Below, piece by piece: positions 1-64,000 of a stretch of DNA of 64,000 nucleotides. Below the pieces are notes generated by a model. It searched no databases. It was not told the DNA's origin and worked only from the letters and a program-made list of their open reading frames with translations. Within the stretch, counting starts at the first letter, position 1. Every line of letters starts with the position of its first letter. This stretch comes from Psychroflexus aestuariivivens. Lineage in GTDB: Bacteria > Bacteroidota > Bacteroidia > Flavobacteriales > Flavobacteriaceae. The stretch spans positions 124,001 to 188,000 of the forward strand of contig NZ_RQVT01000018.1 of the NCBI RefSeq assembly GCF_004010055.1, in the 5' to 3' direction. Made by a program: the position numbers and the translations under genes.

Positions 1-837
1 AAAGAAACTACAGATACTTTAGGAAATCAAAAAGCTACAAATTACGCGCTTCAACCTGATTTATCCAAAGAAGAATTTATCACAGTCTTGTTAGACGGTC
101 TTACACCACCTCCAGGATATTTTCCAAAAAATGTATTGATGAATATACAAGGCTATGACAGTATTGATAAAGTAATTGAACGCGGAGAAAAACCTCTAAA
201 GCCAAATGAATTTGAAGCTATAGCGAATGAAACTAGAGCGTTAATTTTAGATACTCGAGAATCTGAAAGTTTTAAGGATGCATTTATTCCAAATAGTATA
301 AATATTGGACTAGATAATAATTTTGCACAGTGGGTTGGAGAATTGATTCCAGATATTAAACAAAAAATACTTTTGGTTACAGATCCTGGAAAAGAAGAAG
401 AAAGTATAATTCGCTTATCAAGAGTTGGTTATGATTATGCTGTTGGGTTTTTAGAGGGTGGAATTGAAGCTTGGAAAGCTGCTGATAAAGAAATTGATTC
501 TATAAAACGAATAGATGTTGAAGAACTAAAAAGTATGAGAGAAAACAAGGACATCAAAATTTTTGATGTAAGAAAACCGAGTGAGTTTAACTCTCAGCAT
601 TTAGTTGGTGCAGAGAATACACCACTGAATCAAATCAACTCTCATCTATCTGAATTTCCCAAATCTAGTGAATTTATTATTCACTGTCAAGGTGGTTACA
701 GAAGTATGATTGCGGCTTCAATTTTGAAACAACGTGGATTTGAAAATTTTAAAGACCTTAGAGGTGGTTTTGAAGAAATACTAAAAGATGAAAGCATCAA
801 AGTCACTGACTATATTTGCCCAACGACTTTGTTATAA
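1..837 (+). CDS. MBL-fold hydrolase with two C-terminal rhodanese domains (5' end cut off by window)
   Basis: The reading frame is open from base 1, so only the C-terminal 278 residues are present. Two rhodanese-like domains follow a linker that in this family comes after an N-terminal metallo-beta-lactamase (ETHE1-like, persulfide dioxygenase-related) domain. The first rhodanese domain has no catalytic Cys at the active loop (it reads VTDPGKEE), so it is probably structural. The second has the loop CQGGYRS with the sulfur-carrying Cys. The missing N-terminal domain is inferred from family architecture (usual length about 450-470 aa). A likely role is handling of persulfide sulfur, fitting the (P)APS reductase, YtxJ and rhodanese genes nearby. 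An internal TTG near base 88 should not be taken as the start. Confidence 0.85.
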   Translation, partial: KETTDTLGNQKATNYALQPDLSKEEFITVLLDGLTPPPGYFPKNVLMNIQGYDSIDKVIERGEKPLKPNEFEAIANETRALILDTRESESFKDAFIPNSINIGLDNNFAQWVGELIPDIKQKILLVTDPGKEEESIIRLSRVGYDYAVGFLEGGIEAWKAADKEIDSIKRIDVEELKSMRENKDIKIFDVRKPSEFNSQHLVGAENTPLNQINSHLSEFPKSSEFIIHCQGGYRSMIAASILKQRGFENFKDLRGGFEEILKDESIKVTDYICPTTLL

Positions 838-842
838 TTTTG

Positions 843-889
843 AAACATCTGGTTTTTGAGTCATTCTTGACTGTAAAAACCAGATGTTT
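843..889. terminator. Bidirectional terminator between convergent genes
   Basis: Arms 843-857 and 875-889 are perfect 15-base complements, with AAACATCTGG at the outer end and a T5/A5 tract at the inner end. The loop itself contains a second short stem (AGTCA/TGACT). It lies between the rhodanese gene and the convergent (P)APS reductase gene and overlaps the latter's stop codon. Confidence 0.75.
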
Positions 890-1577
890 ATAGGTGTAAA
901 CCGCATTCAGTTTTCGGATTGTTATTCCATCTGCCGTTTCTTTCTTTGCCAGGAATGGTGCAATGTTTACAACCAATTGAATTATATCCTTTTTTCACTA
1001 AAGGATGGAAAGGAAGTTGATGTTTTTTGATAAAATTATCTCTTTCTTTTTTAGAGACATCCAGTAAAGGATAAAATTTAAGTATTTCGCCACGTTGTTC
1101 AAAAATATTTAAAGTTGACCTGTGGTCGCTTTGCCATTCCATTAAACCAGACACCCAAACGGTGTACTTATTTTTGATGATTTCAAGCGGTTTTACTTTA
1201 TTTATAGAACAACAAAAGTCTGGATTTTTGAGCCAAGTCTGGTCTTTAGTCGTAAAATCATGTTCATGTTTAAGCGCACTTACCGATTTTACATTTAAGT
1301 TATATTTTTCAGAAAGTTCTTTTTTATAAGCTAAAGTTTCATCGAAATGATAGCCAGTATCTATAAAATATACCGATTGTTTGTTATTGATGTCTGAAAA
1401 AAGCTTTAGTAGAAATGCAGAAGTTGAAGCAAACGAACTTGTAAGCATAACTTCTGAAGTTTCAAAATCATCATAAAGGGATTTTATGCGATCATTAATA
1501 TTAAGAGTTTTATATTTTTGATTTAGTGTTTTTATTTCGTCTTCAGAAATAATTCTTTTTTCAATAATTTCACTCAT
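888..1577 (-). CDS. cysH: Phosphoadenosine/adenosine phosphosulfate reductase, [4Fe-4S] type
   Basis: This 229-aa protein belongs to the PAPS/APS reductase family, which reduces activated sulfate to sulfite in the cytosol for assimilation. The C-terminal ECGLHL motif carries the catalytic Cys (C225). The pairs C122-C123 and C203/C206 are the cluster ligands typical of APS-reducing, iron-sulfur enzymes; classical PAPS-only enzymes such as that of E. coli lack them. It is therefore more likely an APS reductase than a strict PAPS reductase. It converges on the MBL-rhodanese gene. No cysDN, cysI or sulfate transporter is adjacent. Sulfite made here could in principle feed cysteate formation by the cysteine-synthase-like enzyme at 14.5 kb; that link is inference. 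Confidence 0.88.
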   Translation of the reverse strand: MSEIIEKRIISEDEIKTLNQKYKTLNINDRIKSLYDDFETSEVMLTSSFASTSAFLLKLFSDINNKQSVYFIDTGYHFDETLAYKKELSEKYNLNVKSVSALKHEHDFTTKDQTWLKNPDFCCSINKVKPLEIIKNKYTVWVSGLMEWQSDHRSTLNIFEQRGEILKFYPLLDVSKKERDNFIKKHQLPFHPLVKKGYNSIGCKHCTIPGKERNGRWNNNPKTECGLHL

Positions 1578-1714
1578 TAGACCATTTCATAATTTAACTT
1601 TGCGAATATAAGCAAGTGAATTATTTTATCTAAATCAACTTTAATAAGATTTAATGATAATTGGTGACTTGTAATTAATGTCAGGTCATTACGACAATTT
1701 TAAAAAATATAATT

Positions 1715-2116
1715 ATGAGCTTTTTTCAAAATATTTTCAACAGGAAAACATCTAATAATGAACAAAATACAGATAAGGATGCTTTTGTCTGGCGTACCTT
1801 GGAAACTGTCGGTCAGATAGATTCAGTAAAAAAACTTTCTCAAGAAAAAGTTGTTGTAATTTTTAAACATTCTACAACTTGTGGGATAAGTAATATGGTT
1901 TGGCATCAATTTCAGACAGAAATCGACTTCGATAATTCTAAAATAGAGATGTTGTATTTGGATTTGTTGTCTAATCGTGATGTCTCTAATGAAGTTAGTC
2001 GTGTTTTCCAAGTTCTACATCAATCACCACAAATATTGGTCATCAAGAATGGAGAGGTTCTTCATCATGCTTCTCATGCTGCAATCAGAATTTCTGATAT
2101 CAGGAGTTTTATTTAA
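1715..2116 (+). CDS. ytxJ: Bacillithiol system redox-active protein YtxJ (monothiol)
   Basis: The 133-aa protein has a thioredoxin-like fold of the YtxJ/DUF2847 family. The single redox Cys sits in the KHSTTCGIS motif and is followed by the cis-Pro region HQSPQ typical of the family. YtxJ is thought to act as a monothiol bacilliredoxin, removing bacillithiol from protein mixed disulfides, so its presence implies that this organism makes bacillithiol. No signal peptide is visible, so it is cytosolic. It is divergent from cysH (137 bp between the starts) and stands alone. The chosen ATG is the first in frame. Assignment to the family is firm; the exact physiological partner is inference. Confidence 0.82.
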   Translation: MSFFQNIFNRKTSNNEQNTDKDAFVWRTLETVGQIDSVKKLSQEKVVVIFKHSTTCGISNMVWHQFQTEIDFDNSKIEMLYLDLLSNRDVSNEVSRVFQVLHQSPQILVIKNGEVLHHASHAAIRISDIRSFI

Positions 2117-2150
2117 GTAAAAATACCTTATTTAAGATGTATTTCTTGAT

Positions 2151-5100
2151 TTATTTTATGATTATCTTTTTGGTAACCTGATTGCCATCGGTATTTATTT
2201 TTACAATATAAACGCCAGAATTCATTTCAACAGTATTGATTCTGATTTCTTCTTTGAAATCTGTTTGAAGAGTTTTTATTTTCTGACCGATGTTATTGAA
2301 GATTTCAATTTTTGTTTCGCTGCTGCTTAAGCTTTCGCCTTTTATATTGAAATAACCATCTGTTGATGGGTTAGGGTAGAGGCTAAAATCATTTTTACTG
2401 GATTCAAAGTCATCTACAGACACGTTGTCTTGTTCAAAAAATAATTTGAAACGATCATAATTTATAGAACCAGGAATCGAAGAATCTATATTGAAAACAA
2501 TATTGTTTTCGCCTTCATTCAATTCATGGTCAATGTTTGTATATGTGTCTTTGAGATAAATATTGTAGTTTGGCATTTCTTCAACTACAACATTCATCGT
2601 ATACTCGGAATCTCTATAATTGCCAATCCAAAAACTAAACATTTGTTCATCTTCTGGAAAAGGTCTTTTCTCAATGGCTAAATAATTGCCATCAGATTCA
2701 ATACCAATAGTTTCGTCATCATTCCAGAACTTTAAAGCATCATCATTTCCAACAGTTTCGCTGAAAGTTGCTCCAAATTTAAATCTTACACCATCCATTA
2801 ATTCATCATTGGAATTTTTGATGATATTCAAATCAATTTTAGAATTTGAATTCACGCTAAACACTTGATTGGTTAAAGTTTCGTCTGTTTTAAATTCCTC
2901 TTTAAAAGTTAACGATGGCGTTTGATTCGCTGGAATATTTTTTGAAGTTTGAACAAAAGCAGCTTGATTTGGTTGTAAAAAACGATATTTTCCTGAATTC
3001 ACATTATTATTGTTATTTGGCTGTTCAGGAATAGATTGAACAGGTTCCGAGTCTAAATCTACTGTAACGTATCCGCCCCGATCACCAATATTTGGATTGT
3101 ATGCGTAGTAAAAATTTTTATTAAGATATGTTGAACCGTAGTGTAAAGTTGTTTTCATATCTAATTCTGATTGATATGGGTTGCCAACTAATGAAAAACC
3201 ATCTGAATTTGGGTTTAAATAATCATCAACATTCACATCACCAGAAAGTATAGTTCCCAAAGAGCGCAATCTAGTAGGGCTACCCATAGCGGAGTTATTT
3301 GACCATACATTTGTGCTTCTATCTCCTCTAATTAGGATTACGTAACCTTTTCCAGCTTCTAAGTTGTTATCAATTGTGCTAGTTATTGTTTCCCAAGTTC
3401 CGTTTTGAGAATCCCAACCAAATAAAGACGGATTTCCCGTCAATGTAGCATCAAAACCATTTTCACCATTTACACTTCCTGTGATATGCGTTCCATATCC
3501 AGGTTTTGGATTTTGGTTTAAACTAAAATCATTCACTGTATTATTCACACCTTCTTGCCAATTTTCATTAATGGAAGTTGAAGTGTTTACAGAAGTTGTC
3601 ATATATCTAAACGCTCTATTATTCAATGGAATAAAGCGTTCAATCATAACATCACCAACAATGGTATTTTCGCTTTCAATTTCACTAATTATAGCTGTGG
3701 TATTGGCGTTTGACTTAAAAGTCACCAAATTATTATTTGGATTATTATAATCATAGTTTGTAACCAAATCCCCACTTTCTAAATTTAAAATATTATAAAT
3801 GTCAACATTTCCAGAAACCAGATTAAGACTACTTTGATTATCAATTGTCAAGTTGTAGATTATTAGTTTATTATCGGTGGATAAATTCTGAACTTCATCG
3901 GATTTAAAAGCTAATGTTGAATTTCCAGGATTATAATAACCGTGGTTTTCAAAATCGCCATAAATATTGATTTGTGACTCATTAGACTGAGAAACACCTG
4001 CACCGTTTACAATTTCTAAATTTTTCATTTCAGCATTTTCAGAAAAATTTGGATCATTGGGCGTTACATTTATAATAACATCAATATATCTATTTGGAAA
4101 ACCATTGCTCCAATTGTTGATGTTTTCAGCATCAGTAGAAACCACACCTATCCATATTGTAGGAGCATTAAATTCACATTCTCCTACACCTACGTTACCA
4201 ATTAATGTCCAGTGGTTATTATTTGGTAAGTTATAAGTTAGATTTATTCCACCATTTCCACTACCTTCTAAATCACCCCAACCATTAGAATTTCCATTTA
4301 TAGTTATGATAGAACATCCTGATTGTTCTCTGATTTTGGAATGCAACACAATATTGTTCAAGATTAATTCAGCATTATTAATATCTAAAATTCCTGAATT
4401 CACTTTTGTTAACCCATAAACTGTTATAAATCCATTAAAATATTGATTACCATTTACAGTCCATTTATTGGTTTCAACATTTATATTTTCGAATTGATTA
4501 TCTTGATTATTTAAGTTGAAATTGTTGTCAATTATAATATTACCACCATTGAAATTACTACTACCACTAGCATTAAAATTGTTCGCTTCTATATTTACAT
4601 TGTCAAAGAAATTTCCACCATTATTAATATTTAGACTATTTTGCACATTGATTTCACCTTCAAAATCATGAGAACCATTGATATCGAAATTTCCATTGGC
4701 TATAATTTGACTATTATCTGTTGTATTTAAATTAAAATTTTGATTTAAGGTCAAATTATTGAAATCTAAAACACCATTGTTGTCTATTGTACCGCTTGAA
4801 ATCGTTTGGTAATTATTAGAACTTATGAAAGTACCACTATTGAATAAATACGGATTTAGATTAGCATTGAAATTCAGATTTGTATCGATTGTTCCATAAT
4901 TATAGATATTGAAGTTTCTAAAAAAAGAACCAAAATTGCTATAAATTGTACCGTAGTTGTTTATAGTTGTAGAATCATCGCCATAACTTGTTACATCTAG
5001 ATTGCCTGTGAGTGTCACGTTTTCACCAACGCATAGCGTGGAATTTGAACCTAATAAAATTCCTTGTGTGTATGTGAAATTACCAGTTAAACAAATCGAA

Positions 5101-5240
5101 GTATTACTTTGGACGGAAATTGAAGTATTAGGATTGCTAATTGTGATATCGCAATTACAGTCTGTAGAAATGTTTTGTGCTAAAACATTTGAATATAAGA
5201 TTAGAAAAAAAATATTTATCAAAAAACATAAATTCCTCAT
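2151..5240 (-). CDS. Large secreted surface protein with T9SS type A sorting domain
   Basis: The 1029-aa protein begins with a signal peptide (MRNLCFLINIFFLILYSNVLAQ). Residues of roughly 30-300 are extremely rich in Asn, Gly and Ser, with repeating short strands such as GNFDINGSHDFEG and NNFNASGSSNFNGG that look like a right-handed beta-helix. The middle region is a flavobacterial surface-protein type with phrases like GNPYQSELD. The last 75 residues start with FSLYPNPSTDG and end VTKKIIIK, a type A sorting signal for type IX secretion. The product is therefore exported and probably anchored to, or released from, the outer surface. No catalytic motif is seen; adhesin or extracellular matrix roles are possible. 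It is a single-gene unit. Confidence 0.85.
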   Translation of the reverse strand: MRNLCFLINIFFLILYSNVLAQNISTDCNCDITISNPNTSISVQSNTSICLTGNFTYTQGILLGSNSTLCVGENVTLTGNLDVTSYGDDSTTINNYGTIYSNFGSFFRNFNIYNYGTIDTNLNFNANLNPYLFNSGTFISSNNYQTISSGTIDNNGVLDFNNLTLNQNFNLNTTDNSQIIANGNFDINGSHDFEGEINVQNSLNINNGGNFFDNVNIEANNFNASGSSNFNGGNIIIDNNFNLNNQDNQFENINVETNKWTVNGNQYFNGFITVYGLTKVNSGILDINNAELILNNIVLHSKIREQSGCSIITINGNSNGWGDLEGSGNGGINLTYNLPNNNHWTLIGNVGVGECEFNAPTIWIGVVSTDAENINNWSNGFPNRYIDVIINVTPNDPNFSENAEMKNLEIVNGAGVSQSNESQINIYGDFENHGYYNPGNSTLAFKSDEVQNLSTDNKLIIYNLTIDNQSSLNLVSGNVDIYNILNLESGDLVTNYDYNNPNNNLVTFKSNANTTAIISEIESENTIVGDVMIERFIPLNNRAFRYMTTSVNTSTSINENWQEGVNNTVNDFSLNQNPKPGYGTHITGSVNGENGFDATLTGNPSLFGWDSQNGTWETITSTIDNNLEAGKGYVILIRGDRSTNVWSNNSAMGSPTRLRSLGTILSGDVNVDDYLNPNSDGFSLVGNPYQSELDMKTTLHYGSTYLNKNFYYAYNPNIGDRGGYVTVDLDSEPVQSIPEQPNNNNNVNSGKYRFLQPNQAAFVQTSKNIPANQTPSLTFKEEFKTDETLTNQVFSVNSNSKIDLNIIKNSNDELMDGVRFKFGATFSETVGNDDALKFWNDDETIGIESDGNYLAIEKRPFPEDEQMFSFWIGNYRDSEYTMNVVVEEMPNYNIYLKDTYTNIDHELNEGENNIVFNIDSSIPGSINYDRFKLFFEQDNVSVDDFESSKNDFSLYPNPSTDGYFNIKGESLSSSETKIEIFNNIGQKIKTLQTDFKEEIRINTVEMNSGVYIVKINTDGNQVTKKIIIK

Positions 5241-5262
5241 GGCTAGTTATTTTTGATCTTAT

Positions 5263-5270
5263 CAAATTTA
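5263..5270 (-). promoter_or_regulatory. Putative -7 box for the T9SS surface protein
   Basis: On the minus strand the bases read TAAATTTG, matching the Bacteroidetes -7 consensus TAnnTTTG, 23 bases before the start codon. A TTG lies 17 bases further upstream, slightly closer than usual. Confidence 0.4.
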
Positions 5271-5450
5271 TAACTAGACTAAGAATGCAACTTTTGTTAA
5301 TTGCATCAATTTCATAAATGTTGCTAATATTTATGTTAATTTGTTTAAATACAAATAGTTATGTTTTTTGGAGGCTAGAGGTCTTTAGTTGTAGGTAAAT
5401 TCTAAAATAACTTTATATGAAATTTTGTCTTTTCACATATGATATTAAAT

Positions 5451-5474
5451 AAAAAAAACCTCCAAAATGGAGGC
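5451..5474 (-). terminator. Terminator downstream of dnaN
   Basis: On the minus strand, GCCTCC pairs with GGAGG across a five-base loop and is followed by a run of eight T (A run at 5451-5458). It sits just after the dnaN stop codon. Confidence 0.75.
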
Positions 5475-5500
5475 TTTTAAAATATATAAGTTTTTATTTT

Positions 5501-6622
5501 CTAGTTATTGCCTAGCATAACTGGCATCACTAGCATTGTGATATCTTCTCCATCTTCCAGTCCATCTACTGGAGTCAAAATACCAGCACGATTTGGCAAA
5601 CTCATTTTAATCTTTATAGTATCTGAATTCAAATTATTCAACATTTCTGTCAAAAACTTTGAATTGAATCCAATAGTGATGTCATCACCTTGATAGTCGC
5701 AAGTTAAACGCTCTTCAGCTTTGTTGGAATAGTCCAGATCTTCTGCGGAAATATTCAATTCAGCACCAGCAATTTTCAAGCGAATTTGATGTGTTGTTTT
5801 ATTAGAAAAAATAGAAACACGGCGCACAGAACTCAAAAACATTGCCCGATCTATAGTCAAAGTATTAGGGTTTTCTTTTGGAATAACTGCTTCGTAATTT
5901 GGATATTTTCCTTCTACCAAACGGCAAGTCAATTCAATGTTTTCAAAACTGAATTTTGCATTGGATTCGTTATATTCAATGTTAACTTCCTCTTCGCTAC
6001 CTTGTAGAACACCTTTCAATAATGTTAAAGGTTTTTTAGGCATAATAAATTCAGAAGGATTTTCAGCCTTAATGTCGTTTCTTTCGTACTTTACAAGTTT
6101 GTGCGCATCAGTTCCAACGAATATTAATCCATCTGCAGTAAATCTGAAAAAAACACCGTTCATCACAGGTCTCAAGTCATCATTTCCTGTGGCAAAAATT
6201 GTTTTGTTTATCGCTGTTGAAAGTACATCACCAATAAGAATTGTTTTGCTCGGATCTTCTATATTTACTGGCGAAGGGAAGTCTTCAGCATTAGCATAAG
6301 CTAAAGCATATTTACCTTGTTCAGAATTAATTTCGACCGTGTGGTTTTCCAAAACATGAAAGGTGAGCGGCTGCTCAGGAAAAGTTTTCAATGTATCCAA
6401 AAGCAATCTTGCAGGAATGGCAATTTCACCTTCATCTTCAGATTCAACATCCAAGTTTGCACTCATGGTAGTTTCAAGATCTGAAGCGGAAATTTTGAGA
6501 GAATTTTTGTCTAATTCAAACAAAAAATTGTCTAAAATCGGCATGGTATTGCTATTGTTGATAACACCTCCCAAAGTTTGGAGGTTTTTCAACATATATG
6601 AACTCGATATAATAAACTTCAT
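5501..6622 (-). CDS. dnaN: DNA polymerase III beta subunit (sliding clamp)
   Basis: The 373-aa protein has the length and three-domain layout of the bacterial sliding clamp. It starts MKFIISSSYMLKNLQ and ends with the conserved clamp C-terminus containing LVMPVML. The clamp is a ring-shaped homodimer that tethers the replicative polymerase and repair proteins to DNA. As is usual in Bacteroidetes, it is not next to dnaA, gyrB or recF. Here it lies between a type IX-secreted protein and rhodanese genes, and has its own promoter and terminator. Cytosolic, essential, and not unusual in any residue I can see. Confidence 0.95.
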   Translation of the reverse strand: MKFIISSSYMLKNLQTLGGVINNSNTMPILDNFLFELDKNSLKISASDLETTMSANLDVESEDEGEIAIPARLLLDTLKTFPEQPLTFHVLENHTVEINSEQGKYALAYANAEDFPSPVNIEDPSKTILIGDVLSTAINKTIFATGNDDLRPVMNGVFFRFTADGLIFVGTDAHKLVKYERNDIKAENPSEFIMPKKPLTLLKGVLQGSEEEVNIEYNESNAKFSFENIELTCRLVEGKYPNYEAVIPKENPNTLTIDRAMFLSSVRRVSIFSNKTTHQIRLKIAGAELNISAEDLDYSNKAEERLTCDYQGDDITIGFNSKFLTEMLNNLNSDTIKIKMSLPNRAGILTPVDGLEDGEDITMLVMPVMLGNN

Positions 6623-6642
6623 AGTAATTATTTAAAGATGTG

Positions 6643-6650
6643 CAAATATA
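6643..6650 (-). promoter_or_regulatory. Putative -7 box for dnaN
   Basis: The minus strand reads TATATTTG (TAnnTTTG consensus) 21 bases before the dnaN start. No good -33 TTTG is visible at the normal distance. Confidence 0.45.
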
Positions 6651-6701
6651 TTTTTTTCTGACAAATAATTGAACATTATATGGACTAGTAATTGGATAAA
6701 T

Positions 6702-7082
6702 TTATTCTTTCACCAACTCTTCCTTATACTTCCATTCTGAAAGACCGCCATCTAAATCATAAATCTTTTCAAAGCCTGCTTTTTTTAAAATTTCTGAACA
6801 ATCTGAAGACCGTCTCCCAGTTTGGCAATACACAGCAACAGACCTAGATTTATCCAATGTTTTAATTTTTTCAGCAAAATCTTCGTCATAAATTATATTT
6901 TGTGCATTTTTCAAATGGCCTTCTCTAAATTCTTTGAGCGACCTCACATCAATTAACTGAATAGAGTCTTGGCTCATAATTTCTTTCATTTCTGAAGAAC
7001 TTACTATATTTACTTTGTTTTCACTAGCTTGAGAACAGCCAATTAAAACAGCAATCACTACAATACTTAAAATATATTTCAT
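6702..7082 (-). CDS. Rhodanese-like lipoprotein
   Basis: The 126-aa product has a lipoprotein signal peptide (lipobox LIGC, lipidated C16) followed by one rhodanese domain. The active loop CQTGRRS carries the catalytic Cys (C86), so it should be able to bind a persulfide. The lipobox places it in the periplasm, anchored to a membrane. It lies 9 bases downstream of a second, cytosolic rhodanese gene and is probably co-transcribed with it. A pair with one exported and one cytosolic copy suggests duplication followed by relocation; this is inference. Substrate unknown: thiosulfate, persulfide or other sulfane sulfur donors are possible. Confidence 0.85.
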   Translation of the reverse strand: MKYILSIVVIAVLIGCSQASENKVNIVSSSEMKEIMSQDSIQLIDVRSLKEFREGHLKNAQNIIYDEDFAEKIKTLDKSRSVAVYCQTGRRSSDCSEILKKAGFEKIYDLDGGLSEWKYKEELVKE

Positions 7083-7091
7083 AATGTTTAC

Positions 7092-7406
7092 TTATTTTGT
7101 TTCAACATCTCCACGCCATTCTAAAATGCCTCCACTGAGATTGTAAGTCTTCTCAAAACCTGACTTTTCCATAATTTGACAGGCCATTTCACTACGTTTT
7201 CCTGATCTACAATATACATAGTGAGGAGTTGATTTGTCTAGCTTTTCAATTTCACTCATGAATGTTTCAGGATTCTGAATGTTTATCAACTTTGCGTCTT
7301 TTATAAAGCCTTCTTCAAATTCTTCTGGAGTTCTGACATCCAAAATAACGGCAGATTTGTCTTTTTGAAGTCCGTCAATCCATTGTTTTTGCTCTAAATT
7401 TTTCAT
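7092..7406 (-). CDS. Cytosolic single-domain rhodanese
   Basis: The 104-aa protein consists of a single rhodanese domain with no signal sequence. It has the domain entry motif ILDVRTPEEF and the active loop CRSGKRS with catalytic C66. It resembles GlpE/PspE-type sulfurtransferases that move sulfane sulfur to a thiol acceptor. It is the first gene of a two-gene unit with the rhodanese lipoprotein. A TAATTTTG -7 box lies 19 bases before the start on the minus strand (7425-7432). It is divergent from the MarR operon, so the MarR operator region could influence both directions, although that is not shown. Confidence 0.87.
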   Translation of the reverse strand: MKNLEQKQWIDGLQKDKSAVILDVRTPEEFEEGFIKDAKLINIQNPETFMSEIEKLDKSTPHYVYCRSGKRSEMACQIMEKSGFEKTYNLSGGILEWRGDVETK

Positions 7407-7424
7407 GATTATATTTTATTAGTA

Positions 7425-7432
7425 CAAAATTA
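7425..7432 (-). promoter_or_regulatory. Putative -7 box for the rhodanese pair
   Basis: The minus strand reads TAATTTTG, matching TAnnTTTG, 19 bases before the start codon of the cytosolic rhodanese gene. Confidence 0.4.
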
Positions 7433-7553
7433 CAATTTTTAATTAAGGTAATATTCATTGTAATTTAATAAGCTTAAGTTTTTTGAATCTAAATTAAATT
7501 TATTTCTTTTTAAATATTAACAAAACATTTAAATCATATTCGAAAATCAATCC

Positions 7554-7572
7554 TATATTTGTACATACAAAT
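7554..7572 (+). promoter_or_regulatory. MarR operon -7 box overlapped by a palindromic operator
   Basis: TATATTTG at 7554-7561 matches the Bacteroidetes -7 box. Overlapping it is a perfect inverted repeat, ATTTGTA (7557-7563) and TACAAAT (7566-7572) with a CA spacer. That is the size and shape of a MarR-family operator. A bound repressor here would block the -7 box and start site, so autorepression is the natural reading. The start codon follows at 7584. Confidence 0.6.
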
Positions 7573-7583
7573 GTTGTTTAAAC

Positions 7584-8036
7584 ATGATTATAGGAAAACA
7601 GTTGAAAATATCAAAACAAATACCTGAGTACAAAAAGGCTCTGCTGAATGTATTATATACTGGAAATTGGTTGAACGATGAAGTTGCTTCAGCTTTGAAA
7701 CCTTTCGATATTTCGCCTCAACAATTCAATGTTTTACGAATTTTGAGAGGAATGAAAGGAGAGCCAGCTTCACTTCAGGTTATTCAAGATCGAATGATTT
7801 CTAAAATGAGTAATACTACCAGATTAGTGGACAAACTTCTTACAAAAGATTTTGTGACGCGGAAACAATGCGAATCTAACCGTCGTAAAGTTGATATTTG
7901 TATTACAAAATCAGGTCTTGACGCTATCGATGAAATTAGCAAAGTAGTTGATCGTGTAGAAACGAATATTACAGAGAATTTACAAGAAAATGAATTGTTA
8001 ACTTTAAATAAATTATTAAATAAATTAAGAGAATAA
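7584..8036 (+). CDS. MarR family transcriptional regulator
   Basis: The 150-aa protein has the winged helix-turn-helix arrangement of MarR regulators. Recognition-helix sequence (IQDRMISKMSNTTRLVDKL) is followed by the wing with the conserved Asp-Arg-Arg-like segment (NRRKVDICIT) and C-terminal dimerisation helices. Such proteins act as dimers and often respond to phenolic, oxidative or thiol stress. The gene is the first in an operon with a nitroreductase (2-bp gap) and a YceI protein (29-bp gap). A 16-bp palindrome over its own promoter is the probable binding site. The inducer is unknown; the operon partners suggest redox or electrophile stress. Confidence 0.9.
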   Translation: MIIGKQLKISKQIPEYKKALLNVLYTGNWLNDEVASALKPFDISPQQFNVLRILRGMKGEPASLQVIQDRMISKMSNTTRLVDKLLTKDFVTRKQCESNRRKVDICITKSGLDAIDEISKVVDRVETNITENLQENELLTLNKLLNKLRE

Positions 8037-8038
8037 AT

Positions 8039-8671
8039 ATGGAAAAGTATATTGAAGATTTACACTGGCGCTACGCCACAAAAAAGTTTAATCCAGAAAA
8101 AGAATTGAAAGAAGAAGATTTGAATAAGCTTTTAGAAGCAGTTCGACTATCTGCGTCTTCTTATGGGTTGCAACCTTATAAGATTTTGGTAATTAAAGAT
8201 CCCGAATTGAGAGAAAAATTGAAATCTGCTGCTTTTGGTCAGCCGCAAATTACAGATTCATCTTATTTATTAGTCTTTTGTTACATCACAAAAATCGATC
8301 AAGATTATTTAGATGAATTTATTAAGAATAATGCAGAAACGAGAAACAAATCTGTTGAAGATTTCGACGGAATGAAAGAAATGATTCAAAATTCTGTGCT
8401 CACTTTTTCTCAAAACAATAAAGAAGTTTGGGCTTCTCGTCAGGCTTACATTGCTATAGGTAATTTATTATCAGCGGCAGCAAATATGAAAATCGATGCT
8501 TGTCCAATGGAAGGTTTTAATCCTTCAGAATTTGATAAAATTCTGGATTTAGAGACTAAAAATCTAAAATCTGTCGCATTGACAACTCTAGGTTATCGCA
8601 GTGAAGATGACCAGTTGCAGGACGCGAAAAAAGTAAGAAAATCAAGCAAAGAATTATTTACACATTTATAA
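8039..8671 (+). CDS. NAD(P)H-dependent nitroreductase-family flavoprotein
   Basis: The 210-aa protein is a nitroreductase-fold FMN oxidoreductase of the NfsB group. The N-terminal RYATKKF motif, the LSASSYGLQPYKI segment and the SRQAYIAIGNLL helix are those of the family. These enzymes are dimers that use NAD(P)H to reduce quinones, nitroaromatics or other electrophiles in the cytosol. Its start lies two bases after the MarR stop, so the two are translationally close and surely co-transcribed. Control by the MarR operator at 7557-7572 is likely. The physiological substrate is not visible from sequence. Confidence 0.88.
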   Translation: MEKYIEDLHWRYATKKFNPEKELKEEDLNKLLEAVRLSASSYGLQPYKILVIKDPELREKLKSAAFGQPQITDSSYLLVFCYITKIDQDYLDEFIKNNAETRNKSVEDFDGMKEMIQNSVLTFSQNNKEVWASRQAYIAIGNLLSAAANMKIDACPMEGFNPSEFDKILDLETKNLKSVALTTLGYRSEDDQLQDAKKVRKSSKELFTHL

Positions 8672-8700
8672 ACCTCAATATTAATATTAAAACAATAATC

Positions 8701-9273
8701 ATGAAAACAAATGTTTTGAAAGGCGCTTTAGCCACAGTTATTTTACTTTCTTTAGTTGCATTTACAAATTCAATTGAAATGAAAAAAATTGACATCAAAA
8801 AAAGTCAAATTGAATGGGAAGGTGAGAAGCTTACAGGTTCACATAATGGAACGATTCAAATGAAAGATGGTCATTTCCTTATGGAAAATGGCGAATTAGT
8901 TGGAGGAGAATTTATTGTTGATATGACCTCTATTAAAGTGACAGATTTGGAAGGAGATAGCAAGCAAAAGTTAGAAGGACATCTTATGTCTGATGACTTC
9001 TTTGGTGTCGAAAACTACAAAACTGCGAAATTCGTTATTAACACTGTAGCAAAAAAAGGCGACGTTTACGGAATATCTGGAGATTTGACGATTAAAGGCA
9101 ACACAAATCCTATTGCTTTTGATATGGAAATGGATAAAAATTCTGCATCAACAACTTTAGTAATAGATAGAACTAAATATGATGTAAGATATGGATCTGA
9201 TTCATTTTTTGATAATCTAGGCGATAAAACAATTTATGATGAATTCACTTTGAACATCAATTTGAATTACTAG
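8701..9273 (+). CDS. YceI family periplasmic lipid-binding protein
   Basis: The 190-aa product begins with a signal peptide (MKTNVLKGALATVILLSLVAF) and continues as a YceI lipocalin-like beta barrel. Typical pieces include DIKKSQIEWEGEKLTGSHNG near the N-terminus and GDLTIKGNTNPIAFD in the middle. YceI proteins bind polyisoprenoids or similar amphiphiles in the periplasm. The association of MarR, nitroreductase and YceI is common in flavobacteria in my recollection and suggests quinone or isoprenoid-related stress handling, which is inference. It is the last gene of its operon and is followed by a strong bidirectional terminator. Confidence 0.87.
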   Translation: MKTNVLKGALATVILLSLVAFTNSIEMKKIDIKKSQIEWEGEKLTGSHNGTIQMKDGHFLMENGELVGGEFIVDMTSIKVTDLEGDSKQKLEGHLMSDDFFGVENYKTAKFVINTVAKKGDVYGISGDLTIKGNTNPIAFDMEMDKNSASTTLVIDRTKYDVRYGSDSFFDNLGDKTIYDEFTLNINLNY

Positions 9274-9295
9274 TTTTTTCTAAAACTACTGTAGT

Positions 9296-9332
9296 AAAAA
9301 AAGCTTGAAGTCATTAGGTTTCAAGCTTTTTT
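9296..9332. terminator. Bidirectional terminator
   Basis: A-run plus GCTTGAA at 9296-9309 pairs with TTCAAGC plus T-run at 9320-9332, around a ten-base loop. It separates the convergent YceI and epimerase genes and can work in both directions. Confidence 0.8.
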
Positions 9333-9356
9333 ATTTAAAATACGAGATAAATTCAC

Positions 9357-10337
9357 TTATTCATTGAAATAATCCCAAGTAATTTTCAAGCCATCTTGAA
9401 CACTGAATTTTGGATCATAGCTCAATTTTATTTTAGCTTTATCAATTTGTGCTAAAGAATCTCTTACATCTCCAACTCTAGGCGGACCATAAATTGCTTC
9501 TATAGATTTACCAGAAGCATCTTTTAGTGAAGCCCAAAGTTCATTCAAACTAATTCTTTCTCCGTAAGCAACATTGTAAACCTCATTGACTGCTTTTTTG
9601 TCAGCAAAAGCTGCTTTTATATTTGCCTGAACTGCATTTTCAACAAAAGTAAAATCGCGAGTTTGTTCACCATCTCCATTTATAATAGGAGATTTTTCAT
9701 CTTTAAGCGCTTGCATAAAAAGTGGAATTACTGCTGCGTAAGCACCTTTTGGGCTTTGTTTTGGACCAAACACATTGAAATATCGCAAACCAATGATTTC
9801 TAAATCGTAAGTTTTAGCAAAAACATCGGCATATAATTCGTTGACGTATTTTGTCACGGCGTAAGGTGAAAGTGGTCTCCCAATATTGTCTTCAATTTTT
9901 GGCAAAGTTTTGCTGTCGCCATAAGTTGAACTTGAGGCTGCATAAACGAAACGTTTGACACTGTCAGACTCTTTGTAAGCGACTAACATATTTAAAAAAC
10001 CAGAAACATTCACTTCATTACTGGTTACAGGGTCGTCTATAGATCTAGGTACAGAACCTAAAGCAGCTTGATGCAAAACAATGTCAATATTTTCAACTGC
10101 TTTTTTGCAAGTTTCTAAATTTCTAATATCACCTTCAAAAAAATCAAAATTAGGGTGCGATTTAAACTCTTCAATATTGTAATAATATCCATTGGAAAGA
10201 TTGTCTAAAACTCGCACTTTTTTAGCGTTATTTTTTAGCAAATATTCCACAATATTTGAACCGATGAATCCGGCTCCTCCTGTCACTAAAAAATGTTTTT
10301 TAGATAAATCTTCTGTGTGATAATTTGTGTTGTACAT
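9357..10337 (-). CDS. UDP-N-acetylglucosamine 4-epimerase (WbpP/TviC-like SDR)
   Basis: The 326-aa protein is an extended short-chain dehydrogenase. It has the NAD-binding VTGGAGFIGSN motif, a catalytic Ser/Thr region SSSTYGDS and the YxxxK pair in SPYAVTKY. The segment HQAALGSVPRS and overall form resemble WbpP/TviC, which interconvert UDP-GlcNAc(A) and UDP-GalNAc(A) for surface polysaccharide. Its start overlaps the stop of the dehydrogenase gene upstream in a TAATG arrangement, indicating translational coupling. Together they should supply UDP-N-acetyl-galactosaminuronate or a related uronic acid. UDP-glucuronate epimerase activity is the main alternative. Confidence 0.83.
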   Translation of the reverse strand: MYNTNYHTEDLSKKHFLVTGGAGFIGSNIVEYLLKNNAKKVRVLDNLSNGYYYNIEEFKSHPNFDFFEGDIRNLETCKKAVENIDIVLHQAALGSVPRSIDDPVTSNEVNVSGFLNMLVAYKESDSVKRFVYAASSSTYGDSKTLPKIEDNIGRPLSPYAVTKYVNELYADVFAKTYDLEIIGLRYFNVFGPKQSPKGAYAAVIPLFMQALKDEKSPIINGDGEQTRDFTFVENAVQANIKAAFADKKAVNEVYNVAYGERISLNELWASLKDASGKSIEAIYGPPRVGDVRDSLAQIDKAKIKLSYDPKFSVQDGLKITWDYFNE

Positions 10338-11620
10338 TATAATCTTCCGTCTATAATTTGTTTTGGTAAAAATGATTTGACATCAAAAATAACAGAATGT
10401 TCGTTTGTTAATTTTGAATAATCAAAATCTAAAAATTCTTTATGTGAAACTGCAAGAATTACTGCGTCGTAAGTGTTTTTAATATCTTCACAACGAAGTA
10501 AATCAATATTGAAAAGTGTTTTTACTTCTTTTTGATCTGCCCAAGGATCGCAAACATCAATGTCCATATTATAGGCTTTCAATTCATTTATGACATCTAT
10601 GGCTTTTGTATTTCTGGTATCAGGACAATTTTCTTTAAAAGTGATTCCTAGAACTAATGCTTTTCCATTTTTCACTTTAGCCTCTTTATTCAGCATCAAT
10701 TTGATGACTTCACTTGCAACATATTTACCCATGCCATCATTCATTCTGCGACCAGATAAAATAATTTCTGGGTTGTAACCGACCTCAAGCGCTTTTTGAG
10801 CCAAATAATACGGATCTACGCCGATGCAATGCCCGCCAACTAAACCAGGTGAAAATTTAATAAAATTCCACTTTGTGGCTGCAGCATCAAGTACATCATT
10901 CGTATCAATGTCCAAAAGTCTAAAAATTTTAGACAATTCATTGACAAAAGCAATATTGATATCACGCTGAGAGTTTTCAATTACTTTGGCAGCTTCAGCT
11001 ACTTTTATACTTGGTGCCAAATGCGTTCCGGCCGTAATTACAGATGCGTATAGATCATCAACTATTTTGGCAACTTCTGGTGTCGAACCGGCAGTAACTT
11101 TTAGTATTTTGGTAACGGTGTGAACTTTATCGCCTGGATTGATTCTTTCTGGAGAATAACCTGCAAAAAAGTCTTTGTTGAAAGTTTTTCCAGAGTGTTG
11201 CTCAAGCACTGGCACACAAACTTCTTCTGTAACACCAGGATAAACAGTAGATTCGTAAATTACAATATCACCATCTTTCAAAACTTTAGCAATGGTTTCA
11301 CTGGCTTTGATAAGCGGAGTGAGTACTGGTTGACGATTTTTGTCGGTTGGTGTTGGAACTGTCACGATGAAAATATTGGCATCCCTCATATCTTTAGATT
11401 TCGTGGTTACTTCCAATTTTTTGTCACCATTACCTTGAAGTGCTTCTTGGAGCAAATCATCAGAAACTTCTAAAGTGTGATCGGTACCACTAGCAAGTTC
11501 ATCTACGCGTTCTTGATTAATATCAAAACCGATGACCGAAAATTTTTCTGCAAAAGCAACGGCAAGCGGCAAACCGACATAGCCAAGACCTATCACGGCA
11601 ATTTTATGTTGTTTATCCAT
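10337..11620 (-). CDS. Nucleotide-sugar dehydrogenase (WbpO/TviB/WbpA-like)
   Basis: The 427-aa protein is a UDP-glucose/GDP-mannose dehydrogenase family member. It has the N-terminal NAD site (IGLGYVGLPLA) and the catalytic Cys in GGHCIGVDPYYL. It oxidises the C6 hydroxyl of a UDP-HexNAc to a carboxylate in two steps. Paired with a WbpP-like epimerase, it most resembles the TviB/TviC or WbpO/WbpP systems for UDP-N-acetylhexosaminuronic acid used in capsule or O-antigen. Its stop overlaps the epimerase start by one base. No glycosyltransferase or polymerase gene adjoins the pair, so the recipient glycan is elsewhere. Confidence 0.87.
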   Translation of the reverse strand: MDKQHKIAVIGLGYVGLPLAVAFAEKFSVIGFDINQERVDELASGTDHTLEVSDDLLQEALQGNGDKKLEVTTKSKDMRDANIFIVTVPTPTDKNRQPVLTPLIKASETIAKVLKDGDIVIYESTVYPGVTEEVCVPVLEQHSGKTFNKDFFAGYSPERINPGDKVHTVTKILKVTAGSTPEVAKIVDDLYASVITAGTHLAPSIKVAEAAKVIENSQRDINIAFVNELSKIFRLLDIDTNDVLDAAATKWNFIKFSPGLVGGHCIGVDPYYLAQKALEVGYNPEIILSGRRMNDGMGKYVASEVIKLMLNKEAKVKNGKALVLGITFKENCPDTRNTKAIDVINELKAYNMDIDVCDPWADQKEVKTLFNIDLLRCEDIKNTYDAVILAVSHKEFLDFDYSKLTNEHSVIFDVKSFLPKQIIDGRL

Positions 11621-11775
11621 GTTTAGATTGTATTTTTTTTCAATAATATCAACGATTTAATCGTCTGATGTTTAGTTAATAAATTCTTTCAAAAATAGAT
11701 TTTAAAATTTTATTAGCAAATATAGTTGATGAATAATGAATAGAATGTTTTCAAAAATATTTTTCAAAAAAAAAA

Positions 11776-12093
11776 TTAACTTGTCAATCCAGGAATATCT
11801 GGCATACCGTCTTTAGCAACTGCAGAAAGTTCTGCTTCGTTGACTTCGCCAGCTTTTTTAATAGCTTTGTTTAATGTCAAAACAAGGTAATCTTCTAACT
11901 GCTCTTTATCTTCAAGAAGTTCGTCATTAATATCTATAGATTTCAATTCACGATTTGCGGTGATTGTAACTTTTAGTAATCCATCATTACTTTTTTCAGA
12001 CAAAGTCACCGTGTCCAGACGTTTTTTTGTTTCTTCAACTTTGGCTTGGGTTTCTTTGATTTTATTCATCATACCCATCATATCTCCAAACAT
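11776..12093 (-). CDS. YbaB/EbfC family nucleoid-associated protein
   Basis: This 105-aa protein is of the YbaB/EbfC type. Its start, [21 protein letters not shown], is the usual coiled N-terminal helix and is followed by the short beta sheet that completes the tweezer-like dimer. Members bind DNA with little specificity and are often next to dnaX or recR; neither is adjacent here. The gene is monocistronic and divergent from the S9 peptidase. A TAAATTTG -7 box lies 23 bases before its start on the minus strand (12116-12123). Confidence 0.92.
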
Positions 12094-12115
12094 AAATTAG
12101 ATTTTTAATTTTACA

Positions 12116-12123
12116 CAAATTTA
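12116..12123 (-). promoter_or_regulatory. Putative -7 box for the YbaB gene
   Basis: The minus strand reads TAAATTTG, a full match to TAnnTTTG, upstream of the YbaB start codon. Confidence 0.4.
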
Positions 12124-12302
12124 TAAGTTTTATGTGAAGCAACTTCACTTTTATCTGAATTGTTTAGAAGTTTTAGGTACAAATAATAATTTCAGCTAAA
12201 GTCTTTGTTATAGAAAACATTGAGGTTTTGTTTAATGTTAAAATTTTCTAATAGAAACTTTTTTTAAGCTACTTTTAACACGACTAAATTCTAATTAAAT
12301 AA

Positions 12303-14447
12303 ATGTTATACATGACACATTTTTCAAAAATTCTTATGTTAAGTCTTATATTTGTCGCCGCTTGCAAATCAGATAAAAACACAAATTTGGACACCAAACT
12401 TATGCCTCCAAAGGCAGAACAAAAACCGGAAAAATTAGTTATTCATAATGATGAACGTATCGATAATTACTATTGGTTGAGAGAAAAAGAAAATCCTGAA
12501 GTCAAAGAATATTTGAATCAAGAAAACGAATATTACGATCAGGAAACAGCTCATACCAAAGATTTTCAAAATGATTTGTTTGAGGAAATAAAAGCCAGAA
12601 TTAAGGAAGATGATTCATCTGTACCTTATAAATTGAATGGTTATTGGTACCAAGTGCGTTATGAAAAAGGTAAAGATTACCCGATTTACACCAGACGTAA
12701 AGAAACTCTGGATGCCGATGAAGAAATTATGTTCGATTGTAATGAAATGGCTAAAGATTATGCTTATTTCAATTTAAATGGAATTAATGTAAGCCCAGAC
12801 AATAATTTTGTAGCTTTCGGGATTGACACTGTTAGTCGTCGGAAATATACCATTCAAATTAAAGATTTGAAAACAGGTGAAATTTTACCAACAAAAATAG
12901 AAACTACTACTGGTGGTTCTACCTGGGCGAATGATAATGAAACTTTATTTTACACCAGAAAAGACGAGCAGACTTTGCGTTCAAATCAGATTTTCAAACA
13001 CAAAAAAGGAGATTCACCCGATAATGATGAGTTGATTTTTGAGGAATCTGACGAAACTTTCAATGCTTATGTTTACAAAACAAAATCTAGGCAGTTTATT
13101 GTTATAGGTTCCTCCAGCACTATGTCCGATGAATATAGAATTTTGAATGCTGATGACGCTTCAGGCGAGTTTAAACTTTTCGCAAAACGTGAACGAGGTT
13201 TAGAATATGATATCGCACATTTTGAAGATAACTTCTACATATTAACTAACAAAGATGAAGCCCAAAACTTCAAATTGATGAAAACATCGCTTTCTGAAAC
13301 TGAAGTTGAAAACTGGGTGGAAGTTATTCCGCATCGCCAAAAAGTGCTTTTAGAAGGCATTGATATTTTTAAAGATTATTTGGTTACTAGTGAGCGTTAT
13401 AATGGTTTGAACAGAATTCATGTCCAAAGTTGGGATGGAGAAACCGATTATTATCTGCCATTCAAAAGTGAAACTTACACTGCTGGAACTAGTACAAATG
13501 TAGATTTTGATACTCAGAAACTTCGCTACTTCTATAATTCCTTGACCACGCCTCCTTCTGTTTATGAATTCGATATGAAGAATAAGACAGAAACACTTCT
13601 GAAATCTCAAGAAGTTCAAGATCCAAATTTTGACCAAAACAATTATATCTCTGAAAGAATTTGGGCAACAGCCGAAGATGGTACTGAAATTCCTGTGTCT
13701 TTGGTCTATAAAAAAGGCATCAAAAGAAATGGAAAAAATCCACTATTGCAATATGGTTACGGCAGTTATGGAGCTACAATGGATCCTTATTTTTCAACCA
13801 GTCGATTGAGTTTGTTGGATCGTGGATTTATTTATGCCATTGCACATATTCGTGGAGGAGAATATCTTGGCAGAGATTGGTACGAGAATGGTAAAATGCT
13901 TTCAAAAAAGAATACATTTACAGATTTCATTTCAGTTTCAGAACATTTAATTGAACAAAAATATACTTCAAAGAAACATCTCTACGCCATGGGTGGTTCA
14001 GCAGGTGGTTTGTTGATGGGAGCTGTTATCAATATGGCGCCAGATTTATACAATGGTGCAGTTGCGGCAGTACCTTTTGTTGATGTTGTAACTACTATGC
14101 TAGACGATAGTATTCCCTTAACCACTGGTGAATACGATGAATGGGGCAATCCAAATAATGAAGAATACTATCATTATATTAAAGCCTATTCTCCATATGA
14201 TAATGTAAAGGCACAAGATTACCCAAATTTACTTGTTACAACAGGATTTTATGATTCTCAAGTGCAGTATTGGGAACCTGCAAAATGGGTTGCCAAATTA
14301 AGGGAGAAAAAAACCAATAACAACAAACTATTATTTCATATTAATATGGACGCTGGACATGGTGGGGCTTCAGGAAGATTTGAAGCTTTAAAAGAAGTCG
14401 CAGAAGATTATGCGTTTTTGTTGGATTTGGAAGGCATCACAGAGTAA
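12303..14447 (+). CDS. S9 family prolyl oligopeptidase / oligopeptidase B-like lipoprotein
   Basis: The 714-aa enzyme has a lipoprotein signal (lipobox VAAC) then an N-terminal beta-propeller and a C-terminal alpha/beta hydrolase domain. The catalytic triad is visible: S566 in GGSAGG, D651 in FYDSQV and H686 in GHGGASGR. The DNER-like propeller entry (HNDERIDNYYWLRE) is typical of oligopeptidase B and prolyl oligopeptidase. The lipobox implies periplasmic or outer-membrane placement, where it would trim short peptides taken up as nutrients. A second ATG nine bases downstream is an alternative start. The gene stands alone with no co-directional gene within 77 bases upstream of the next one. 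Confidence 0.9.
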   Translation: MLYMTHFSKILMLSLIFVAACKSDKNTNLDTKLMPPKAEQKPEKLVIHNDERIDNYYWLREKENPEVKEYLNQENEYYDQETAHTKDFQNDLFEEIKARIKEDDSSVPYKLNGYWYQVRYEKGKDYPIYTRRKETLDADEEIMFDCNEMAKDYAYFNLNGINVSPDNNFVAFGIDTVSRRKYTIQIKDLKTGEILPTKIETTTGGSTWANDNETLFYTRKDEQTLRSNQIFKHKKGDSPDNDELIFEESDETFNAYVYKTKSRQFIVIGSSSTMSDEYRILNADDASGEFKLFAKRERGLEYDIAHFEDNFYILTNKDEAQNFKLMKTSLSETEVENWVEVIPHRQKVLLEGIDIFKDYLVTSERYNGLNRIHVQSWDGETDYYLPFKSETYTAGTSTNVDFDTQKLRYFYNSLTTPPSVYEFDMKNKTETLLKSQEVQDPNFDQNNYISERIWATAEDGTEIPVSLVYKKGIKRNGKNPLLQYGYGSYGATMDPYFSTSRLSLLDRGFIYAIAHIRGGEYLGRDWYENGKMLSKKNTFTDFISVSEHLIEQKYTSKKHLYAMGGSAGGLLMGAVINMAPDLYNGAVAAVPFVDVVTTMLDDSIPLTTGEYDEWGNPNNEEYYHYIKAYSPYDNVKAQDYPNLLVTTGFYDSQVQYWEPAKWVAKLREKKTNNNKLLFHINMDAGHGGASGRFEALKEVAEDYAFLLDLEGITE

Positions 14448-14524
14448 TCTAAAAAAAAGTTGTAATTTAGCCCCTTGGAAAATATTTAACTAGATTAATT
14501 TTTACGTGAAAAGACGTTAGTTTT

Positions 14525-15592
14525 ATGCATAAAGATTTGAATGTTCACGACAACTTATTATCCATGATTGGCTCCACGCCCATGGTAAGATTGAATAGAA
14601 TAACTAAAGATTTTGAAGGCGATTTTTTTGCAAAATATGAGGCTCAAAATCCTGGTCATTCTTCCAAAGATAGAATTGCTCGGTATATTATTGATAAAGC
14701 TGAACAAAACGGAGATTTAAAACCTGGGGATACTATTATAGAAACCACTTCTGGAAATACAGGTTTTAGCATTGCTATGGCTTGTGTTATTAAGGGCTAC
14801 AAGTGTATTTTGGCCGTGAGTTCCAAATCTTCTAAAGACAAAATTTCTTTGCTTAAAACTATGGGTGCAGAAGTTAACGTTTGCCCATCCAATGTTGCTC
14901 CAGACGATCCGCGTTCTTATTATGAAGTGGCTAAGCGAATTCATAAAGAAACACCTGGCTCCATTTATATTAATCAATATTTTAATGAACTGAATATTGA
15001 TGCACATTACCTTACAACTGGTCCAGAAATTTGGGAACAAACCCAAGGGAAAATTACACATTTGGTAGCTTGTAGTGGAACTGGAGGAACCATTTCTGGT
15101 ACAGCCAGATTTTTGAAAGAACAAAATCCAAATATTAAAATTCTAGGAATAGATGCCTACGGTTCGGTATTAAAAAAATACCATGAAACTGAAGAACTAG
15201 ATAAAAATGAAATCTACCCTTACAAAATTGAAGGTCTTGGTAAAAATTTAATTCCTACAGCAACAGATTTCAGTATTATAGACAAATTCACCAAAGTTAC
15301 AGACGAAGACAGTGCATATATGGCCAAAGATATTGCCAAAACTGAAGGCATGTTTGTCGGTTACACCAGTGGAGCAGCTATGCAAGGTGTCAAACAGTTG
15401 GCAGAAGAAGGTGAATTTGACGAAAACAGCCATGTTGTAGTAATTTTTCCAGATCACGGATCAAGATATATGAGTAAAATATATAGCGATGATTGGATGG
15501 AAAAGCAAGGTTTTACACATTACCCAAATTCAGAATCAACAGAAAAGAAATCAAAAGATTTAAAAAAAGCACATATTACAAACATCAATTAA
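14525..15592 (+). CDS. PLP-dependent cysteine synthase family protein; candidate cysteate synthase
   Basis: The 355-aa protein is a fold-type II PLP enzyme of the cysteine synthase/CBS family. PLP-binding K48 is in HSSKDRIA, the substrate loop is TTSGNTG, and the phosphate-binding loop is SGTGGT. Ordinary cysteine synthases use O-acetylserine and sulfide. The next gene, 54 bp on, is an alpha-oxoamine synthase of the serine palmitoyltransferase type. In flavobacteria such pairs are known to me as the first steps of capnine sulfonolipid synthesis, in which a cysteine-synthase homologue makes L-cysteate from phosphoserine and sulfite. Cysteate synthase is therefore the favoured specific call, inferred from context. 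Plain cysteine synthase or cystathionine beta-synthase remain possible. Confidence 0.8.
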
Positions 15593-15646
15593 ATTGATGT
15601 TGAGCCACGCAAGGCAATTTTATACGAACTGAAACACAATGATGTT

Positions 15647-16903
15647 ATGAAAGATTTATTTGCGAAAATTTATAGAGATAAAGGACCTTTAGGAAAATGG
15701 GCAGACCAAGCTGAAGGTTATTTTGTTTTTCCAAAACTGGAAGGACAAATCAGCAATAGAATGAAATTCCAAGGAAGAGAAGTAATTACTTGGAGTATCA
15801 ATGATTATTTAGGTTTAGCTAATCATCCTGAAGTTAGAAAAGCAGACGAAGAAGCTGTAAAAAAATGGGGGAGTGCTTACCCAATGGGCGCCCGAATGAT
15901 GAGTGGTCACACCGATTTGCATGAAAAACTACAGAACGAACTCGCAGATTTTGTAAGTAAAGAAGCAGCCTATGTCCTCAATTTTGGTTACCAAGGCATT
16001 TTATCTACAATAGATGCATTATTAGGTAAAGACGACGTGATAGTTTACGATGTTGATGCACATGCTTGTATTATTGACGGCGTTCGTTTGCACTTGGGAA
16101 AAAGATTTACTTATAAACATAACGATTTGGACAGTATAGAGTTAAATTTAGCTCGTGCTGAAAAAATCGCAGAACAAACCGGCGGCGGTGTGTTATTTAT
16201 TTCTGAAGGCGTTTTCGGAATGCGTGGTGAACAAGGAAGACTTAAAGAAATAGTTGAGTTAAAGAAAAAATATAATTTCAGATTATTAGTTGACGATGCA
16301 CACGGTTTTGGAACTTTAGGTGAAACTGGAGCTGGAGCAGGCGAGGAGCAAGGTGTTCAGGATCAAATAGACGTTTACTTTGCAACTTTTGCTAAATCGA
16401 TGGCGAGTACAGGAGCATTCATTGCAGCGGATAAAGAAATTATAGATTATTTGAAATACAATTTGCGTTCTCAGATGTTTGCCAAATCACTTCAAATGTC
16501 TTTGGTAGAAGGTGCTTTGAAACGTTTAGAGTTAATTCGAAAATCACCAGAATTCAAAAATAAATTGTGGGAAAACGTCAACGCATTACAAAACGGTTTG
16601 AAAGACAATGGTTTTGATATAGGTACAACAACAAGTTGTGTAACGCCCGTATATTTAAAAGGGAGCATCCCAGAAGCCATGGCTTTGGTTAAAGATTTAA
16701 GAGAAAATCATGGTATTTTCTGTTCTATTGTTGTTTACCCAGTAATTCCTAAAGGATTAATTTTGCTCCGTATGATTCCTACAGCGACTCATACTATGGA
16801 AGATATTGATCTAACGCTAAAAGCTTTTTCAGCTATTCGCGAACGTTTAGAAAATGGTACTTACAAAAAGCTATCTCAAGCTCTAATGGAAGACGAATTA
16901 TGA
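15647..16903 (+). CDS. Alpha-oxoamine synthase; candidate cysteate C-acyltransferase (capnine pathway) or serine palmitoyltransferase
   Basis: The 418-aa protein is a fold-type I PLP enzyme of the alpha-oxoamine synthase family. The PLP Lys is K250 in TFAKSMAS, and the D-x-D-H-G cofactor region is seen as DDAHGFG. The family condenses an amino acid with an acyl thioester and releases CO2. Length and the MGARMMSGHTDLH segment fit Bacteroidetes serine palmitoyltransferase-like enzymes. Because it follows a cysteine-synthase-like gene at 54 bp, the amino acid is probably L-cysteate, giving 3-ketocapnine, the precursor of sulfonolipids important for gliding flavobacteria. That choice over serine is inference from context. 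A rho-independent terminator follows directly. Confidence 0.82.
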   Translation: MKDLFAKIYRDKGPLGKWADQAEGYFVFPKLEGQISNRMKFQGREVITWSINDYLGLANHPEVRKADEEAVKKWGSAYPMGARMMSGHTDLHEKLQNELADFVSKEAAYVLNFGYQGILSTIDALLGKDDVIVYDVDAHACIIDGVRLHLGKRFTYKHNDLDSIELNLARAEKIAEQTGGGVLFISEGVFGMRGEQGRLKEIVELKKKYNFRLLVDDAHGFGTLGETGAGAGEEQGVQDQIDVYFATFAKSMASTGAFIAADKEIIDYLKYNLRSQMFAKSLQMSLVEGALKRLELIRKSPEFKNKLWENVNALQNGLKDNGFDIGTTTSCVTPVYLKGSIPEAMALVKDLRENHGIFCSIVVYPVIPKGLILLRMIPTATHTMEDIDLTLKAFSAIRERLENGTYKKLSQALMEDEL

Positions 16904-16924
16904 AAACTTAATTGAGAAAAATAT

Positions 16925-16964
16925 AAATCACCTGTAAGAATGATCTTGCAGGTGATTTTTTTTT
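16925..16964 (+). terminator. Terminator after the sulfonolipid-type gene pair
   Basis: AAATCACCTG (16925-16934) pairs with CAGGTGATTT (16949-16958), with an extra inner AAG/CTT pairing, followed by a T-run. Confidence 0.8.
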
Positions 16965-17096
16965 GATTCAAAACAAATATGTCATTGAGTAAAACCTAAT
17001 CTTTATTTTTTTGAATTTCCTTAGTGAAGTGCGAAATATTCTTGAAAATAAAACAGCTTTTACAAATGTTAATTGATAAGGATATAATCCCATAAA

Positions 17097-17117
17097 TAGG
17101 AAATATTCCTAATTTTG
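17097..17117 (+). promoter_or_regulatory. umuDC promoter with candidate SOS operator
   Basis: The inverted repeat TAGGAA-ATA-TTCCTA occupies 17097-17111. It abuts a TAATTTTG -7 box (TAnnTTTG) at 17110-17117, 13 bases before the umuD start. The position suits a LexA-type repressor site; the sequence differs from the E. coli SOS box. No -33 TTTG is seen at the normal spacing. Confidence 0.5.
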
Positions 17118-17130
17118 TAAGAAAAAAATA

Positions 17131-17583
17131 ATGCAAGATTTGATACGAAAAAATAGTCAGTGTCTAAAAATTTATCACGCAGATTTTTCTTCAGATTTAG
17201 AACTGCCAGTAGTGAGCCAAGGCATTAGCGCAGGATTTCCTAGCCCGGCAGAAGATTTTTTGGAACTAAGGATGGATCTAAATCGTGAATTTATAAAACA
17301 TCCTAATGCTACATTTTATGCATATGTAAGTGGTGATAGTATGATAGGTGCCGGACTCGACAGTGGCGATTTGCTGATTATAGATAAAAGTATAGAAATT
17401 AAAAACAACAGAATTGCTGTTTGTTTTATCGATGGTGAATTTACGATTAAACGTATAAAAGTTGAAGGCAATTCGCTATGGCTATTTCCTGCTAACAAAA
17501 AATATTCTCCTATACAAATAACAGAGGATAACGAATTCGTGATTTGGGGCGTTGTCACTACAGTTATCAAAAATTTATTGTAA
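17131..17583 (+). CDS. umuD: UmuD-like S24 self-cleaving peptidase
   Basis: The 150-aa protein is a LexA/UmuD-type S24 peptidase without a helix-turn-helix domain, so it is UmuD rather than a repressor. The cleavage site is A34-G35 in ISAGFPSP. The catalytic Ser is S70 in GDSM, and the catalytic Lys is K107 in FTIKR, 37 residues later as in E. coli UmuD. RecA-stimulated self-cleavage should give the active UmuD' that joins UmuC in translesion polymerase V. The stop codon overlaps the UmuC start in TAATG. A short inverted repeat at its promoter is a candidate LexA site. Confidence 0.92.
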   Translation: MQDLIRKNSQCLKIYHADFSSDLELPVVSQGISAGFPSPAEDFLELRMDLNREFIKHPNATFYAYVSGDSMIGAGLDSGDLLIIDKSIEIKNNRIAVCFIDGEFTIKRIKVEGNSLWLFPANKKYSPIQITEDNEFVIWGVVTTVIKNLL

Positions 17584-18824
17584 TGTTTGCTTTAGTCGAT
17601 TGTAATAACTTTTATGCTTCATGTGAGCGCGTGTTCAATCCTGATCTTAGACAGAAACCAGTAGTTATACTTTCAAATAATGATGGATGCGTAATAGCCA
17701 GAAGCAACGAAGCTAAGGCTTTAGGGATTCCAATGGGAGCACCGACATACAAATATGAAAAAATTTTTAAACAACATAATGTCAATGTTTTTTCATCTAA
17801 TTATGCACTTTATGGAGACATGAGTTCCCGCGTCATGAATATTTTATCAACTTTCACACCAGATGTAGAAATTTACAGTATCGACGAAGCTTTTTTAGAA
17901 TTTATTGGTTTCGAAAGATTTGACATGGATTCTTATTGTAAAAAAATAAAATATACTGTAGAAAAATCAACTGGAATTCCTATTTGTATAGGTTTGGCAC
18001 CAACAAAAGCACTGAGTAAAGTAGCTAATCGTATCGCTAAAAAATTTCAGGATAAAACTGGAGGAATTTTTATTATGAAAGATGATTCAGCACGAATCAA
18101 AGCTTTGAAATGGTTGAAAATTGAAGATGTTTGGGGAATCGGTCGCCAACATGCACTCCGTTTGAAACGTTATAATATTACCAATGCTCATCAATTTTCA
18201 GAATTACCAGCAGAATGGGTGAGAAAACACATGAGTGTAGTTGGTTTGCGTTTACAAAAAGAATTACAAGGTATCAAAAGTCTTGATTTGGAAACTCCAG
18301 CCAATAAAAAAGCCATTGCAACCACGCGCTCATTCGATAAACAATACGATGATTTTGAATACGTCAAGGAACGCGTGAGTAGTTTTACCATAAAATGCGC
18401 AGAAAAGCTCAGAAAACAAGGCAGTTGTTGCCAAATGATTTATGTATTTTTGAAAACCAATAAGTTTAGACAAGACTTGCCGCAGTATCAAAATAGCATT
18501 GTTGTACAGGTTGGTTATCCAACAAACTCTAGCATAGATTTAATAAAATTTGCTGTTTTAGGGCTTCAAGAAATATTTAGGGAAGGTTTTCACTACAAAA
18601 AGGCTGGTGTAATTGTAATGGGACTTGTGCCTGAAAATCAACGGCAATTGTCTTTTTTTTCAGGCGAAAATCCGAAACATTCTAATTTGATGCAAGAAAT
18701 TGACAGAATGAATTCTTTTTATGGCAGCGGCGCTGTTCGTTTTGGTAGTCAGGATTTAGGAAACCTTTGGAAGATGAGGCGCGAGCGTTTGTCTGGTGGC
18801 CAAATTATAACAATAAAAGGATAG
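17583..18824 (+). CDS. umuC: Y-family DNA polymerase V catalytic subunit UmuC
   Basis: This 413-aa protein is a Y-family polymerase. It starts MFALVDCNNFYASCE, the catalytic Asp-containing first motif, and later has YSIDEAFLEF with the SIDE active-site acid pair. Helix-hairpin-helix (IEDVWGIGRQ) and little-finger regions follow, and the C-terminus has the UmuC-type extension. It copies past DNA lesions when partnered with UmuD'. I chose the ATG at 17583 because it overlaps the umuD stop (TAATG) and starts exactly at the family N-terminus. An upstream in-frame start at 17544 would add 13 unsupported residues. Confidence 0.94.
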   Translation: MFALVDCNNFYASCERVFNPDLRQKPVVILSNNDGCVIARSNEAKALGIPMGAPTYKYEKIFKQHNVNVFSSNYALYGDMSSRVMNILSTFTPDVEIYSIDEAFLEFIGFERFDMDSYCKKIKYTVEKSTGIPICIGLAPTKALSKVANRIAKKFQDKTGGIFIMKDDSARIKALKWLKIEDVWGIGRQHALRLKRYNITNAHQFSELPAEWVRKHMSVVGLRLQKELQGIKSLDLETPANKKAIATTRSFDKQYDDFEYVKERVSSFTIKCAEKLRKQGSCCQMIYVFLKTNKFRQDLPQYQNSIVVQVGYPTNSSIDLIKFAVLGLQEIFREGFHYKKAGVIVMGLVPENQRQLSFFSGENPKHSNLMQEIDRMNSFYGSGAVRFGSQDLGNLWKMRRERLSGGQIITIKG

Positions 18825-18906
18825 TTTGAAATTTCTCATTACATATTTGAGCTAAAATCCTTCTAGCATTTTTTAGGCTTTTCACAAATGATGGGTTTTT
18901 AAGATA

Positions 18907-19437
18907 CTAATCGAAGTATATTTCAGCGATTTGAATTTCAAACTGTTCACGTTTCTTGTTACCAATTAAAATGGAAATTTCTTCAATCGTTGAAGCTTTA
19001 AAATTGGACTTATTTAACTGGCGACCTCTAAACTGTGGTTCAAAATTGCTTAATTCAAAACGTAATTCTTGCCATTCGCCAGTAGTTTTAAATGGTTGAT
19101 AGTAGTTAAAATCATCTTTACGAGATGATTTTAAGCGAAGTTGAAAAGTGCTTGGTTCAGCCTTAACCTTAATTATAATTTCAGTATAATCTGAAACTTG
19201 AATTTCACCTGGTGTAAATTGAATCATGCAGAAACCACCATTATTTTCAAGCCTAACTTCACCGCTAAATCTAATTCCTTCTGAAGTAAATTCGTACTGA
19301 CTGCTTGAAACACCACCCATAACCACATCATTCACAATTTGCCATTTTTTTTCTTGTTGGTGAATCGATTGACTTAAATTAAATTCTTGTGCTTGCATAG
19401 AAAAACTTATGAATAAAATAATTAAAATATATCGCAT
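18907..19437 (-). CDS. CIA30 family protein, secreted
   Basis: The product, 176 aa from the chosen ATG at 19437, has a signal peptide (MRYILIILFISFSMQAQ) and then a CIA30-type galactose-binding-like beta sandwich. Typical pieces are WQIVNDVVMGGVSSS near the N-terminus and NGGFCMIQF. The family is named for a mitochondrial complex I assembly factor, but bacterial members are often exported and of unknown function. An in-frame ATG ten codons upstream would hide the signal peptide, so the later one is preferred. The gene converges on umuC and has no partner. Confidence 0.8.
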   Translation of the reverse strand: MRYILIILFISFSMQAQEFNLSQSIHQQEKKWQIVNDVVMGGVSSSQYEFTSEGIRFSGEVRLENNGGFCMIQFTPGEIQVSDYTEIIIKVKAEPSTFQLRLKSSRKDDFNYYQPFKTTGEWQELRFELSNFEPQFRGRQLNKSNFKASTIEEISILIGNKKREQFEIQIAEIYFD

Positions 19438-19675
19438 TTCATTTTTATTTAAATTTAAAGCTATCACAGCTTTTTTTGCCTCAAATTTCTATAAATTAAC
19501 ATAACCTTACTTTTTGGATAGCAGTAGTCAGTTTATTTTGAAAAACTGAACTCTAAGCACACATCATCAAAAATTATAATTGACAAAGGATAAAATATTT
19601 TCAAATTGATTTGAAAAATCTTCAAGCTTATTTCAAATTTATCGACAAAAATCACTTTCACTTTTTAGAAATGTT

Positions 19676-19683
19676 TAAGTTTG
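19676..19683 (+). promoter_or_regulatory. Putative -7 box of the cobalamin-regulated operon
   Basis: TAAGTTTG matches TAnnTTTG and lies immediately before the riboswitch, so transcription would start near 19690. No clear -33 TTG is seen at 19 nt. Confidence 0.45.
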
Positions 19684-19687
19684 CACC

Positions 19688-19875
19688 GTATTTTGGTTCT
19701 CAGAATAGTTTTTATTCTGAAGATTAAAAGGGAATTTCGTGAAAATCGAAAGCTGTTCCCGCAACTGTAAGCTTAGTTCATTATTAGTGAACGCTTTACT
19801 ATCAAACTTCAATACCACTGTCAAAATTTGATGGGAAGGTTTTAGTAAAGACGCAAGCCAGGAGACCTGCCTTAA
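19688..19875 (+). ncRNA. Cobalamin (adenosylcobalamin-type) riboswitch
   Basis: The leader contains the conserved cobalamin riboswitch landmarks in the right order: TTAAAAGGGAA at about 19725, the B12-box-like core AAGCTGTTCCCGCAACTGTAAGC, here in two parts from about 19749 to 19772, a GGGAAGG segment near 19831, and AAGCCAGGAGACCTGCC ending at 19874. It sits between a -7 box and the start of a TonB-dependent receptor. Ligand binding would reduce expression of the transporter when cobalamin is plentiful. Because no strong terminator hairpin is seen before the start codon, control of translation initiation is more likely than attenuation; this is inference. Confidence 0.93.
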
Positions 19876-19919
19876 TGCATAATTTAAACAAAGACTTTCG
19901 GGATAAAAGTCGCGTGTGT

Positions 19920-21755
19920 ATGAGGTATAATTTCTACGTTTCAATTTTGACGTGCTTATGGAGTACGTTGGTTTTTAGTCAGTTGGATTCTATTCAAACT
20001 CTGAACGAAGTCCTTGTGGTCGATCGGCAAATAAAAACTTTTTCTACCGGTCAATTAGTATTTGATTTTTCCAAAACAGAATTACAAAATTCACCTGGCA
20101 CTCTGACGGATTTTCTCCAACAAGAAACCACTTTATTTCTAAAGCAAAATGGTTACGGAATGGTGTCTTCGCCAAGTTTTAGGGGAACTACGGCGCAACA
20201 AACTGCAGTAGTTTGGAACGGCTTTAATATCAATTCACAATTCAACGGTCAGACCGATTTCAACACACTTTTAGTCGATGGTTTTGACGAACTTTCCGTA
20301 CGTGCGGGCGGCGGGAGCGTTGCTTACGGAACAGGCGCGATTGGCGGTAGCATTCATTTGAAAAACGAAATGCGTTTTGATGGAGAAACTGAAGTTGAAA
20401 TCAATTCTAGATATGGCAGCTTCAATACCTTACAGAATTTGGCGAAAGTGTCAACTTCAAACGATACGTGGAGTTTGAGCATGGCCATATCTCGATTATC
20501 TTCTGACAATGATTACGATTGGCCTAATACAAATCGGCAAAATGTGAATGGTGAATTTGAGCATCACAATCTGAATTTGAATCTGTCCACCAAGTTAAAA
20601 CGAAAGAATACCTTGACTTATCACGGCATGTATTACAATGGCGATCGTCATTTTTCATTATTATTTCCTACAGATAATAAATCGAAATATCTAAACGAAG
20701 ACCATCGCCATGCGCTGACTTGGGAAAGTGATTTTCAGGATTTTAAATCAGTTTTGAAAATGGCTTATTTCGATGAAAAATACCAATACATCGCAAATAT
20801 TGATACTCCAAATCCTGCGGAAAGTCATGCCAAAACGGCTTTATCTCGCTACAGTTTGCATTACAATATCAAAGATTTTGATTTCAATTTTTTGAGCGAA
20901 TTCAATTATAGTAGTGCAAATGGAGATGATTTGGTAGAAGATTATAGAACTGTGACAGCTTTTGCACTTCTAGCCAAAAATCATTTTCAGAAGTTGACTT
21001 CAGAAGTGAGTTTTCGTCAAGAATTTTCTAATGTTTATGACAGCCCATTTTTATTTAGTACTGGTTTAAATTACGATTGGTTTGAATTTTTTAGTACAAA
21101 AATGAATATTTCCAGAAACTTCAGAATGCCGACTTTCAATGATTTATTTTGGGAAAATGCAGGACGAACGGATTTGAAACCAGAAATTTCTAATCAAGCT
21201 GAAATATCTGGAATTCTTCAAACCAAATCAAAGAATTTGAAAATTTCAGTCACAGGATTTTATAACGATATCACGGATATGATTCGGTGGATTCCTGCTG
21301 AAAATGCCGTTTGGAAACCAGAAAATGTAGATGAAGTTGAAACTTATGGTTTGGAATCTCACATCCATTTTCAGCAAGATTTCAATCAGCATAAATTTCG
21401 TGCGAATGCATCTTATGCCTATACAATTTCTGAAAATAAATTGACTGGAAATCAACTGACTTATGTGCCAAAACATAAACTAACTTCAGGATTAGTTTAT
21501 GAAATTCAAAAATTCAAACTGCAATTACAAGGCATTTATAATGGAGAATTATATACGAGAAGTAGCAATTTGCCAAATGATATTTTAGAAGATTATGTGT
21601 TGTTGAATTTTATAATGACATATCAAATTCCCATATTTCAAAATTTCACAATTTCTGCACAAGTTAGAAATTTAACCGACGAAGCTTATCAAACAGTGGA
21701 AAACAGACCGATGCCAGGTCGGCATTATTTTATAAACATGAACATTAATATTTAA
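19920..21755 (+). CDS. btuB: TonB-dependent outer-membrane receptor, probable cobalamin transporter
   Basis: This 611-aa protein (from ATG 19920) has a signal peptide (MRYNFYVSILTCLWSTLVFSQ), an N-terminal plug domain (region NEVLVVDRQ to GGSIHL, with GGGSVAYGTGAIGG) and a 22-strand barrel ending in the aromatic-rich terminus PGRHYFINMNINI. It imports a large ligand with energy from TonB. A cobalamin riboswitch lies directly upstream and a beta-propeller lipoprotein directly downstream, so the ligand is most likely vitamin B12 or a related corrinoid. An in-frame ATG at 19875 lies in the riboswitch and would precede the signal peptide, so it was rejected. Confidence 0.88.
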   Translation: MRYNFYVSILTCLWSTLVFSQLDSIQTLNEVLVVDRQIKTFSTGQLVFDFSKTELQNSPGTLTDFLQQETTLFLKQNGYGMVSSPSFRGTTAQQTAVVWNGFNINSQFNGQTDFNTLLVDGFDELSVRAGGGSVAYGTGAIGGSIHLKNEMRFDGETEVEINSRYGSFNTLQNLAKVSTSNDTWSLSMAISRLSSDNDYDWPNTNRQNVNGEFEHHNLNLNLSTKLKRKNTLTYHGMYYNGDRHFSLLFPTDNKSKYLNEDHRHALTWESDFQDFKSVLKMAYFDEKYQYIANIDTPNPAESHAKTALSRYSLHYNIKDFDFNFLSEFNYSSANGDDLVEDYRTVTAFALLAKNHFQKLTSEVSFRQEFSNVYDSPFLFSTGLNYDWFEFFSTKMNISRNFRMPTFNDLFWENAGRTDLKPEISNQAEISGILQTKSKNLKISVTGFYNDITDMIRWIPAENAVWKPENVDEVETYGLESHIHFQQDFNQHKFRANASYAYTISENKLTGNQLTYVPKHKLTSGLVYEIQKFKLQLQGIYNGELYTRSSNLPNDILEDYVLLNFIMTYQIPIFQNFTISAQVRNLTDEAYQTVENRPMPGRHYFINMNINI

Positions 21756-21766
21756 AACCCCAAACC

Positions 21767-22798
21767 ATGATTAACAAATTTAAATTTTTCACACTTTTAT
21801 TACTTTCAATTTTTATCGTGTCTTGTAGCGACGATGATTCAATAGATGATGTTTCGCCAGAAGGCGATTACCAAAACGGATTTTTTGTGCTTAATGAAGG
21901 TTCGCCTGTCGGTTCAGTATCATTTATGAGTTCTGATTTTCAAGAATTGTCAAATTCTATTTATGAAAATAAGAATGACGCGCTACTCGGTTCGTATTTA
22001 CAGTCTATTTTCTTTGAGGATGACCGTGCTTATATTATTTCCAACGGTTCAAACATCATCACTGTGGTAAATCGCTACACTTTTGAATTGATTGATACTA
22101 TAGATTCAGATTTGAATATTCCGATGTTCGGCACAACGCACAATGGCAAAGCTTATGTCGTGAATATCGCAGATTTTTCAACAGGTGCAGACGATTATTT
22201 GGCAGTTATTGATTTGGAAACTTTAGAAGTTGAAACGACTGTAGAAATCGGAGATTTTGCTGAAGAAATTTACGAAGACAATGGGATGATTTATGTTCAA
22301 AACACAAATTATGGCATTGGAAACAGCGTTTCAAAATTTGACCCAAATAGCAACACTTTTGTGCAAACTTTAGAAGTAGGCGAGGGATTAAATTCTACAG
22401 ATGTTGAAAATGGAAAAATGTTTGCTGCCACTTCTGAAGGTTTGAAAATTGTAGATTTAAATTCATTTTCAATAGAAAATACTTGGGAATTGCCAAATAC
22501 GCTAAATTCAATTCAAAATGTTACAGTAGATGATAATGCTGTATTTTACACATCTGGAACATCGGTTTATAGCACAGATTTAGGTGCAGAAGATTTATCT
22601 AGTGAAGCGATTTTGACTTATGAAAGCAATTCAGACTATGGTGTTTTTTACGGTTTTAAAGTTGAAGACAGTCAAATCTATATTGCAGATGCTGGCGCTT
22701 TTACTGAAGCTGGAACAATTTTGGTTTACGATATTTCTGGACAGTTAATTGCCGATTTTACAACGGACATTGGTCCAAATGGTTTTTATTTTCAGTAA
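21767..22798 (+). CDS. YncE/BtuG-like beta-propeller surface lipoprotein
   Basis: The 343-aa product is a lipoprotein: signal peptide, lipobox IVSC, then the acidic run SDDDS that marks surface export in Bacteroidetes. The body is a series of about 40-45-residue blades with phrases like YLAVIDLETLEVETTVEIG, that is, a YncE/DUF5074 seven-bladed propeller. It starts 11 bases after the TonB receptor and should share its B12 riboswitch. In Bacteroides, BtuG proteins of this shape sit on BtuB and capture cobalamin very tightly, so the same role is likely here by context. Direct homology to BtuG cannot be measured by eye. Confidence 0.83.
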   Translation: MINKFKFFTLLLLSIFIVSCSDDDSIDDVSPEGDYQNGFFVLNEGSPVGSVSFMSSDFQELSNSIYENKNDALLGSYLQSIFFEDDRAYIISNGSNIITVVNRYTFELIDTIDSDLNIPMFGTTHNGKAYVVNIADFSTGADDYLAVIDLETLEVETTVEIGDFAEEIYEDNGMIYVQNTNYGIGNSVSKFDPNSNTFVQTLEVGEGLNSTDVENGKMFAATSEGLKIVDLNSFSIENTWELPNTLNSIQNVTVDDNAVFYTSGTSVYSTDLGAEDLSSEAILTYESNSDYGVFYGFKVEDSQIYIADAGAFTEAGTILVYDISGQLIADFTTDIGPNGFYFQ

Positions 22799-22822
22799 TT
22801 TTTTCTAAATAAATAAATTCTC

Positions 22823-22862
22823 AAAACCCTTGGAGTTTCAAATCTTCGAGGGTTTGTTATTT
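22823..22862 (+). terminator. Terminator of the cobalamin operon
   Basis: CAAAACCCTTGGAG pairs imperfectly (G-U allowed) with CTTCGAGGGTTTG around an eight-base loop, followed by a T-rich stretch. Confidence 0.6.
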
Positions 22863-22915
22863 TTTAGCTAATTTTACAATAATACAATATGAATGTAACT
22901 TTTTAAAAAATATAT

Positions 22916-23188
22916 ATGGGTTTTGGCGGTTCTGTTTCAGCAATGATTACTTCTTTGAAAAATAATTCACGAGGAAAAAGGCAGAGTTATTTCGACAAAA
23001 AACAAAATCATTCTAAATCTAAAAAACAAAATAAGAATCCGCTTCTAGAGAAAAAAGCAAGCCCTGAGCAACTTCAAGAAATCAGAATGCGTTTGAAGAA
23101 AGAAAATAAGCGAAATACGCTATTAATTTTAGCAGTAACTTTTATTGTTATCGCTCTAGCTGCTGTGTTTGCATATTTTTATTTTTAG
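22916..23188 (+). CDS. Small hypothetical basic protein with C-terminal membrane helix
   Basis: The 90-aa protein starts MGFGGSVSAMITSLKNNSRGK and is rich in Lys, Asn and Ser over residues 15-50. A charged, probably helical section (SPEQLQEIRMRLKKENKR) follows, then one hydrophobic helix (about residues 68-90) at the very end. I recognise this layout as a recurrent flavobacterial small protein but know no function. The orientation suggests a basic cytosolic part tethered to the inner membrane. It stands alone between the cobalamin operon and the MBOAT gene. A ribosome- or nucleic-acid-binding role for the basic part is only a guess. Confidence 0.7.
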   Translation: MGFGGSVSAMITSLKNNSRGKRQSYFDKKQNHSKSKKQNKNPLLEKKASPEQLQEIRMRLKKENKRNTLLILAVTFIVIALAAVFAYFYF

Positions 23189-23360
23189 GATTGAAATCTT
23201 TTATTTTGAGAATTTTTTATGTATTTGAGCCATTATTTGGAATTAGAATTGAAAAATGTGATATAGAAGAAATTTGTATGTTTGAGAATTGAGATTTTAC
23301 TATCGATTTTAAACTTGGTAACTAAATTAATCTCAACTTTTCAACAAAAAGATTGATAAC

Positions 23361-24809
23361 ATGTTATTCAATTCTATAGATTTTGCCATTTTCCTTCCTA
23401 TAGTTTTTTTGCTGTATTGGTTTGTCGTCAATAAAAATTTAAAACTTCAAAATTTACTTATTCTTATTGCCAGTTATGTGTTTTATGCCTGGTGGGACTG
23501 GCGATTTTTATCATTGATTATTTTTAGTACCTTGGTTGATTATGTAGTGGGTTTGAAGTTGAAATCTGAAAATCATGCCCTAAATAGAAAAATCTTACTT
23601 TGGATAAGTATTATAGTAAATCTAGGTTTTTTGGGATTTTTCAAATATTACAACTTCTTTCTAGAGAATTTTAGAAATGCATTTTCAATCTTTGGTTTTG
23701 AAATCAATGCCAATTCGTTGAATATTATTCTTCCGGTGGGAATTAGTTTTTACACTTTTCAAACTTTGAGCTATACCATTGATATTTATAAACGAAAACT
23801 CGAGCCTACCAGAGATTTTATTGCTTTTTCTGCTTTTGTGAGTTTTTTCCCTCAATTGGTTGCTGGACCTATAGAACGCGCCAAAAACTTATTACCACAG
23901 TTTTATAATAAACGGAATTTCAATTATTCAAAAGCTGTTGATGGGCTAAGACAAATTCTTTGGGGTTTATTCAAAAAAGTTGTTATTGCTGATAATTGCG
24001 CAGAATTTGCCAATCATATTTTTAATAATTCTGCCGAAATGAATGGCAGTACTTTGGTCTTAGGCGCTTTGTTTTTTACATTTCAAATTTATGGCGATTT
24101 TTCAGGCTATTCTGACATTGCCATAGGTTCAGCAAGACTATTTGGTTTCAACTTGATGCGAAATTTTGCGTTTCCTTATTTTTCCAGAGATATTGCAGAA
24201 TTTTGGCGACGTTGGCACATTTCACTTTCCACATGGTTTCGTGATTATTTGTATATTCCTTTGGGTGGCAGTCGTGGCGCAATGTGGAAAGTCATCAGGA
24301 ATATTTTTATTGTTTTTATTGTGAGTGGTTTTTGGCATGGTGCCAATTGGACATTTATTGTTTGGGGCGCTTTGAATGGCTTATATTTCATTCCATTGTT
24401 TTTGAATAAAAGTCATAAAAATCATCAAGAGATTGTCGCTAAAGGTCATTATTTACCTGATATGAAAAGTTTTATTTTAATATTAATAACCTTCAGTTTG
24501 ACAGTATTTTCTTGGATTTTTTTCAGAGCAGAAAATATTTCACATGCCTTATCATACATTTCTGAAATATTTTCAAAATCACTGTTTTCAAAACCTGAAT
24601 TTCCAGAAATGTTTGATGCACTTATCACAATTATTTTAATTGGGTTATTCATTATTGTAGAATGGCGAGGTAGAGAATGGCAATATGCTTTACAGCGTTT
24701 TGGTTTCAGATGGAAACAGCCAACTCGTTTTGCATTATATTACTGCATAATTATTATTATATTTTGGTTTGGTGGCCAGCAACAGGATTTCATCTATTTT
24801 CAATTCTAA
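23361..24809 (+). CDS. MBOAT family O-acyltransferase (AlgI/DltB-like)
   Basis: The 482-aa protein has about ten hydrophobic segments and the MBOAT active-site motif WRRWHISLSTWFRDYLYIP with a catalytic His later in SGFWHGANWTF. Members such as AlgI and PatA transfer an acetyl group across the membrane to a polysaccharide or cell-wall polymer. The gene is followed after 3 bases by an SGNH-like protein, which matches the two-component design of AlgI with AlgJ/AlgX, where the second protein acts outside the membrane. The acceptor glycan cannot be told from the sequence. No alginate genes are nearby. Confidence 0.92.
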   Translation: MLFNSIDFAIFLPIVFLLYWFVVNKNLKLQNLLILIASYVFYAWWDWRFLSLIIFSTLVDYVVGLKLKSENHALNRKILLWISIIVNLGFLGFFKYYNFFLENFRNAFSIFGFEINANSLNIILPVGISFYTFQTLSYTIDIYKRKLEPTRDFIAFSAFVSFFPQLVAGPIERAKNLLPQFYNKRNFNYSKAVDGLRQILWGLFKKVVIADNCAEFANHIFNNSAEMNGSTLVLGALFFTFQIYGDFSGYSDIAIGSARLFGFNLMRNFAFPYFSRDIAEFWRRWHISLSTWFRDYLYIPLGGSRGAMWKVIRNIFIVFIVSGFWHGANWTFIVWGALNGLYFIPLFLNKSHKNHQEIVAKGHYLPDMKSFILILITFSLTVFSWIFFRAENISHALSYISEIFSKSLFSKPEFPEMFDALITIILIGLFIIVEWRGREWQYALQRFGFRWKQPTRFALYYCIIIIIFWFGGQQQDFIYFQF

Positions 24810-24812
24810 AAT

Positions 24813-25679
24813 ATGCGAAAGTTTCTTTTCAAAATAAGCATTTTTACTTTGCCTTTACTTTTTTATTTTGGAATTAATTCTGCGATAAATTATGGAATTT
24901 ATTCAAATCAAAATGTGGATTTGGGACAACTAGATGTATTGATTCTTGGTGATTCGCATCCTCAAAAAAGCATCAATCCTGAATTTTTAAGCAATGCTAA
25001 AAATATTTCTCAACTCGCAGAACCTTACGTTTTAAGTTATTGGAAGTTGAAAAAAATATTAGAATTTCACCATCCAGACACGCTTATTTTAGGTTTTGCG
25101 CCACATAATATCGCTGAATTCAACGATTTAAAGTTTTCTAAAGAAAAATGGGCTCCAGAAATGTTTAGAAGAAGCTACCCTATTGAAAATTTTGAAGAAA
25201 TTGAAAACAAAATCTCAATAGATTACAAGAGCTACTATAAAACCCTTTGGAAACAAATTGCATTCTATCCAAAATCCAATCATCAAAATTATATCGGACA
25301 ATATTCTACTAATGAATCCAGCGATGTTTCTGATTGGAAAAAAATAATAAGACGTCATTATTATTGGGACGATAAGCAACTCGGCGTATCAGAATTATCG
25401 ATTTTATATTTAGATTCAATCGTAAATATTTCAAAGCAAAATAAAATAACTTTGGTTTTAGTGAACACGCCAGTACATGAAAATTACGCAAATAAAATCC
25501 CAAAAGATGTAAAGTTAAAATTCGAAAAACTAAAATATAAATACAAAGACCAAGCAATGATATTTGATTTTAACAAGAAACATAACTATCCTGATACCTA
25601 TTTTTTCAACTCAGATCATTTGAATGAAAAGGGCGCTAAACAATTCACCTTTAGATTGAAAAGTTTTATAAGAGAGTAA
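24813..25679 (+). CDS. SGNH-like partner protein of the MBOAT acyltransferase
   Basis: The 288-aa protein has an N-terminal signal anchor (residues about 5-28) and then a domain with SGNH-hydrolase landmarks. The nucleophile block is LILGDSHPQ with S48, and near the C-terminus NSDHLNEKGA supplies H269. The Asp that usually lies three residues before the His is Asn here (N266), with D268 adjacent to the His, so the dyad may be rearranged. It starts 3 bases after the MBOAT gene and is surely co-translated. By analogy with AlgJ/AlgX it would pass the acyl group to an extracytoplasmic glycan. Substrate unknown. Confidence 0.75.
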   Translation: MRKFLFKISIFTLPLLFYFGINSAINYGIYSNQNVDLGQLDVLILGDSHPQKSINPEFLSNAKNISQLAEPYVLSYWKLKKILEFHHPDTLILGFAPHNIAEFNDLKFSKEKWAPEMFRRSYPIENFEEIENKISIDYKSYYKTLWKQIAFYPKSNHQNYIGQYSTNESSDVSDWKKIIRRHYYWDDKQLGVSELSILYLDSIVNISKQNKITLVLVNTPVHENYANKIPKDVKLKFEKLKYKYKDQAMIFDFNKKHNYPDTYFFNSDHLNEKGAKQFTFRLKSFIRE

Positions 25680-25795
25680 ATTTTTTCAATTCAATGTTGA
25701 TTCGATTTAAAACAATAGAGTAGGAGCTATAAATTATTTTAAGAATTGCTGCGCAATAATTATCATATTTTTAATTTCAAATAGCTTTCAAAGCT

Positions 25796-25803
25796 TAAAT
25801 TTG
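25796..25803 (+). promoter_or_regulatory. -7 box of the threonine dehydrogenase gene
   Basis: TAAATTTG matches the Bacteroidetes -7 consensus. It overlaps a TTG start at 25801 and so excludes that codon. Transcription should begin near 25810, giving a very short leader. Confidence 0.5.
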
Positions 25804-25818
25804 CAAAAAATGATAAAT

Positions 25819-26784
25819 ATGACCTCTAAAATATTAATTGTTGGTGCTTGTGGACAAATCGGTTCTGAATTGACTTCAAAACTGAGAGAAACTCATGGTG
25901 CTGAAAATGTAATTGCTTCAGATATAAGAGAAAGCAATGCTGATTTTATGAATTCTGGTCCTTTTGAAGTGTTGGATGCTACAGATTTTGAGGCTTTTGA
26001 AAAAATTTGTAAATCTCATAATATCAAAACTGTTTACATGATGGCGGCCATGTTGAGCGGCACCGCAGAGAAATTTCCTATGAAAGCTTGGGATTTGAAT
26101 ATGACTTCATTATTCAATGTTTTGGATTTGGCTAAAAATGAAACAATCAAACAAGTTTTTTGGCCATCAAGCATAGCTGTTTTTGGACCCACAACTCCAA
26201 AATTTGACACGCCACAGCAAACAGTTATGGAACCGACCACAGTTTACGGAATTAGTAAACAAGCCGGAGAACGCTGGTGCGCATATTATCATAAAAGATA
26301 TGGTGTAGATGTGAGAAGCATTCGCTATCCTGGCTTAATAAGTTATAAAACACCTCCAGGTGGTGGTACTACAGATTATGCCATTGAGATTTTTTATGAT
26401 GCCTTAGAGAAAGAAGAATATACATCTTTTTTGAGTAAAGATACCGCTTTGCCAATGATGTACATGGACGATGCTATTGAAGCGACAATTTCTATTATGA
26501 AAACACCTGCAGAACAAATTAAGGTACGGTCTTCATATAATTTAGGAGGCGTGAGTTTTACACCTGAAGAATTAGGAAAACTTGTCGCTGAAGAAATTGA
26601 TGGATTCCAAATGAATTACGATCCTGATTTTAGACAAGCTATTGCAGATTCATGGCCAAGTAGTATTAATGATGAAGAGGCTCAAAAAGACTGGAATTGG
26701 CAACACAAATACGATTTAGAAATGATCGTTAAAGCCATGTTGGAAGGCATTCGTTCTTTAGAAAATTCTAATTCTGAAGCTTAA
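25819..26784 (+). CDS. tdh: SDR-type L-threonine 3-dehydrogenase
   Basis: From the chosen ATG the protein has 321 aa and begins MTSKILIVGACGQIGSEL, the NAD-binding glycine motif of extended short-chain dehydrogenases. The catalytic region has SSIAVFGP and the YxxxK pair in YGISKQAGE. Overall layout is that of the bacterial short-chain L-threonine dehydrogenase that makes 2-amino-3-ketobutyrate with NAD. The ATG at 25810 is an alternative start; the one at 25819 gives the family N-terminus. The partner glycine C-acetyltransferase is not adjacent. A strong terminator follows and is shared with the convergent clpB. Confidence 0.85.
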   Translation: MTSKILIVGACGQIGSELTSKLRETHGAENVIASDIRESNADFMNSGPFEVLDATDFEAFEKICKSHNIKTVYMMAAMLSGTAEKFPMKAWDLNMTSLFNVLDLAKNETIKQVFWPSSIAVFGPTTPKFDTPQQTVMEPTTVYGISKQAGERWCAYYHKRYGVDVRSIRYPGLISYKTPPGGGTTDYAIEIFYDALEKEEYTSFLSKDTALPMMYMDDAIEATISIMKTPAEQIKVRSSYNLGGVSFTPEELGKLVAEEIDGFQMNYDPDFRQAIADSWPSSINDEEAQKDWNWQHKYDLEMIVKAMLEGIRSLENSNSEA

Positions 26785-26807
26785 TTGCAATAATTTCTCT
26801 AAAATGA

Positions 26808-26842
26808 AAAATCGGCTAGTTGAACTTTAACTAGCCGATTTT
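26808..26842. terminator. Bidirectional terminator between tdh and clpB
   Basis: Perfect 14-base arms AAAATCGGCTAGTT (26808-26821) and AACTAGCCGATTTT (26829-26842) around a seven-base loop, with A/T tracts at both ends. Confidence 0.85.
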
Positions 26843-26862
26843 AGTTTTAAAATCTGTGAAAT

Positions 26863-29448
26863 TTATTGATTTCTAAATACCAATTTATTGTCGAATTGAT
26901 CTAGTAAAATTATACTGTCTGTGGTTATTTTTTCGGCTAAAATTTCTTTAGACAGAGTATTCAACACTTCTTTTTGAATAGTTCGTTTCACTGGTCTTGC
27001 GCCATATTGTGGATCAAAACCAATTTTCGATAAATAATTTATAGCTTCTTCTGTCGCATCAATGGTTATCCCTTGTTTAGCCAACATCCGCTTAAGATTA
27101 TTCAATTGAAGTTTTACAATAGCTTTGATGTCTTGCTCTGCTAAAGGCGTAAACATAACCACATCGTCTATTCGGTTTAGAAATTCTGGTCTCACACTTT
27201 GTTTTAACAAGCCTAGAACTTCAACCTTTGCACTTTCCATAGCAGTTTCAATATCTTGTGTATTGTCGTATTTCTCTTGAATAATATGACTGCCAATATT
27301 TGAAGTCATTACAATAATTGAATTTTTAAAATCTGCCAATCGTCCTTTATTGTCTGTCAATCGACCTTCATCCAGCACTTGTAATAAAATATTGAACGTA
27401 TCTGGATGTGCTTTTTCAATTTCATCTAGTAAAATAACAGAATAAGGCTTACGTCTTACCGCTTCAGTGAGTTGTCCGCCTTCTTCATAACCAACGTAGC
27501 CTGGAGGTGCGCCAACTAAGCGACTTACAGAATGGCGTTCTTGGTATTCACTCATATCGATTCTTGTCATTGAACTTTCGTCGTCAAACATATATTCTGC
27601 TAAAGCTTTAGCTAATTCAGTTTTACCAACACCAGTGGTTCCGAGGAATAAAAATGAACCAATTGGTCGGTTTTGATCTTGCAATCCAGCTCGACTACGT
27701 CTTACAGCATCAGATACGGCCTGAATAGCTTCATTTTGACCAATGACACGATTGTGTAATTCATCTTCAAGTTTCAGTAACTTTTCACGATCAGACTGAA
27801 GCATTTTTGTAACTGGAATGCCAGTCCACTTGGCGACAACTTCTGCGATATCTTCATAATCAACCTCTTCTTTGATAAGGGTGTTTTCATTTTTTTGTTG
27901 TTCAACTTGAGATTGAAGTTTTTGTAATTGTTCTTGAGCTTCTTTGATTTTTCCATATCGGAATTCTGCAACTTTACCGTAATCTCCTTCACGTTCTGCG
28001 CGTTCGGCTTCAAGCTTGAAATCTTCAATATCAGTTTTTACTTTCTGAATTTGATCAACAACATCTTTTTCATTTTTCCACCTTGCATTCAGTGTATTTC
28101 GTTCTTCTTTCAGATCTGCTAAATCTGCTCTCAGAGATTTTAGTTTAGCTTCATCTTTCTCACGTTTGATGGCTTCAATCTCTATTTCTAGTTGCATGAC
28201 TTTTCGATCCAAAACGTCTAACTCTTCAGGTTTAGAGTTGATTTCCATTCTCAATTTTGAAGCAGCTTCATCCATTAAATCAATGGCTTTGTCTGGCAAA
28301 AATCTGTTGGTAATATAGCGTTGTGAAAGCTCTACAGCACCAATTATAGCCTCATCTTTAATTCTAACTTTGTGGTGTGTTTCGTATTTTTCTTTGATAC
28401 CACGTAAAATTGAAATCGCACTTTCCGTGTCAGGTTCGTCAACGTTCACTTTTTGAAAACGTCTTTCTAATGCTTTATCTTTTTCAAAATATTTTTGAAA
28501 TTCATCTAAAGTTGTGGCACCAATTGCACGAAGTTCACCTCTAGCCAAAGCTGGTTTCAAAATATTTGCAGCATCCATTGCGCCTTCGCCACCGCCAGCA
28601 CCGACAAGCGTGTGGATTTCATCAATAAACAATACGATGTCGCCTTCGCTGGTTGTGACTTCCTTAATCACAGCTTTAAGTCGTTCTTCAAATTCACCTT
28701 TGTATTTTGCGCCAGCGATTAGAGCGCCCATATCCAAACTGTAAATTTTCTTTGATTTTAGGTTTTCCGGAACATCTCCGCCAATAATTCGGTGAGCCAA
28801 ACCTTCTGCAATAGCGGTTTTACCAGTACCAGGTTCACCGACCAACATCGGGTTATTTTTGGTTCTCCTAGATAAAATTTGTAAAATTCTCCGAATTTCT
28901 TCATCTCGACCAATTACAGGATCCAATTTCCCTTCTTCGGCTAATTTGTTTAAATTTTTGGCATATTTGTCAAGTGCATTGTAGTTTTCTTCCGCACTTT
29001 TTGAAGTGACGCGATCACCCTTACGCAACTCATTGATGGCAGCTTGCATAGATTTTTCTGAAACGCCTTGATCTTTCAAAACCTGCGCAATTTTGCTATT
29101 ACTTTTGAAAATAGCTAAAATTAAATGTTCTATTGAAACATATTCATCATCCATTTTTTTGGCTATAATGCTTGCTTCATTGAGTGTTTTTCCAGCTTCT
29201 CGAGAAATTAGGATTTCACCACCGGATACTTTTGAAAAACTTTCCAGATTTTTATTTAGAATTTGATTGAATAATTGAACATTGACATCTAACTTTTTGA
29301 GTAAGAAAGGCGTTACGTTTTTATCTATTTCAGTAATAGCTTTAAAAATATGTTCATTTTCAATTTGCTGATGACCAAATTCTTGCGCAAGAAGCTGGGC
29401 TTTTTGAACAGCTTCCTGAGTTTTTATTGTAAAATTATTAAAGTCCAT
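26863..29448 (-). CDS. clpB: ATP-dependent disaggregase ClpB
   Basis: The 861-aa protein has the full ClpB layout: N-terminal Clp repeat domain, first AAA+ module with Walker [14 protein letters not shown], the long coiled middle domain (about residues 410-530) that marks ClpB rather than ClpA or ClpC, second AAA+ module with [14 protein letters not shown], and C-terminal domain with GARPVKR. It works with DnaK in the cytosol to dissolve protein aggregates after heat or other stress. It is monocistronic and divergent from the secreted protease gene. No HrcA CIRCE element was seen in the upstream region. Confidence 0.96.
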
Positions 29449-29598
29449 TTTTGATTAATTAAATATTCATTTCAATTTAATCAAATGATATACCTTTTCA
29501 TAAGTATGTCAATTTGACGTAAATTTAGATTGAAAAACTGACGCTTTGTCTTGTTTGTAAAAACTTATAATTAAACTAAATGTCATAAAATTATAATA

Positions 29599-29612
29599 TT
29601 TGACTAGTCAAA
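29599..29612. promoter_or_regulatory. Perfect 14-bp palindrome between clpB and protease gene
   Basis: TTTGACTAGTCAAA is a perfect palindrome in the 211-bp divergent intergenic region, 48 bases before the protease start. A TATATTCG (-7-like) lies at 29628-29635. It may be a regulator site; no regulator gene is adjacent. Confidence 0.35.
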
Positions 29613-29659
29613 ACTTGTTTAAATCAATATATTCGAAATCAAATTAAAAAAACATAAAA

Positions 29660-31927
29660 ATGGTTAATAAATATGTATTGTTTTTTCTGCTAATCGGTTT
29701 TACTGTTAGTTCACAAGTTACTAATGAAGGCAAACCAATAAGTTGGAAGTTAAATACTGAGGATGTTAAAACGATTAAATTACCAAGTTTTGATTTAGAA
29801 AAATTACAAAGAGAAGATAAAATTAATGATCAAAATAAATCAATACCGTGGCGTTTTGGTTTTGAACATCAAGTAAGTTTAGGTTTTGAGGATGGAAAAT
29901 GGTTTGAATTAGATAATGGTGATAAGGTTTGGATAATGAATATTCAATCTAAAGATGCCAAAACAATGAATTTCATTTTTGATGAATACCACATCCCCGA
30001 AGGTGCGAGATTATACTTTTACAGCGACGACCGCAGAGATTTACTGGGTGCTTACACACAAACCCAAAACCGAGATGACATGATTTTCGGATCTTGGCTC
30101 ATTGATGGCGATAATATTTGGATAGAATATTACGAACCTAGAGACGCCGATTTTAAAGGACAATTACATATTTCAAAAGCTATTCATGGTTACAGAAGTA
30201 TGAGTGATAATCCAGATCTAGAAAAAGGATTGAATGATTCTGGAGCTTGCAACCAAGATGTAGATTGTCCAGTCGGAAGTGATTTTGAGGATACAAAAAA
30301 TCAATTAAAAAAATCTGTAGGTATGGTTGTCGTTGGCGGAAGCGGAGCTTGCACTGGAACATTGATCAATAATACAAATAATGATGAAACACCTTATTTT
30401 TTAACTGCTAATCATTGTTTAGGTGGAAATATTGGTGCATGGGCATTTCGATTCAACTGGCGCAGTCCAAATCCTCAATGCGCAACTTTTTCAAATTCAC
30501 AAAATGGTGTTTTTGATCAAACAGTTAGCGGCGCTACCTTACGAGCAAATAATGCTAAATCAGACATGGCATTGGTAGAAATAACGGCACCTCTACAGCC
30601 AAATTGGGATCTAGTTTGGGCTGGATGGGACAGAAGTGGAAATCAACCTAATTTTAGTGTAGGTATTCATCACCCATCTGGAGATATTATGAAAGTTTGT
30701 CGTGATGATGACTCTGCAACTCAACAATCCACTCAATTTGGATCAGAACCTCAAATGCAAATATGGCTGATAAATGAATGGGAATTAGGCGTGACAGAAC
30801 CAGGATCATCTGGCTCTGCCTTATTCAATCAAGATGGGAAAATCATCGGGCAATTGGCTGGAGGAACTGCAGCTTGTTCTGGAACATCAGATAATGGAGG
30901 TTTAGATTTTTATGGTAGATTCGATGTGTCTTGGGATTATGGAAATAGTAGTTCATCAAGACTTAGGGATTGGCTAGATCCAAATAATACAGGCGTTTCA
31001 GAAATTGATCAATTTCCAACAACTGAAGTTTTCAATAATGATGTTGCGCTAAATATTTTGGGAATTAACGATATTGAATGTCTAGATAATAGTATTCAGC
31101 CCACATTTCAAGTTATAAATACAGGTGTAAATATAATAACTTCAGCGACATTAACTTATCAATTGGGTAATGGTCAACAGTTTACTGAAAACTGGTCAGG
31201 TAATCTAGAAAATGGTGAAAGCGAAGAAATTGCTAGTCCAGTTTTAAGCTTAAGTACAGGAACTAACTTAATTGCAGACATCGAAATAAATGGAATAACT
31301 GACGAAAATTTGAATAACAATACTGCTAATATTGAACTTCCAGTGTCCGATTTATTCGATACAGAACAGGTGAGTTTAACATTAGTGACTGACAATTACG
31401 CAAATGAAACCACTTGGGAGTTTGTGGATAGTAATGGAAATGTAATTGCTCAAAATGGTGCGCTCAGCGATGCAACAAGTTATACAGATTTTTTTGATGT
31501 TAATGAAGATGAATGTTATACTTTTAGAATTTTTGACGCGCAAAATGATGGGATTTGTTGCTTCTTCGGAGAAGGTTCATTTATATTAGAAACTTCTGAA
31601 GGTGAATTGATCTACTCTGGAGGAGAATTTTCTGATGAAGATAGTGTTGAATTCAGAATAGGTGAGAGCTTATCTTCTGAAGATTTTGAAACTGAATCAG
31701 TGAGTATTTATCCTAATCCAACTTCAGAATTTATTGAAATCAGTACAAGTATTGAAACTGAATTTGATGTTCAAGTTTTTGATATGAACGGCAAAATTCT
31801 AATGAATTTAGACAATCTAAACAGCAATAAAATTGATTTGTCAGAATTAGCCTCAGGTATTTATTTTGTAAAATTACAAAGTGAAAACCAAAGAAATTCT
31901 ATAACCAAAAAGATTATTAAAAAGTAA
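29660..31927 (+). CDS. Secreted trypsin-like serine protease with T9SS type A sorting domain
   Basis: The 755-aa product has a signal peptide, an N-terminal propeptide region (to about 190), a trypsin-like S1 domain with H252 in TANHC, D302 in KSDMAL and S384 in GSSGSAL, a region of beta-sandwich repeats, and a C-terminal sorting domain starting VSIYPNPTSEF and ending SITKKIIKK. The protease domain resembles lysyl endopeptidase (Achromobacter protease I) of the S1 clan, though P1 specificity is not readable. Type IX secretion would release it or hold it at the cell surface, where it would digest external protein. Single-gene unit, terminated by a hairpin. Confidence 0.9.
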   Translation: MVNKYVLFFLLIGFTVSSQVTNEGKPISWKLNTEDVKTIKLPSFDLEKLQREDKINDQNKSIPWRFGFEHQVSLGFEDGKWFELDNGDKVWIMNIQSKDAKTMNFIFDEYHIPEGARLYFYSDDRRDLLGAYTQTQNRDDMIFGSWLIDGDNIWIEYYEPRDADFKGQLHISKAIHGYRSMSDNPDLEKGLNDSGACNQDVDCPVGSDFEDTKNQLKKSVGMVVVGGSGACTGTLINNTNNDETPYFLTANHCLGGNIGAWAFRFNWRSPNPQCATFSNSQNGVFDQTVSGATLRANNAKSDMALVEITAPLQPNWDLVWAGWDRSGNQPNFSVGIHHPSGDIMKVCRDDDSATQQSTQFGSEPQMQIWLINEWELGVTEPGSSGSALFNQDGKIIGQLAGGTAACSGTSDNGGLDFYGRFDVSWDYGNSSSSRLRDWLDPNNTGVSEIDQFPTTEVFNNDVALNILGINDIECLDNSIQPTFQVINTGVNIITSATLTYQLGNGQQFTENWSGNLENGESEEIASPVLSLSTGTNLIADIEINGITDENLNNNTANIELPVSDLFDTEQVSLTLVTDNYANETTWEFVDSNGNVIAQNGALSDATSYTDFFDVNEDECYTFRIFDAQNDGICCFFGEGSFILETSEGELIYSGGEFSDEDSVEFRIGESLSSEDFETESVSIYPNPTSEFIEISTSIETEFDVQVFDMNGKILMNLDNLNSNKIDLSELASGIYFVKLQSENQRNSITKKIIKK

Positions 31928-31948
31928 TCGAAACGATAAATACGATTC

Positions 31949-31989
31949 AAAAAAGCCTTTGAAAGTTAATCCTTTAAAGGTTTTTTTTT
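31949..31989 (+). terminator. Terminator after the secreted protease gene
   Basis: AAAAAGCCTTTGAAAG pairs with CTTTAAAGGTTTTT with one or two mismatches around a five- or six-base loop, followed by T-run. Confidence 0.7.
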
Positions 31990-31998
31990 GATTAAGGA

Positions 31999-32934
31999 CT
32001 ATTTGAAAGCGGTCAAATAAATGTTATTTTGAATTAAAATTGAGTGAATTCTTTTCGAAAATTTCAATGTTTTTGGTTTGAGATTCAGAAGGAATTTTTG
32101 CTTTGTTGTGAGGTTTTTCAAATTGATTTCATGAATAACTTTGCGCCATAATTCATCTCCAGCCATTTTACAGCGAATAACCAAAGCGAAACGGTTGATA
32201 TCCAAATACTTTTTAAGCGAAGGGTTTTTTTGCTCTTCTTCTTTAAATTTTGAAATGAAATACAAGCGATCTTCGTTGAATTTTGATTTGGCTAAATTGT
32301 TTTCACTATCCTTAAAATAACGCATTCCAACTTTAGGGTGAAAAGCTACACGAAATTTCAAAGCGGCTCTAACAAAAAAATCTAAATCTTGAGCAGTGCG
32401 CAATTTTGGGTCAAAAGGACCAATTTCATGAAATTTTTTCTTTTCAAAAGCAGATGTAGAGGTCCAAATAATTGGATTAACTAAACTTGATTCAAAATAA
32501 TCGTCAATAATTTGAGGCTGCTCGGCTAAACTTGTGCTAAAATCAGCTTTACGGATAGTTTTGTTTTGCATTATAATTTCGTAAGCATCGCAGTAAATGC
32601 CTGCTTGAGGGAATTTTTCAATCAAAATTTTAAGCGAAGATAAATGATGCGCATACCAATAGTCATCAGCATCCAATAAGGCGATATATTTTCCATTCGA
32701 ATTTTCAATCCCTGTATTTCTGGCTACCGAAACTCCTTGGTTATTCTGTGAAATTATTTTTAATCTAGAGTCTTTCAAAGCGTCTAATTTTGCAAGACTT
32801 CCATCAGTTGAGCCGTCATTGACGACGATTATTTCAAAGTTTTCAAAATCCTGATTTATTACACTTTGAACAGTATTCATTATGTAATTTTCCTTATTGT
32901 AAAGCGGAATAATTACTGAAAAAAAATACTTCAT
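31999..32934 (-). CDS. Glycosyltransferase family 2
   Basis: The 311-aa protein is a GT-A fold family 2 transferase. It has VIIPLYNKENYI at the N-terminus, the nucleotide-binding VVNDGSTDGS and the metal-binding LLDADDYW, with a C-terminal acceptor part of about 180 residues. It moves a sugar from a nucleotide donor to a surface glycan or glycoprotein on the cytosolic side. The gene overlaps the end of a second family 2 transferase by four bases, so the two are one unit. Donor and acceptor cannot be told. The C-terminal region is rich in Lys and Asn. Confidence 0.88.
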   Translation of the reverse strand: MKYFFSVIIPLYNKENYIMNTVQSVINQDFENFEIIVVNDGSTDGSLAKLDALKDSRLKIISQNNQGVSVARNTGIENSNGKYIALLDADDYWYAHHLSSLKILIEKFPQAGIYCDAYEIIMQNKTIRKADFSTSLAEQPQIIDDYFESSLVNPIIWTSTSAFEKKKFHEIGPFDPKLRTAQDLDFFVRAALKFRVAFHPKVGMRYFKDSENNLAKSKFNEDRLYFISKFKEEEQKNPSLKKYLDINRFALVIRCKMAGDELWRKVIHEINLKNLTTKQKFLLNLKPKTLKFSKRIHSILIQNNIYLTAFK

Positions 32935-33815
32935 CGCCTATTGATTTTACAAAAATACCCTAATTTGTAGATATTGAATAAAAATAAATTGTTTTGGTTT
33001 GAAATTAAGCGATTCTTCATTTTTTCTTTAAATTGAATAAAAAGACTTGTAAACGCACTTTCTAATTTCCAAAATTTCAATTTTTCATAGACTTTTAGCA
33101 ACTGGATTTCGTTTGGTGAAATTTGACCAGAAATATAAATACTTTTCAGATTTTGTAGAGCCATTTCAGTTTTTTCAATAAAAACTAAATTACTATCTAT
33201 ATCTTTATGAATGACTGGGTTTTCAATGTGTTTGACATTAACTTTTTTCTTTTTTAATTCAAATGCAAAAAGCGTATCTTCATGACCATAAGTATTCAGA
33301 GATTCTTCAAATTTGATGCTTAAGAACAAACTTTTATTAATCAGGAGGTTGTTAGTAATTACCGATAGATATGGTTTTTTTTGACGTGTTTTTACACTTT
33401 TGTCTTCTTTATAAATGCCGTATTTCCATCGCAATTTATTCTTATCTTTTCTAGAAAATTCGTGCTGTCTTCCCCCATAAATAACTTCAGTTTTTGGTGA
33501 AATTTCTGAGATGTAATTCTTTAAAAATAATTTTGATTTAGGCAAAACATCACCATCTAAGAAAAGAATAAATTCAAAATTTGCGTGCTGGGATAATAAA
33601 TTTCTAATTTTACTGCGACCTAAATTTTGTTCTAAATATTGATACTTTAGATTAAATTTTTTTGCAACCTTTCTGTTTCGTTCTCTATGATACTCTGAAT
33701 GATCGTCAAAAACAATAATTTCAACTGCTTCATCTAAAATTTCAGCTTGATGCTGTAATTCTTCAATCAATGGAGAAACGTCAAAATTATATGCAGGAAT
33801 GAGTATAGATAGCAT
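32931..33815 (-). CDS. Glycosyltransferase family 2
   Basis: The 294-aa protein is also a family 2 transferase. Key pieces are LSILIPAYNFD, IIVFDDHSE and the DxD metal site FLDGDVLP. Its acceptor domain is divergent from its neighbour and lacks a QxxRW motif, which fits a non-processive transferase. The four-base overlap with the next gene indicates translational coupling. The pair is not inside a large polysaccharide cluster; the nearest sugar-nucleotide genes are 21 kb away. A role in lipopolysaccharide core, teichuronic-like glycan or protein glycosylation is possible. Confidence 0.86.
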   Translation of the reverse strand: MLSILIPAYNFDVSPLIEELQHQAEILDEAVEIIVFDDHSEYHRERNRKVAKKFNLKYQYLEQNLGRSKIRNLLSQHANFEFILFLDGDVLPKSKLFLKNYISEISPKTEVIYGGRQHEFSRKDKNKLRWKYGIYKEDKSVKTRQKKPYLSVITNNLLINKSLFLSIKFEESLNTYGHEDTLFAFELKKKKVNVKHIENPVIHKDIDSNLVFIEKTEMALQNLKSIYISGQISPNEIQLLKVYEKLKFWKLESAFTSLFIQFKEKMKNRLISNQNNLFLFNIYKLGYFCKINRR

Positions 33816-33868
33816 ACTGGATTTTCAATGGTATAAATTTTTCAGAATTCCAAAGTTTTAATTTTATT

Positions 33869-33907
33869 TAAAAAAACTGCGCAATTGGATTTATAATTGC
33901 GCAGTTT
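33869..33907 (-). terminator. Terminator after the M3 peptidase gene
   Basis: Perfect 13-base arms AAACTGCGCAATT (33874-33886) and AATTGCGCAGTTT (33895-33907). The A-run at 33868-33876 gives a T tract on the minus strand. Confidence 0.8.
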
Positions 33908-33911
33908 CTAT

Positions 33912-36062
33912 TTAGTTTTTATCTTCTGGAATCGGAAAGCCACGATCACGCATCAAAGCTTCAATTTTAGCATCGCGACCACGGAACTGGCGATAAGCGT
34001 CAGCTGGATCTAGTGCATTTCTCGGTGCAAACAAATATTTGACCAATTTTTCTGATAATGCGCCGTCATAATATCCGCCATCTGCTTCTGCAAATGCTTC
34101 GGCAGCATCAGATGTAAGAACATCTGCCCATAAATAACCGTAATAACCTGTGGCATAACCTTCACCTGAAAATACGTGTCCGAAATGTGGCGAGCGGTGA
34201 CGCATAACCAATTCATCTGGCATTCCTATATTGTCTAGAACTTCCTTTTCAAAAGTTTTAGGTTCAATTTTTTCTGGATCGGTGGTGTGGTATTTCATAT
34301 CCATAATTGCCGAAGCCAAGAATTCTGTTGTGGCAAAACCTTGATTGAAAGTAGAAGCTTTTTTAATTTTATCTACTAAGGTTTTTGGCATTGGCTCATC
34401 GGTTTTGTAGTGTTTCAAATAATTATTGATGACTTCGTCAGTAGACAACCAACGTTCTAATAACTGTGATTGAAATTCGGTATAATCTCGAACTCCACCA
34501 TTCAAAGTTGGATATTTTACATCTGCACTTAGAAAATGTAAGGCATGTCCAAATTCATGGAAAAATGTTTCTGCATCGTCCCAAGAAATTAAAATTGGTT
34601 CTCCCTCTGGTGCTTTAACGAAATTTGAATTGTTGGAAGCCAAAACATTGGTTTCTCCATCGAAACTAGTGTACGAGCGATAAGTTGTAGCCCAAGCACC
34701 AGAACGTTTTCCTTTTCTGGCATAAGGATCTAAATAGAATAAACCGACATGGCTGCCATCTGATTTTTTGGTAACTTCAAAAACTTTGACGTCTTCATGA
34801 AATACGGGAACACTGTTGTCTATAATTTCAGCAAACTGGAAATCGAATAGGCGTCCAGCTACGTAAAAAACAGCTTCAGTTAAATTACCCAATTCTAAAT
34901 ATTGTTTGACTTCGTCAGAATCTAAATCATACTTTTTTTGTCTGACCTTTTCAGCGTAGTAGCGATAATCCCAAGGTTCAATTTGAATGTTAGCGTTTTC
35001 CTGATCGGCGATAGCTTGCATGTCTTGGACTTCTTCTTCAACTCTTGCTATAGCTGCTGGCCATACTTTCATAAGTAAATCCATTGCGTTTTCAGGATTC
35101 TTCGCCATTCTATCTTGCAGTCGCCACTCAGCATAATTCTCGTATCCCATAAGTTCTACTCGCTCGTCTCTAAGCTTTAGAATCTCTTTGATGATCTCGT
35201 TATTGTCAAATTCTCCTTTATTATCTCCTCTGGAATAATAATTTCTCCAAACTTTCTCGCGCATTTCTCTTTCATCCGAATAGGTGAGAAATGGATCCAT
35301 AGACGATCTGGTATTGATGATGGCGTATTTGTTTGGCTTTCCTAGATTTTCAGCTGCTTTTATGGATGATTTTATGAATGATTTTGGTAAACCACTCGTT
35401 TGGTCATCGTCTAAAAAAGTGACGTAATTTTCCTCGTCATGAAGTATATTATTGGAAAATTTGGTATAAAGTTCAGATAAGTCTTTATTGATTTCAGCAT
35501 AGCGGTTTTTATCATTTTCGTTAAGATTGGCTCCGCTCATTTCGAATTCTTTGTAAATCAAATCTACCACGCGCTGCTGTTGGTCGCCTAATGGCTTTTT
35601 TTGACTCTGTTCATAAACACTTTTGATTCTTTCAAAAAGTGCTTCGTTTTGTTTGATTTTGGATTGATATTCTGATATTATTGGTGATAAATCTCTCTGA
35701 ATATCTCGAAATTCTTCTGAGGACATATTGCTGCTCCAAATGCCATAGTAAGTGTAAACACGATCTATAGCTTTTCCTGAGCGTTCCATTTCGGCAATGG
35801 TATTTTCAAAATTTGCAGCTTCCTTATTATTTGCAATCTTTTCAATTTCAGCCAGATGCTCTTCAATGGCTTTTTCCATTGCTGGCTTTAAGTCTTTGAG
35901 ATTCATTTCGTCAAAATGGGGAACGCCATTATATGGACCGTCCCATTTTTTCAAAAGTACATTTCCGGTATTCATATCTTGCTCGTTTTTAGTATCATTT
36001 TTGCAAGCTACTACTGTTAATGCGACAAGCGTGGCAATTATGATTTTTTTTGTAAATTTCAT
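33912..36062 (-). CDS. M3 family peptidyl-dipeptidase (Dcp-like) lipoprotein
   Basis: From the chosen ATG at 36062 the protein has 716 aa and begins with a lipoprotein signal (MKFTKKIIIATLVALTVVAC). The M3 zinc motif is H502-E-F-G-H506 in FFHEFGHALH. Overall size and C-terminal GHVFSGEGYATGYYGYLWADV fit peptidyl-dipeptidase Dcp, which removes C-terminal dipeptides. The lipobox places it in the periplasm or on the outer membrane, unlike cytosolic Dcp of enterobacteria. A longer reading starting at 36125 would run back into ftsE and mask the signal peptide. It begins 10 bases after the ftsE stop, so may be co-transcribed with it. Confidence 0.9.
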   Translation of the reverse strand: MKFTKKIIIATLVALTVVACKNDTKNEQDMNTGNVLLKKWDGPYNGVPHFDEMNLKDLKPAMEKAIEEHLAEIEKIANNKEAANFENTIAEMERSGKAIDRVYTYYGIWSSNMSSEEFRDIQRDLSPIISEYQSKIKQNEALFERIKSVYEQSQKKPLGDQQQRVVDLIYKEFEMSGANLNENDKNRYAEINKDLSELYTKFSNNILHDEENYVTFLDDDQTSGLPKSFIKSSIKAAENLGKPNKYAIINTRSSMDPFLTYSDEREMREKVWRNYYSRGDNKGEFDNNEIIKEILKLRDERVELMGYENYAEWRLQDRMAKNPENAMDLLMKVWPAAIARVEEEVQDMQAIADQENANIQIEPWDYRYYAEKVRQKKYDLDSDEVKQYLELGNLTEAVFYVAGRLFDFQFAEIIDNSVPVFHEDVKVFEVTKKSDGSHVGLFYLDPYARKGKRSGAWATTYRSYTSFDGETNVLASNNSNFVKAPEGEPILISWDDAETFFHEFGHALHFLSADVKYPTLNGGVRDYTEFQSQLLERWLSTDEVINNYLKHYKTDEPMPKTLVDKIKKASTFNQGFATTEFLASAIMDMKYHTTDPEKIEPKTFEKEVLDNIGMPDELVMRHRSPHFGHVFSGEGYATGYYGYLWADVLTSDAAEAFAEADGGYYDGALSEKLVKYLFAPRNALDPADAYRQFRGRDAKIEALMRDRGFPIPEDKN

Positions 36063-36072
36063 ATTGTGATCT

Positions 36073-36765
36073 TTAAAATTGTTGTTGTTTTTTTTGAACG
36101 ACTTCAAATACGCGCTGACCATCACATTTCAATGTTTTTGACGGATATTTTAGTAATAACGCATAATCGTGAGTTGCCATTAGTATGGTGTTGCCGTTTT
36201 TATTCAGGTCTTGCAGAACTTCCATAACTTCTACTGAAGTTTGTGGATCCAAATTTCCTGTGGGTTCGTCGGCAAGAATAAGTTCTGGGTCGTTTAGCAG
36301 CGCTCTAGCAATTGCAATTCGTTGTTGTTCGCCACCCGAAAGTTGATATGGATATTTGAAATTTTTTGTTTTCATGTCAACTTTATTTAAGACTTGATCT
36401 ATTTTTTGATCTATTTGGGTTTTATCTTTCCAGCCTGTGGCTTTGAGAACGAACTTCAAATTTTCCTTAACCGTGCGGTCATTTAGAAGTTTGAAATCTT
36501 GAAAAACAACACCCAATTTACGTCGTAATTGCGGAATATGTTTTTCTTTCAGAGTTTGTAGGTCGATGTCTACAATTTGTCCCGAACCGCTTTGTAAAGG
36601 CAAATCACCATAAAGTGTTTTCATAAAACTACTTTTTCCAGTACCGGTTTTGCCGATGAGATAAACGAATTCACCGCGTTTTATTTTGATGTTAACATCA
36701 GACAAAATAAGTGTTTCTCTCTGGAAAATAGAGGCTTGGTTGAGTTCAAGAATAACGTCAGACAT
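36073..36765 (-). CDS. ftsE: Cell division ABC transporter ATP-binding protein FtsE
   Basis: The 230-aa protein is an ABC ATPase with Walker [10 protein letters not shown], signature [15 protein letters not shown] and Walker [13 protein letters not shown]. The length and sequence best fit FtsE, which with the membrane protein FtsX controls peptidoglycan hydrolases at the division site. FtsX is not adjacent here, which is common in Bacteroidetes; instead an M3 peptidase gene follows by 10 bases. A LolD- or MacB-type ATPase is the main alternative because the families are close. Confidence 0.85.
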
Positions 36766-37092
36766 AATGTGTTTGCTAAATTTATATCGAGGTTAAAGAT
36801 ATAATTATTTTATGTCGTATTAAAAGATGATTTTGAATTTTGATTAACTCTATACAGATTTAATTACAGCTAAAAAACTAGTAGAGATTAAAATTGAAGA
36901 TTTAATTAATAATTCTGAAGATCACAATACTTAAAGAAAACTAATCTATTCTAAAAAACAAAGAATTTCAGTTAGTCTTTGCAGGATTAAATTCTTATTG
37001 ATTAGTAAAACTTTTCTTTATATATTAATTGTAATAGTCATTATATATTTTTTTGTTAACTTTACGATAAATAAATTTAAAAATAAATAAAA
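36766..37092. other. 327-bp intergenic region without recognisable gene
   Basis: This A+T-rich stretch separates divergent ftsE and the BspA-like gene. A 28-codon open stretch around 36850-36935 has no recognised similarity. TAACTTTA at about 37055-37070 is near the -7 consensus and could serve the BspA-like gene. I see no RNA gene, repeat or hairpin terminator. Confidence 0.5.
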
Positions 37093-38259
37093 ATGAGAAA
37101 ATTATTCCTTGTTACGATTCAGCTTTTTACAATTTGCTTTTTTCTTTCATTAAGTTCTTGTAGTGATGACGATGATAGTTCTTCAGGTTCTGGTTCTTTT
37201 ATCACAACCTGGAAAACAGATAATCCAGGGTACTCAGCTGATGATGAAATATTTATTGATGGGTCAGGAACCAATTATGATATTTACTGGGAAGAAGTCG
37301 GAAACCCTAGCAATAATGGAAATGAAATTGGTGATAATAAAACAATAGTAAAGTTTCCTTCCCCAGGAATTTATCAAATACAAATAAGTGGGGGTGATCC
37401 TGCCTTTCATAAAATTGTATTTCCAACTAGAAATACTGATGGATACAGAAGTGATAGCAACAAATTGTTATCCGTTGATCAATGGGGTGATATCGAATGG
37501 TCATCTATGGCATATGCATTTAACGGTTGTGCTAACCTTATAATGTCTGCAACTGATATCCCAGATCTAAGTCAGGTAAAATCGATGGCATTTATGTTTG
37601 CTGGTGCTAGAGTATTTAATTCAGATATTAGTAATTGGGATGTTAGTAGTGTTACTGATATGAATCACATGTTTATAAATGCAGAAAGTTTTAATCAAAA
37701 TATAAACAGCTGGAATGTTAGTAGTGTTACTGATATGGGTGACATGTTTATAAATGCAAAAAGTTTTAATCAAAATATAAACAGCTGGGATGTTAGTAGT
37801 GTTACTGATATGAGTTACATGTTTTTAAATGCACAAAGTTTTAATCAAAATATAAACAGCTGGGATGTTAGTAATGTAACTGATATGAATGTTATGTTTG
37901 GTGAAGCTAGAGTATTTAATTCAGATATTAGTAATTGGGATGTTAGTAATGTAACTCTTATGTATTCTATGTTTGGTGGTGCTAGAGTATTTAATCAGAA
38001 TATTAGTAATTGGGATGTTAGTAGTGTTACTGATATGAGTTTGATGTTTTATCAGGCTCACTCTTTTAATCAAAATATTAGTAATTGGGATGTTAGTAAT
38101 GTTACTGATATGCGTTTGATGTTTCATGAAGCTTTCTCATTTAATCAAAATATTAGTGACTGGAATGTAGAAAATGTTATTGACTGTCATGTTTTTGTAT
38201 CAGATGCACCACTACTTTCAGAAGATCAAATTCCCAATTTCACCAACTGCTCGATTTAA
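37093..38259 (+). CDS. BspA-like leucine-rich-repeat surface lipoprotein (DUF285)
   Basis: The 388-aa product has a lipoprotein signal (lipobox LSSC) followed by SDDDDSS, an acidic surface-export signal. Residues about 40-120 form a PKD-like or beta-sandwich part. Residues about 160-380 contain eight consecutive 25-residue repeats of the form ISNWDVSSVTDMxxMFxxAxSFNQN, the DUF285/BspA-type LRR. Such proteins bind host or environmental ligands and other cells, or help surface attachment. The repeats are also nearly identical in DNA, so copy number may change by recombination. It stands alone; regulation not visible. Confidence 0.9.
   Translation: MRKLFLVTIQLFTICFFLSLSSCSDDDDSSSGSGSFITTWKTDNPGYSADDEIFIDGSGTNYDIYWEEVGNPSNNGNEIGDNKTIVKFPSPGIYQIQISGGDPAFHKIVFPTRNTDGYRSDSNKLLSVDQWGDIEWSSMAYAFNGCANLIMSATDIPDLSQVKSMAFMFAGARVFNSDISNWDVSSVTDMNHMFINAESFNQNINSWNVSSVTDMGDMFINAKSFNQNINSWDVSSVTDMSYMFLNAQSFNQNINSWDVSNVTDMNVMFGEARVFNSDISNWDVSNVTLMYSMFGGARVFNQNISNWDVSSVTDMSLMFYQAHSFNQNISNWDVSNVTDMRLMFHEAFSFNQNISDWNVENVIDCHVFVSDAPLLSEDQIPNFTNCSI
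37624..38223 (+). repeat. 75-bp tandem repeat array in the BspA-like gene
   Basis: Seven in-phase 75-bp units start at 37624, 37699, 37774, 37849, 37924, 37999 and 38074. An eighth, degenerate unit starts at 38149. Unit joints such as TGGGATGTTAGTAGTGTTAC recur almost unchanged, so slippage or recombination would add or remove whole 25-residue repeats without breaking frame. Confidence 0.9.
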
Positions 38260-38385
38260 TTAGAAGTTAGATTTTTTTTATTTAAATACAGCAACAAAAT
38301 CTTAAGTGAGCTAATATTCAAAATTTAAGATGAATTGGCTTTGGCTATTTGTCTTAAATCCTATCACTTATGTTTATTAAACTAA

Positions 38386-38751
38386 GAAGACTCAGGTTTA
38401 AAAACAGATATTTTGTATTCAAATAATTTTAAGTGGAATCTCATTTCTACAAAAATAAAGTTAGAAATTTTAATAATTCTGCAAGAAGCGATTTCGAATA
38501 CTGTTAAATATGCTAAAGCCACAACTTTAGTTTTGGATTTAGCCCTTGAAAACAGTTATTTTCAAATGCTATTTATCGACAATGGTGTTGGTTTTAAGAA
38601 TTCTAAAAGGCGAAAAGGCATCGGTTTGAAAAACATGCAAAAACGAGCCAATCAAATCAATGCCGATTTTCAAGTCACAACGGAAATCAATCACGGCACT
38701 GAAATATCCTTACGGGTACATCTGCCTCATGTAGAAAAACAGCTGTTTTAA
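38386..38751 (+). pseudogene. Histidine kinase C-terminal fragment (HATPase domain only)
   Basis: The open frame, bounded upstream by a stop at 38383-38385, encodes only the end of a NarL/LuxR-type sensor kinase. It holds the N box (LQEAISNTVKYAKA), the G1 box (IDNGVGF) and the G2 box (RKGIGLKNM), ending with ISLRVHLP. The sensor, membrane and phosphoacceptor regions are absent and there is no ATG before the conserved part. No response regulator gene is next to it. It is best read as a decayed remnant of a TPR-containing sensor kinase. A short expressed ATPase module cannot be ruled out. Confidence 0.75.
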
Positions 38752-38850
38752 AACACCTCTTTACAAATCTAATTTAGATGTATAATTATATCCGCTCAAA
38801 GCCGTTATCTTAGCATATAATTTTATCTTTGGTTTGTAAATTTTTTCAAT

Positions 38851-41800
38851 ATGAAATTCAATTTTTTAGTTTATTTCAGTTTTATATTTTGTCATGCAAC
38901 GGCAACGATGGCGCAACAATCAGAAGTCAATAAGGACGTGTTGGGAAGCTATCAAAAAGCGATTCAACTCTACGAACAGAATCAATTTGCTGCTGCTCAA
39001 AATAAATTTGAAACGATTTCTTCGCAAGTTGAAAGTCAGCAACTGCTGTCTAATCTGGAATATTACATTGCTGATTGTGCAATAAAACTTGGTCAGCCAA
39101 ATGCCGATCAATTAATGGAAAAATTTGTTTCTAATTATCCGTCGAGCAACAAAACCAACAAAGCATTTTTGAACGTGGCTAATTTTTATTTTGATAATAA
39201 TAATTATTATGACGCTATTAATTGGTACAAGCGAGTTAATGCTAGCAATTTAGGACGTGATGAAACCCAGAAGTACCATTTCAACTATGCATATTCTTTA
39301 TTTAAAAATAAAGAATATGACCAAGCTGAAAAACTGTTTAATCGTGTTCGAGATGATAAAGAATATGGTGCACAAGCCAAATATTACATTGGTTTCATCG
39401 CTTATGAACAAGACGAATATGAGTCTGCAACAGAACTTTTTGATGATGCGCAAAGAGAAGGCGTGAAGGACAATAATATTTCTTATTTCCAAAGTGATAT
39501 GAATTTCAAACTTGGTAATTTTCAGAAAGCCATAGATTTAGGCTTAGAGCAATTGCCAAAATCTAATATTCGAGAAAAATCACAATTGAATAAAATTATC
39601 GGTGAAAGTTATTTCAATTTGAAAAATTATGAAAAAGCCATAGAATATTTGAAAGAATACCGTGGCGATCGTGGTAAGTGGAACAATACGGATTATTACC
39701 AACTGGGTTATGCCTATTATGAAACTGGCGATTACCAAAAAGCGATAGATGAATTTTCAAAAATTATAGATGGTGAAAATTTCGTTGCCCAAAATGCTTA
39801 TTATCACTTGGCTAAAGCATATTTGAAAACTGACAAAAAAACGCAGGCACTCAACGCTTTCAAAAATGTCACAGAAATGAACTTTGACGAAGAGTTGAAA
39901 GAAGATGCATTTTTGAATTATGCCAAATTGAGTTACGAAATTGGAAACAATTACCAAAGTGTACCTGAAGTCCTACAATCCTATTTGGAAGCTTATCCCA
40001 ATTCTGAAGATGCCTCAACGATTAATGACTTGCTTATTGACTCATTTATAACTTCTAAAAATTACGAAAAAGCTATTTCTATGTTGGAAAATAGCCGTGA
40101 TTATGAAAACAAATTGGCGTTTCAAAAAGTGACCTATTACTATGCGATAGAATTGTTTAAAGAAAACGAATATAAATCTGCCAAAAACTACCTCAATAAG
40201 TCATTATCACAGCGACTTGATGCTGAATTCACTGCGAAAGCAACGTTTTGGAAAGCTGAAACTGATTATATTTTAGGCAATTATGAAGAAGCTTTGATTG
40301 GTTATAAAGAATTCAAAGGCATGAGTAAATCCAAAACTCTATCTGAATTTTCTTCAATAGATTATAATATTGCTTACGCGTATTTCAAAACTAAAAATTA
40401 TGCACAGGCAAAAAACTTTTTTGAAAGCTTTACCAAAACTGAACGCCCATCTCAAACTTTATACGATGCTTACGTAAGACTTGGTGATTCACATTTTGCA
40501 CTTGGAGACTATTGGCCAGCGATGGAAGCCTACAATGAAGCCATTGCTATGAAAGATTACAATAGCGATTATGCATTTTTTCAAAAAGCATACAGTTATG
40601 GATTTGTAGATAGAAATCAGAAAAAAATTGACAATTTGAATGAATTTTTAAAAAAATATCCAAATTCAATTTACCGCGATGATGCTTTGTATGAACTCGG
40701 AAATACTTATGCATCAGAAAACAAAGACAGCAAAGCAATACAGAGTTACCAAAGCATTATTTCCGATTACCAAAACAGTATTTATTATCCGAAAGCTTTA
40801 TCGAAACAATCTTTAATTTACTACAATAATGAAAACTACGATAAGGCTTTAAACCAATTTAAATCTTTGGTCAATCAGTATCCAAATTCTCAAGAATCTT
40901 TGCAAGCTATCAAAACCGTGCGTTTGATTTATATAGATTTAGGTCAAACCGATGAATATGCAAAGTGGGTGAGAGGTCTTGATTTTGTTGAAGTTGCAGA
41001 TTCTGATATTGAAGAAGCCACTTATGAAGCGGCAGAAAATAAATTTTTGGACAACGAAACAGACAAAGCGATTAAAGGTTTTGAAAAATATTTAGAGGAG
41101 TTTCCAAATGGAAAAAGCAGTCTGAGTGCCAATTTTTATCTTGCACAATTGTATTATAATAATGATCAAAAATCGGCTTCTGTACCATATTATGAGAATG
41201 TCATCGATCGTGCTTCTAGTGAATTCACCGAAGAATCTTTGCGAAGATTATCTCAAATATACTTATCTGAAAGTGAATATGATAAAGCGATTTCGGTATT
41301 GAATAGACTTGAAACTGAAGCCAGTTTTTCAGAAAATGTTCTTTTTGCCAAGACTAATTTGATGAAGGCTTATTATGAAACTGAAGATTATCAAAAAGCC
41401 ATCAATTATGCAGAAGATATTTTGAATAAAGACAATATTGATGATGAGGTAATTAGCGATGCTAAAATTTTTATCGCTAGAGCTTCACTGGAAGTAGGCG
41501 ATGAAGAGCGAGCGGCTTCTGCTTATCGCGAGGTTTTAGAAACCGCCAATGGCAAACTGAAAGCGGAAGCTTTATATTATGATGCCTACTTCAAAAACAA
41601 AGCAAAAGAATATGAAGCTTCTAATAAAGTAGTGCAAGAAATAACTAAAAATTATTCGCGATATAGAGAGTTTAGCGTAAAATCTTTAATCATAATGGCT
41701 AAAAATTTCTATGCTTTAGACGATGCATACAATGCAACATATATTTTAGAAAGTGCTATTAAAAACTTCAGCAATTACCCAGAAGTCACCAAAGAAGCCG

Positions 41801-41889
41801 AAACTTTACTAAAAGAAATTAAAGCGAAAGAAGCCGAAACCAATGCTTCTATAGAGGTTGATAAAGAAAAGGAAGTTGAAGGAAATTAA
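38851..41889 (+). CDS. Large periplasmic TPR-repeat protein
   Basis: The 1012-aa product has a signal peptide (MKFNFLVYFSFIFCHATATMAQ) and almost continuous tetratricopeptide repeats from residue 25 to 990. Examples are YDAINWYKRVN, YDQAEKLFNRV and YEKAIEYLKEY. TPR superhelices bind partner proteins. Proteins of this size and place are widespread in Flavobacteria and have been connected to outer-membrane biogenesis or gliding machinery, but I cannot assign a partner. It is monocistronic and ends at a strong terminator. The 13-16 repeats are diverged, unlike the BspA-type array, so the structure is old and stable. Confidence 0.88.
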   Translation: MKFNFLVYFSFIFCHATATMAQQSEVNKDVLGSYQKAIQLYEQNQFAAAQNKFETISSQVESQQLLSNLEYYIADCAIKLGQPNADQLMEKFVSNYPSSNKTNKAFLNVANFYFDNNNYYDAINWYKRVNASNLGRDETQKYHFNYAYSLFKNKEYDQAEKLFNRVRDDKEYGAQAKYYIGFIAYEQDEYESATELFDDAQREGVKDNNISYFQSDMNFKLGNFQKAIDLGLEQLPKSNIREKSQLNKIIGESYFNLKNYEKAIEYLKEYRGDRGKWNNTDYYQLGYAYYETGDYQKAIDEFSKIIDGENFVAQNAYYHLAKAYLKTDKKTQALNAFKNVTEMNFDEELKEDAFLNYAKLSYEIGNNYQSVPEVLQSYLEAYPNSEDASTINDLLIDSFITSKNYEKAISMLENSRDYENKLAFQKVTYYYAIELFKENEYKSAKNYLNKSLSQRLDAEFTAKATFWKAETDYILGNYEEALIGYKEFKGMSKSKTLSEFSSIDYNIAYAYFKTKNYAQAKNFFESFTKTERPSQTLYDAYVRLGDSHFALGDYWPAMEAYNEAIAMKDYNSDYAFFQKAYSYGFVDRNQKKIDNLNEFLKKYPNSIYRDDALYELGNTYASENKDSKAIQSYQSIISDYQNSIYYPKALSKQSLIYYNNENYDKALNQFKSLVNQYPNSQESLQAIKTVRLIYIDLGQTDEYAKWVRGLDFVEVADSDIEEATYEAAENKFLDNETDKAIKGFEKYLEEFPNGKSSLSANFYLAQLYYNNDQKSASVPYYENVIDRASSEFTEESLRRLSQIYLSESEYDKAISVLNRLETEASFSENVLFAKTNLMKAYYETEDYQKAINYAEDILNKDNIDDEVISDAKIFIARASLEVGDEERAASAYREVLETANGKLKAEALYYDAYFKNKAKEYEASNKVVQEITKNYSRYREFSVKSLIIMAKNFYALDDAYNATYILESAIKNFSNYPEVTKEAETLLKEIKAKEAETNASIEVDKEKEVEGN

Positions 41890-41916
41890 GGCGATTAATA
41901 TTATTTGCTAATTACC

Positions 41917-41953
41917 AAAAAAGCCCTTGAAATTTTATTTTCAAGGGCTTTTT
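41917..41953 (+). terminator. Terminator after the TPR gene
   Basis: AAAAAAGCCCTTGAAA pairs with TTTCAAGGGCTTTTTT, a nearly perfect 15-16-base stem with a short T-rich loop and T-run. Confidence 0.85.
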
Positions 41954-42018
41954 TATTTTCATCAAACACGAATTTAATTAAAACCAGAAAACCATTATAA
42001 ATAAATCAGGAATTCTTG

Positions 42019-42321
42019 CTAAATACTAATTCCTGTTGGTAGTAAGTCTTTGTATTTCAGCCTATTTCTTCTGAAGAATTTTGCAATTTCAGGAGAAGTC
42101 GGCATCACTTTAAATCTAGTGTCTACAAAACTGTCCAAAATTTTGATTAGAAATTGATCTTGAATTTCAGTGTCTACAAACTTTTCAGGTATATTCAGTT
42201 TAGTTAGAAATATTTTTCGCTCTTGTTCTGCGAATTCAACTATCAATTTTTCGCCATCTAACTCGGCTTCAAACTGTCTTTGAAATTCATTTTTATTTAT
42301 TTCAAAATCAACACTTTTCAT
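42019..42321 (-). CDS. Degenerate GNAT-like (YjdJ-type) small protein
   Basis: From the chosen ATG at 42321 the protein has 100 aa. The layout resembles small GNAT acetyltransferases of the YjdJ type: N-terminal strands with FEAELDGEKLIVEF, a strand IFLTKLNIP, and the end VMPTSPEIAKFFRRN, matching the conserved PxxPxVAxxxxRxP tail. However, the acetyl-CoA loop (RGKGIG in active members) is replaced by VDTEIQDQ. Catalysis is therefore doubtful. It converges on the TPR gene and diverges from the hydrolase gene. Function unknown; it may be a binding protein derived from a GNAT. Confidence 0.55.
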   Translation of the reverse strand: MKSVDFEINKNEFQRQFEAELDGEKLIVEFAEQERKIFLTKLNIPEKFVDTEIQDQFLIKILDSFVDTRFKVMPTSPEIAKFFRRNRLKYKDLLPTGISI

Positions 42322-42434
42322 CATATTTATTTTATAAGACCATTTCAATTTCAAAAAGTAAAAACCAATTAATAAATTGTATTGATTTGTAAAACTTTAA
42401 GTCGAAGACAAAGGTAATCAATATATTTAAATCT

Positions 42435-42442
42435 TATTTTTG
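42435..42442 (+). promoter_or_regulatory. Putative -7 box of the hydrolase gene
   Basis: TATTTTTG matches TAnnTTTG, 17 bases before the GTG start at 42460. No -33 TTTG at usual spacing. Confidence 0.4.
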
Positions 42443-42459
42443 CATAAAATTTAAGTTAA

Positions 42460-43143
42460 GTGTCAGATTCAAATTCTCTTTTAGAGGTTTATTTAATGCC
42501 AGGAATGGCTGCAAATCCTACAATATTTGAACATATTGATCTGGCTAAAGATAAATATGAACTGAAGTGGCTGCATTGGAAAATACCTGAGGATGAGGAA
42601 TCTTTGACTCATTATGCAGAACGGATGGCGACAGATATTGATAGAAACAAGGAAATTGTTTTGATCGGTGTTTCTTTTGGAGGTGTTTTGGTTCAGGAAA
42701 TGAGTCGTTTTCTGAAAGTTAAGCGTTTAATAATCGTGTCTAGTGTAAAAACTAAAAACGAATTACCTTTCCGAATGAAATTTGCCAGAAATACAGGGAT
42801 TTATAAATTTTTACCAACCAGTTTGCTAAATTATATGTCACAGATTGAGCGTTTGCCAGTTGGAAATTTGGTTAAGAAAAGGATTAAATTATACCAACAA
42901 TACTTATCTGTTAATGATAAAAAATACCTGGATTGGGCAATCAAAGAAATGCTTTGCTGGAATCAGGACAAGCCGATAGAGGGATTGGTTCACATCCATG
43001 GTAAAGAAGATTTGGTGTTTCCAATAAAAAATATTGAAAATTGCATTGCTATTCCAGGTGGAACTCATATAATGATAATAACTAAATTTAGATGGTTCAA
43101 TCAAAACTTACCTAAATTAATAGAAGAAGGAAAATTAAATTAA
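42460..43143 (+). CDS. Alpha/beta hydrolase
   Basis: The 227-aa protein has an alpha/beta hydrolase fold with the nucleophile elbow GVSFGG, oxyanion region MPGMAAN and a C-terminal His in GGTHIM. It starts with GTG; no in-frame ATG precedes the conserved first strand. It is cytosolic, with no signal peptide. The likely substrate is an ester or thioester but cannot be named. It precedes the lytic transglycosylase gene by eight bases and may be in one transcript with it. Confidence 0.8.
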   Translation: MSDSNSLLEVYLMPGMAANPTIFEHIDLAKDKYELKWLHWKIPEDEESLTHYAERMATDIDRNKEIVLIGVSFGGVLVQEMSRFLKVKRLIIVSSVKTKNELPFRMKFARNTGIYKFLPTSLLNYMSQIERLPVGNLVKKRIKLYQQYLSVNDKKYLDWAIKEMLCWNQDKPIEGLVHIHGKEDLVFPIKNIENCIAIPGGTHIMIITKFRWFNQNLPKLIEEGKLN

Positions 43144-43151
43144 AATACCTT

Positions 43152-44090
43152 ATGAAATTAGATACATTTTTCAAAAAATCAATCTTTATTTTTGGATTGC
43201 TTTGTTTTACAGTTTTATCTTATGTGGCGACAACAAGCTTCATGAATGGAGATTCAACTTCAGAAGACAAAAAATCTCCTGAAAAATCTTTCGAAGAGGA
43301 TTATAATGTTTTTGCTTTAGAAATTCCAGATGAAATTGACCTTGCCGGAGAAAAGGCGCCTCTAGAAATTCCAGATATTAAGGAACGCATGGACCGTGAG
43401 CTTTTGGTGAATACTTACTGGCAATCCAATGCACTTTTACTTATTAAACGTGCTAACAAATATTTTCCGATAATAGAACCGATTTTAGAAAAAAACGGTG
43501 TTCCAGATGATTTTAAATATTTAGCAGTTGCCGAAAGTGGTTTAGAACATGTTGTTTCACCAGCAGGTGCAACAGGATTTTGGCAAATTATGGAATCTAC
43601 TGGAGAAGAATATGGCTTAGAAATAAATAGTAATGTTGACGAGCGTTACAACATTGAAAAGTCTACAGAAGTGGCTTGTCAATACATCAAAAATGCGAAA
43701 GAACGCTTCGGTTCTTGGACTTTAGCAGCTGCGGCATACAATGCTGGAAATGCTGGAATTTCAAGGGAGTTGAAACGTCAGGAAGTAGAGGATTACTACG
43801 ATTTACTACTTAATCCTGAAACTGCTAGATATGTTTTCAGAATTATGGCTTTAAAACATATTTTATCAAATGCAGAGGAATTTGGATTTATTTATTCAGA
43901 AGATGATTTATATAAATTTCAACCAACAAAAAAAGTAAAAGTTGATACAGCAGTAAGCGACTTTGTTCAGTTTGGTCGCCAATTCGATATAAATTATAAA
44001 ACACTAAAAATTTATAATCCTTGGTTAAGGGACAAACATTTGGATAATTATTCCAAAAAAGTGTATGAAATTAAAATACCTGTAAAATAA
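43152..44090 (+). CDS. Membrane-anchored lytic transglycosylase (MltD-like)
   Basis: The 312-aa product has an N-terminal signal anchor (residues 11-30) and a family 1 lytic transglycosylase domain. The catalytic Glu is E128 in AVAESGLEH, followed by SPAGATGFWQIM and AAAYNAG, all hallmarks of Slt70/MltD. It cleaves peptidoglycan glycan strands in the periplasm, forming anhydromuropeptides. LysM repeats, usual in MltD, are not obvious, although the last 45 residues (QFDINYKTLKIYNPWLRD) could be one LysM-like motif. It follows an alpha/beta hydrolase gene by 8 bp. Confidence 0.88.
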   Translation: MKLDTFFKKSIFIFGLLCFTVLSYVATTSFMNGDSTSEDKKSPEKSFEEDYNVFALEIPDEIDLAGEKAPLEIPDIKERMDRELLVNTYWQSNALLLIKRANKYFPIIEPILEKNGVPDDFKYLAVAESGLEHVVSPAGATGFWQIMESTGEEYGLEINSNVDERYNIEKSTEVACQYIKNAKERFGSWTLAAAAYNAGNAGISRELKRQEVEDYYDLLLNPETARYVFRIMALKHILSNAEEFGFIYSEDDLYKFQPTKKVKVDTAVSDFVQFGRQFDINYKTLKIYNPWLRDKHLDNYSKKVYEIKIPVK

Positions 44091-44097
44091 TTTTGCT

Positions 44098-44235
44098 ATG
44101 AGTTTTACAGTCATCATTTTTTAATAATCATAGGACTTCTAGCAGGTTTTTTAAGTGGTGTTCTGGGTGTTAGTGGAGTTGTGGTTATGGTTACTTTTTA
44201 GTGATTATTTAGGCTCAAAACTTGCTATAAGTTTC
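44098..44235 (+). pseudogene. Remnant of a TauE/SafE family transporter gene
   Basis: Starting at the ATG at 44098, MSFTVIIF runs to a stop at 44122. In the +1 frame the sequence continues as FLIIIGLLAGFLSGVLGV and then VVVMVTF to a stop at 44199. In a third frame it continues as YLGSKLAISF. These fit the first helix and glycine-rich loop of TauE/SafE sulfite/anion exporters. Both breaks fall in T-runs (44117-44122 and 44195-44199), and adding one T to the first restores the frame. The rest of the gene is absent. Confidence 0.65.
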
Positions 44236-44313
44236 ATCGAAAAATTACTGTAGCAAATTTTTGTGGTTGTATTGATTAATTTAGAACTAAGATAGGTGAT
44301 TTTTTCAAAGTAA

Positions 44314-45021
44314 TTATTCTTCAACATCTTCCTGCTTAATTTTAGATTCATAATTCATGATAATTTGAATATCATTTTTAATTTCAGAAACGCAGATTTC
44401 AAGTGCTTTTTTGGCATCTGTACTGGGATGAATTTGTGTGTTTTTTCTGATTTCAAGAATTTTTTTATCGCTTCCAATTAAAAATGTAGTTGGGAAGCCT
44501 AGCGAATGTTTTAACATTCTCACAGTATAAGCATCTCTATTTTTCAATTCATTGACATAGACAACATCCATTTTACGATGAAATTGGCGAGAAAACTTTA
44601 TAACTTCTCGTTTTTCATCCCAAAGTAAAAGCACAAAATCTATGTTCTTGTGGTGATTTTTGATAAAATCGTTGATTGCTGGAATTTCACCTTTACTGGG
44701 AATGCACCACGAGGCATAAGTTATTAGATATATTGGTTTTTTGTAATCATTCAAACAACAATTTCTAGAGGCTAAACAATCCACATTGAAATTGTCCATA
44801 TAACTCCCAATTAATTTTTGATTGATTAGTGTGTCTAGCAATTCTTCGGTTAATTGACGATTACCAAGATTTCTGGCTATTTTAGCTTTCTTTTGGTATC
44901 GAGGTTGGTAAGTCGCAATCATTTCTGAAAAGTAAGTTTTCCTTTCAGTTTCCGAATCCGATTGAGAATGAAAAATGAATGAATGCAAAACGAATACAAT
45001 AAGGATGTAATTTTTCATCAT
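44314..45021 (-). CDS. Secreted thioredoxin-like (TlpA-type) protein lacking the resolving Cys
   Basis: The 235-aa product has an N-terminal signal (MMKNYILIVFVLHSFIFHS) and a thioredoxin-like domain from about residue 85 to 200. The active site is YASWCIPSKGEIP: the first Cys is present, the second Cys of a WCxxC site is Ser. The cis-Pro loop GFPTTFLIG is present. An additional NCC pair earlier may form a disulfide. The missing Cys means it cannot do standard dithiol exchange; monothiol or binding roles are possible. The gene stands between a transporter relic and a two-component pair. Confidence 0.78.
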   Translation of the reverse strand: MMKNYILIVFVLHSFIFHSQSDSETERKTYFSEMIATYQPRYQKKAKIARNLGNRQLTEELLDTLINQKLIGSYMDNFNVDCLASRNCCLNDYKKPIYLITYASWCIPSKGEIPAINDFIKNHHKNIDFVLLLWDEKREVIKFSRQFHRKMDVVYVNELKNRDAYTVRMLKHSLGFPTTFLIGSDKKILEIRKNTQIHPSTDAKKALEICVSEIKNDIQIIMNYESKIKQEDVEE

Positions 45022-45165
45022 TCAGATTAATTCTAGAAGTTATAATTTAAAGTTAATAAAAAAAATTGACAATTAGTGATTTATTAAGCCTCTAGATAAT
45101 ATGAGGCTATAGTGTTATAACTTTTTTTTATTAAAATATATTAATTTTCTGAAAACAATCTTCCT

Positions 45166-45173
45166 TATCTTTG
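45166..45173 (+). promoter_or_regulatory. -7 box of the two-component pair
   Basis: TATCTTTG matches TAnnTTTG. It lies just before the TTG at 45175 and 25 bases before the ATG at 45199, favouring the latter as the start. Confidence 0.5.
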
Positions 45174-45198
45174 TTTGTCAGCAAAGAATAGAAAAGCT

Positions 45199-45795
45199 AT
45201 GACAAACAAAGAAAATTTGACATCTGAAACAGAATATTTCATTGAAAGAACTTTACACAGGTTAAAAAATAATTTGCAGACTCAGATGGGTTTACTGCAA
45301 ATTCAAGAGGCTACACAGCGAAATTATTTCAATGAAAAAAAGGTGATAACGGACAGAATGTTTGCTCTAACCTTAGCTTACGATTCTTATCATAGCAATG
45401 TAAAGTCAGACCAATCTACAGAACCACAATTGCCGCTCCAGCAATTTTTATCTCAATTTACTCAGCATCTTAATGTGTCTGAACATACTACACAATTCAA
45501 GGTATCTGAAATAGATGAACATGCTATGAAACTCAATGATATTTTAGTTTTAGCTTATTTTATAATTGAATTTGTAGATTTCAGTTTACTTCTTGAAAGA
45601 AAATTACAAATTGATTATAATATTTTAAATAAAAACATTAACTTAACATTCTCATTCAAAGACTTAACCAATTACTCTGATTTTAAATATAAATATGAAT
45701 CAAAATTTAAAATTATAAATATATTAAAATCACAACTTAAAGCAACTTTAGAGATTTCGAAAACCTCAATCAATCTATTAATTCCTATCCAATGA
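45199..45795 (+). CDS. HisKA_2-type histidine phosphoacceptor protein with degenerate or missing ATPase domain
   Basis: The 198-aa protein has a HisKA_2-like dimerisation and phosphoacceptor motif, LHRLKNNLQTQMGLLQIQ, with phosphoacceptor H20. No sensor, membrane segment or canonical ATP-binding boxes (N-x-x-x-N, D-x-G-x-G) are seen in the remaining 150 residues. That part keeps the alternation of strands and helices of an HATPase-like fold. The stop overlaps the response regulator ATG (ATGA), so the two are coupled. It may be a phosphotransfer protein fed by another kinase or a regulatory partner. The ATG at 45199 was chosen because of the -7 box at 45166. Confidence 0.65.
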   Translation: MTNKENLTSETEYFIERTLHRLKNNLQTQMGLLQIQEATQRNYFNEKKVITDRMFALTLAYDSYHSNVKSDQSTEPQLPLQQFLSQFTQHLNVSEHTTQFKVSEIDEHAMKLNDILVLAYFIIEFVDFSLLLERKLQIDYNILNKNINLTFSFKDLTNYSDFKYKYESKFKIINILKSQLKATLEISKTSINLLIPIQ

Positions 45796-46523
45796 AAACA
45801 AGAGTACTAATCGTAGAAGATGACATGGTTGTCGCCTCGCAACTTCAAATTATTTTGGAGAAAAATGATTATACGGTCTCAACCTGCAATAATTACAAAG
45901 ATTTTAAAGAAGAATTGACGATTTATCAACCAGATTTAATTCTGCTAGACATCAATTTAGATGGCAGATATGAAGGACTCCAAATGGGTTCTTATCTAAA
46001 TAATAATTCCAACATTCCATTTATTTATATAACAGGACATACTGACTCTCAAACTCTAAAGCGCATCCAAATGACAGAGCCAGCAGGTTTTTTGTCCAAA
46101 CCTTTTCGAGAAGTAGATGTGATTAGCAATATTGAAGTTGCCCTATACAACAGCAAATCTTCAAGAAATAATGAAGAAGATGATGAAAGCCTCAAAACCT
46201 ATTCTCGACCTGTGAAACGAACAGTAGAGTTTATCTCGGCAAACCTGAACGATAAAATTACCATGGAGGATTTAGAAAAAGTTTCTGGATGGAGCCGTTT
46301 TCATTTAATTCGACAATTTGATAAAGAGGTGGGAATGACACCTTATAAATACATTTATGATCAAAAAATGAAATTTGCAACTTTGAAGTTGAAAAACACC
46401 ACGCAACCTATTAACGAAATCGCTTTTGATTTGGGTTATATTTCAAATTCAAGTTTTACCAATGCATTTGTAAAATCTATTGGTGTTTCACCAACTACAT
46501 ACCGAAAGAAATTCAGTAATTGA
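45792..46523 (+). CDS. Response regulator with AraC-type DNA-binding domain
   Basis: The 243-aa protein joins a CheY-like receiver domain (residues 1-120) to an AraC/XylS helix-turn-helix pair (about 140-243). The phosphoacceptor is D53 in LLLDINL, with the acid pair VEDD and the conserved Lys in LSKPF. The output domain has NLNDKITMEDLEKVSGWSR and PINEIAFDLGY. It is translated together with the preceding His protein by ATGA overlap. Target genes are not visible nearby. No upstream transmembrane sensor is present, so the input signal is unknown. Confidence 0.9.
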   Translation: MKTRVLIVEDDMVVASQLQIILEKNDYTVSTCNNYKDFKEELTIYQPDLILLDINLDGRYEGLQMGSYLNNNSNIPFIYITGHTDSQTLKRIQMTEPAGFLSKPFREVDVISNIEVALYNSKSSRNNEEDDESLKTYSRPVKRTVEFISANLNDKITMEDLEKVSGWSRFHLIRQFDKEVGMTPYKYIYDQKMKFATLKLKNTTQPINEIAFDLGYISNSSFTNAFVKSIGVSPTTYRKKFSN

Positions 46524-46566
46524 TTCAATATTATTTTTTTGAATTTTGATAATCAACTAATAAAGA

Positions 46567-47082
46567 CTAAATTTTCTTCATTTGTTGTTTCATCATTTGA
46601 ATTTGCTCATTCAGCATGCCATGCTTGTCAAGTTTTTTAGATTCTTTAAGTAGCATTTGTGCTTCTCTTTTTCTTCGTTTTGTCATCGCAATTCCAGCTA
46701 AATTGAGTTTTGCCATAGCCAAATCCTGATCCATAGATAAACCAAGCTTAATGGCACGTTTAAAGAATTTTTCGGCTTTAGTCATGTTAGTTTGAGATAA
46801 CAATAAGCCGTGTAGATAATTGAAATAACCTTGTTGCTTTTGTGTAAGCGCAGCTTCTGGATTCTTGATTTTATCTAGCCATTTTTTAGCGCCAGCCATA
46901 TCTTGCTTTCTCAATCTTAAAAATGCTAATAAAATCATTTCATTTTTGAAGTACAAAAAGATGAAAATACCAGACAAAAGAATTAGCGAAATCCCATTGC
47001 CAATCGAACCTTCAACAATTTGATAAATGCCGAAAGCTATGATTAATCCGGCAATAATTAACTTGATATTTTTATGAAACAT
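46567..47082 (-). CDS. Small membrane protein with DUF2892-like helices and TPR tail
   Basis: The 171-aa protein begins with two hydrophobic helices (about residues 8-46), then a cytosolic helical part with TPR-like pairs (KKWLDKIKNPEAALTQKQQGYFNYLHGLLL and KAEKFFKRAIKLGL). No catalytic residues are seen. It recurs in flavobacteria to my knowledge without a function. It diverges from rpmH and does not share a promoter. A scaffold for a membrane-attached complex is possible but not supported. Confidence 0.65.
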   Translation of the reverse strand: MFHKNIKLIIAGLIIAFGIYQIVEGSIGNGISLILLSGIFIFLYFKNEMILLAFLRLRKQDMAGAKKWLDKIKNPEAALTQKQQGYFNYLHGLLLSQTNMTKAEKFFKRAIKLGLSMDQDLAMAKLNLAGIAMTKRRKREAQMLLKESKKLDKHGMLNEQIQMMKQQMKKI

Positions 47083-47143
47083 GCGTTTAATTTTTTGAAA
47101 TGCAAATTTAGGAAAAAGAAATGTAAAAAACTTTATTATTAGA

Positions 47144-47174
47144 TTTGCAAAACTAAAAATGAATCGTATATTTG
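47144..47174 (+). promoter_or_regulatory. Consensus Bacteroidetes promoter of rpmH
   Basis: TTTG at 47144-47147 (-33) and TATATTTG at 47167-47174 (-7) are separated by exactly 19 bases, a full match to the Bacteroidetes housekeeping promoter. The best promoter in the window. Confidence 0.85.
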
Positions 47175-47221
47175 CACGCAGTTTCCAAAAAAAGAATTAC
47201 AACAATTAAAGCGATATTAAG

Positions 47222-47383
47222 ATGAAAAGAACTTTTCAACCTTCAAATAAGAAAAGAAAGAATAAACATGGATTTAGAGAGCGTATGGCTTCTGTCAACG
47301 GTCGTAAAGTTCTTAAAAGAAGACGAGCGAAAGGCAGAAAAAAATTGAGCGTTTCTTCTGAAATGAGTCTTAGAAAAAGATAA
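47222..47383 (+). CDS. rpmH: 50S ribosomal protein L34
   Basis: The short frame encodes 53 residues starting [18 protein letters not shown] and ending SEMSLRKR. This is ribosomal protein L34: very basic, with the universally conserved TFQPS and HGFR motifs. It is a structural part of the large ribosomal subunit. It is preceded by a perfect Bacteroidetes promoter and followed by a terminator, so it is highly expressed as a single gene, although carB lies only 88 bases on. The usual rpmH-rnpA-dnaA neighbourhood is absent, as is typical in Bacteroidetes. Confidence 0.97.
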
Positions 47384-47408
47384 GAAATGAAATTTAATTT
47401 CTAGATAT

Positions 47409-47439
47409 AAAGGTGTTGCTTTTTGCAACGCCTTTTTTT
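47409..47439 (+). terminator. Terminator after rpmH
   Basis: AAAGGTGTTGC pairs with GCAACGCCTTT (one G-U pair) around a T5 loop and is followed by a T-run. Confidence 0.85.
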
Positions 47440-47471
47440 GTATATAATTGTCAAATAAAAACAATACCAAA

Positions 47472-50324
47472 ATGCCAAAAAACAAAGCCATACAAACTAT
47501 TTTAATCATCGGTTCCGGACCAATTGTTATCGGTCAAGCCTGCGAATTTGATTATTCAGGATCTCAGTCTTTACGATCACTTCGCGAAGATGGAATCAAG
47601 ACTATTTTGATAAATAGCAATCCAGCGACGATTATGACCGACCCATCTATGGCGGATCATGTGTATTTAAAACCCTTAAATACAAAGTCTATAATAGAAA
47701 TTTTAAAAAACCATCCTGAAATTGATGCTGTTTTGCCAACTATGGGTGGACAAACAGCGCTAAATCTTTGTATCGAAGCAGATGACAAAGGCATTTGGGA
47801 AGATTTTGGTGTAAAAATTATTGGAGTAGACATTGACGCAATCAATATAACTGAAGATCGTGAGAAATTCAGAAAGTTAATGCAAGACATTGGTATTGGC
47901 GTTGCACCTTCTAAAACGGTAACTTCATTTTTACAAGGTAAAGAAGTAGCTCAGGAGTTTGGTTTTCCATTAGTTATTCGAGCCTCATTCACCTTAGGCG
48001 GTAGTGGAGCATCCATTGTATATTCTGAAGATCGGTTTGAAGAATTGCTCACCCGTGGACTAGAAGCTTCTCCAATTCATGAAGTAATTATTGATAAGGC
48101 ACTTTTAGGTTGGAAAGAATACGAGTTGGAATTGCTAAGAGATCGCAATGACAATGTGGTGATTATTTGTAGTATAGAAAATATGGATCCAATGGGGATT
48201 CATACTGGAGACTCAATTACAGTCGCACCAGCAATGACTTTAAGTGATAGCGCATATCAACGAATGAGAGATATGGCAATCAAAATGATGCGAAGTATCG
48301 GCGATTTTGCCGGTGGTTGTAATGTTCAATTTGCGGTAAGTCCCGATGATAAAGAAGATATTATTGCTATTGAAATTAATCCACGTGTATCTCGATCTTC
48401 TGCATTGGCTTCCAAAGCAACGGGTTATCCGATTGCCAAAATTGCATCGAAATTGGCCATTGGTTATCATTTAGATGAATTAGACAATCAGATTACAAAA
48501 ACAACTTCAGCCTTTTTTGAACCTAGCTTAGACTATGTTATTGTTAAAATTCCACGTTGGAACTTTGATAAATTCGAAGGTTCAGATAGAACTTTAGGTT
48601 TACAAATGAAGTCTGTCGGTGAAGTGATGGGCATCGGGCGTTCATTTCAAGAAGCCTTGCATAAAGCCACGCAATCTTTAGAAATCAAAAGAAATGGGCT
48701 TGGTGCAGACGGTAAAAGTTACACAGATTACGATCAAATTCTAAGTAAGCTTGAATACGCAAGCTGGGATCGTGTATTTGTAATTTATGATGCCATTCAG
48801 TTAGGAATTCCACTGAGCAGAATTCATGAAATCACTAAAATAGACATGTGGTTTTTGAAGCAATACGAAGAATTGTATGTTTTGGAACGAGAGATTTCAA
48901 AATTGAAAATAGACGAAATTACCAGAGCTTTAATGTTGGAAGCCAAACAAAAAGGCTTTGCAGATCGTCAGATTGCGCACATGTTAGGTTGTTTAGAAAG
49001 TGAAGTTTATAAAAAAAGAGAAGAACTTCAAGTCAATCGTATTTATAAATTAGTGGATACTTGCGCTGCAGAATTCGAGGCACTAACACCATATTATTAT
49101 TCAACTTTTGAAGCCGACGTCACCAATACCAAAGGTGAAATCGTGAATAACAATGAAAGTATAGTTACGGACAAGAAAAAAGTTATCGTTTTAGGTTCAG
49201 GACCAAATAGAATAGGGCAGGGCATCGAGTTCGATTACTGCTGTGTTCATGGCGTATTAGCAGCTGCTGAATGCGGTTATGAAACAATCATGATCAATTG
49301 CAATCCAGAAACAGTTTCAACAGATTTTGATACAGCAGACAAACTTTACTTTGAGCCTGTGTTTTGGGAACATATTTATGATATTATCAAACATGAGAAC
49401 CCAGAAGGTGTCATTGTTCAACTTGGTGGACAGACAGCTTTGAAATTAGCAGAAAAACTTAGCCGCTATGGAATTAAAATTCTAGGTACAAGTTACGAAG
49501 CTTTAGATTTAGCAGAAGATCGCGGAAGTTTTTCAAAATTACTTCAAGACAATAATATACCATATCCTGACTTTGGCGTCGCTGAAACCGCCGATGAAGC
49601 TTTGGCACTTGCAGACGAATTGGACTTTCCGATTTTGGTAAGACCGTCTTATGTTTTAGGTGGTCAGGGCATGAAAATCGTGATTAATAAAAAAGAATTG
49701 GAGCAGCATGTGGTCGATTTGTTGAGGAAAATTCCAAACAACAAATTGTTGCTTGACCATTATTTAGATGGCGCTATAGAAGCTGAAGCTGATGCTATTT
49801 GCGACGGAGAAGATGTTTACATCATAGGAATTATGGAGCACATCGAACCTTGTGGCGTGCATTCTGGAGATTCTAACGCAACATTACCGCCTTTCAATTT
49901 AGGAGATTTAGTTATTGAGCAAATAAAAGATCATACAAAGAAAATTGCTTTAGCACTCAATACAGTTGGACTGCTAAACGTTCAATTTGCTATTAAAGAT
50001 GACAATGTTTACATCATTGAAGCCAATCCTAGAGCGTCACGAACTGTGCCTTTTATAGCCAAAGCTTACAAAGAACCTTATGTGAATTATGCGACAAAAA
50101 TCATGTTGGGAGAAAATAAACTGAAGGATTTTAATTTCAATCCAGAATTGGAAGGTTACGCAATAAAACAACCAGTTTTTTCTTTTGATAAATTCCATAA
50201 TGTCAACAAACAACTTGGTCCAGAAATGAAAAGTACAGGAGAAAGTATTTTGTTTATCGATAACCTGAGAGACGATACGTTTTACGAATTGTACACTAGA
50301 CGAAAAATGTATTTAAGCAAATAG
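47472..50324 (+). CDS. carB: Carbamoyl-phosphate synthase large subunit
   Basis: From the ATG at 47472 the protein has 950 aa. It shows two internally repeated ATP-grasp halves: the first begins ILIIGSGPIVIGQACEFDYSG and the second VIVLGSGPNRIGQGIEFDYCC. This is carbamoyl-phosphate synthase, which makes carbamoyl phosphate from ammonia (from CarA), bicarbonate and two ATP, feeding arginine and pyrimidine synthesis. The length is about 120 residues shorter than E. coli CarB because the C-terminal allosteric domain is absent or reduced, a form common in Bacteroidetes. carA is not adjacent. An in-frame TTG at 47448 is less likely than the ATG. Confidence 0.95.
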   Translation: MPKNKAIQTILIIGSGPIVIGQACEFDYSGSQSLRSLREDGIKTILINSNPATIMTDPSMADHVYLKPLNTKSIIEILKNHPEIDAVLPTMGGQTALNLCIEADDKGIWEDFGVKIIGVDIDAINITEDREKFRKLMQDIGIGVAPSKTVTSFLQGKEVAQEFGFPLVIRASFTLGGSGASIVYSEDRFEELLTRGLEASPIHEVIIDKALLGWKEYELELLRDRNDNVVIICSIENMDPMGIHTGDSITVAPAMTLSDSAYQRMRDMAIKMMRSIGDFAGGCNVQFAVSPDDKEDIIAIEINPRVSRSSALASKATGYPIAKIASKLAIGYHLDELDNQITKTTSAFFEPSLDYVIVKIPRWNFDKFEGSDRTLGLQMKSVGEVMGIGRSFQEALHKATQSLEIKRNGLGADGKSYTDYDQILSKLEYASWDRVFVIYDAIQLGIPLSRIHEITKIDMWFLKQYEELYVLEREISKLKIDEITRALMLEAKQKGFADRQIAHMLGCLESEVYKKREELQVNRIYKLVDTCAAEFEALTPYYYSTFEADVTNTKGEIVNNNESIVTDKKKVIVLGSGPNRIGQGIEFDYCCVHGVLAAAECGYETIMINCNPETVSTDFDTADKLYFEPVFWEHIYDIIKHENPEGVIVQLGGQTALKLAEKLSRYGIKILGTSYEALDLAEDRGSFSKLLQDNNIPYPDFGVAETADEALALADELDFPILVRPSYVLGGQGMKIVINKKELEQHVVDLLRKIPNNKLLLDHYLDGAIEAEADAICDGEDVYIIGIMEHIEPCGVHSGDSNATLPPFNLGDLVIEQIKDHTKKIALALNTVGLLNVQFAIKDDNVYIIEANPRASRTVPFIAKAYKEPYVNYATKIMLGENKLKDFNFNPELEGYAIKQPVFSFDKFHNVNKQLGPEMKSTGESILFIDNLRDDTFYELYTRRKMYLSK

Positions 50325-50326
50325 TC

Positions 50327-50830
50327 ATGGCTTTGATAAAACCTGTAAAATCAGTTTTTCCAATAATTCCAGATTCATGTTTTTTAGCTGAAAACTCTAC
50401 AATAACTGGAGATGTGAAGATGGGTGAGGAATGTAGCGTTTGGTATAATGCTGTGATTCGTGGCGATGTCAATTCTATTGAAATAGGAAATAAAGTCAAT
50501 ATTCAAGATGGAGCCGTTATTCATTGTACCTTCCAAAAAGCAGCAACTAAAATCGGAAACTCAGTGTCCATTGGTCATAATGCGATTGTACACGGCTGCA
50601 CCTTGGAAGACGAAGTTTTGATTGGCATGGGCGCTATTGTTATGGATCATGCCGTGGTCGGCTCAGGAAGTATTGTTGCAGCTGGCGCAGTAGTTACTGC
50701 GGGAACCAAAATTGAACCGAATTCTATTTATGCTGGTACACCAGCCAAAAGAATCGCTTCAACCTCAGATGAACATAAAAAATTGATTACAAGAACCGCT
50801 GAAAATTATATAATGTATAGTAAGTTTTAA
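50327..50830 (+). CDS. Gamma-class carbonic anhydrase family protein
   Basis: The 167-aa protein is a left-handed beta-helix hexapeptide-repeat protein of the gamma-carbonic anhydrase group. The zinc-ligand histidines are visible in IHCTFQ and IGHNAIVHGC. These proteins act as trimers and hydrate CO2 or serve as scaffolds. It starts 2 bases after carB, so co-transcription is certain; a supply of bicarbonate to carbamoyl-phosphate synthase is an attractive reason for this pairing, though inference. No signal peptide. Terminator follows. Confidence 0.88.
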   Translation: MALIKPVKSVFPIIPDSCFLAENSTITGDVKMGEECSVWYNAVIRGDVNSIEIGNKVNIQDGAVIHCTFQKAATKIGNSVSIGHNAIVHGCTLEDEVLIGMGAIVMDHAVVGSGSIVAAGAVVTAGTKIEPNSIYAGTPAKRIASTSDEHKKLITRTAENYIMYSKF

Positions 50831-50883
50831 AATTTCAGTATTTATAAAACGACATATCAGAACTTTTCTAAATTGAATTATAT

Positions 50884-50922
50884 AAAGCCTTAGACTTTAA
50901 AAATCTAAGGCTTTTGTTTTTT
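50884..50922 (+). terminator. Terminator after carB-gamma-CA operon
   Basis: AAAGCCTTAGA pairs with TCTAAGGCTTT around a nine-base loop and is followed by T-rich sequence. Confidence 0.8.
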
Positions 50923-51247
50923 TGAAAATTAAAAACGTGAGTATTCAATTAAAATTTCAAGGTCAATCTGTCAAATCTATATTTGAAAATATTTAGAATG
51001 TTTCAATATGAATTCTTAGAACTTCAACAAAAAACATAAATGAAACTCAATTGTTAAATAATTTATGATTTATTTCTTTTAAATTAAATTCGAGTTAATA
51101 AATTTTAAATTTACCCAATTAGTAATTTTGTATAATAAAATAAAATTGTATATTGAGATGTCGCAAAAAGAGCTTAAAGCTTTATTTTAATCACTTCCAT
51201 TGCGCATAAAATCATATAACCACACAATTGAACAACAACGAAAATTT
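50923..51247. promoter_or_regulatory. Leader region of the amine-pathway gene block
   Basis: This 325-bp stretch precedes the seven-gene block. It carries a TAATTTTG -7 box at 51123-51130 and a leader of about 110 bases. An 11-codon open frame at 51158-51190 begins ATGTCG. Otherwise A+T-rich with no conserved RNA motif that I recognise. Confidence 0.45.
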
Positions 51248-52564
51248 ATGACAGAAGTACAAATAAAATCTCATCAACTTCTTGAGAGAAGAAAAAACAT
51301 CGTAGCCAATGGAGTCGGTGTTTTTAATACGGCTACAGTAAGTGAAGCCAAAGGAGCAATTATTAAAGATGTAGACGGAAAAGAACTTATTGACTTTGCG
51401 GGTGGAATAGGTGTTGTTAATGCAGGACATTGTCCTGATTCTGTTGTAAAAGCCATTCAGGATCAGGCTCAAAAGTATTTGCACACAAGTTTCAACGTTG
51501 TCACTTATGAGCCTTACATTAAACTTTGTGAAGAGCTTGCAGAAATTCTACCTCATGGAGAGAAAACCAAAGCTATGCTTATTAGTACTGGCGCAGAAGC
51601 AGTAGAAAATGCAATTAAAATTGCCCGTCAGGCTACCAAACGACCTGCAGTTATTTGCTTTACAGAAGCTTACCATGGACGTACACTTATGGGAATGAGT
51701 TTAACGAGTAAAGTAAATTACAAATTTTCTTCCGGTCCATTTGCTCCGGAAATATACAGAATTCCTTTCCCTAATTTTTATAAATATCATGGTTCGCTAA
51801 GTATGGACGAATTTGTGGAAACTGAGTTAAATCGACTTAGAGAAAGTGCACACAGCATGGTCGATATTAAAAGCGTAGCTGCCATTATTGTTGAGCCAAT
51901 TCAAGGAGAAGGTGGTTTCAACCCAATACCACAAAAATATCTGGAAGGGCTTCGCTCTTTTTGCGATGAAAATGGTGTTATGCTCATTATGGACGAAATT
52001 CAAAGTGGATTTTGTCGCACTGGCCATTGGGCAAGTTGGCAACATTACGGCGTGCAGCCAGATATTAGTACTTATGCAAAATCTATGGGATCTGGACTTC
52101 CTATTGCAGCAGTATTGGGTAGAGCCGAAGTTATGGATGCTGCGGAACCTGGAACTATAGGTGGTACTTACATTGGTAGTCCTGTATGTTGTGCTGCAGC
52201 ATTAGCCACAATACAGCTTATGAAAGATGAAAATCTGAATGAACGCGCTTTTCATATTGGACAAATAATTACAGAACGTTTAGAAAATTTCAGAAAAGAG
52301 TGTCCAGAAATTGGAGATATAAGAGGCTTAGGCGCTATGATCGGTATTGAGTTTAATAAAGATAACAATCCTGGTAACCCACATACCGAGCTGTGTAGCA
52401 AAATTGTAAAAGGATGCGCTCAAGAAGGTTTAATTCTACTAAGTGCAGGTACTTTCAAAAATGTGATACGAATATTATGTCCTTTAGTTATTACCGAAGA
52501 ACAGTTAAATAAAGGGTTAGATATTTTAATAAATCAAATAAAGAAACATACTGAAAATTTATAG
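51248..52564 (+). CDS. gabT: Class III aminotransferase, 4-aminobutyrate aminotransferase-like
   Basis: The 438-aa protein is a fold-type I, class III PLP aminotransferase. PLP Lys is K278 in TYAKSMGSGLP, the cofactor Asp is in LIMDEIQSGFCRTG, and VEPIQGEGG is typical of GABA and omega-amino aminotransferases. Such enzymes move a terminal amino group to 2-oxoglutarate and leave an aldehyde. It is the first gene of a co-directional block that ends in a semialdehyde dehydrogenase, the natural next enzyme. Substrate may be GABA or an acylated diamine. The ATG at 51248 was chosen over one 16 codons upstream. Confidence 0.88.
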   Translation: MTEVQIKSHQLLERRKNIVANGVGVFNTATVSEAKGAIIKDVDGKELIDFAGGIGVVNAGHCPDSVVKAIQDQAQKYLHTSFNVVTYEPYIKLCEELAEILPHGEKTKAMLISTGAEAVENAIKIARQATKRPAVICFTEAYHGRTLMGMSLTSKVNYKFSSGPFAPEIYRIPFPNFYKYHGSLSMDEFVETELNRLRESAHSMVDIKSVAAIIVEPIQGEGGFNPIPQKYLEGLRSFCDENGVMLIMDEIQSGFCRTGHWASWQHYGVQPDISTYAKSMGSGLPIAAVLGRAEVMDAAEPGTIGGTYIGSPVCCAAALATIQLMKDENLNERAFHIGQIITERLENFRKECPEIGDIRGLGAMIGIEFNKDNNPGNPHTELCSKIVKGCAQEGLILLSAGTFKNVIRILCPLVITEEQLNKGLDILINQIKKHTENL

Positions 52565-52715
52565 AGTAATTTGAAATTTAATAAAATCTGATGTTTCGAA
52601 ATTGTTAGAGCATCCTACTAGAATTTTAGATTTCAATTTTTTAAAAGAATTAAAACAGAATTAAAAAAAATACTATTTGAAGAAATTTATCTTCAATAAC
52701 CAAAAACAATAATCA

Positions 52716-53657
52716 ATGAAACCTTTTGCAATAGCAGGAATACAAATGAAAGTCTCAGCTGTTAATTCAAATATAGAATTAATGAAGTTGAAACTTGATA
52801 TCACAATGAGTTTATATCCATGGGTAGACATGGTTGTGTTTAGTGAACTTTGTGGTCACGGTCCTTTAACTCATACCGCAACAGAAATACCTGGAGATTT
52901 TGAAAGCGAAATGCAAGCCATGGCCAAAAAACATAAAATCTGGCTTCTACCAGGATCGATTTTCGAAAAAAGTGAGGGAAATATTTACAATACCGCTTCA
53001 GTCATCAATCCGGATGGAGACGTAGTAACGCGTTATCGCAAAATGTTCCCGTTTTATCCTTATGAAGTCGGCGTAACTCCTGGTAAAGATTTTTGTGTGT
53101 TTGACGTGCCAGGAGTTGCAAAATTTGGAATTTCAATTTGTTACGACATGTGGTTTCCAGAAACAGTTCGAACGCTTGCAGTAATGGGCGCAGAAGTGAT
53201 TTTACACCCAACGATGACTGGAACTATTGATAGAGATATAGAATTATCTATCGTAAGAGCCATGGCAGCCGTAAACCAATGTTACTTTTTTGATGTAAAT
53301 GGTTTAGAATCTGGTGGTAACGGCCGTTCTTTAGTCTGCGGACCAGATGGTCGAGTGATATATCAAGCTGAAGGCAATGAAGAGATTTTTCCTATTGAAT
53401 TAAATATAGAGCGCGTAAAAAGAAGTCGAGAAATGGGTGTTCTAAGATTGGGGCAGCCTTTAAAAAGTTTTAGAGATCATATAGGACAATTTAGTATCTA
53501 TAAAGAAGGCGTCAAACTGCCTTACTTAAATTCTTTAGGTCCTTTAATAAAACCAACTAAAATGGACACTTTAGCCAAGCTAAAAATGCAAGAACATCAG
53601 CATGAATCTAATCCAACATCTAATCCAACAGAGTATAAGGGATTTACAAATAATTAA
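52716..53657 (+). CDS. Nitrilase-superfamily carbon-nitrogen hydrolase (amidase)
   Basis: The 313-aa protein has the Glu-Lys-Cys triad of nitrilase-superfamily amidases: E44 in FSELCG, K109 in YRKMFPF and C142 in SICYDMW. Members hydrolyse amides, nitriles or N-carbamoyl compounds, and include N-carbamoylputrescine amidase and omega-amidase. The last 40 residues are an unusual tail. It is separated from the aminotransferase by 151 bp and from the VOC gene by 12 bp, in the same direction. A place in amine breakdown is suggested by its neighbours. The acyl group removed is unknown. Confidence 0.87.
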   Translation: MKPFAIAGIQMKVSAVNSNIELMKLKLDITMSLYPWVDMVVFSELCGHGPLTHTATEIPGDFESEMQAMAKKHKIWLLPGSIFEKSEGNIYNTASVINPDGDVVTRYRKMFPFYPYEVGVTPGKDFCVFDVPGVAKFGISICYDMWFPETVRTLAVMGAEVILHPTMTGTIDRDIELSIVRAMAAVNQCYFFDVNGLESGGNGRSLVCGPDGRVIYQAEGNEEIFPIELNIERVKRSREMGVLRLGQPLKSFRDHIGQFSIYKEGVKLPYLNSLGPLIKPTKMDTLAKLKMQEHQHESNPTSNPTEYKGFTNN

Positions 53658-53669
53658 ACACATATAACT

Positions 53670-54074
53670 ATGGGCGGAACAGCACCGAAGCAAAAGAACA
53701 AAAAAAGTCAAAAAAATATAATTAGCTGGTTTGAAATTCCCGCTATTAATTTTCAGCAATCTGTAAATTTCTATAACCAGATTTTTGGAATTGATATGGA
53801 AACCAATATAGATGAAAATTATGCCATGGCTTTTTTTCCAGTAGATAAAGGTATTGGAGGTTCTATCGTTGCTGGTCCAGGCTCAACACCCGGAGATACT
53901 GGTCCTTTATTATATCTCAACGCAGGAGATGATTTGAGTTTAGTTCTCAATCAAGTAGAAAAAGCGGGTGGTAGAGTTGTTATGCCTAAAACACTTATAA
54001 GCAAGGAGTCAGGATACTTTGCGATTTTTATAGATCCAGAAGGAAACAAACTAGCACTTTATTCAACTAAATAA
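53670..54074 (+). CDS. VOC superfamily (glyoxalase/dioxygenase-fold) protein
   Basis: The 134-aa protein has a single vicinal-oxygen-chelate domain: beta-alpha-beta-beta-beta repeats with ISWFEIPAIN, VNFYNQIFG and FIDPEGNKLALYS. The usual metal-ligand Glu in the last strand (DPEGNxLEL) is Ala here, so metal-dependent catalysis is uncertain. A short Lys-rich tail starts the protein (MGGTAPKQKNKKSQKN). It sits 12 bp after the amidase gene and 4 bp before the decarboxylase gene, well within the block. Function in the block unknown; a binding or isomerase role is possible. Confidence 0.82.
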   Translation: MGGTAPKQKNKKSQKNIISWFEIPAINFQQSVNFYNQIFGIDMETNIDENYAMAFFPVDKGIGGSIVAGPGSTPGDTGPLLYLNAGDDLSLVLNQVEKAGGRVVMPKTLISKESGYFAIFIDPEGNKLALYSTK

Positions 54075-54078
54075 CTTT

Positions 54079-56805
54079 ATGAAAAATCCAAAATCTCAAA
54101 TATCTACATGCTACAATATCAATCAATTCCGATTAGAGTCGTGGAACAATTTAAAAAGTGAATCCGCTAAGTTAGAAAGTTTTGAAAGAAATTCTGTAGA
54201 AGAAACCAAACAAAAAGAGCTTGTAAAGAATTCACTAAAGAGTTTAGAAAATATTGAAAGTTATTTTGCGCTTCCTGGTGTTTCAAGAATTGAAATGTTA
54301 TTTGAAATGCTAGAAAAGCGTGAACATACTGCATTTGCACATAAAATTACAGAGATTACAAAGTTATTGGTGAGTGATAAATATAGAAGTAATCCTGATA
54401 TAATTGATGATGACGATCTCAACCCAGAAGTTGGGCATAGCTTAGATAAACCTGATGGGAAAGATAAAAATTACTTCGAAGTTTTGTTTGTTGAAGACAT
54501 CTCTATTCAAGAAGAGCAAAAATTAAGACACGACTTAAAGGAGGTTTTTACACGTAACGATCAATTTAATTACGGCATTGTAGTTCAAAGAAGCTTTGAG
54601 GATGCTATGATTGCTTTAAAGTTCAATAGTAATATACAGGCTGTTGTAATTCGCTATGCGCCTCCATATCGTTCCAAAAAGATCACGCAAGAAATGGAAC
54701 CTTTTGTTTCTAGTATTTTGAATTTTGATCTAGGTACAAAACGCGAAAGTGATTTAGGACCTGTGTTAGGACGTTTTGTTAAGAAGTTTAGATCAGAATT
54801 AGATACTTATTATGTTACAGATTCATCCTTAGGAAATCTTAAAGACAATACTTTAAAAAGCTTTAATAGAATTTTTTATAGGGCAGAAGATCTCCAAGAA
54901 TTGCACCTTACTATTTTGAGAGGAATTTGCAAACGCTATGAAACACCTTTCTTTTCAGCTTTAAAAGAATACAGTAAAAAACCTACTGGCGTATTTCATG
55001 CAATGCCTATTTCTAGAGGTAATTCAGTTTTCAAATCCAGGTGGATTAATGATTTCGGTAAATTCTATGGTAGAAACCTGTTCTTAGCGGAAACTTCTTC
55101 TACAAAAGGTGGCTTAGATTCATTACTTCAACCAACGGGATCGCTTAAAGTTGCTCAGAAAATGGCAAGTGATGCTTACGGATCGTTGAATACTTTTTTT
55201 GTAACCAACGGTACTTCAACTTCCAACAAAATTGTAGTTCAGGCTTTAGTTAAGCCAGGTGATGTTATTTTAATTGATAGAGATTGTCATAAATCTCATC
55301 ATTATGGTTTAGTTCTAGCTGGTGCTTATCCAGTGTATTTAGATTCCTATCCTATTGAAAAATATTCTATGTATGGCGCTGTACCTCTGCAACAGATTAA
55401 AGACAAGTTGTTGCAATTGAAAGCTGCCAATAGAATGGATCTTGTTAAAATGCTATTACTTACTAATTGTACTTTCGATGGGTTGGTTTACAATGTAGAA
55501 AAAGTTATGGAAGAAATTTTAGCAATCAAACCCGATATGATTTTTCTTTGGGACGAAGCTTGGTTCGCATTTGCAGGATTTACTTTCAACTACAAACAAC
55601 GTACAGGGATGTTTGTGGCCAATAAACTTCATAAGAAATATAAAAGTGAAAAGTATAGAATTCAGTATGAAGAGCATATAAAGAACCTAAAAAAGGGAGA
55701 AGTTTCAAAATTACCAGATCCTGATAAGGTTAGAATTAGAGTATACTCTACTCAAAGTACTCATAAAACACTAAGTAGCTTCAGACAAGGTTCTATGATT
55801 CATGTTTGGGATGAAGATTTTAGAAAGAAAAGTCAGAATTCATTTATGGAGGCTTATATGACGCATACTTCGACTTCACCTAACTACCAGATTTTAGCTT
55901 CTTTAGATGCAGGAAGACGACAGGTTCAATTTGAAGGTTACGAACTGGTAGAAAAAAGTATAGAACTTGCTATGGTTTTTAGGGCTAAAGTTAATGATCA
56001 TCCGAGGTTGAAGAAATATTTTGATGTTTTAACCATAGGAGATTTTATTCCAAAGGAGTTTAGGGTTTCTGGTTTAGCTGAATATTACAATCCAAAAAAA
56101 GGTTGGAATCGTATGAATAAGGCTTGGAAAAATGATGAATTTGTTTTAGACCCAACCAAAATAACAATTCACATTGGACGTACTGGTGTTGATGGTGACA
56201 CTTTCAAGAATAAATATTTAATGGATCAATTCAATATTCAAATTAACAAAACATCCAGAAATACAATATTGTTAATGACCAATATTGGAACCACAAGAAG
56301 TAGTATCACTTATTTAACCAACGCCTTATTGAAAATTGCAGATGAATTAGATCGAGAACTACTTTCACTTTCACCTAAAGAAAGTAAGATTCACGAGGAT
56401 AAAATTCATTCATTAACACAAGATTGTCCGCCTTTACCTGACTTTAGTTATTTTCACAGTTCATTTCAAGCAGTACCAGGAGTTCCAGGTGGAAATATAA
56501 GAGAGGCATTTACGCTGGCTTATAATGAAGAAAATTATGAATATGTCCCTCTTCAAGAATGTATGCCAGCTATAGAGGACGGTCGAACTTTGGTAGCTTC
56601 ATGTTTTATTATACCTTATCCGCCAGGTTTCCCAGTTTTAGTACCCGGTCAAGTGGTCAGCAAAGAAATCATTCATTTTCTAACTGCGCTGGACGTTTCA
56701 GAAATTCATGGATACACACCTGAACTTGGCTTAAGAGTTTTTAAAGAAACTGTTTTAAATAGACAAAAAACAGTCACTTCAATAGGAAGTAATTCAAAAA
56801 AATAA
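54079..56805 (+). CDS. Orn/Lys/Arg decarboxylase-family PLP enzyme, 908 aa
   Basis: The protein has the three parts of the bacterial fold-type I basic amino acid decarboxylases. Residues 1-280 are a divergent wing region with an extra N-terminal helix bundle. Residues about 290-680 are the PLP domain, with PLP-binding K563 in STQSTHKTLSS and the His stacking on PLP in RDCHKSHH. The C-terminal domain contains PYPPGFPVLVPGQ. Usual length is 710-760 aa, so this one has about 150 residues more. It should decarboxylate lysine, ornithine, arginine or a close analogue to an amine. It starts 4 bp after the VOC gene. Substrate cannot be read. Confidence 0.86.
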   Translation: MKNPKSQISTCYNINQFRLESWNNLKSESAKLESFERNSVEETKQKELVKNSLKSLENIESYFALPGVSRIEMLFEMLEKREHTAFAHKITEITKLLVSDKYRSNPDIIDDDDLNPEVGHSLDKPDGKDKNYFEVLFVEDISIQEEQKLRHDLKEVFTRNDQFNYGIVVQRSFEDAMIALKFNSNIQAVVIRYAPPYRSKKITQEMEPFVSSILNFDLGTKRESDLGPVLGRFVKKFRSELDTYYVTDSSLGNLKDNTLKSFNRIFYRAEDLQELHLTILRGICKRYETPFFSALKEYSKKPTGVFHAMPISRGNSVFKSRWINDFGKFYGRNLFLAETSSTKGGLDSLLQPTGSLKVAQKMASDAYGSLNTFFVTNGTSTSNKIVVQALVKPGDVILIDRDCHKSHHYGLVLAGAYPVYLDSYPIEKYSMYGAVPLQQIKDKLLQLKAANRMDLVKMLLLTNCTFDGLVYNVEKVMEEILAIKPDMIFLWDEAWFAFAGFTFNYKQRTGMFVANKLHKKYKSEKYRIQYEEHIKNLKKGEVSKLPDPDKVRIRVYSTQSTHKTLSSFRQGSMIHVWDEDFRKKSQNSFMEAYMTHTSTSPNYQILASLDAGRRQVQFEGYELVEKSIELAMVFRAKVNDHPRLKKYFDVLTIGDFIPKEFRVSGLAEYYNPKKGWNRMNKAWKNDEFVLDPTKITIHIGRTGVDGDTFKNKYLMDQFNIQINKTSRNTILLMTNIGTTRSSITYLTNALLKIADELDRELLSLSPKESKIHEDKIHSLTQDCPPLPDFSYFHSSFQAVPGVPGGNIREAFTLAYNEENYEYVPLQECMPAIEDGRTLVASCFIIPYPPGFPVLVPGQVVSKEIIHFLTALDVSEIHGYTPELGLRVFKETVLNRQKTVTSIGSNSKK

Positions 56806-56825
56806 TAATCGTTTAAATCACAATT

Positions 56826-58481
56826 ATGGATTCAAAAGATAAGAAAAATTCAAATCAAAATAAATCAGAAAAAGAATCTCAACGCGATTCTAAATCTGCA
56901 ACTATAAGCGGAAAAGATAAGACAAAAATACCTGTCCGAGGTAAACAATCGCCCAAAAAACCCTACAAGTCTGTTGCACAGAAAAAGTCAACTTCTGGTC
57001 TTGCTCCAAAAAAATTAGGTAGACCCAAAAAAGAAGATTTAAATGGAGTTTCAGACATAAGGAGAGCTTTTCATAAAAATGAAGAACCATTATATTTTAT
57101 TAGTGCTACAAATTTCAATCTTTTAGGAGCAGATGAATGGATCAAAGGATTTAGATTTATTACCTATATAGAATGTTTTGATGGGCAACATCCAAACGTT
57201 TTTTCTCCTAAAAATGAAATACCACACGATGATTTTGAAGGTATAGAAGATATTAATAATTACTTGTTACAACATCCTGAAGTACAAGATTATATTAAAA
57301 CTAGAAGTGTTGACGGACGCGCTGGCAAAGCGATGTTTCTTATGTTTAACGAAGAAACAGAACGACTTGCCGAAAAACTTGGTCTTGAAATTATGTTCCC
57401 TTCAGCAGAAATGAGAACATTTTTGGATAACAAAGTAAATACCAACCGTATTGCTGAAAAAGCAGGCGTAGCTTGTGTTCCTTATGTACTTTCTAAAGTA
57501 AACAATTTTGAACATTTGTCTGAAGTGTCCAAAGATTTAGGAACAGAGTTAGTTATTCAAACTCCTTTTGGAGACTCTGGTCATACTACTTTCTTTATTT
57601 CAAGTGAAGATGATTACCTAGAATATGCTGATGAGATTGAAGATGAAAATGAAGTGAAAATTATGAAGCGTATTCGTTGTCGAGGAACAGCAATTGAAGC
57701 TTGTGTAACACGACATGGAACTATTGTGGCACCATTGATGACTGAATTAGTTGGATTTGAAGAATTAACACCTTACGAAGGTGGCTGGTGTGGTAACGAA
57801 ATTTATCCAGATGCATTTACGCCTGAACTTAGAAAAAAAGCTGTAGAATACACCCAGCTTTTTGGTAATCAGCTTAGAGAAGAAGGTTATAAAGGTTATT
57901 TCGAGTTAGATTTTCTAATTGATCAGGATAATGGTGAAATTTATTTAGGAGAGCTCAACCCAAGAGTTACAGGCGCCAGTTCAATAACTAATCACGCTGT
58001 ATTTGCCTTAGCCGATGCGCCTCTTTTTGTATTTCATATTTTAGAATGGATGAATATGGATTACGTTTTGAATGTTGAAAAACTCAATAAACGCTGGTCT
58101 AAACAAGAAAATATTGACAGTTGGAGTCAGTTGATTGTTAAGCATACAAATGACACCATTGAATATGTAACTGAATCTGCAAAATCTGGTATTTGGAAAA
58201 TGTATGATACAGGTCACATTCAATTTGATAGAATGGATACACACAGGCGTGCTGTACAAAACGAGAACGAAGCTTTCTTTATGAGAATTGCCAAAAAAGG
58301 AGATTATTTGTACGAAGGAGCAGATATTGGGATTCTCGTTACAAGAGGTCGACTAATGACAGACGATTTCGAATTAAACGACAGAGCAAAAAATTGGATT
58401 AAGGCTATCCGTTCGCAATTTTCTTCAGTAATGGTAGAAGATAAACGCAAATCAAATCTATCAGGTTCTTTGACCAAATAA
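56826..58481 (+). CDS. ATP-grasp ligase with basic AT-hook-like N-terminal tail
   Basis: The 551-aa protein has an N-terminal tail of about 75 residues very rich in Lys, Ser and Gln, including QSPKKPYKS and KKLGRPKKED. The GRP core with flanking Lys matches an AT-hook. The rest is an ATP-grasp domain (about 190-430) with FGDSGHTTFF and the metal-binding ELNPRVTGASS. Automated annotators may call it biotin carboxylase, but it lacks partner BCCP genes. ATP-grasp enzymes join a carboxylate to an amine, which fits next to an amine-producing decarboxylase and two amide hydrolases. 20 bp after the decarboxylase gene; substrate unknown. Confidence 0.82.
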   Translation: MDSKDKKNSNQNKSEKESQRDSKSATISGKDKTKIPVRGKQSPKKPYKSVAQKKSTSGLAPKKLGRPKKEDLNGVSDIRRAFHKNEEPLYFISATNFNLLGADEWIKGFRFITYIECFDGQHPNVFSPKNEIPHDDFEGIEDINNYLLQHPEVQDYIKTRSVDGRAGKAMFLMFNEETERLAEKLGLEIMFPSAEMRTFLDNKVNTNRIAEKAGVACVPYVLSKVNNFEHLSEVSKDLGTELVIQTPFGDSGHTTFFISSEDDYLEYADEIEDENEVKIMKRIRCRGTAIEACVTRHGTIVAPLMTELVGFEELTPYEGGWCGNEIYPDAFTPELRKKAVEYTQLFGNQLREEGYKGYFELDFLIDQDNGEIYLGELNPRVTGASSITNHAVFALADAPLFVFHILEWMNMDYVLNVEKLNKRWSKQENIDSWSQLIVKHTNDTIEYVTESAKSGIWKMYDTGHIQFDRMDTHRRAVQNENEAFFMRIAKKGDYLYEGADIGILVTRGRLMTDDFELNDRAKNWIKAIRSQFSSVMVEDKRKSNLSGSLTK

Positions 58482-58497
58482 AAAATAAATAGTCTCT

Positions 58498-59640
58498 ATG
58501 CAGATTCATTTTAAAACTATTTCTGAGCCTGGAATACCAGGTCAGAAATGGCAAAATTTATTCTTTACTCACTGGGAAGCCTACAAAAAATGGCTGATTG
58601 AAAATGAAAAAGAAGCTCCGACTGCTGATTTGAAAACTTCTCAGGCTGCTTTAAAAACCCACATGCCTGAAATTTGGCCAACTTATGTCAGATTATGTGA
58701 ACTCGCAGGAGCCGATGAAGTTGCTGCAAAATTTTTAACTGGTTATCAACCGCCATTTTATGTTACAGGTTGTTCTAACGCTATATTTGAAGGTGAAGAT
58801 TTTCAACTTGTTCGCAATTACGATCACCATCCTGACTTATTTGAAGGTGTGCAAATGTTGACCAAATGGAATCGAAAAAAAGTAATAGCTACCAATGATT
58901 GTCTTATCGGTGTGCTCGACGGAATCAATGAAGATGGATTAGTAGTTTCGCTCACATTTGGTGGTCGCAAAATCACAGGTGAGGGCTTTGGAATTCCTTT
59001 CATATTACGCTATGTCCTTGAGTTTTGCAATAATGTAGATGAAGCTATTGAAACACTCATCCGAATACCAACACATATGGCTTATAACGTTACTTTAGCA
59101 GATCGGCTTGGTCATTATAAAACCATTAGAGTAGCACCAAATGAAGAAGCAGTTATTACTAATGCCGCCTTTACTACAAATCATCAAAAAAAGATTGATT
59201 GGCCAGAAAATGCAAAATTCAATAAAACAGTTGAACGCGCCTTATTTTTAAAAAATCTCTTAGCTGAAGATCAGCTTTCAGCCTCAGATTTAGTGGAGGC
59301 TTTTCTTAGAAAGCCATTGTATAACGATTTGTTTAAACAAGGTTTTGGCACACTGTTTACAGCTGCATATCAACCTATAACAGGGCGAGTAGATTTACGT
59401 TGGCCAAAACAAAAAATCAGTCAAAGTTTTCAGCATTTTGTCGAACAAGACAAATTGATTCATTTACAACAGAGGAAAAAGAAAGCCAAACCAAGAAAGC
59501 ATTTCTCAATACCTTATCAAGGACACACCGCTAAAAATATCACTTATTCTAATCCGTTTTTAGACAAATCTGATCCAGAAGAGTCCAAAGAAATAACAAA
59601 AGCATTTTTGTCAGAAATTTGGTCTACTGTTAAATTATAA
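58498..59640 (+). CDS. C45 family Ntn-hydrolase (acyl-CoA:6-APA acyltransferase-like)
   Basis: The 380-aa protein belongs to the peptidase C45/IAT family. The nucleophile is C92 in VTGCSNAIF, with the downstream RNYDHHPD and DGINEDGLVVSL typical of this fold. In the family the precursor cuts itself before that Cys, making it N-terminal. Known relatives hydrolyse or exchange amides, such as isopenicillin N acyltransferase and the insect beta-alanyl-dopamine hydrolase Tan. Here it would fit the removal of an acyl group from an amine. 16 bp after the ATP-grasp gene. No signal peptide. Confidence 0.85.
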   Translation: MQIHFKTISEPGIPGQKWQNLFFTHWEAYKKWLIENEKEAPTADLKTSQAALKTHMPEIWPTYVRLCELAGADEVAAKFLTGYQPPFYVTGCSNAIFEGEDFQLVRNYDHHPDLFEGVQMLTKWNRKKVIATNDCLIGVLDGINEDGLVVSLTFGGRKITGEGFGIPFILRYVLEFCNNVDEAIETLIRIPTHMAYNVTLADRLGHYKTIRVAPNEEAVITNAAFTTNHQKKIDWPENAKFNKTVERALFLKNLLAEDQLSASDLVEAFLRKPLYNDLFKQGFGTLFTAAYQPITGRVDLRWPKQKISQSFQHFVEQDKLIHLQQRKKKAKPRKHFSIPYQGHTAKNITYSNPFLDKSDPEESKEITKAFLSEIWSTVKL

Positions 59641-59694
59641 ACCTCAATAATTTATTTAAATTTAGATTATAAATTAAGTAAAAAATCAAATACT

Positions 59695-61050
59695 ATGAAG
59701 TTTCAAAGTATCAACCCATATAACGGAGATAAAATAGCAGAATATACTGCTTTATCAAAAGAAGAATTAGATCAAAAACTATCTGATTCAGCTGTAGCCT
59801 TTAAAAATTGGTGTCAGCAACCATTGTCGCAAAGGACGAATTTACTCAAGAAAGCTGGGGAAATTTTACGTAAAAATAAAGATGAGTATGCTAAAACCAT
59901 CACTTTAGAAATGGGAAAACCAATTTCTGAATCCATTTCAGAAATTGAAAAATGTGCTTGGGTGTGCGATTATTATGCAGAACATGCAGAGGAATTTTTA
60001 GCAAACGAAGTTATCAAAACAGATGCTTCCAAAAGTTTTGTTCGTCACGATCCTATTGGAAGTGTCTTTGCAGTTATGCCGTGGAATTTTCCGTTTTGGC
60101 AAGTCTTCAGATTCGCTGCACCAACACTAACTTCTGGTAATACTGGATTGCTAAAACATGCTTCAAATGTGTTTGGTTGTGCTCAAATTATAGAAGATGT
60201 TTTTACACAAGCTGGCTATCCAAAAGGTGTTTTTCAAAGTTTAGTAGTTGACCACGATGTTACAGAACGTATTATTTCACATAAAACAGTAAAAGCTATT
60301 ACTCTAACAGGTAGTGAAAAAGCTGGCTCAACAGTCGCTCAAATTGCTGGTAAACATCTTAAAAAAAGCTTATTAGAACTCGGTGGAAGTAACGCTTTTA
60401 TCATTCTCGAAGATGCCGATTTAGATTTAGCAATCAAAACTGCTGTTAAAGCTAGAATGCTAAACAGTGGTCAAAGTTGCATCGCCGCAAAACGTTTTAT
60501 AATTCATGAATCGGTTTACGATAAATTTGTATCTGAATTTATTAATGAAGTTCGCCAACTTGAAGTTGGAGATCCAGCATTAGAGACTACTGAAATTGGA
60601 CCCTTAGCAAGAAAAGATCTTGCCGATGAACTACAAAAACAAGTTAGAACTTCCATTCTACAAGGTGCTGAATTACTACTAGGAGGAGAACAAAACAACT
60701 GCTTTCATGAGCCTACAGTGCTTGGTGGAGTTACTCGAGATATGGCAGTTTTTAAAGAAGAAACCTTCGGGCCAGTTGCTGCTATGATAAAGTTTAAAAG
60801 TATTGAAGTAGCTTTTGATTTATCTGAAGAATCTCAGTTTGGATTGGGCGTTAGTTTATTTACAAAAGACACCTCAAAAGCAGAGAAATATGCCGATAAA
60901 GTAAGTGATGGCGCTTTATTTATCAATGAATTGGTTAAGTCTGACCCTAGACTGCCCTTTGGTGGAACCAAAAAATCTGGATATGGTAGAGAGTTAGCAA
61001 AAGATGGTATGATGGAATTCATTAATAGAAAAGTTGTATACGTTAAATAA
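59695..61050 (+). CDS. gabD: NAD(P)-dependent succinate-semialdehyde-type dehydrogenase
   Basis: The 451-aa protein is an aldehyde dehydrogenase. The catalytic Cys is C262 in SGQSCIAAKRF and the general base is E228 in LELGGSNAFI. The N-terminal region (PYNGDKIAEY) and length match the short SSADH group (YneI/Sad-like) rather than GabD proper. It oxidises a semialdehyde, for example succinate semialdehyde, to the acid and would follow the aminotransferase in the same block. It is the last gene, 54 bp after the C45 gene, and is followed by a strong terminator. Confidence 0.87.
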   Translation: MKFQSINPYNGDKIAEYTALSKEELDQKLSDSAVAFKNWCQQPLSQRTNLLKKAGEILRKNKDEYAKTITLEMGKPISESISEIEKCAWVCDYYAEHAEEFLANEVIKTDASKSFVRHDPIGSVFAVMPWNFPFWQVFRFAAPTLTSGNTGLLKHASNVFGCAQIIEDVFTQAGYPKGVFQSLVVDHDVTERIISHKTVKAITLTGSEKAGSTVAQIAGKHLKKSLLELGGSNAFIILEDADLDLAIKTAVKARMLNSGQSCIAAKRFIIHESVYDKFVSEFINEVRQLEVGDPALETTEIGPLARKDLADELQKQVRTSILQGAELLLGGEQNNCFHEPTVLGGVTRDMAVFKEETFGPVAAMIKFKSIEVAFDLSEESQFGLGVSLFTKDTSKAEKYADKVSDGALFINELVKSDPRLPFGGTKKSGYGRELAKDGMMEFINRKVVYVK

Positions 61051-61101
61051 GTTTTTTCAAATAAAAATAAATGCTGTCAATTACTACAGAATAGTAAATA
61101 T

Positions 61102-61133
61102 AATGTCATCTCAAAATGGGATGACATTTTTTT
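61102..61133 (+). terminator. Terminator closing the amine-pathway block
   Basis: AATGTCATCTC (61102-61112) pairs with GGGATGACATT (61118-61128, one G-U) around a five-base loop and is followed by a T-run. Confidence 0.85.
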
Positions 61134-61249
61134 ATCTAATTAGTTATTTTCTTACTTCTTGATTATTTCAATTAAAATTTTTGATAGATTTTCTTAAGAA
61201 TAAACTCTATCTTAACTCGCATTAATGAATTGTTTTTATTTAAATTTTC

Positions 61250-61774
61250 ATGATAAGAAAAATACTGCTTTCATTAGCCTCGCTTTTTTTGATATGGCAA
61301 TCTTATAAATTGCTTTCGTCTCTTGATCAATTTATTTTTGAATCTTGGTGGTTAAATGTTCTAATTGGTTGGCTTATCAACTTATTTATTACTGGTATTT
61401 TTGCTTTTTTTGGTTTTGCGTTTCCTACCTATAAAATATTTCCAGAGAGTTATTACAATGTCTATAATTCAAATAACTTAACCAAAGTTTATCAAACCTT
61501 AAATGTTGATTTGTTTAGAAAATTTTTATTGGCTACACTTTGGAAAAGCCAAAAACAACGACAAAAGTATTTTAATGGTAAAAAGGAAGGTCTTCCTAAC
61601 TTAATCAAGCAATCAAAAAAATCAGAATTCGGACATTTGATTCAGTTTATAATACTTTGTATTGTCAGTTTTTATATGTTAGCAATACATGCATATAAAT
61701 TAACTGTTTGTACCTTTTTAATCAATGTAATCGGTAATTTTTATCCGATTATTTACAGAGACATCATAGAATGA
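61250..61774 (+). CDS. Membrane protein of unknown function
   Basis: The 174-aa protein has hydrophobic segments at about residues 3-24, 33-57 and 125-165, the last long enough for two helices, with a positively charged cytosolic section (LWKSQKQRQKYFNGKKEG) between. I see no enzymatic motif. It is a single gene between the amine-pathway block and a convergent methyltransferase. I do not recognise a family beyond a short integral membrane protein common in Bacteroidetes. Confidence 0.65.
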   Translation: MIRKILLSLASLFLIWQSYKLLSSLDQFIFESWWLNVLIGWLINLFITGIFAFFGFAFPTYKIFPESYYNVYNSNNLTKVYQTLNVDLFRKFLLATLWKSQKQRQKYFNGKKEGLPNLIKQSKKSEFGHLIQFIILCIVSFYMLAIHAYKLTVCTFLINVIGNFYPIIYRDIIE

Positions 61775-61868
61775 GGATTCAAAAAATTCAACAAAGACAG
61801 CTAGCAATAGTTTAAATAAAGTAGAAAATAATCAAGATTGAACACTAGTGTTAAATCATTTTTGAAGC

Positions 61869-62537
61869 TTAGGTTTTGTAAAGTGTTGTAACAATCTTGC
61901 CTTGATGACCGTTTAAAGTAACAGATGATAATTGTTTTTCTTCTTTTACCTTCAAGCCAAAAGGCGAAGCAGTTAAAATAACACCACTTTGCTTTTTCAG
62001 TCTAATTCCTTGTCCTGAAATAATATCTTTATTAGCAGTAAATTTACCAATAGGAATATGTTCTGTTATAATAATATACTTAAAATCAACTAGTTTATTT
62101 ACAATCTTTTGAATTTCATTATTCGATAAATGTTGTAAAACCTGCCTCAACAAAACACAATCTCCTGAAGGCAAATCATCAACTGCAATATCCAAGCAAT
62201 GAAATTCTAAATGATCTACCTTAAATTTTTTGGCATTTCGCGCTATTAAGTTGTCAACAATATCAACAGCATGATAATTTTTGGTATAGTTAACTAGTTC
62301 TTTTCCTATGTTAAAATCGCCACAGCCTAAGTCGCATATTATGGGTTTATTTTGAAATGAACTTAAAAATGTGGTTACAGCTTTTAGATATGGCTTTACA
62401 ATTTCAGGATTATGAGAACCAACGCCTGAATAGAAATCGAAGTTTTCGCCTCCCCAAAGCTTCATTTCATAAATTTGCTTCATGGCTTCTTTCGTTGGCC
62501 ATGGCTTTTTTAAGCCTTTAATATCTTTATCTTTCAT
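61869..62537 (-). CDS. Class I SAM-dependent methyltransferase
   Basis: The 222-aa protein has a Rossmann-like methyltransferase core. The SAM motif is ICDLGCGDFNIG, followed by the acidic AVDIVDN and the motif LLRQVLQHLS. The N-terminus is a helix-rich cap. It is cytosolic. No substrate can be assigned from sequence or context; the gene is divergent from the Gfo/Idh/MocA oxidoreductase and convergent with a membrane protein gene. It resembles methyltransferases near glycan or small-molecule gene clusters, but no such cluster is adjacent. Confidence 0.82.
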   Translation of the reverse strand: MKDKDIKGLKKPWPTKEAMKQIYEMKLWGGENFDFYSGVGSHNPEIVKPYLKAVTTFLSSFQNKPIICDLGCGDFNIGKELVNYTKNYHAVDIVDNLIARNAKKFKVDHLEFHCLDIAVDDLPSGDCVLLRQVLQHLSNNEIQKIVNKLVDFKYIIITEHIPIGKFTANKDIISGQGIRLKKQSGVILTASPFGLKVKEEKQLSSVTLNGHQGKIVTTLYKT

Positions 62538-62605
62538 TTAGAGCTCAAAATTAAAAAAATAACACTAGTTGTTTTTGGATTTATCTAAAACTAAAACATT
62601 TCACT

Positions 62606-62613
62606 TAACTTTG
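62606..62613 (+). promoter_or_regulatory. Putative -7 box of the Gfo/Idh/MocA gene
   Basis: TAACTTTG matches TAnnTTTG 19 bases before the start codon. Confidence 0.4.
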
Positions 62614-62632
62614 AAATGATAAATTCAATATT

Positions 62633-63607
62633 ATGAAAACATTTAATTGGGGCATTTTAGGTTTGGGAAAAATTGCACACACTTTTGCTGAAGATTTACT
62701 TCAAGCTCAAGATGCTAAACTTTATGCAGTTGCTTCACGAACCAAAGATAAAGCTGATACTTTTGCACATAAATTTAATGCTGAAAAGGCTTTCGGTAAC
62801 TACGACGAATTGATTAATGATCCAAAAGTAGATGTGATTTACATCGCTACGCCTCATGCGTTTCATTTTGAAATTGCCATGCAATGTTTGAAAGCAAAAA
62901 AACATATTTTATGTGAAAAACCCATGTGTTTGAACGCTAAGCAAACCCTTGAATTAATTGAAGAAGCCAAGTCGCAAAACTGCTTTTTGATGGAAGGCAT
63001 TTGGACTCGTTTTATACCAGCAACAATAATGTTGTTAGATTTGTTGAAAAGTAATAGAATCGGCAAACTTATTTCAGTTGAAGCCGATTTTGGTTTTGTA
63101 TCAGAATTTGACTCCAGCAGCAGATTGTTTAATAAATCACTGGGCGGTGGTTCTTTATTAGATATCGGAATTTATCCAGTTTTTTTGAGTTTGTTGTGTT
63201 GCGGAATACCAACTGAAATAAAAGCCATGGCAAGAAAAACTTCAACTGATGTTGATAGTTTTTGCAGTATGCTATTGGGTTTTTCTAAAGGTGAAAAAGC
63301 AATTTTAAAGTCTAGTTTTGAATGTGAAACTCCAACTGAGGCTATTATTTACGGCAGCAAGGGCAGTATCAAATTACACTCACGTTTTCATCATTCGGAA
63401 TGCATAGAAATCTTTGATGAGAATCTAGATTCGGTTGAAAAAATTCAACTTCCATACAAAGGCAATGGCTATATTCATGAAATTGAAGAAGTGAATTCTT
63501 GTATAGGTAATTCAAAAACTGAAAGTGATTTACTACCACTTGATTTCAGTTTACAACTCGCAAAAGTTTTGGATCGCATAAAAACAGATATTGATTTGAC
63601 TTATTGA
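62633..63607 (+). CDS. Gfo/Idh/MocA family oxidoreductase
   Basis: The 324-aa protein has an N-terminal NAD(P)-binding Rossmann fold (GILGLGKIAHTFAEDL), the EKPMC motif with its catalytic Lys, and a C-terminal beta-sheet domain with GGGSLLDIGIYP. Enzymes of this family oxidise or reduce sugars, inositols, dihydrodiols or related compounds. Its closest look is to trans-1,2-dihydrobenzene-1,2-diol dehydrogenase-type members. It stands alone, so no specific pathway is indicated. Cytosolic. Confidence 0.85.
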   Translation: MKTFNWGILGLGKIAHTFAEDLLQAQDAKLYAVASRTKDKADTFAHKFNAEKAFGNYDELINDPKVDVIYIATPHAFHFEIAMQCLKAKKHILCEKPMCLNAKQTLELIEEAKSQNCFLMEGIWTRFIPATIMLLDLLKSNRIGKLISVEADFGFVSEFDSSSRLFNKSLGGGSLLDIGIYPVFLSLLCCGIPTEIKAMARKTSTDVDSFCSMLLGFSKGEKAILKSSFECETPTEAIIYGSKGSIKLHSRFHHSECIEIFDENLDSVEKIQLPYKGNGYIHEIEEVNSCIGNSKTESDLLPLDFSLQLAKVLDRIKTDIDLTY

Positions 63608-63612
63608 GGTTT

Positions 63613-63822
63613 TTAAAGTTTCTGTTTTCTACCAATTATAAAATATAAAATTGCTCCTAAAAAACTACCGAATAAGACAACTAATACCCAAACATTTTTA
63701 TTATTTCCATTAAACTCATTCCTAAGAATATCAATTAGCGCAATAATTGTTGGTAAAATAAAAATAAATATCGTTATTAATATTATAATAAGTTGCCAAG
63801 GTCCTATCATTGCTAAAATCAT
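63613..63822 (-). CDS. PLDc_N-type small membrane protein
   Basis: The 69-aa protein has two membrane helices (about residues 8-30 and 43-63) with the conserved pattern IALIDILRNEF before the second and VLFGSFLGAILYFIIGRKQ at the end. This is the phospholipase D nuclease N-terminal (PLDc_N) domain. It is known both fused to cardiolipin synthase and alone, as here. Function unknown. It converges on the oxidoreductase gene with a gap of only 5 bp. Confidence 0.82.
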   Translation of the reverse strand: MILAMIGPWQLIIILITIFIFILPTIIALIDILRNEFNGNNKNVWVLVVLFGSFLGAILYFIIGRKQKL

Positions 63823-63893
63823 CTTTTATTTTGTTTTAAATTATCTCTTAGTTTAATCAGCATTAATGCCAGCTTATGAATAGCATTTCATTA

Positions 63894-63917
63894 TAATTCT
63901 AAATATTTTTAGAATTA
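63894..63917. promoter_or_regulatory. Inverted repeat upstream of the PLDc_N gene
   Basis: Perfect ten-base arms TAATTCTAAA (63894-63903) and TTTAGAATTA (63908-63917) with a TATT spacer. The minus strand has TATATTCG (a -7-like box) immediately upstream (63917-63924). No T-run, so not a terminator; probably an operator. Confidence 0.4.
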
Positions 63918-64000
63918 CGAATATAAGCATAGTTTCAAACTTTCATTTTTTTATTTCAATTTAAAGAAGTTTTCTATGAATTGAAATAAATATTATAATT

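Follow-up and report, generated by a model that had tools for sequence, protein, structure and literature searches.

We analysed a 64,000-nucleotide stretch of the Psychroflexus aestuariivivens genome (contig NZ_RQVT01000018.1; hereafter the window), in which seven intact open reading frames lie on the + strand in the order AT-NIT-VOC-DC-GRASP-C45-ALDH, separated by gaps of 151, 12, 4, 20, 16 and 54 bp. This bears out the co-directional block, gene order and spacing described in the initial annotation, and Pfam and NCBIfam profile scans agree with the families it had proposed for all seven products. The features are:

50884..50914, + strand: hairpin terminator lying between the upstream gene and the operon, with an 11-pair stem, 9-nt loop and T-rich 3' side (folding)
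51123..51130, + strand: TAnnTTTG element, weak (motif match, 117 bp 5' of AT)
51248..52564, + strand: AT, class III aminotransferase of the GABA-transaminase type (PF00202, TIGR00700)
52716..53657, + strand: NIT, nitrilase-superfamily amidase (PF00795, CN_hydrolase; alignment of 25 sequences)
53670..54074, + strand: VOC, VOC-fold protein (PF00903, Glyoxalase/VOC)
54079..56805, + strand: DC, long PLP decarboxylase of the OKR fold, 908 aa (PF01276, OKR_DC_1)
56826..58481, + strand: GRASP, ATP-grasp ligase of a family annotated 'biotin carboxylase', PRK06524 (NF005096)
58498..59640, + strand: C45, autoproteolytic Ntn-hydrolase, nucleophile Cys92 (NF040521, model m9572e1d26d62)
59695..61050, + strand: ALDH, aldehyde dehydrogenase of the succinic-semialdehyde type (PF00171, Aldedh; PRK09406)
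61102..61128, + strand: terminator 3' of the operon, with a 12-pair stem and T tract (terminator scan)

The hairpin 3' of ALDH, which agrees with an earlier claim of a terminator after the block, has the longest stem among the terminator-like sites listed; as a class, these sites are not clearly above chance in the region (8 versus 5.5 expected, s.d. 2.2), and neither are sigma-70-like sites (38 versus 44.5 expected). Upstream of AT, positions 50880-50930 fold at -13.1 kcal/mol, and the hairpin there is absent from the scan list because the scan allows loops of at most 8 nt. The TAnnTTTG element, which we take to be the Bacteroidota -7 motif, had no matching partner motif at 51123..51130; a second copy lies at 50978 and the + strand of the window holds 57. 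A TTG at 51200 is an alternative start for AT. Judged from sequence, the seven genes seem to form one conserved metabolic operon that is apparently undescribed.

Conservation of the cluster across genomes

The order AT-NIT-VOC-DC-GRASP(-C45)-ALDH was found again in other Flavobacteriia genomes, while the flanking carB, gamma carbonic anhydrase and CrtO-like genes went unmatched in the 23 fetched loci, which cover six named Psychroflexus species and include contigs that end near the cluster. Because the order recurs where the flanking genes were not seen, the genes appear to be linked beyond chance, and adjacency by chance or shared ancestry with no joint function is hardly credible when gene order is kept across genera and the core across phyla while the flanks change. 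Co-occurrence in other genomes had been set in advance as a check on the initial annotation, and it was found; the accompanying claim that the pathway is undescribed agrees with searches of open-access papers aimed at the set or its parts, in which no listed title or abstract opening described it.

A core of DC, GRASP and NIT and/or C45 recurs in Pseudomonadota and on rhizobial plasmids; an ectoine-degradation locus surrounds it in two genomes. Across 48 loci, among which L066 and L047 are one locus and many are close relatives, DC lies no more than 9.5 kb from GRASP in 44, and within the same distance NIT is found in 41, C45 in 41 and at least one of the two in 47. At L055, L085, L089 and L090, NIT runs in the opposite direction, and at L085 so does C45. 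Clusters that lack C45 retain NIT (L037, L042, L043, L045 and L046), and a search of three genomes with such a cluster (G297, G298 and G299, two of them MAGs) found C45 in none; clusters without NIT, counted near GRASP only, retain C45 (L050, L058, L059, L086, L087 and L092). VOC (22/23, 2/4, 0/10 and 0/11 loci) occurs only in Bacteroidota and Ignavibacteria versions of the cluster. Among the Pseudomonadota genome loci, an AT of the window type was above threshold in 0/10 and ALDH matched in only 3/10, at ~28-29% identity. On our best reading, the conserved heart of the pathway would be DC and GRASP, together with NIT, C45 or both as amide hydrolase.

Families and active-site residues of the enzymes

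DC has the hallmarks of an OKR-type PLP decarboxylase, with the PLP lysine K563 (STHK) and the DEAW aspartate D492 present in 30/30 sequences. N723 and R508 are likewise found in 30/30 aligned sequences and R727 in 29/30, while some rhizobial copies (L050, L059) are altered around H404. The position of LdcI E526, a residue that presumably binds the distal amine of the substrate, is Asn in all 30 DC sequences and Glu in the three solved decarboxylases displayed (6q6i, 6y3x and 9e0m), which are Arg/Lys enzymes with no ornithine decarboxylase among them and which carry Glu and Leu/Pro where DC has N723 and Arg residues. Six NCBIfam Lys/Orn/Arg decarboxylase families match DC, none above its cut-off (best, LdcC, 204.4 versus 968 bits). 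The closest solved relative is the probable amino acid decarboxylase Rv2531c (PDB 9n0n, 9n0o), homologous over the full length (9n0n, 1134 bits), which shares the Asn and has Ile at the position of R727; its activity is not clarified according to the published account (PMC12910592). Three of the five opened DC relatives outside GRASP clusters (L104, L105 and L106, at 42% identity with the window DC) adjoin aspT, an aspartate-alanine antiporter gene whose L104 product passes TIGR03802; the other two (L103 and L109, 79% and 76% identical to the L058 cluster DC) have no aspT alongside. On the best reading, the substrate of DC would be a glutamate-like amino acid, either acidic or amide-linked, with glutamate or a glutamate amide as our best guess.

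GRASP is a member of NF005096 (PRK06524) by the NCBI cut-off (824.3 versus 684 bits), although a biotin carboxylase function for this family is doubtful from the alignment. The E, N and R of the ATP site are kept in 30/30 sequences, and the QVEH motif that follows them in biotin carboxylase is absent from the same 30, its positions holding T/S/C, G (30/30), A/I/C and S (30/30). AccC of the same genome reads EMNTRIQVEH where GRASP has ELNPRVTGAS (EMNTRIQVEHPIT of AccC, ELNPRVTGASSIT in GRASP). The predicted structure (mc8561dfb49f1; residues 1-68 at low confidence) shows an ATP-grasp fold without the biotin-carboxylase motif, with PDB matches tied within 1 Z unit and 8-16% identical in the displayed rows: 3ouz_B (Z 23.6, 385 residues, rmsd 4.0), 4dlk_A purK (Z 23.2, 345 residues, rmsd 4.5) and 4ffr PylC (Z 22.7, 322 residues, rmsd 4.6). 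GRASP shares this superfamily fold with PylC, PurK, GAR synthetase and biotin carboxylase, but differs from them in a disordered N-terminal tail and its own conserved GGWxGNE loop.

NIT keeps E44, K109, E117 and C142 in 25/25 sequences (alignment A3), and its best solved profile match is nitrilase homolog 2 (2w1v). C45 belongs to NF040521 (155.5 versus a cut-off of 85 bits), and its Cys92 is present in 26/26 sequences, after a Gly in 22 of them and an Ala in 4. Both the fold of the modelled C45 and its nucleophile are those of an autoproteolytic amide hydrolase: the protein matches the precursor of isopenicillin N acyltransferase (2x1c_A; Z 29.5, 305 residues, rmsd 3.4) in fold and Cys processing site, but at 12-14% identity and with no support here for penicillin chemistry.

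AT narrowly passes the GABA-transaminase equivalog TIGR00700, by 3 bits (509.5 versus 506.65), and no other protein of the genome does so (next, 224.7 bits). ALDH exceeds no succinic-semialdehyde dehydrogenase (SSADH) cut-off (PRK09406, 529.9 versus 730 bits; TIGR01780, 329.9 versus 646.35 bits), yet its best NCBIfam matches, headed by PRK09406, are SSADHs. Elsewhere, in favour of a GABA and glutamate link, gabT lies close to the cluster in Roseobacter ponti, Glu/Leu/Phe/Val dehydrogenase genes lie near L057 and L059, and a glutamate-synthase-like gene lies near L054 and L079. Polyamine-type genes of the window genome, read by eye, form a separate locus.

Candidate pathways

We tentatively favour an explanation in which the seven genes serve one pathway. 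DC would decarboxylate an amino acid with an acidic or amide-linked side chain to a GABA-type omega-amino compound; GRASP would use ATP to form an amide bond on that product or on its precursor; NIT and/or C45, substituting for each other across lineages, would hydrolyse the amide; and AT and ALDH would carry the released GABA through succinic semialdehyde to succinate. We infer the substrate and step order here, and either DC or GRASP might act first. Counting against this explanation, AT and ALDH lie outside the core and are missing from most proteobacterial clusters, and the ectoine link described below points to an osmolyte or diaminobutyrate, which GABA would not explain. Possible, but doubtful, is a more specific scheme: an undescribed pathway in which an OKR-fold decarboxylase, having given up cationic amino acids as substrates, acts on glutamate or on a gamma-glutamyl amide from a new ATP-grasp ligase, with two interchangeable, unrelated hydrolases leading to GABA. 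Such a pathway would be common to flavobacteria, Ignavibacteria, roseobacters, ectoine-degrading Pseudomonadota and rhizobial plasmids.

It is rather unlikely that the core acts with ectoine or another solute, for example with DC using 2,4-diaminobutyrate or ectoine-derived aspartate, or with GRASP synthesizing, and C45 and NIT hydrolysing, an omega-amino-acid amide (of GABA or beta-alanine) whose role would be that of a solute, signal or store. Relatives of C45 include carcinine and beta-alanyl-amine hydrolases. L082 has, in order, doeA, doeB, an Lrp-type regulator, the four-gene core, an SSADH-like gene, an aminotransferase gene and eutB, so that the core interrupts a doe locus directly after its regulator; L081 has the same order, and L105 has DC and aspT near eutB, eutC, doeA and doeB. 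The Halomonas elongata ectoine locus reads doeA-doeB-doeX-doeC-doeD-eutB-eutC (PMC3187862). The L082 arrangement resembles it, but in H. elongata doeX and doeC have consecutive locus numbers, with no insertion at the core position, so that the core looks inserted in L082. DoeA (E 1e-150) occurs in 7/11 GRASP-bearing Pseudomonadota versus 56/398 sampled (hypergeometric P 1.6e-4, uncorrected for relatedness or habitat), but doeA adjoins the cluster in only 2/7 of the DoeA-bearing genomes. The DoeA cut-off of TIGR02993 was passed by 5/19 cluster-bearing genomes, with two more at 607 and 590 bits, but by 0/8 from Bacteroidota and Ignavibacteria (best, 42 bits); unlike H. elongata, the window genome has no DoeA over it (best, 36 versus 613 bits) and does not qualify as an ectoine degrader on this measure.

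The initial annotation had proposed a counterpart of the E. coli Puu pathway, which gamma-glutamylates putrescine. DC would form putrescine, cadaverine or agmatine, GRASP would protect one amine, AT and ALDH would oxidize the opposite end to an acid, and GABA or 5-aminovalerate would then be freed by either C45 or NIT. We consider this unlikely, although the enzyme types permit such chemistry and both systems would share ATP-dependent amide ligation, an aldehyde dehydrogenase, an amide hydrolase and terminal GABA. Conserved linkage and the logic of ligation followed by hydrolysis hold up, the latter fitting the presence of an amide hydrolase near GRASP at nearly every locus. The diamine does not: DC lacks the Glu common to the displayed Lys/Arg decarboxylases, has added Arg residues and has three relatives paired with aspT, so that the substrate is probably no diamine. 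Nor does a required deprotecting role for C45, given the three genomes in which it was not found, or the action of AT and ALDH on a protected amine. Because AT alone in the genome passes the GABA-transaminase cut-off, a role in GABA breakdown is simpler, and the second AT/ALDH pair that a protected amine would call for is missing from the cluster. Pfam and NCBIfam detected no PuuA-type ligase or PuuD-type hydrolase in the cluster, which has ATP-grasp, CN_hydrolase and C45 families instead and, unlike Puu, a decarboxylase in its core. In L082 the core does adjoin an SSADH-like ALDH and another aminotransferase of class III, which scores above the NF005684 cut-off, and L081 has similar genes, but the L082 pair belongs to the ectoine locus and is otherwise explained; XRE-type genes, PuuR-like by eye, lie near L083 and L088.

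Arginine catabolism is improbable as the common function. Arginine would reach 4-guanidinobutyrate through DC or, in Shinella, through a racemase, DadA, AruI and an ALDH, and GRASP, NIT and C45 would act on the guanidino group or a conjugate toward GABA. Shinella-type plasmids do carry GRASP and C45 within an operon of AruI, an ALDH and SpeB, an arginine-to-GABA set; in L055, L089 (annotation) and L090 (similarity) the two genes lie mid-operon with SpeB, 5-guanidino-2-oxopentanoate decarboxylase, ALDH, D-amino acid dehydrogenase and racemase. This operon could support GABA, and equally arginine or guanidinobutyrate chemistry. However, these loci count as one case, because L089 repeats the Shinella gene order and the L090 neighbours are 90-97% identical to those of Shinella. 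Of the 14 loci searched with the Shinella SpeB, L090 alone gave a match, and DC lacks Glu at the E526 position. One Shinella-type plasmid carries DC elsewhere (L103), so DC was not simply replaced in the operon.

More improbable still is catabolism of an imported amide or peptide, such as the N-acyl glutamine amide NAGGN or cell-wall gamma-glutamyl peptides. The two amide hydrolases of the cluster are consistent with it, as are the ABC transporters (annotated as oligopeptide type in L054), amidase and MurR/RpiR regulator that lie 3' of the rhizobial core, annotated as such in L059 and L092 and recognized by similarity or by eye in L050 and L058, but it leaves the ATP-consuming ligase unexplained and the flavobacterial operon contains no transporter.

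If the favoured pathway is correct, NF005096 would be misnamed as a 'biotin carboxylase' family, and so would the DC family as Orn/Lys/Arg decarboxylases. Acidic or amide-linked amino acids would become a testable substrate class for the so far unassigned decarboxylase family that includes Rv2531c, and a pathway of marine bacteria and symbiotic rhizobial plasmids would become assayable with four proteins.

Layout and distribution of the seven-gene cluster

The cluster consists of seven intact, co-directional open reading frames encoding, in order, an aminotransferase, a nitrilase-family amidase, a VOC protein, a decarboxylase, an ATP-grasp ligase, a C45 Ntn-hydrolase and an aldehyde dehydrogenase, with gaps of 151, 12, 4, 20, 16 and 54 bp. 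The initial annotation had described this block, its terminator and the seven families; the hairpin after the last gene is present and Pfam and NCBIfam agree on every family.

50884-50914, hairpin 5' of the aminotransferase gene
51248-61050, the seven co-directional genes
3' of the aldehyde dehydrogenase gene, hairpin with a 12-pair stem and a T tract

Directly past the terminator lies a CrtO-like gene (PF18927; 61250-61774).

Orthologues of the ATP-grasp protein were rare and patchily distributed. In a sample of 296 Bacteroidota genomes, 71 had a match at E 0.001, only four of them (including the window genome) at ≥73% identity, and among the matches listed the remainder scored about 30 bits or less; the nearest named relatives were six Psychroflexus species (86-90% identity). 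The NF005096 profile at 1e-30 matched 11 of 398 Pseudomonadota genomes, 7 above its cut-off, and ATP-grasp matches also occurred in 32 plasmid records.

Conservation of the neighbourhood in other genomes, which had been proposed as a check, was borne out: the decarboxylase accompanied the ATP-grasp gene in all 23 loci from the genome scan, together with the aminotransferase, amidase and VOC protein (22 each) and the C45 hydrolase and aldehyde dehydrogenase (17 each, some contigs stopping within the cluster). The genes flanking the cluster in the window (carB, gamma carbonic anhydrase and CrtO-like) had no match in these loci as fetched, the six Psychroflexus species among them. Ten Pseudomonadota genome loci retained the decarboxylase (10), C45 hydrolase (10), amidase (8) and aldehyde dehydrogenase (3), with no aminotransferase; the eleventh ATP-grasp-bearing genome (G296, locus L050) was counted among the 23. 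In the 11 of 32 plasmid records used for neighbourhood counts, the C45 hydrolase was found in 10, the decarboxylase and amidase in 7 each, the aldehyde dehydrogenase in 3 and the aminotransferase in 2. One fetched locus (L066) duplicates another (L047), and alignments A1-A6 used selected representatives. These counts define a core of decarboxylase, ATP-grasp protein and amide hydrolase, to which the aminotransferase, aldehyde dehydrogenase and VOC protein are mainly Bacteroidota additions. Judging from conserved linkage and order, the seven genes almost certainly form a single functional unit.

Decarboxylase, ATP-grasp protein and amide hydrolases

The nearest solved relatives of the decarboxylase were Rv2531c chains (1134 bits), with lysine and arginine decarboxylases far lower (≤281 bits). 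Where LdcI has E526, by the residue numbering of the displayed alignment, the displayed arginine decarboxylase (6q6i) and lysine decarboxylases (6y3x and 9e0m) carry Glu, which would bind the distal amine, while all 30 aligned members of this decarboxylase group carry Asn; all 30 likewise have R508, and 29 of them have R727. Three of the five relatives examined outside ATP-grasp clusters adjoin aspT (L104, Ensifer; L105, Phyllobacterium; L106, Rhodobacter), and the one antiporter scored, in L104, exceeded its cut-off. The other two (L103 and L109) are not beside aspT and share 76-79% identity with the cluster decarboxylase of L058. The Asn substitution and the aspT pairing point away from lysine and arginine and, less surely, toward an amino acid that is acidic or amide-linked. 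In L105, the decarboxylase and aspT also lie near eutB, eutC, doeA and doeB. Decarboxylase copies in L050 and L059 have altered residues near H404 and look decayed.

The structural model of the ATP-grasp protein (pLDDT 82.9) showed much the same similarity to biotin carboxylases, PurK, GAR synthetase and PylC (Z 21.8-23.6 over the 50 rows shown). Compared with AccC of the same genome, the ATP-site E, N and R are kept in 30 of 30 sequences and the QVEH motif is replaced. An amide ligase is its likeliest identity. The annotation and the neighbouring amidase genes had suggested biotin or guanidine carboxylase chemistry, an idea dropped for want of the motif; doubt over the family's 'biotin carboxylase' name is new as far as we could see.

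At least one of the two amide hydrolases was kept in 47 of 48 loci, and either can be lacking (absence of the amidase being scored near the cluster only). The sole exception, L057, has a C45 fragment adjoining a transposase and a full-length C45 gene elsewhere on the same plasmid. A profile search that recovered the C45 proteins of G000 (the window genome), G211 and G300 found none in G297, G298 and G299, although absence is less certain in G297 and G299, which are metagenome-assembled. The two unrelated hydrolases thus look partly interchangeable, which argues against a Puu-like route with C45 as its fixed deprotecting enzyme. The C45 model (pLDDT 84.6) best matched an isopenicillin N acyltransferase precursor (Z 29.5, rmsd 3.4, 305 residues); many of the alignments to bile salt hydrolases and penicillin V acylases begin with residue 92 of the model against residue 1 or 2 of the chain. 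Cys92 was present in 26 of 26 sequences, the alignments leaving out L082, L087 and the L057 fragment.

Ectoine, arginine and other genomic contexts

A link of the core to a compatible solute such as ectoine is unlikely overall, yet it gained ground from a survey of DoeA. At E 1e-150, DoeA was found in 56 of 398 Pseudomonadota genomes (39 over the cut-off) and in 7 of the 11 with the ATP-grasp gene (G296, G383, G386, G535, G562, G639 and G683), an enrichment (hypergeometric P = 1.6e-4, or 7.4e-4 with one of the two insertion genomes removed) that ignores relatedness; doeA adjoins the cluster in just two of these seven. In L082, the core has an Lrp-type regulator on one side and an SSADH-like gene on the other, and doeA, doeB and eutB of this locus score above their cut-offs; L081 (G386) also has doeA above cut-off and apparently the same gene order. 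Both (L082 at 5233-18961) place an amidase-ligase-C45-decarboxylase core inside an ectoine-degradation locus. Judged by locus numbers in the part of the source consulted, the insertion is absent between the ectoine-locus genes of Halomonas elongata (PMC3187862). The ectoine link stays a candidate within Pseudomonadota. For the window genome, a role in ectoine catabolism is not supported, since none of the eight Bacteroidota or Ignavibacteria cluster genomes had DoeA above cut-off.

Shinella-type plasmids carry the ATP-grasp and C45 genes within an arginine-to-GABA operon, and Roseobacter ponti has gabT near its four-gene core (amidase, decarboxylase, ATP-grasp, C45). Replacement of the decarboxylase by the arginine route in these plasmids is weakened as an idea, since the XES5 plasmid has a decarboxylase elsewhere. 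By annotation, the surroundings of that plasmid's cluster (NZ_CP084753.1, labelled Roseateles sp. XES5 and 'UNVERIFIED_ORG'; loci L089 and L103) share the Shinella gene set and order, and its organism label may be wrong. Genes SMa0680-SMa0684 of Sinorhizobium meliloti, a candidate for the same locus, were rejected because SMa0684 is adiC in the portion of the source seen (PMC7268258); the S. meliloti records with the ATP-grasp gene, among those listed, are other strains. Agmatine deiminase (PF04371) was not found in the window genome and occurred in 3 of 8 cluster-bearing genomes, with no link seen. A ureohydrolase (PF00491) was found in 17 of 19 cluster genomes searched, and the locus of the window genome's best copy reads by eye as speA-speB-deoxyhypusine synthase. 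Also by eye, L097 (2385-7338, contig C23 of the window genome) holds a biosynthetic arginine decarboxylase, an agmatinase (PF00491), a deoxyhypusine-synthase-like protein and a GNAT-nitrilase fusion.

On rhizobial plasmids, ABC transporters, an amidase and a MurR/RpiR regulator lie near the core. Inspection by eye placed TAXI-type TRAP permeases near L079, L083 and L088, a DctA/GltP-like carrier beside L056 and MocR-type regulators near L056, L081 and L091. Rhizobial plasmid cores lie near RiPP radical-SAM genes in L059 and L092 and near nifA and electron-transfer-flavoprotein genes in L057, with insertion sequences also in these surroundings; some rhizobial copies look decayed.

A possible amide detour to succinate

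Our best reading is tentative. The decarboxylase would convert a glutamate-like substrate to a GABA-type product, the ATP-grasp protein would join this product or its precursor into an amide, the amidase and/or C45 hydrolase would cleave that amide, and the aminotransferase and aldehyde dehydrogenase would take GABA to succinate. The terminal role fits the aminotransferase, the sole protein of the window genome above the GABA-transaminase cut-off (runner-up, 224.7 bits). Somewhat more doubtful is the fuller case for an undescribed pathway, in which a decarboxylase turned from cationic amino acids, a new ATP-grasp ligase and interchangeable hydrolases would release GABA. Confidence in both is lowered because the aspT pairing holds in no more than three of five relatives, and by the DoeA comparison. 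Searches of the open-access literature, judged from titles and the starts of abstracts, turned up no description of this gene set. Operons with amide-linked intermediates are already known as a kind; what is new, as far as we could see, is the combination of enzymes and the altered decarboxylase.
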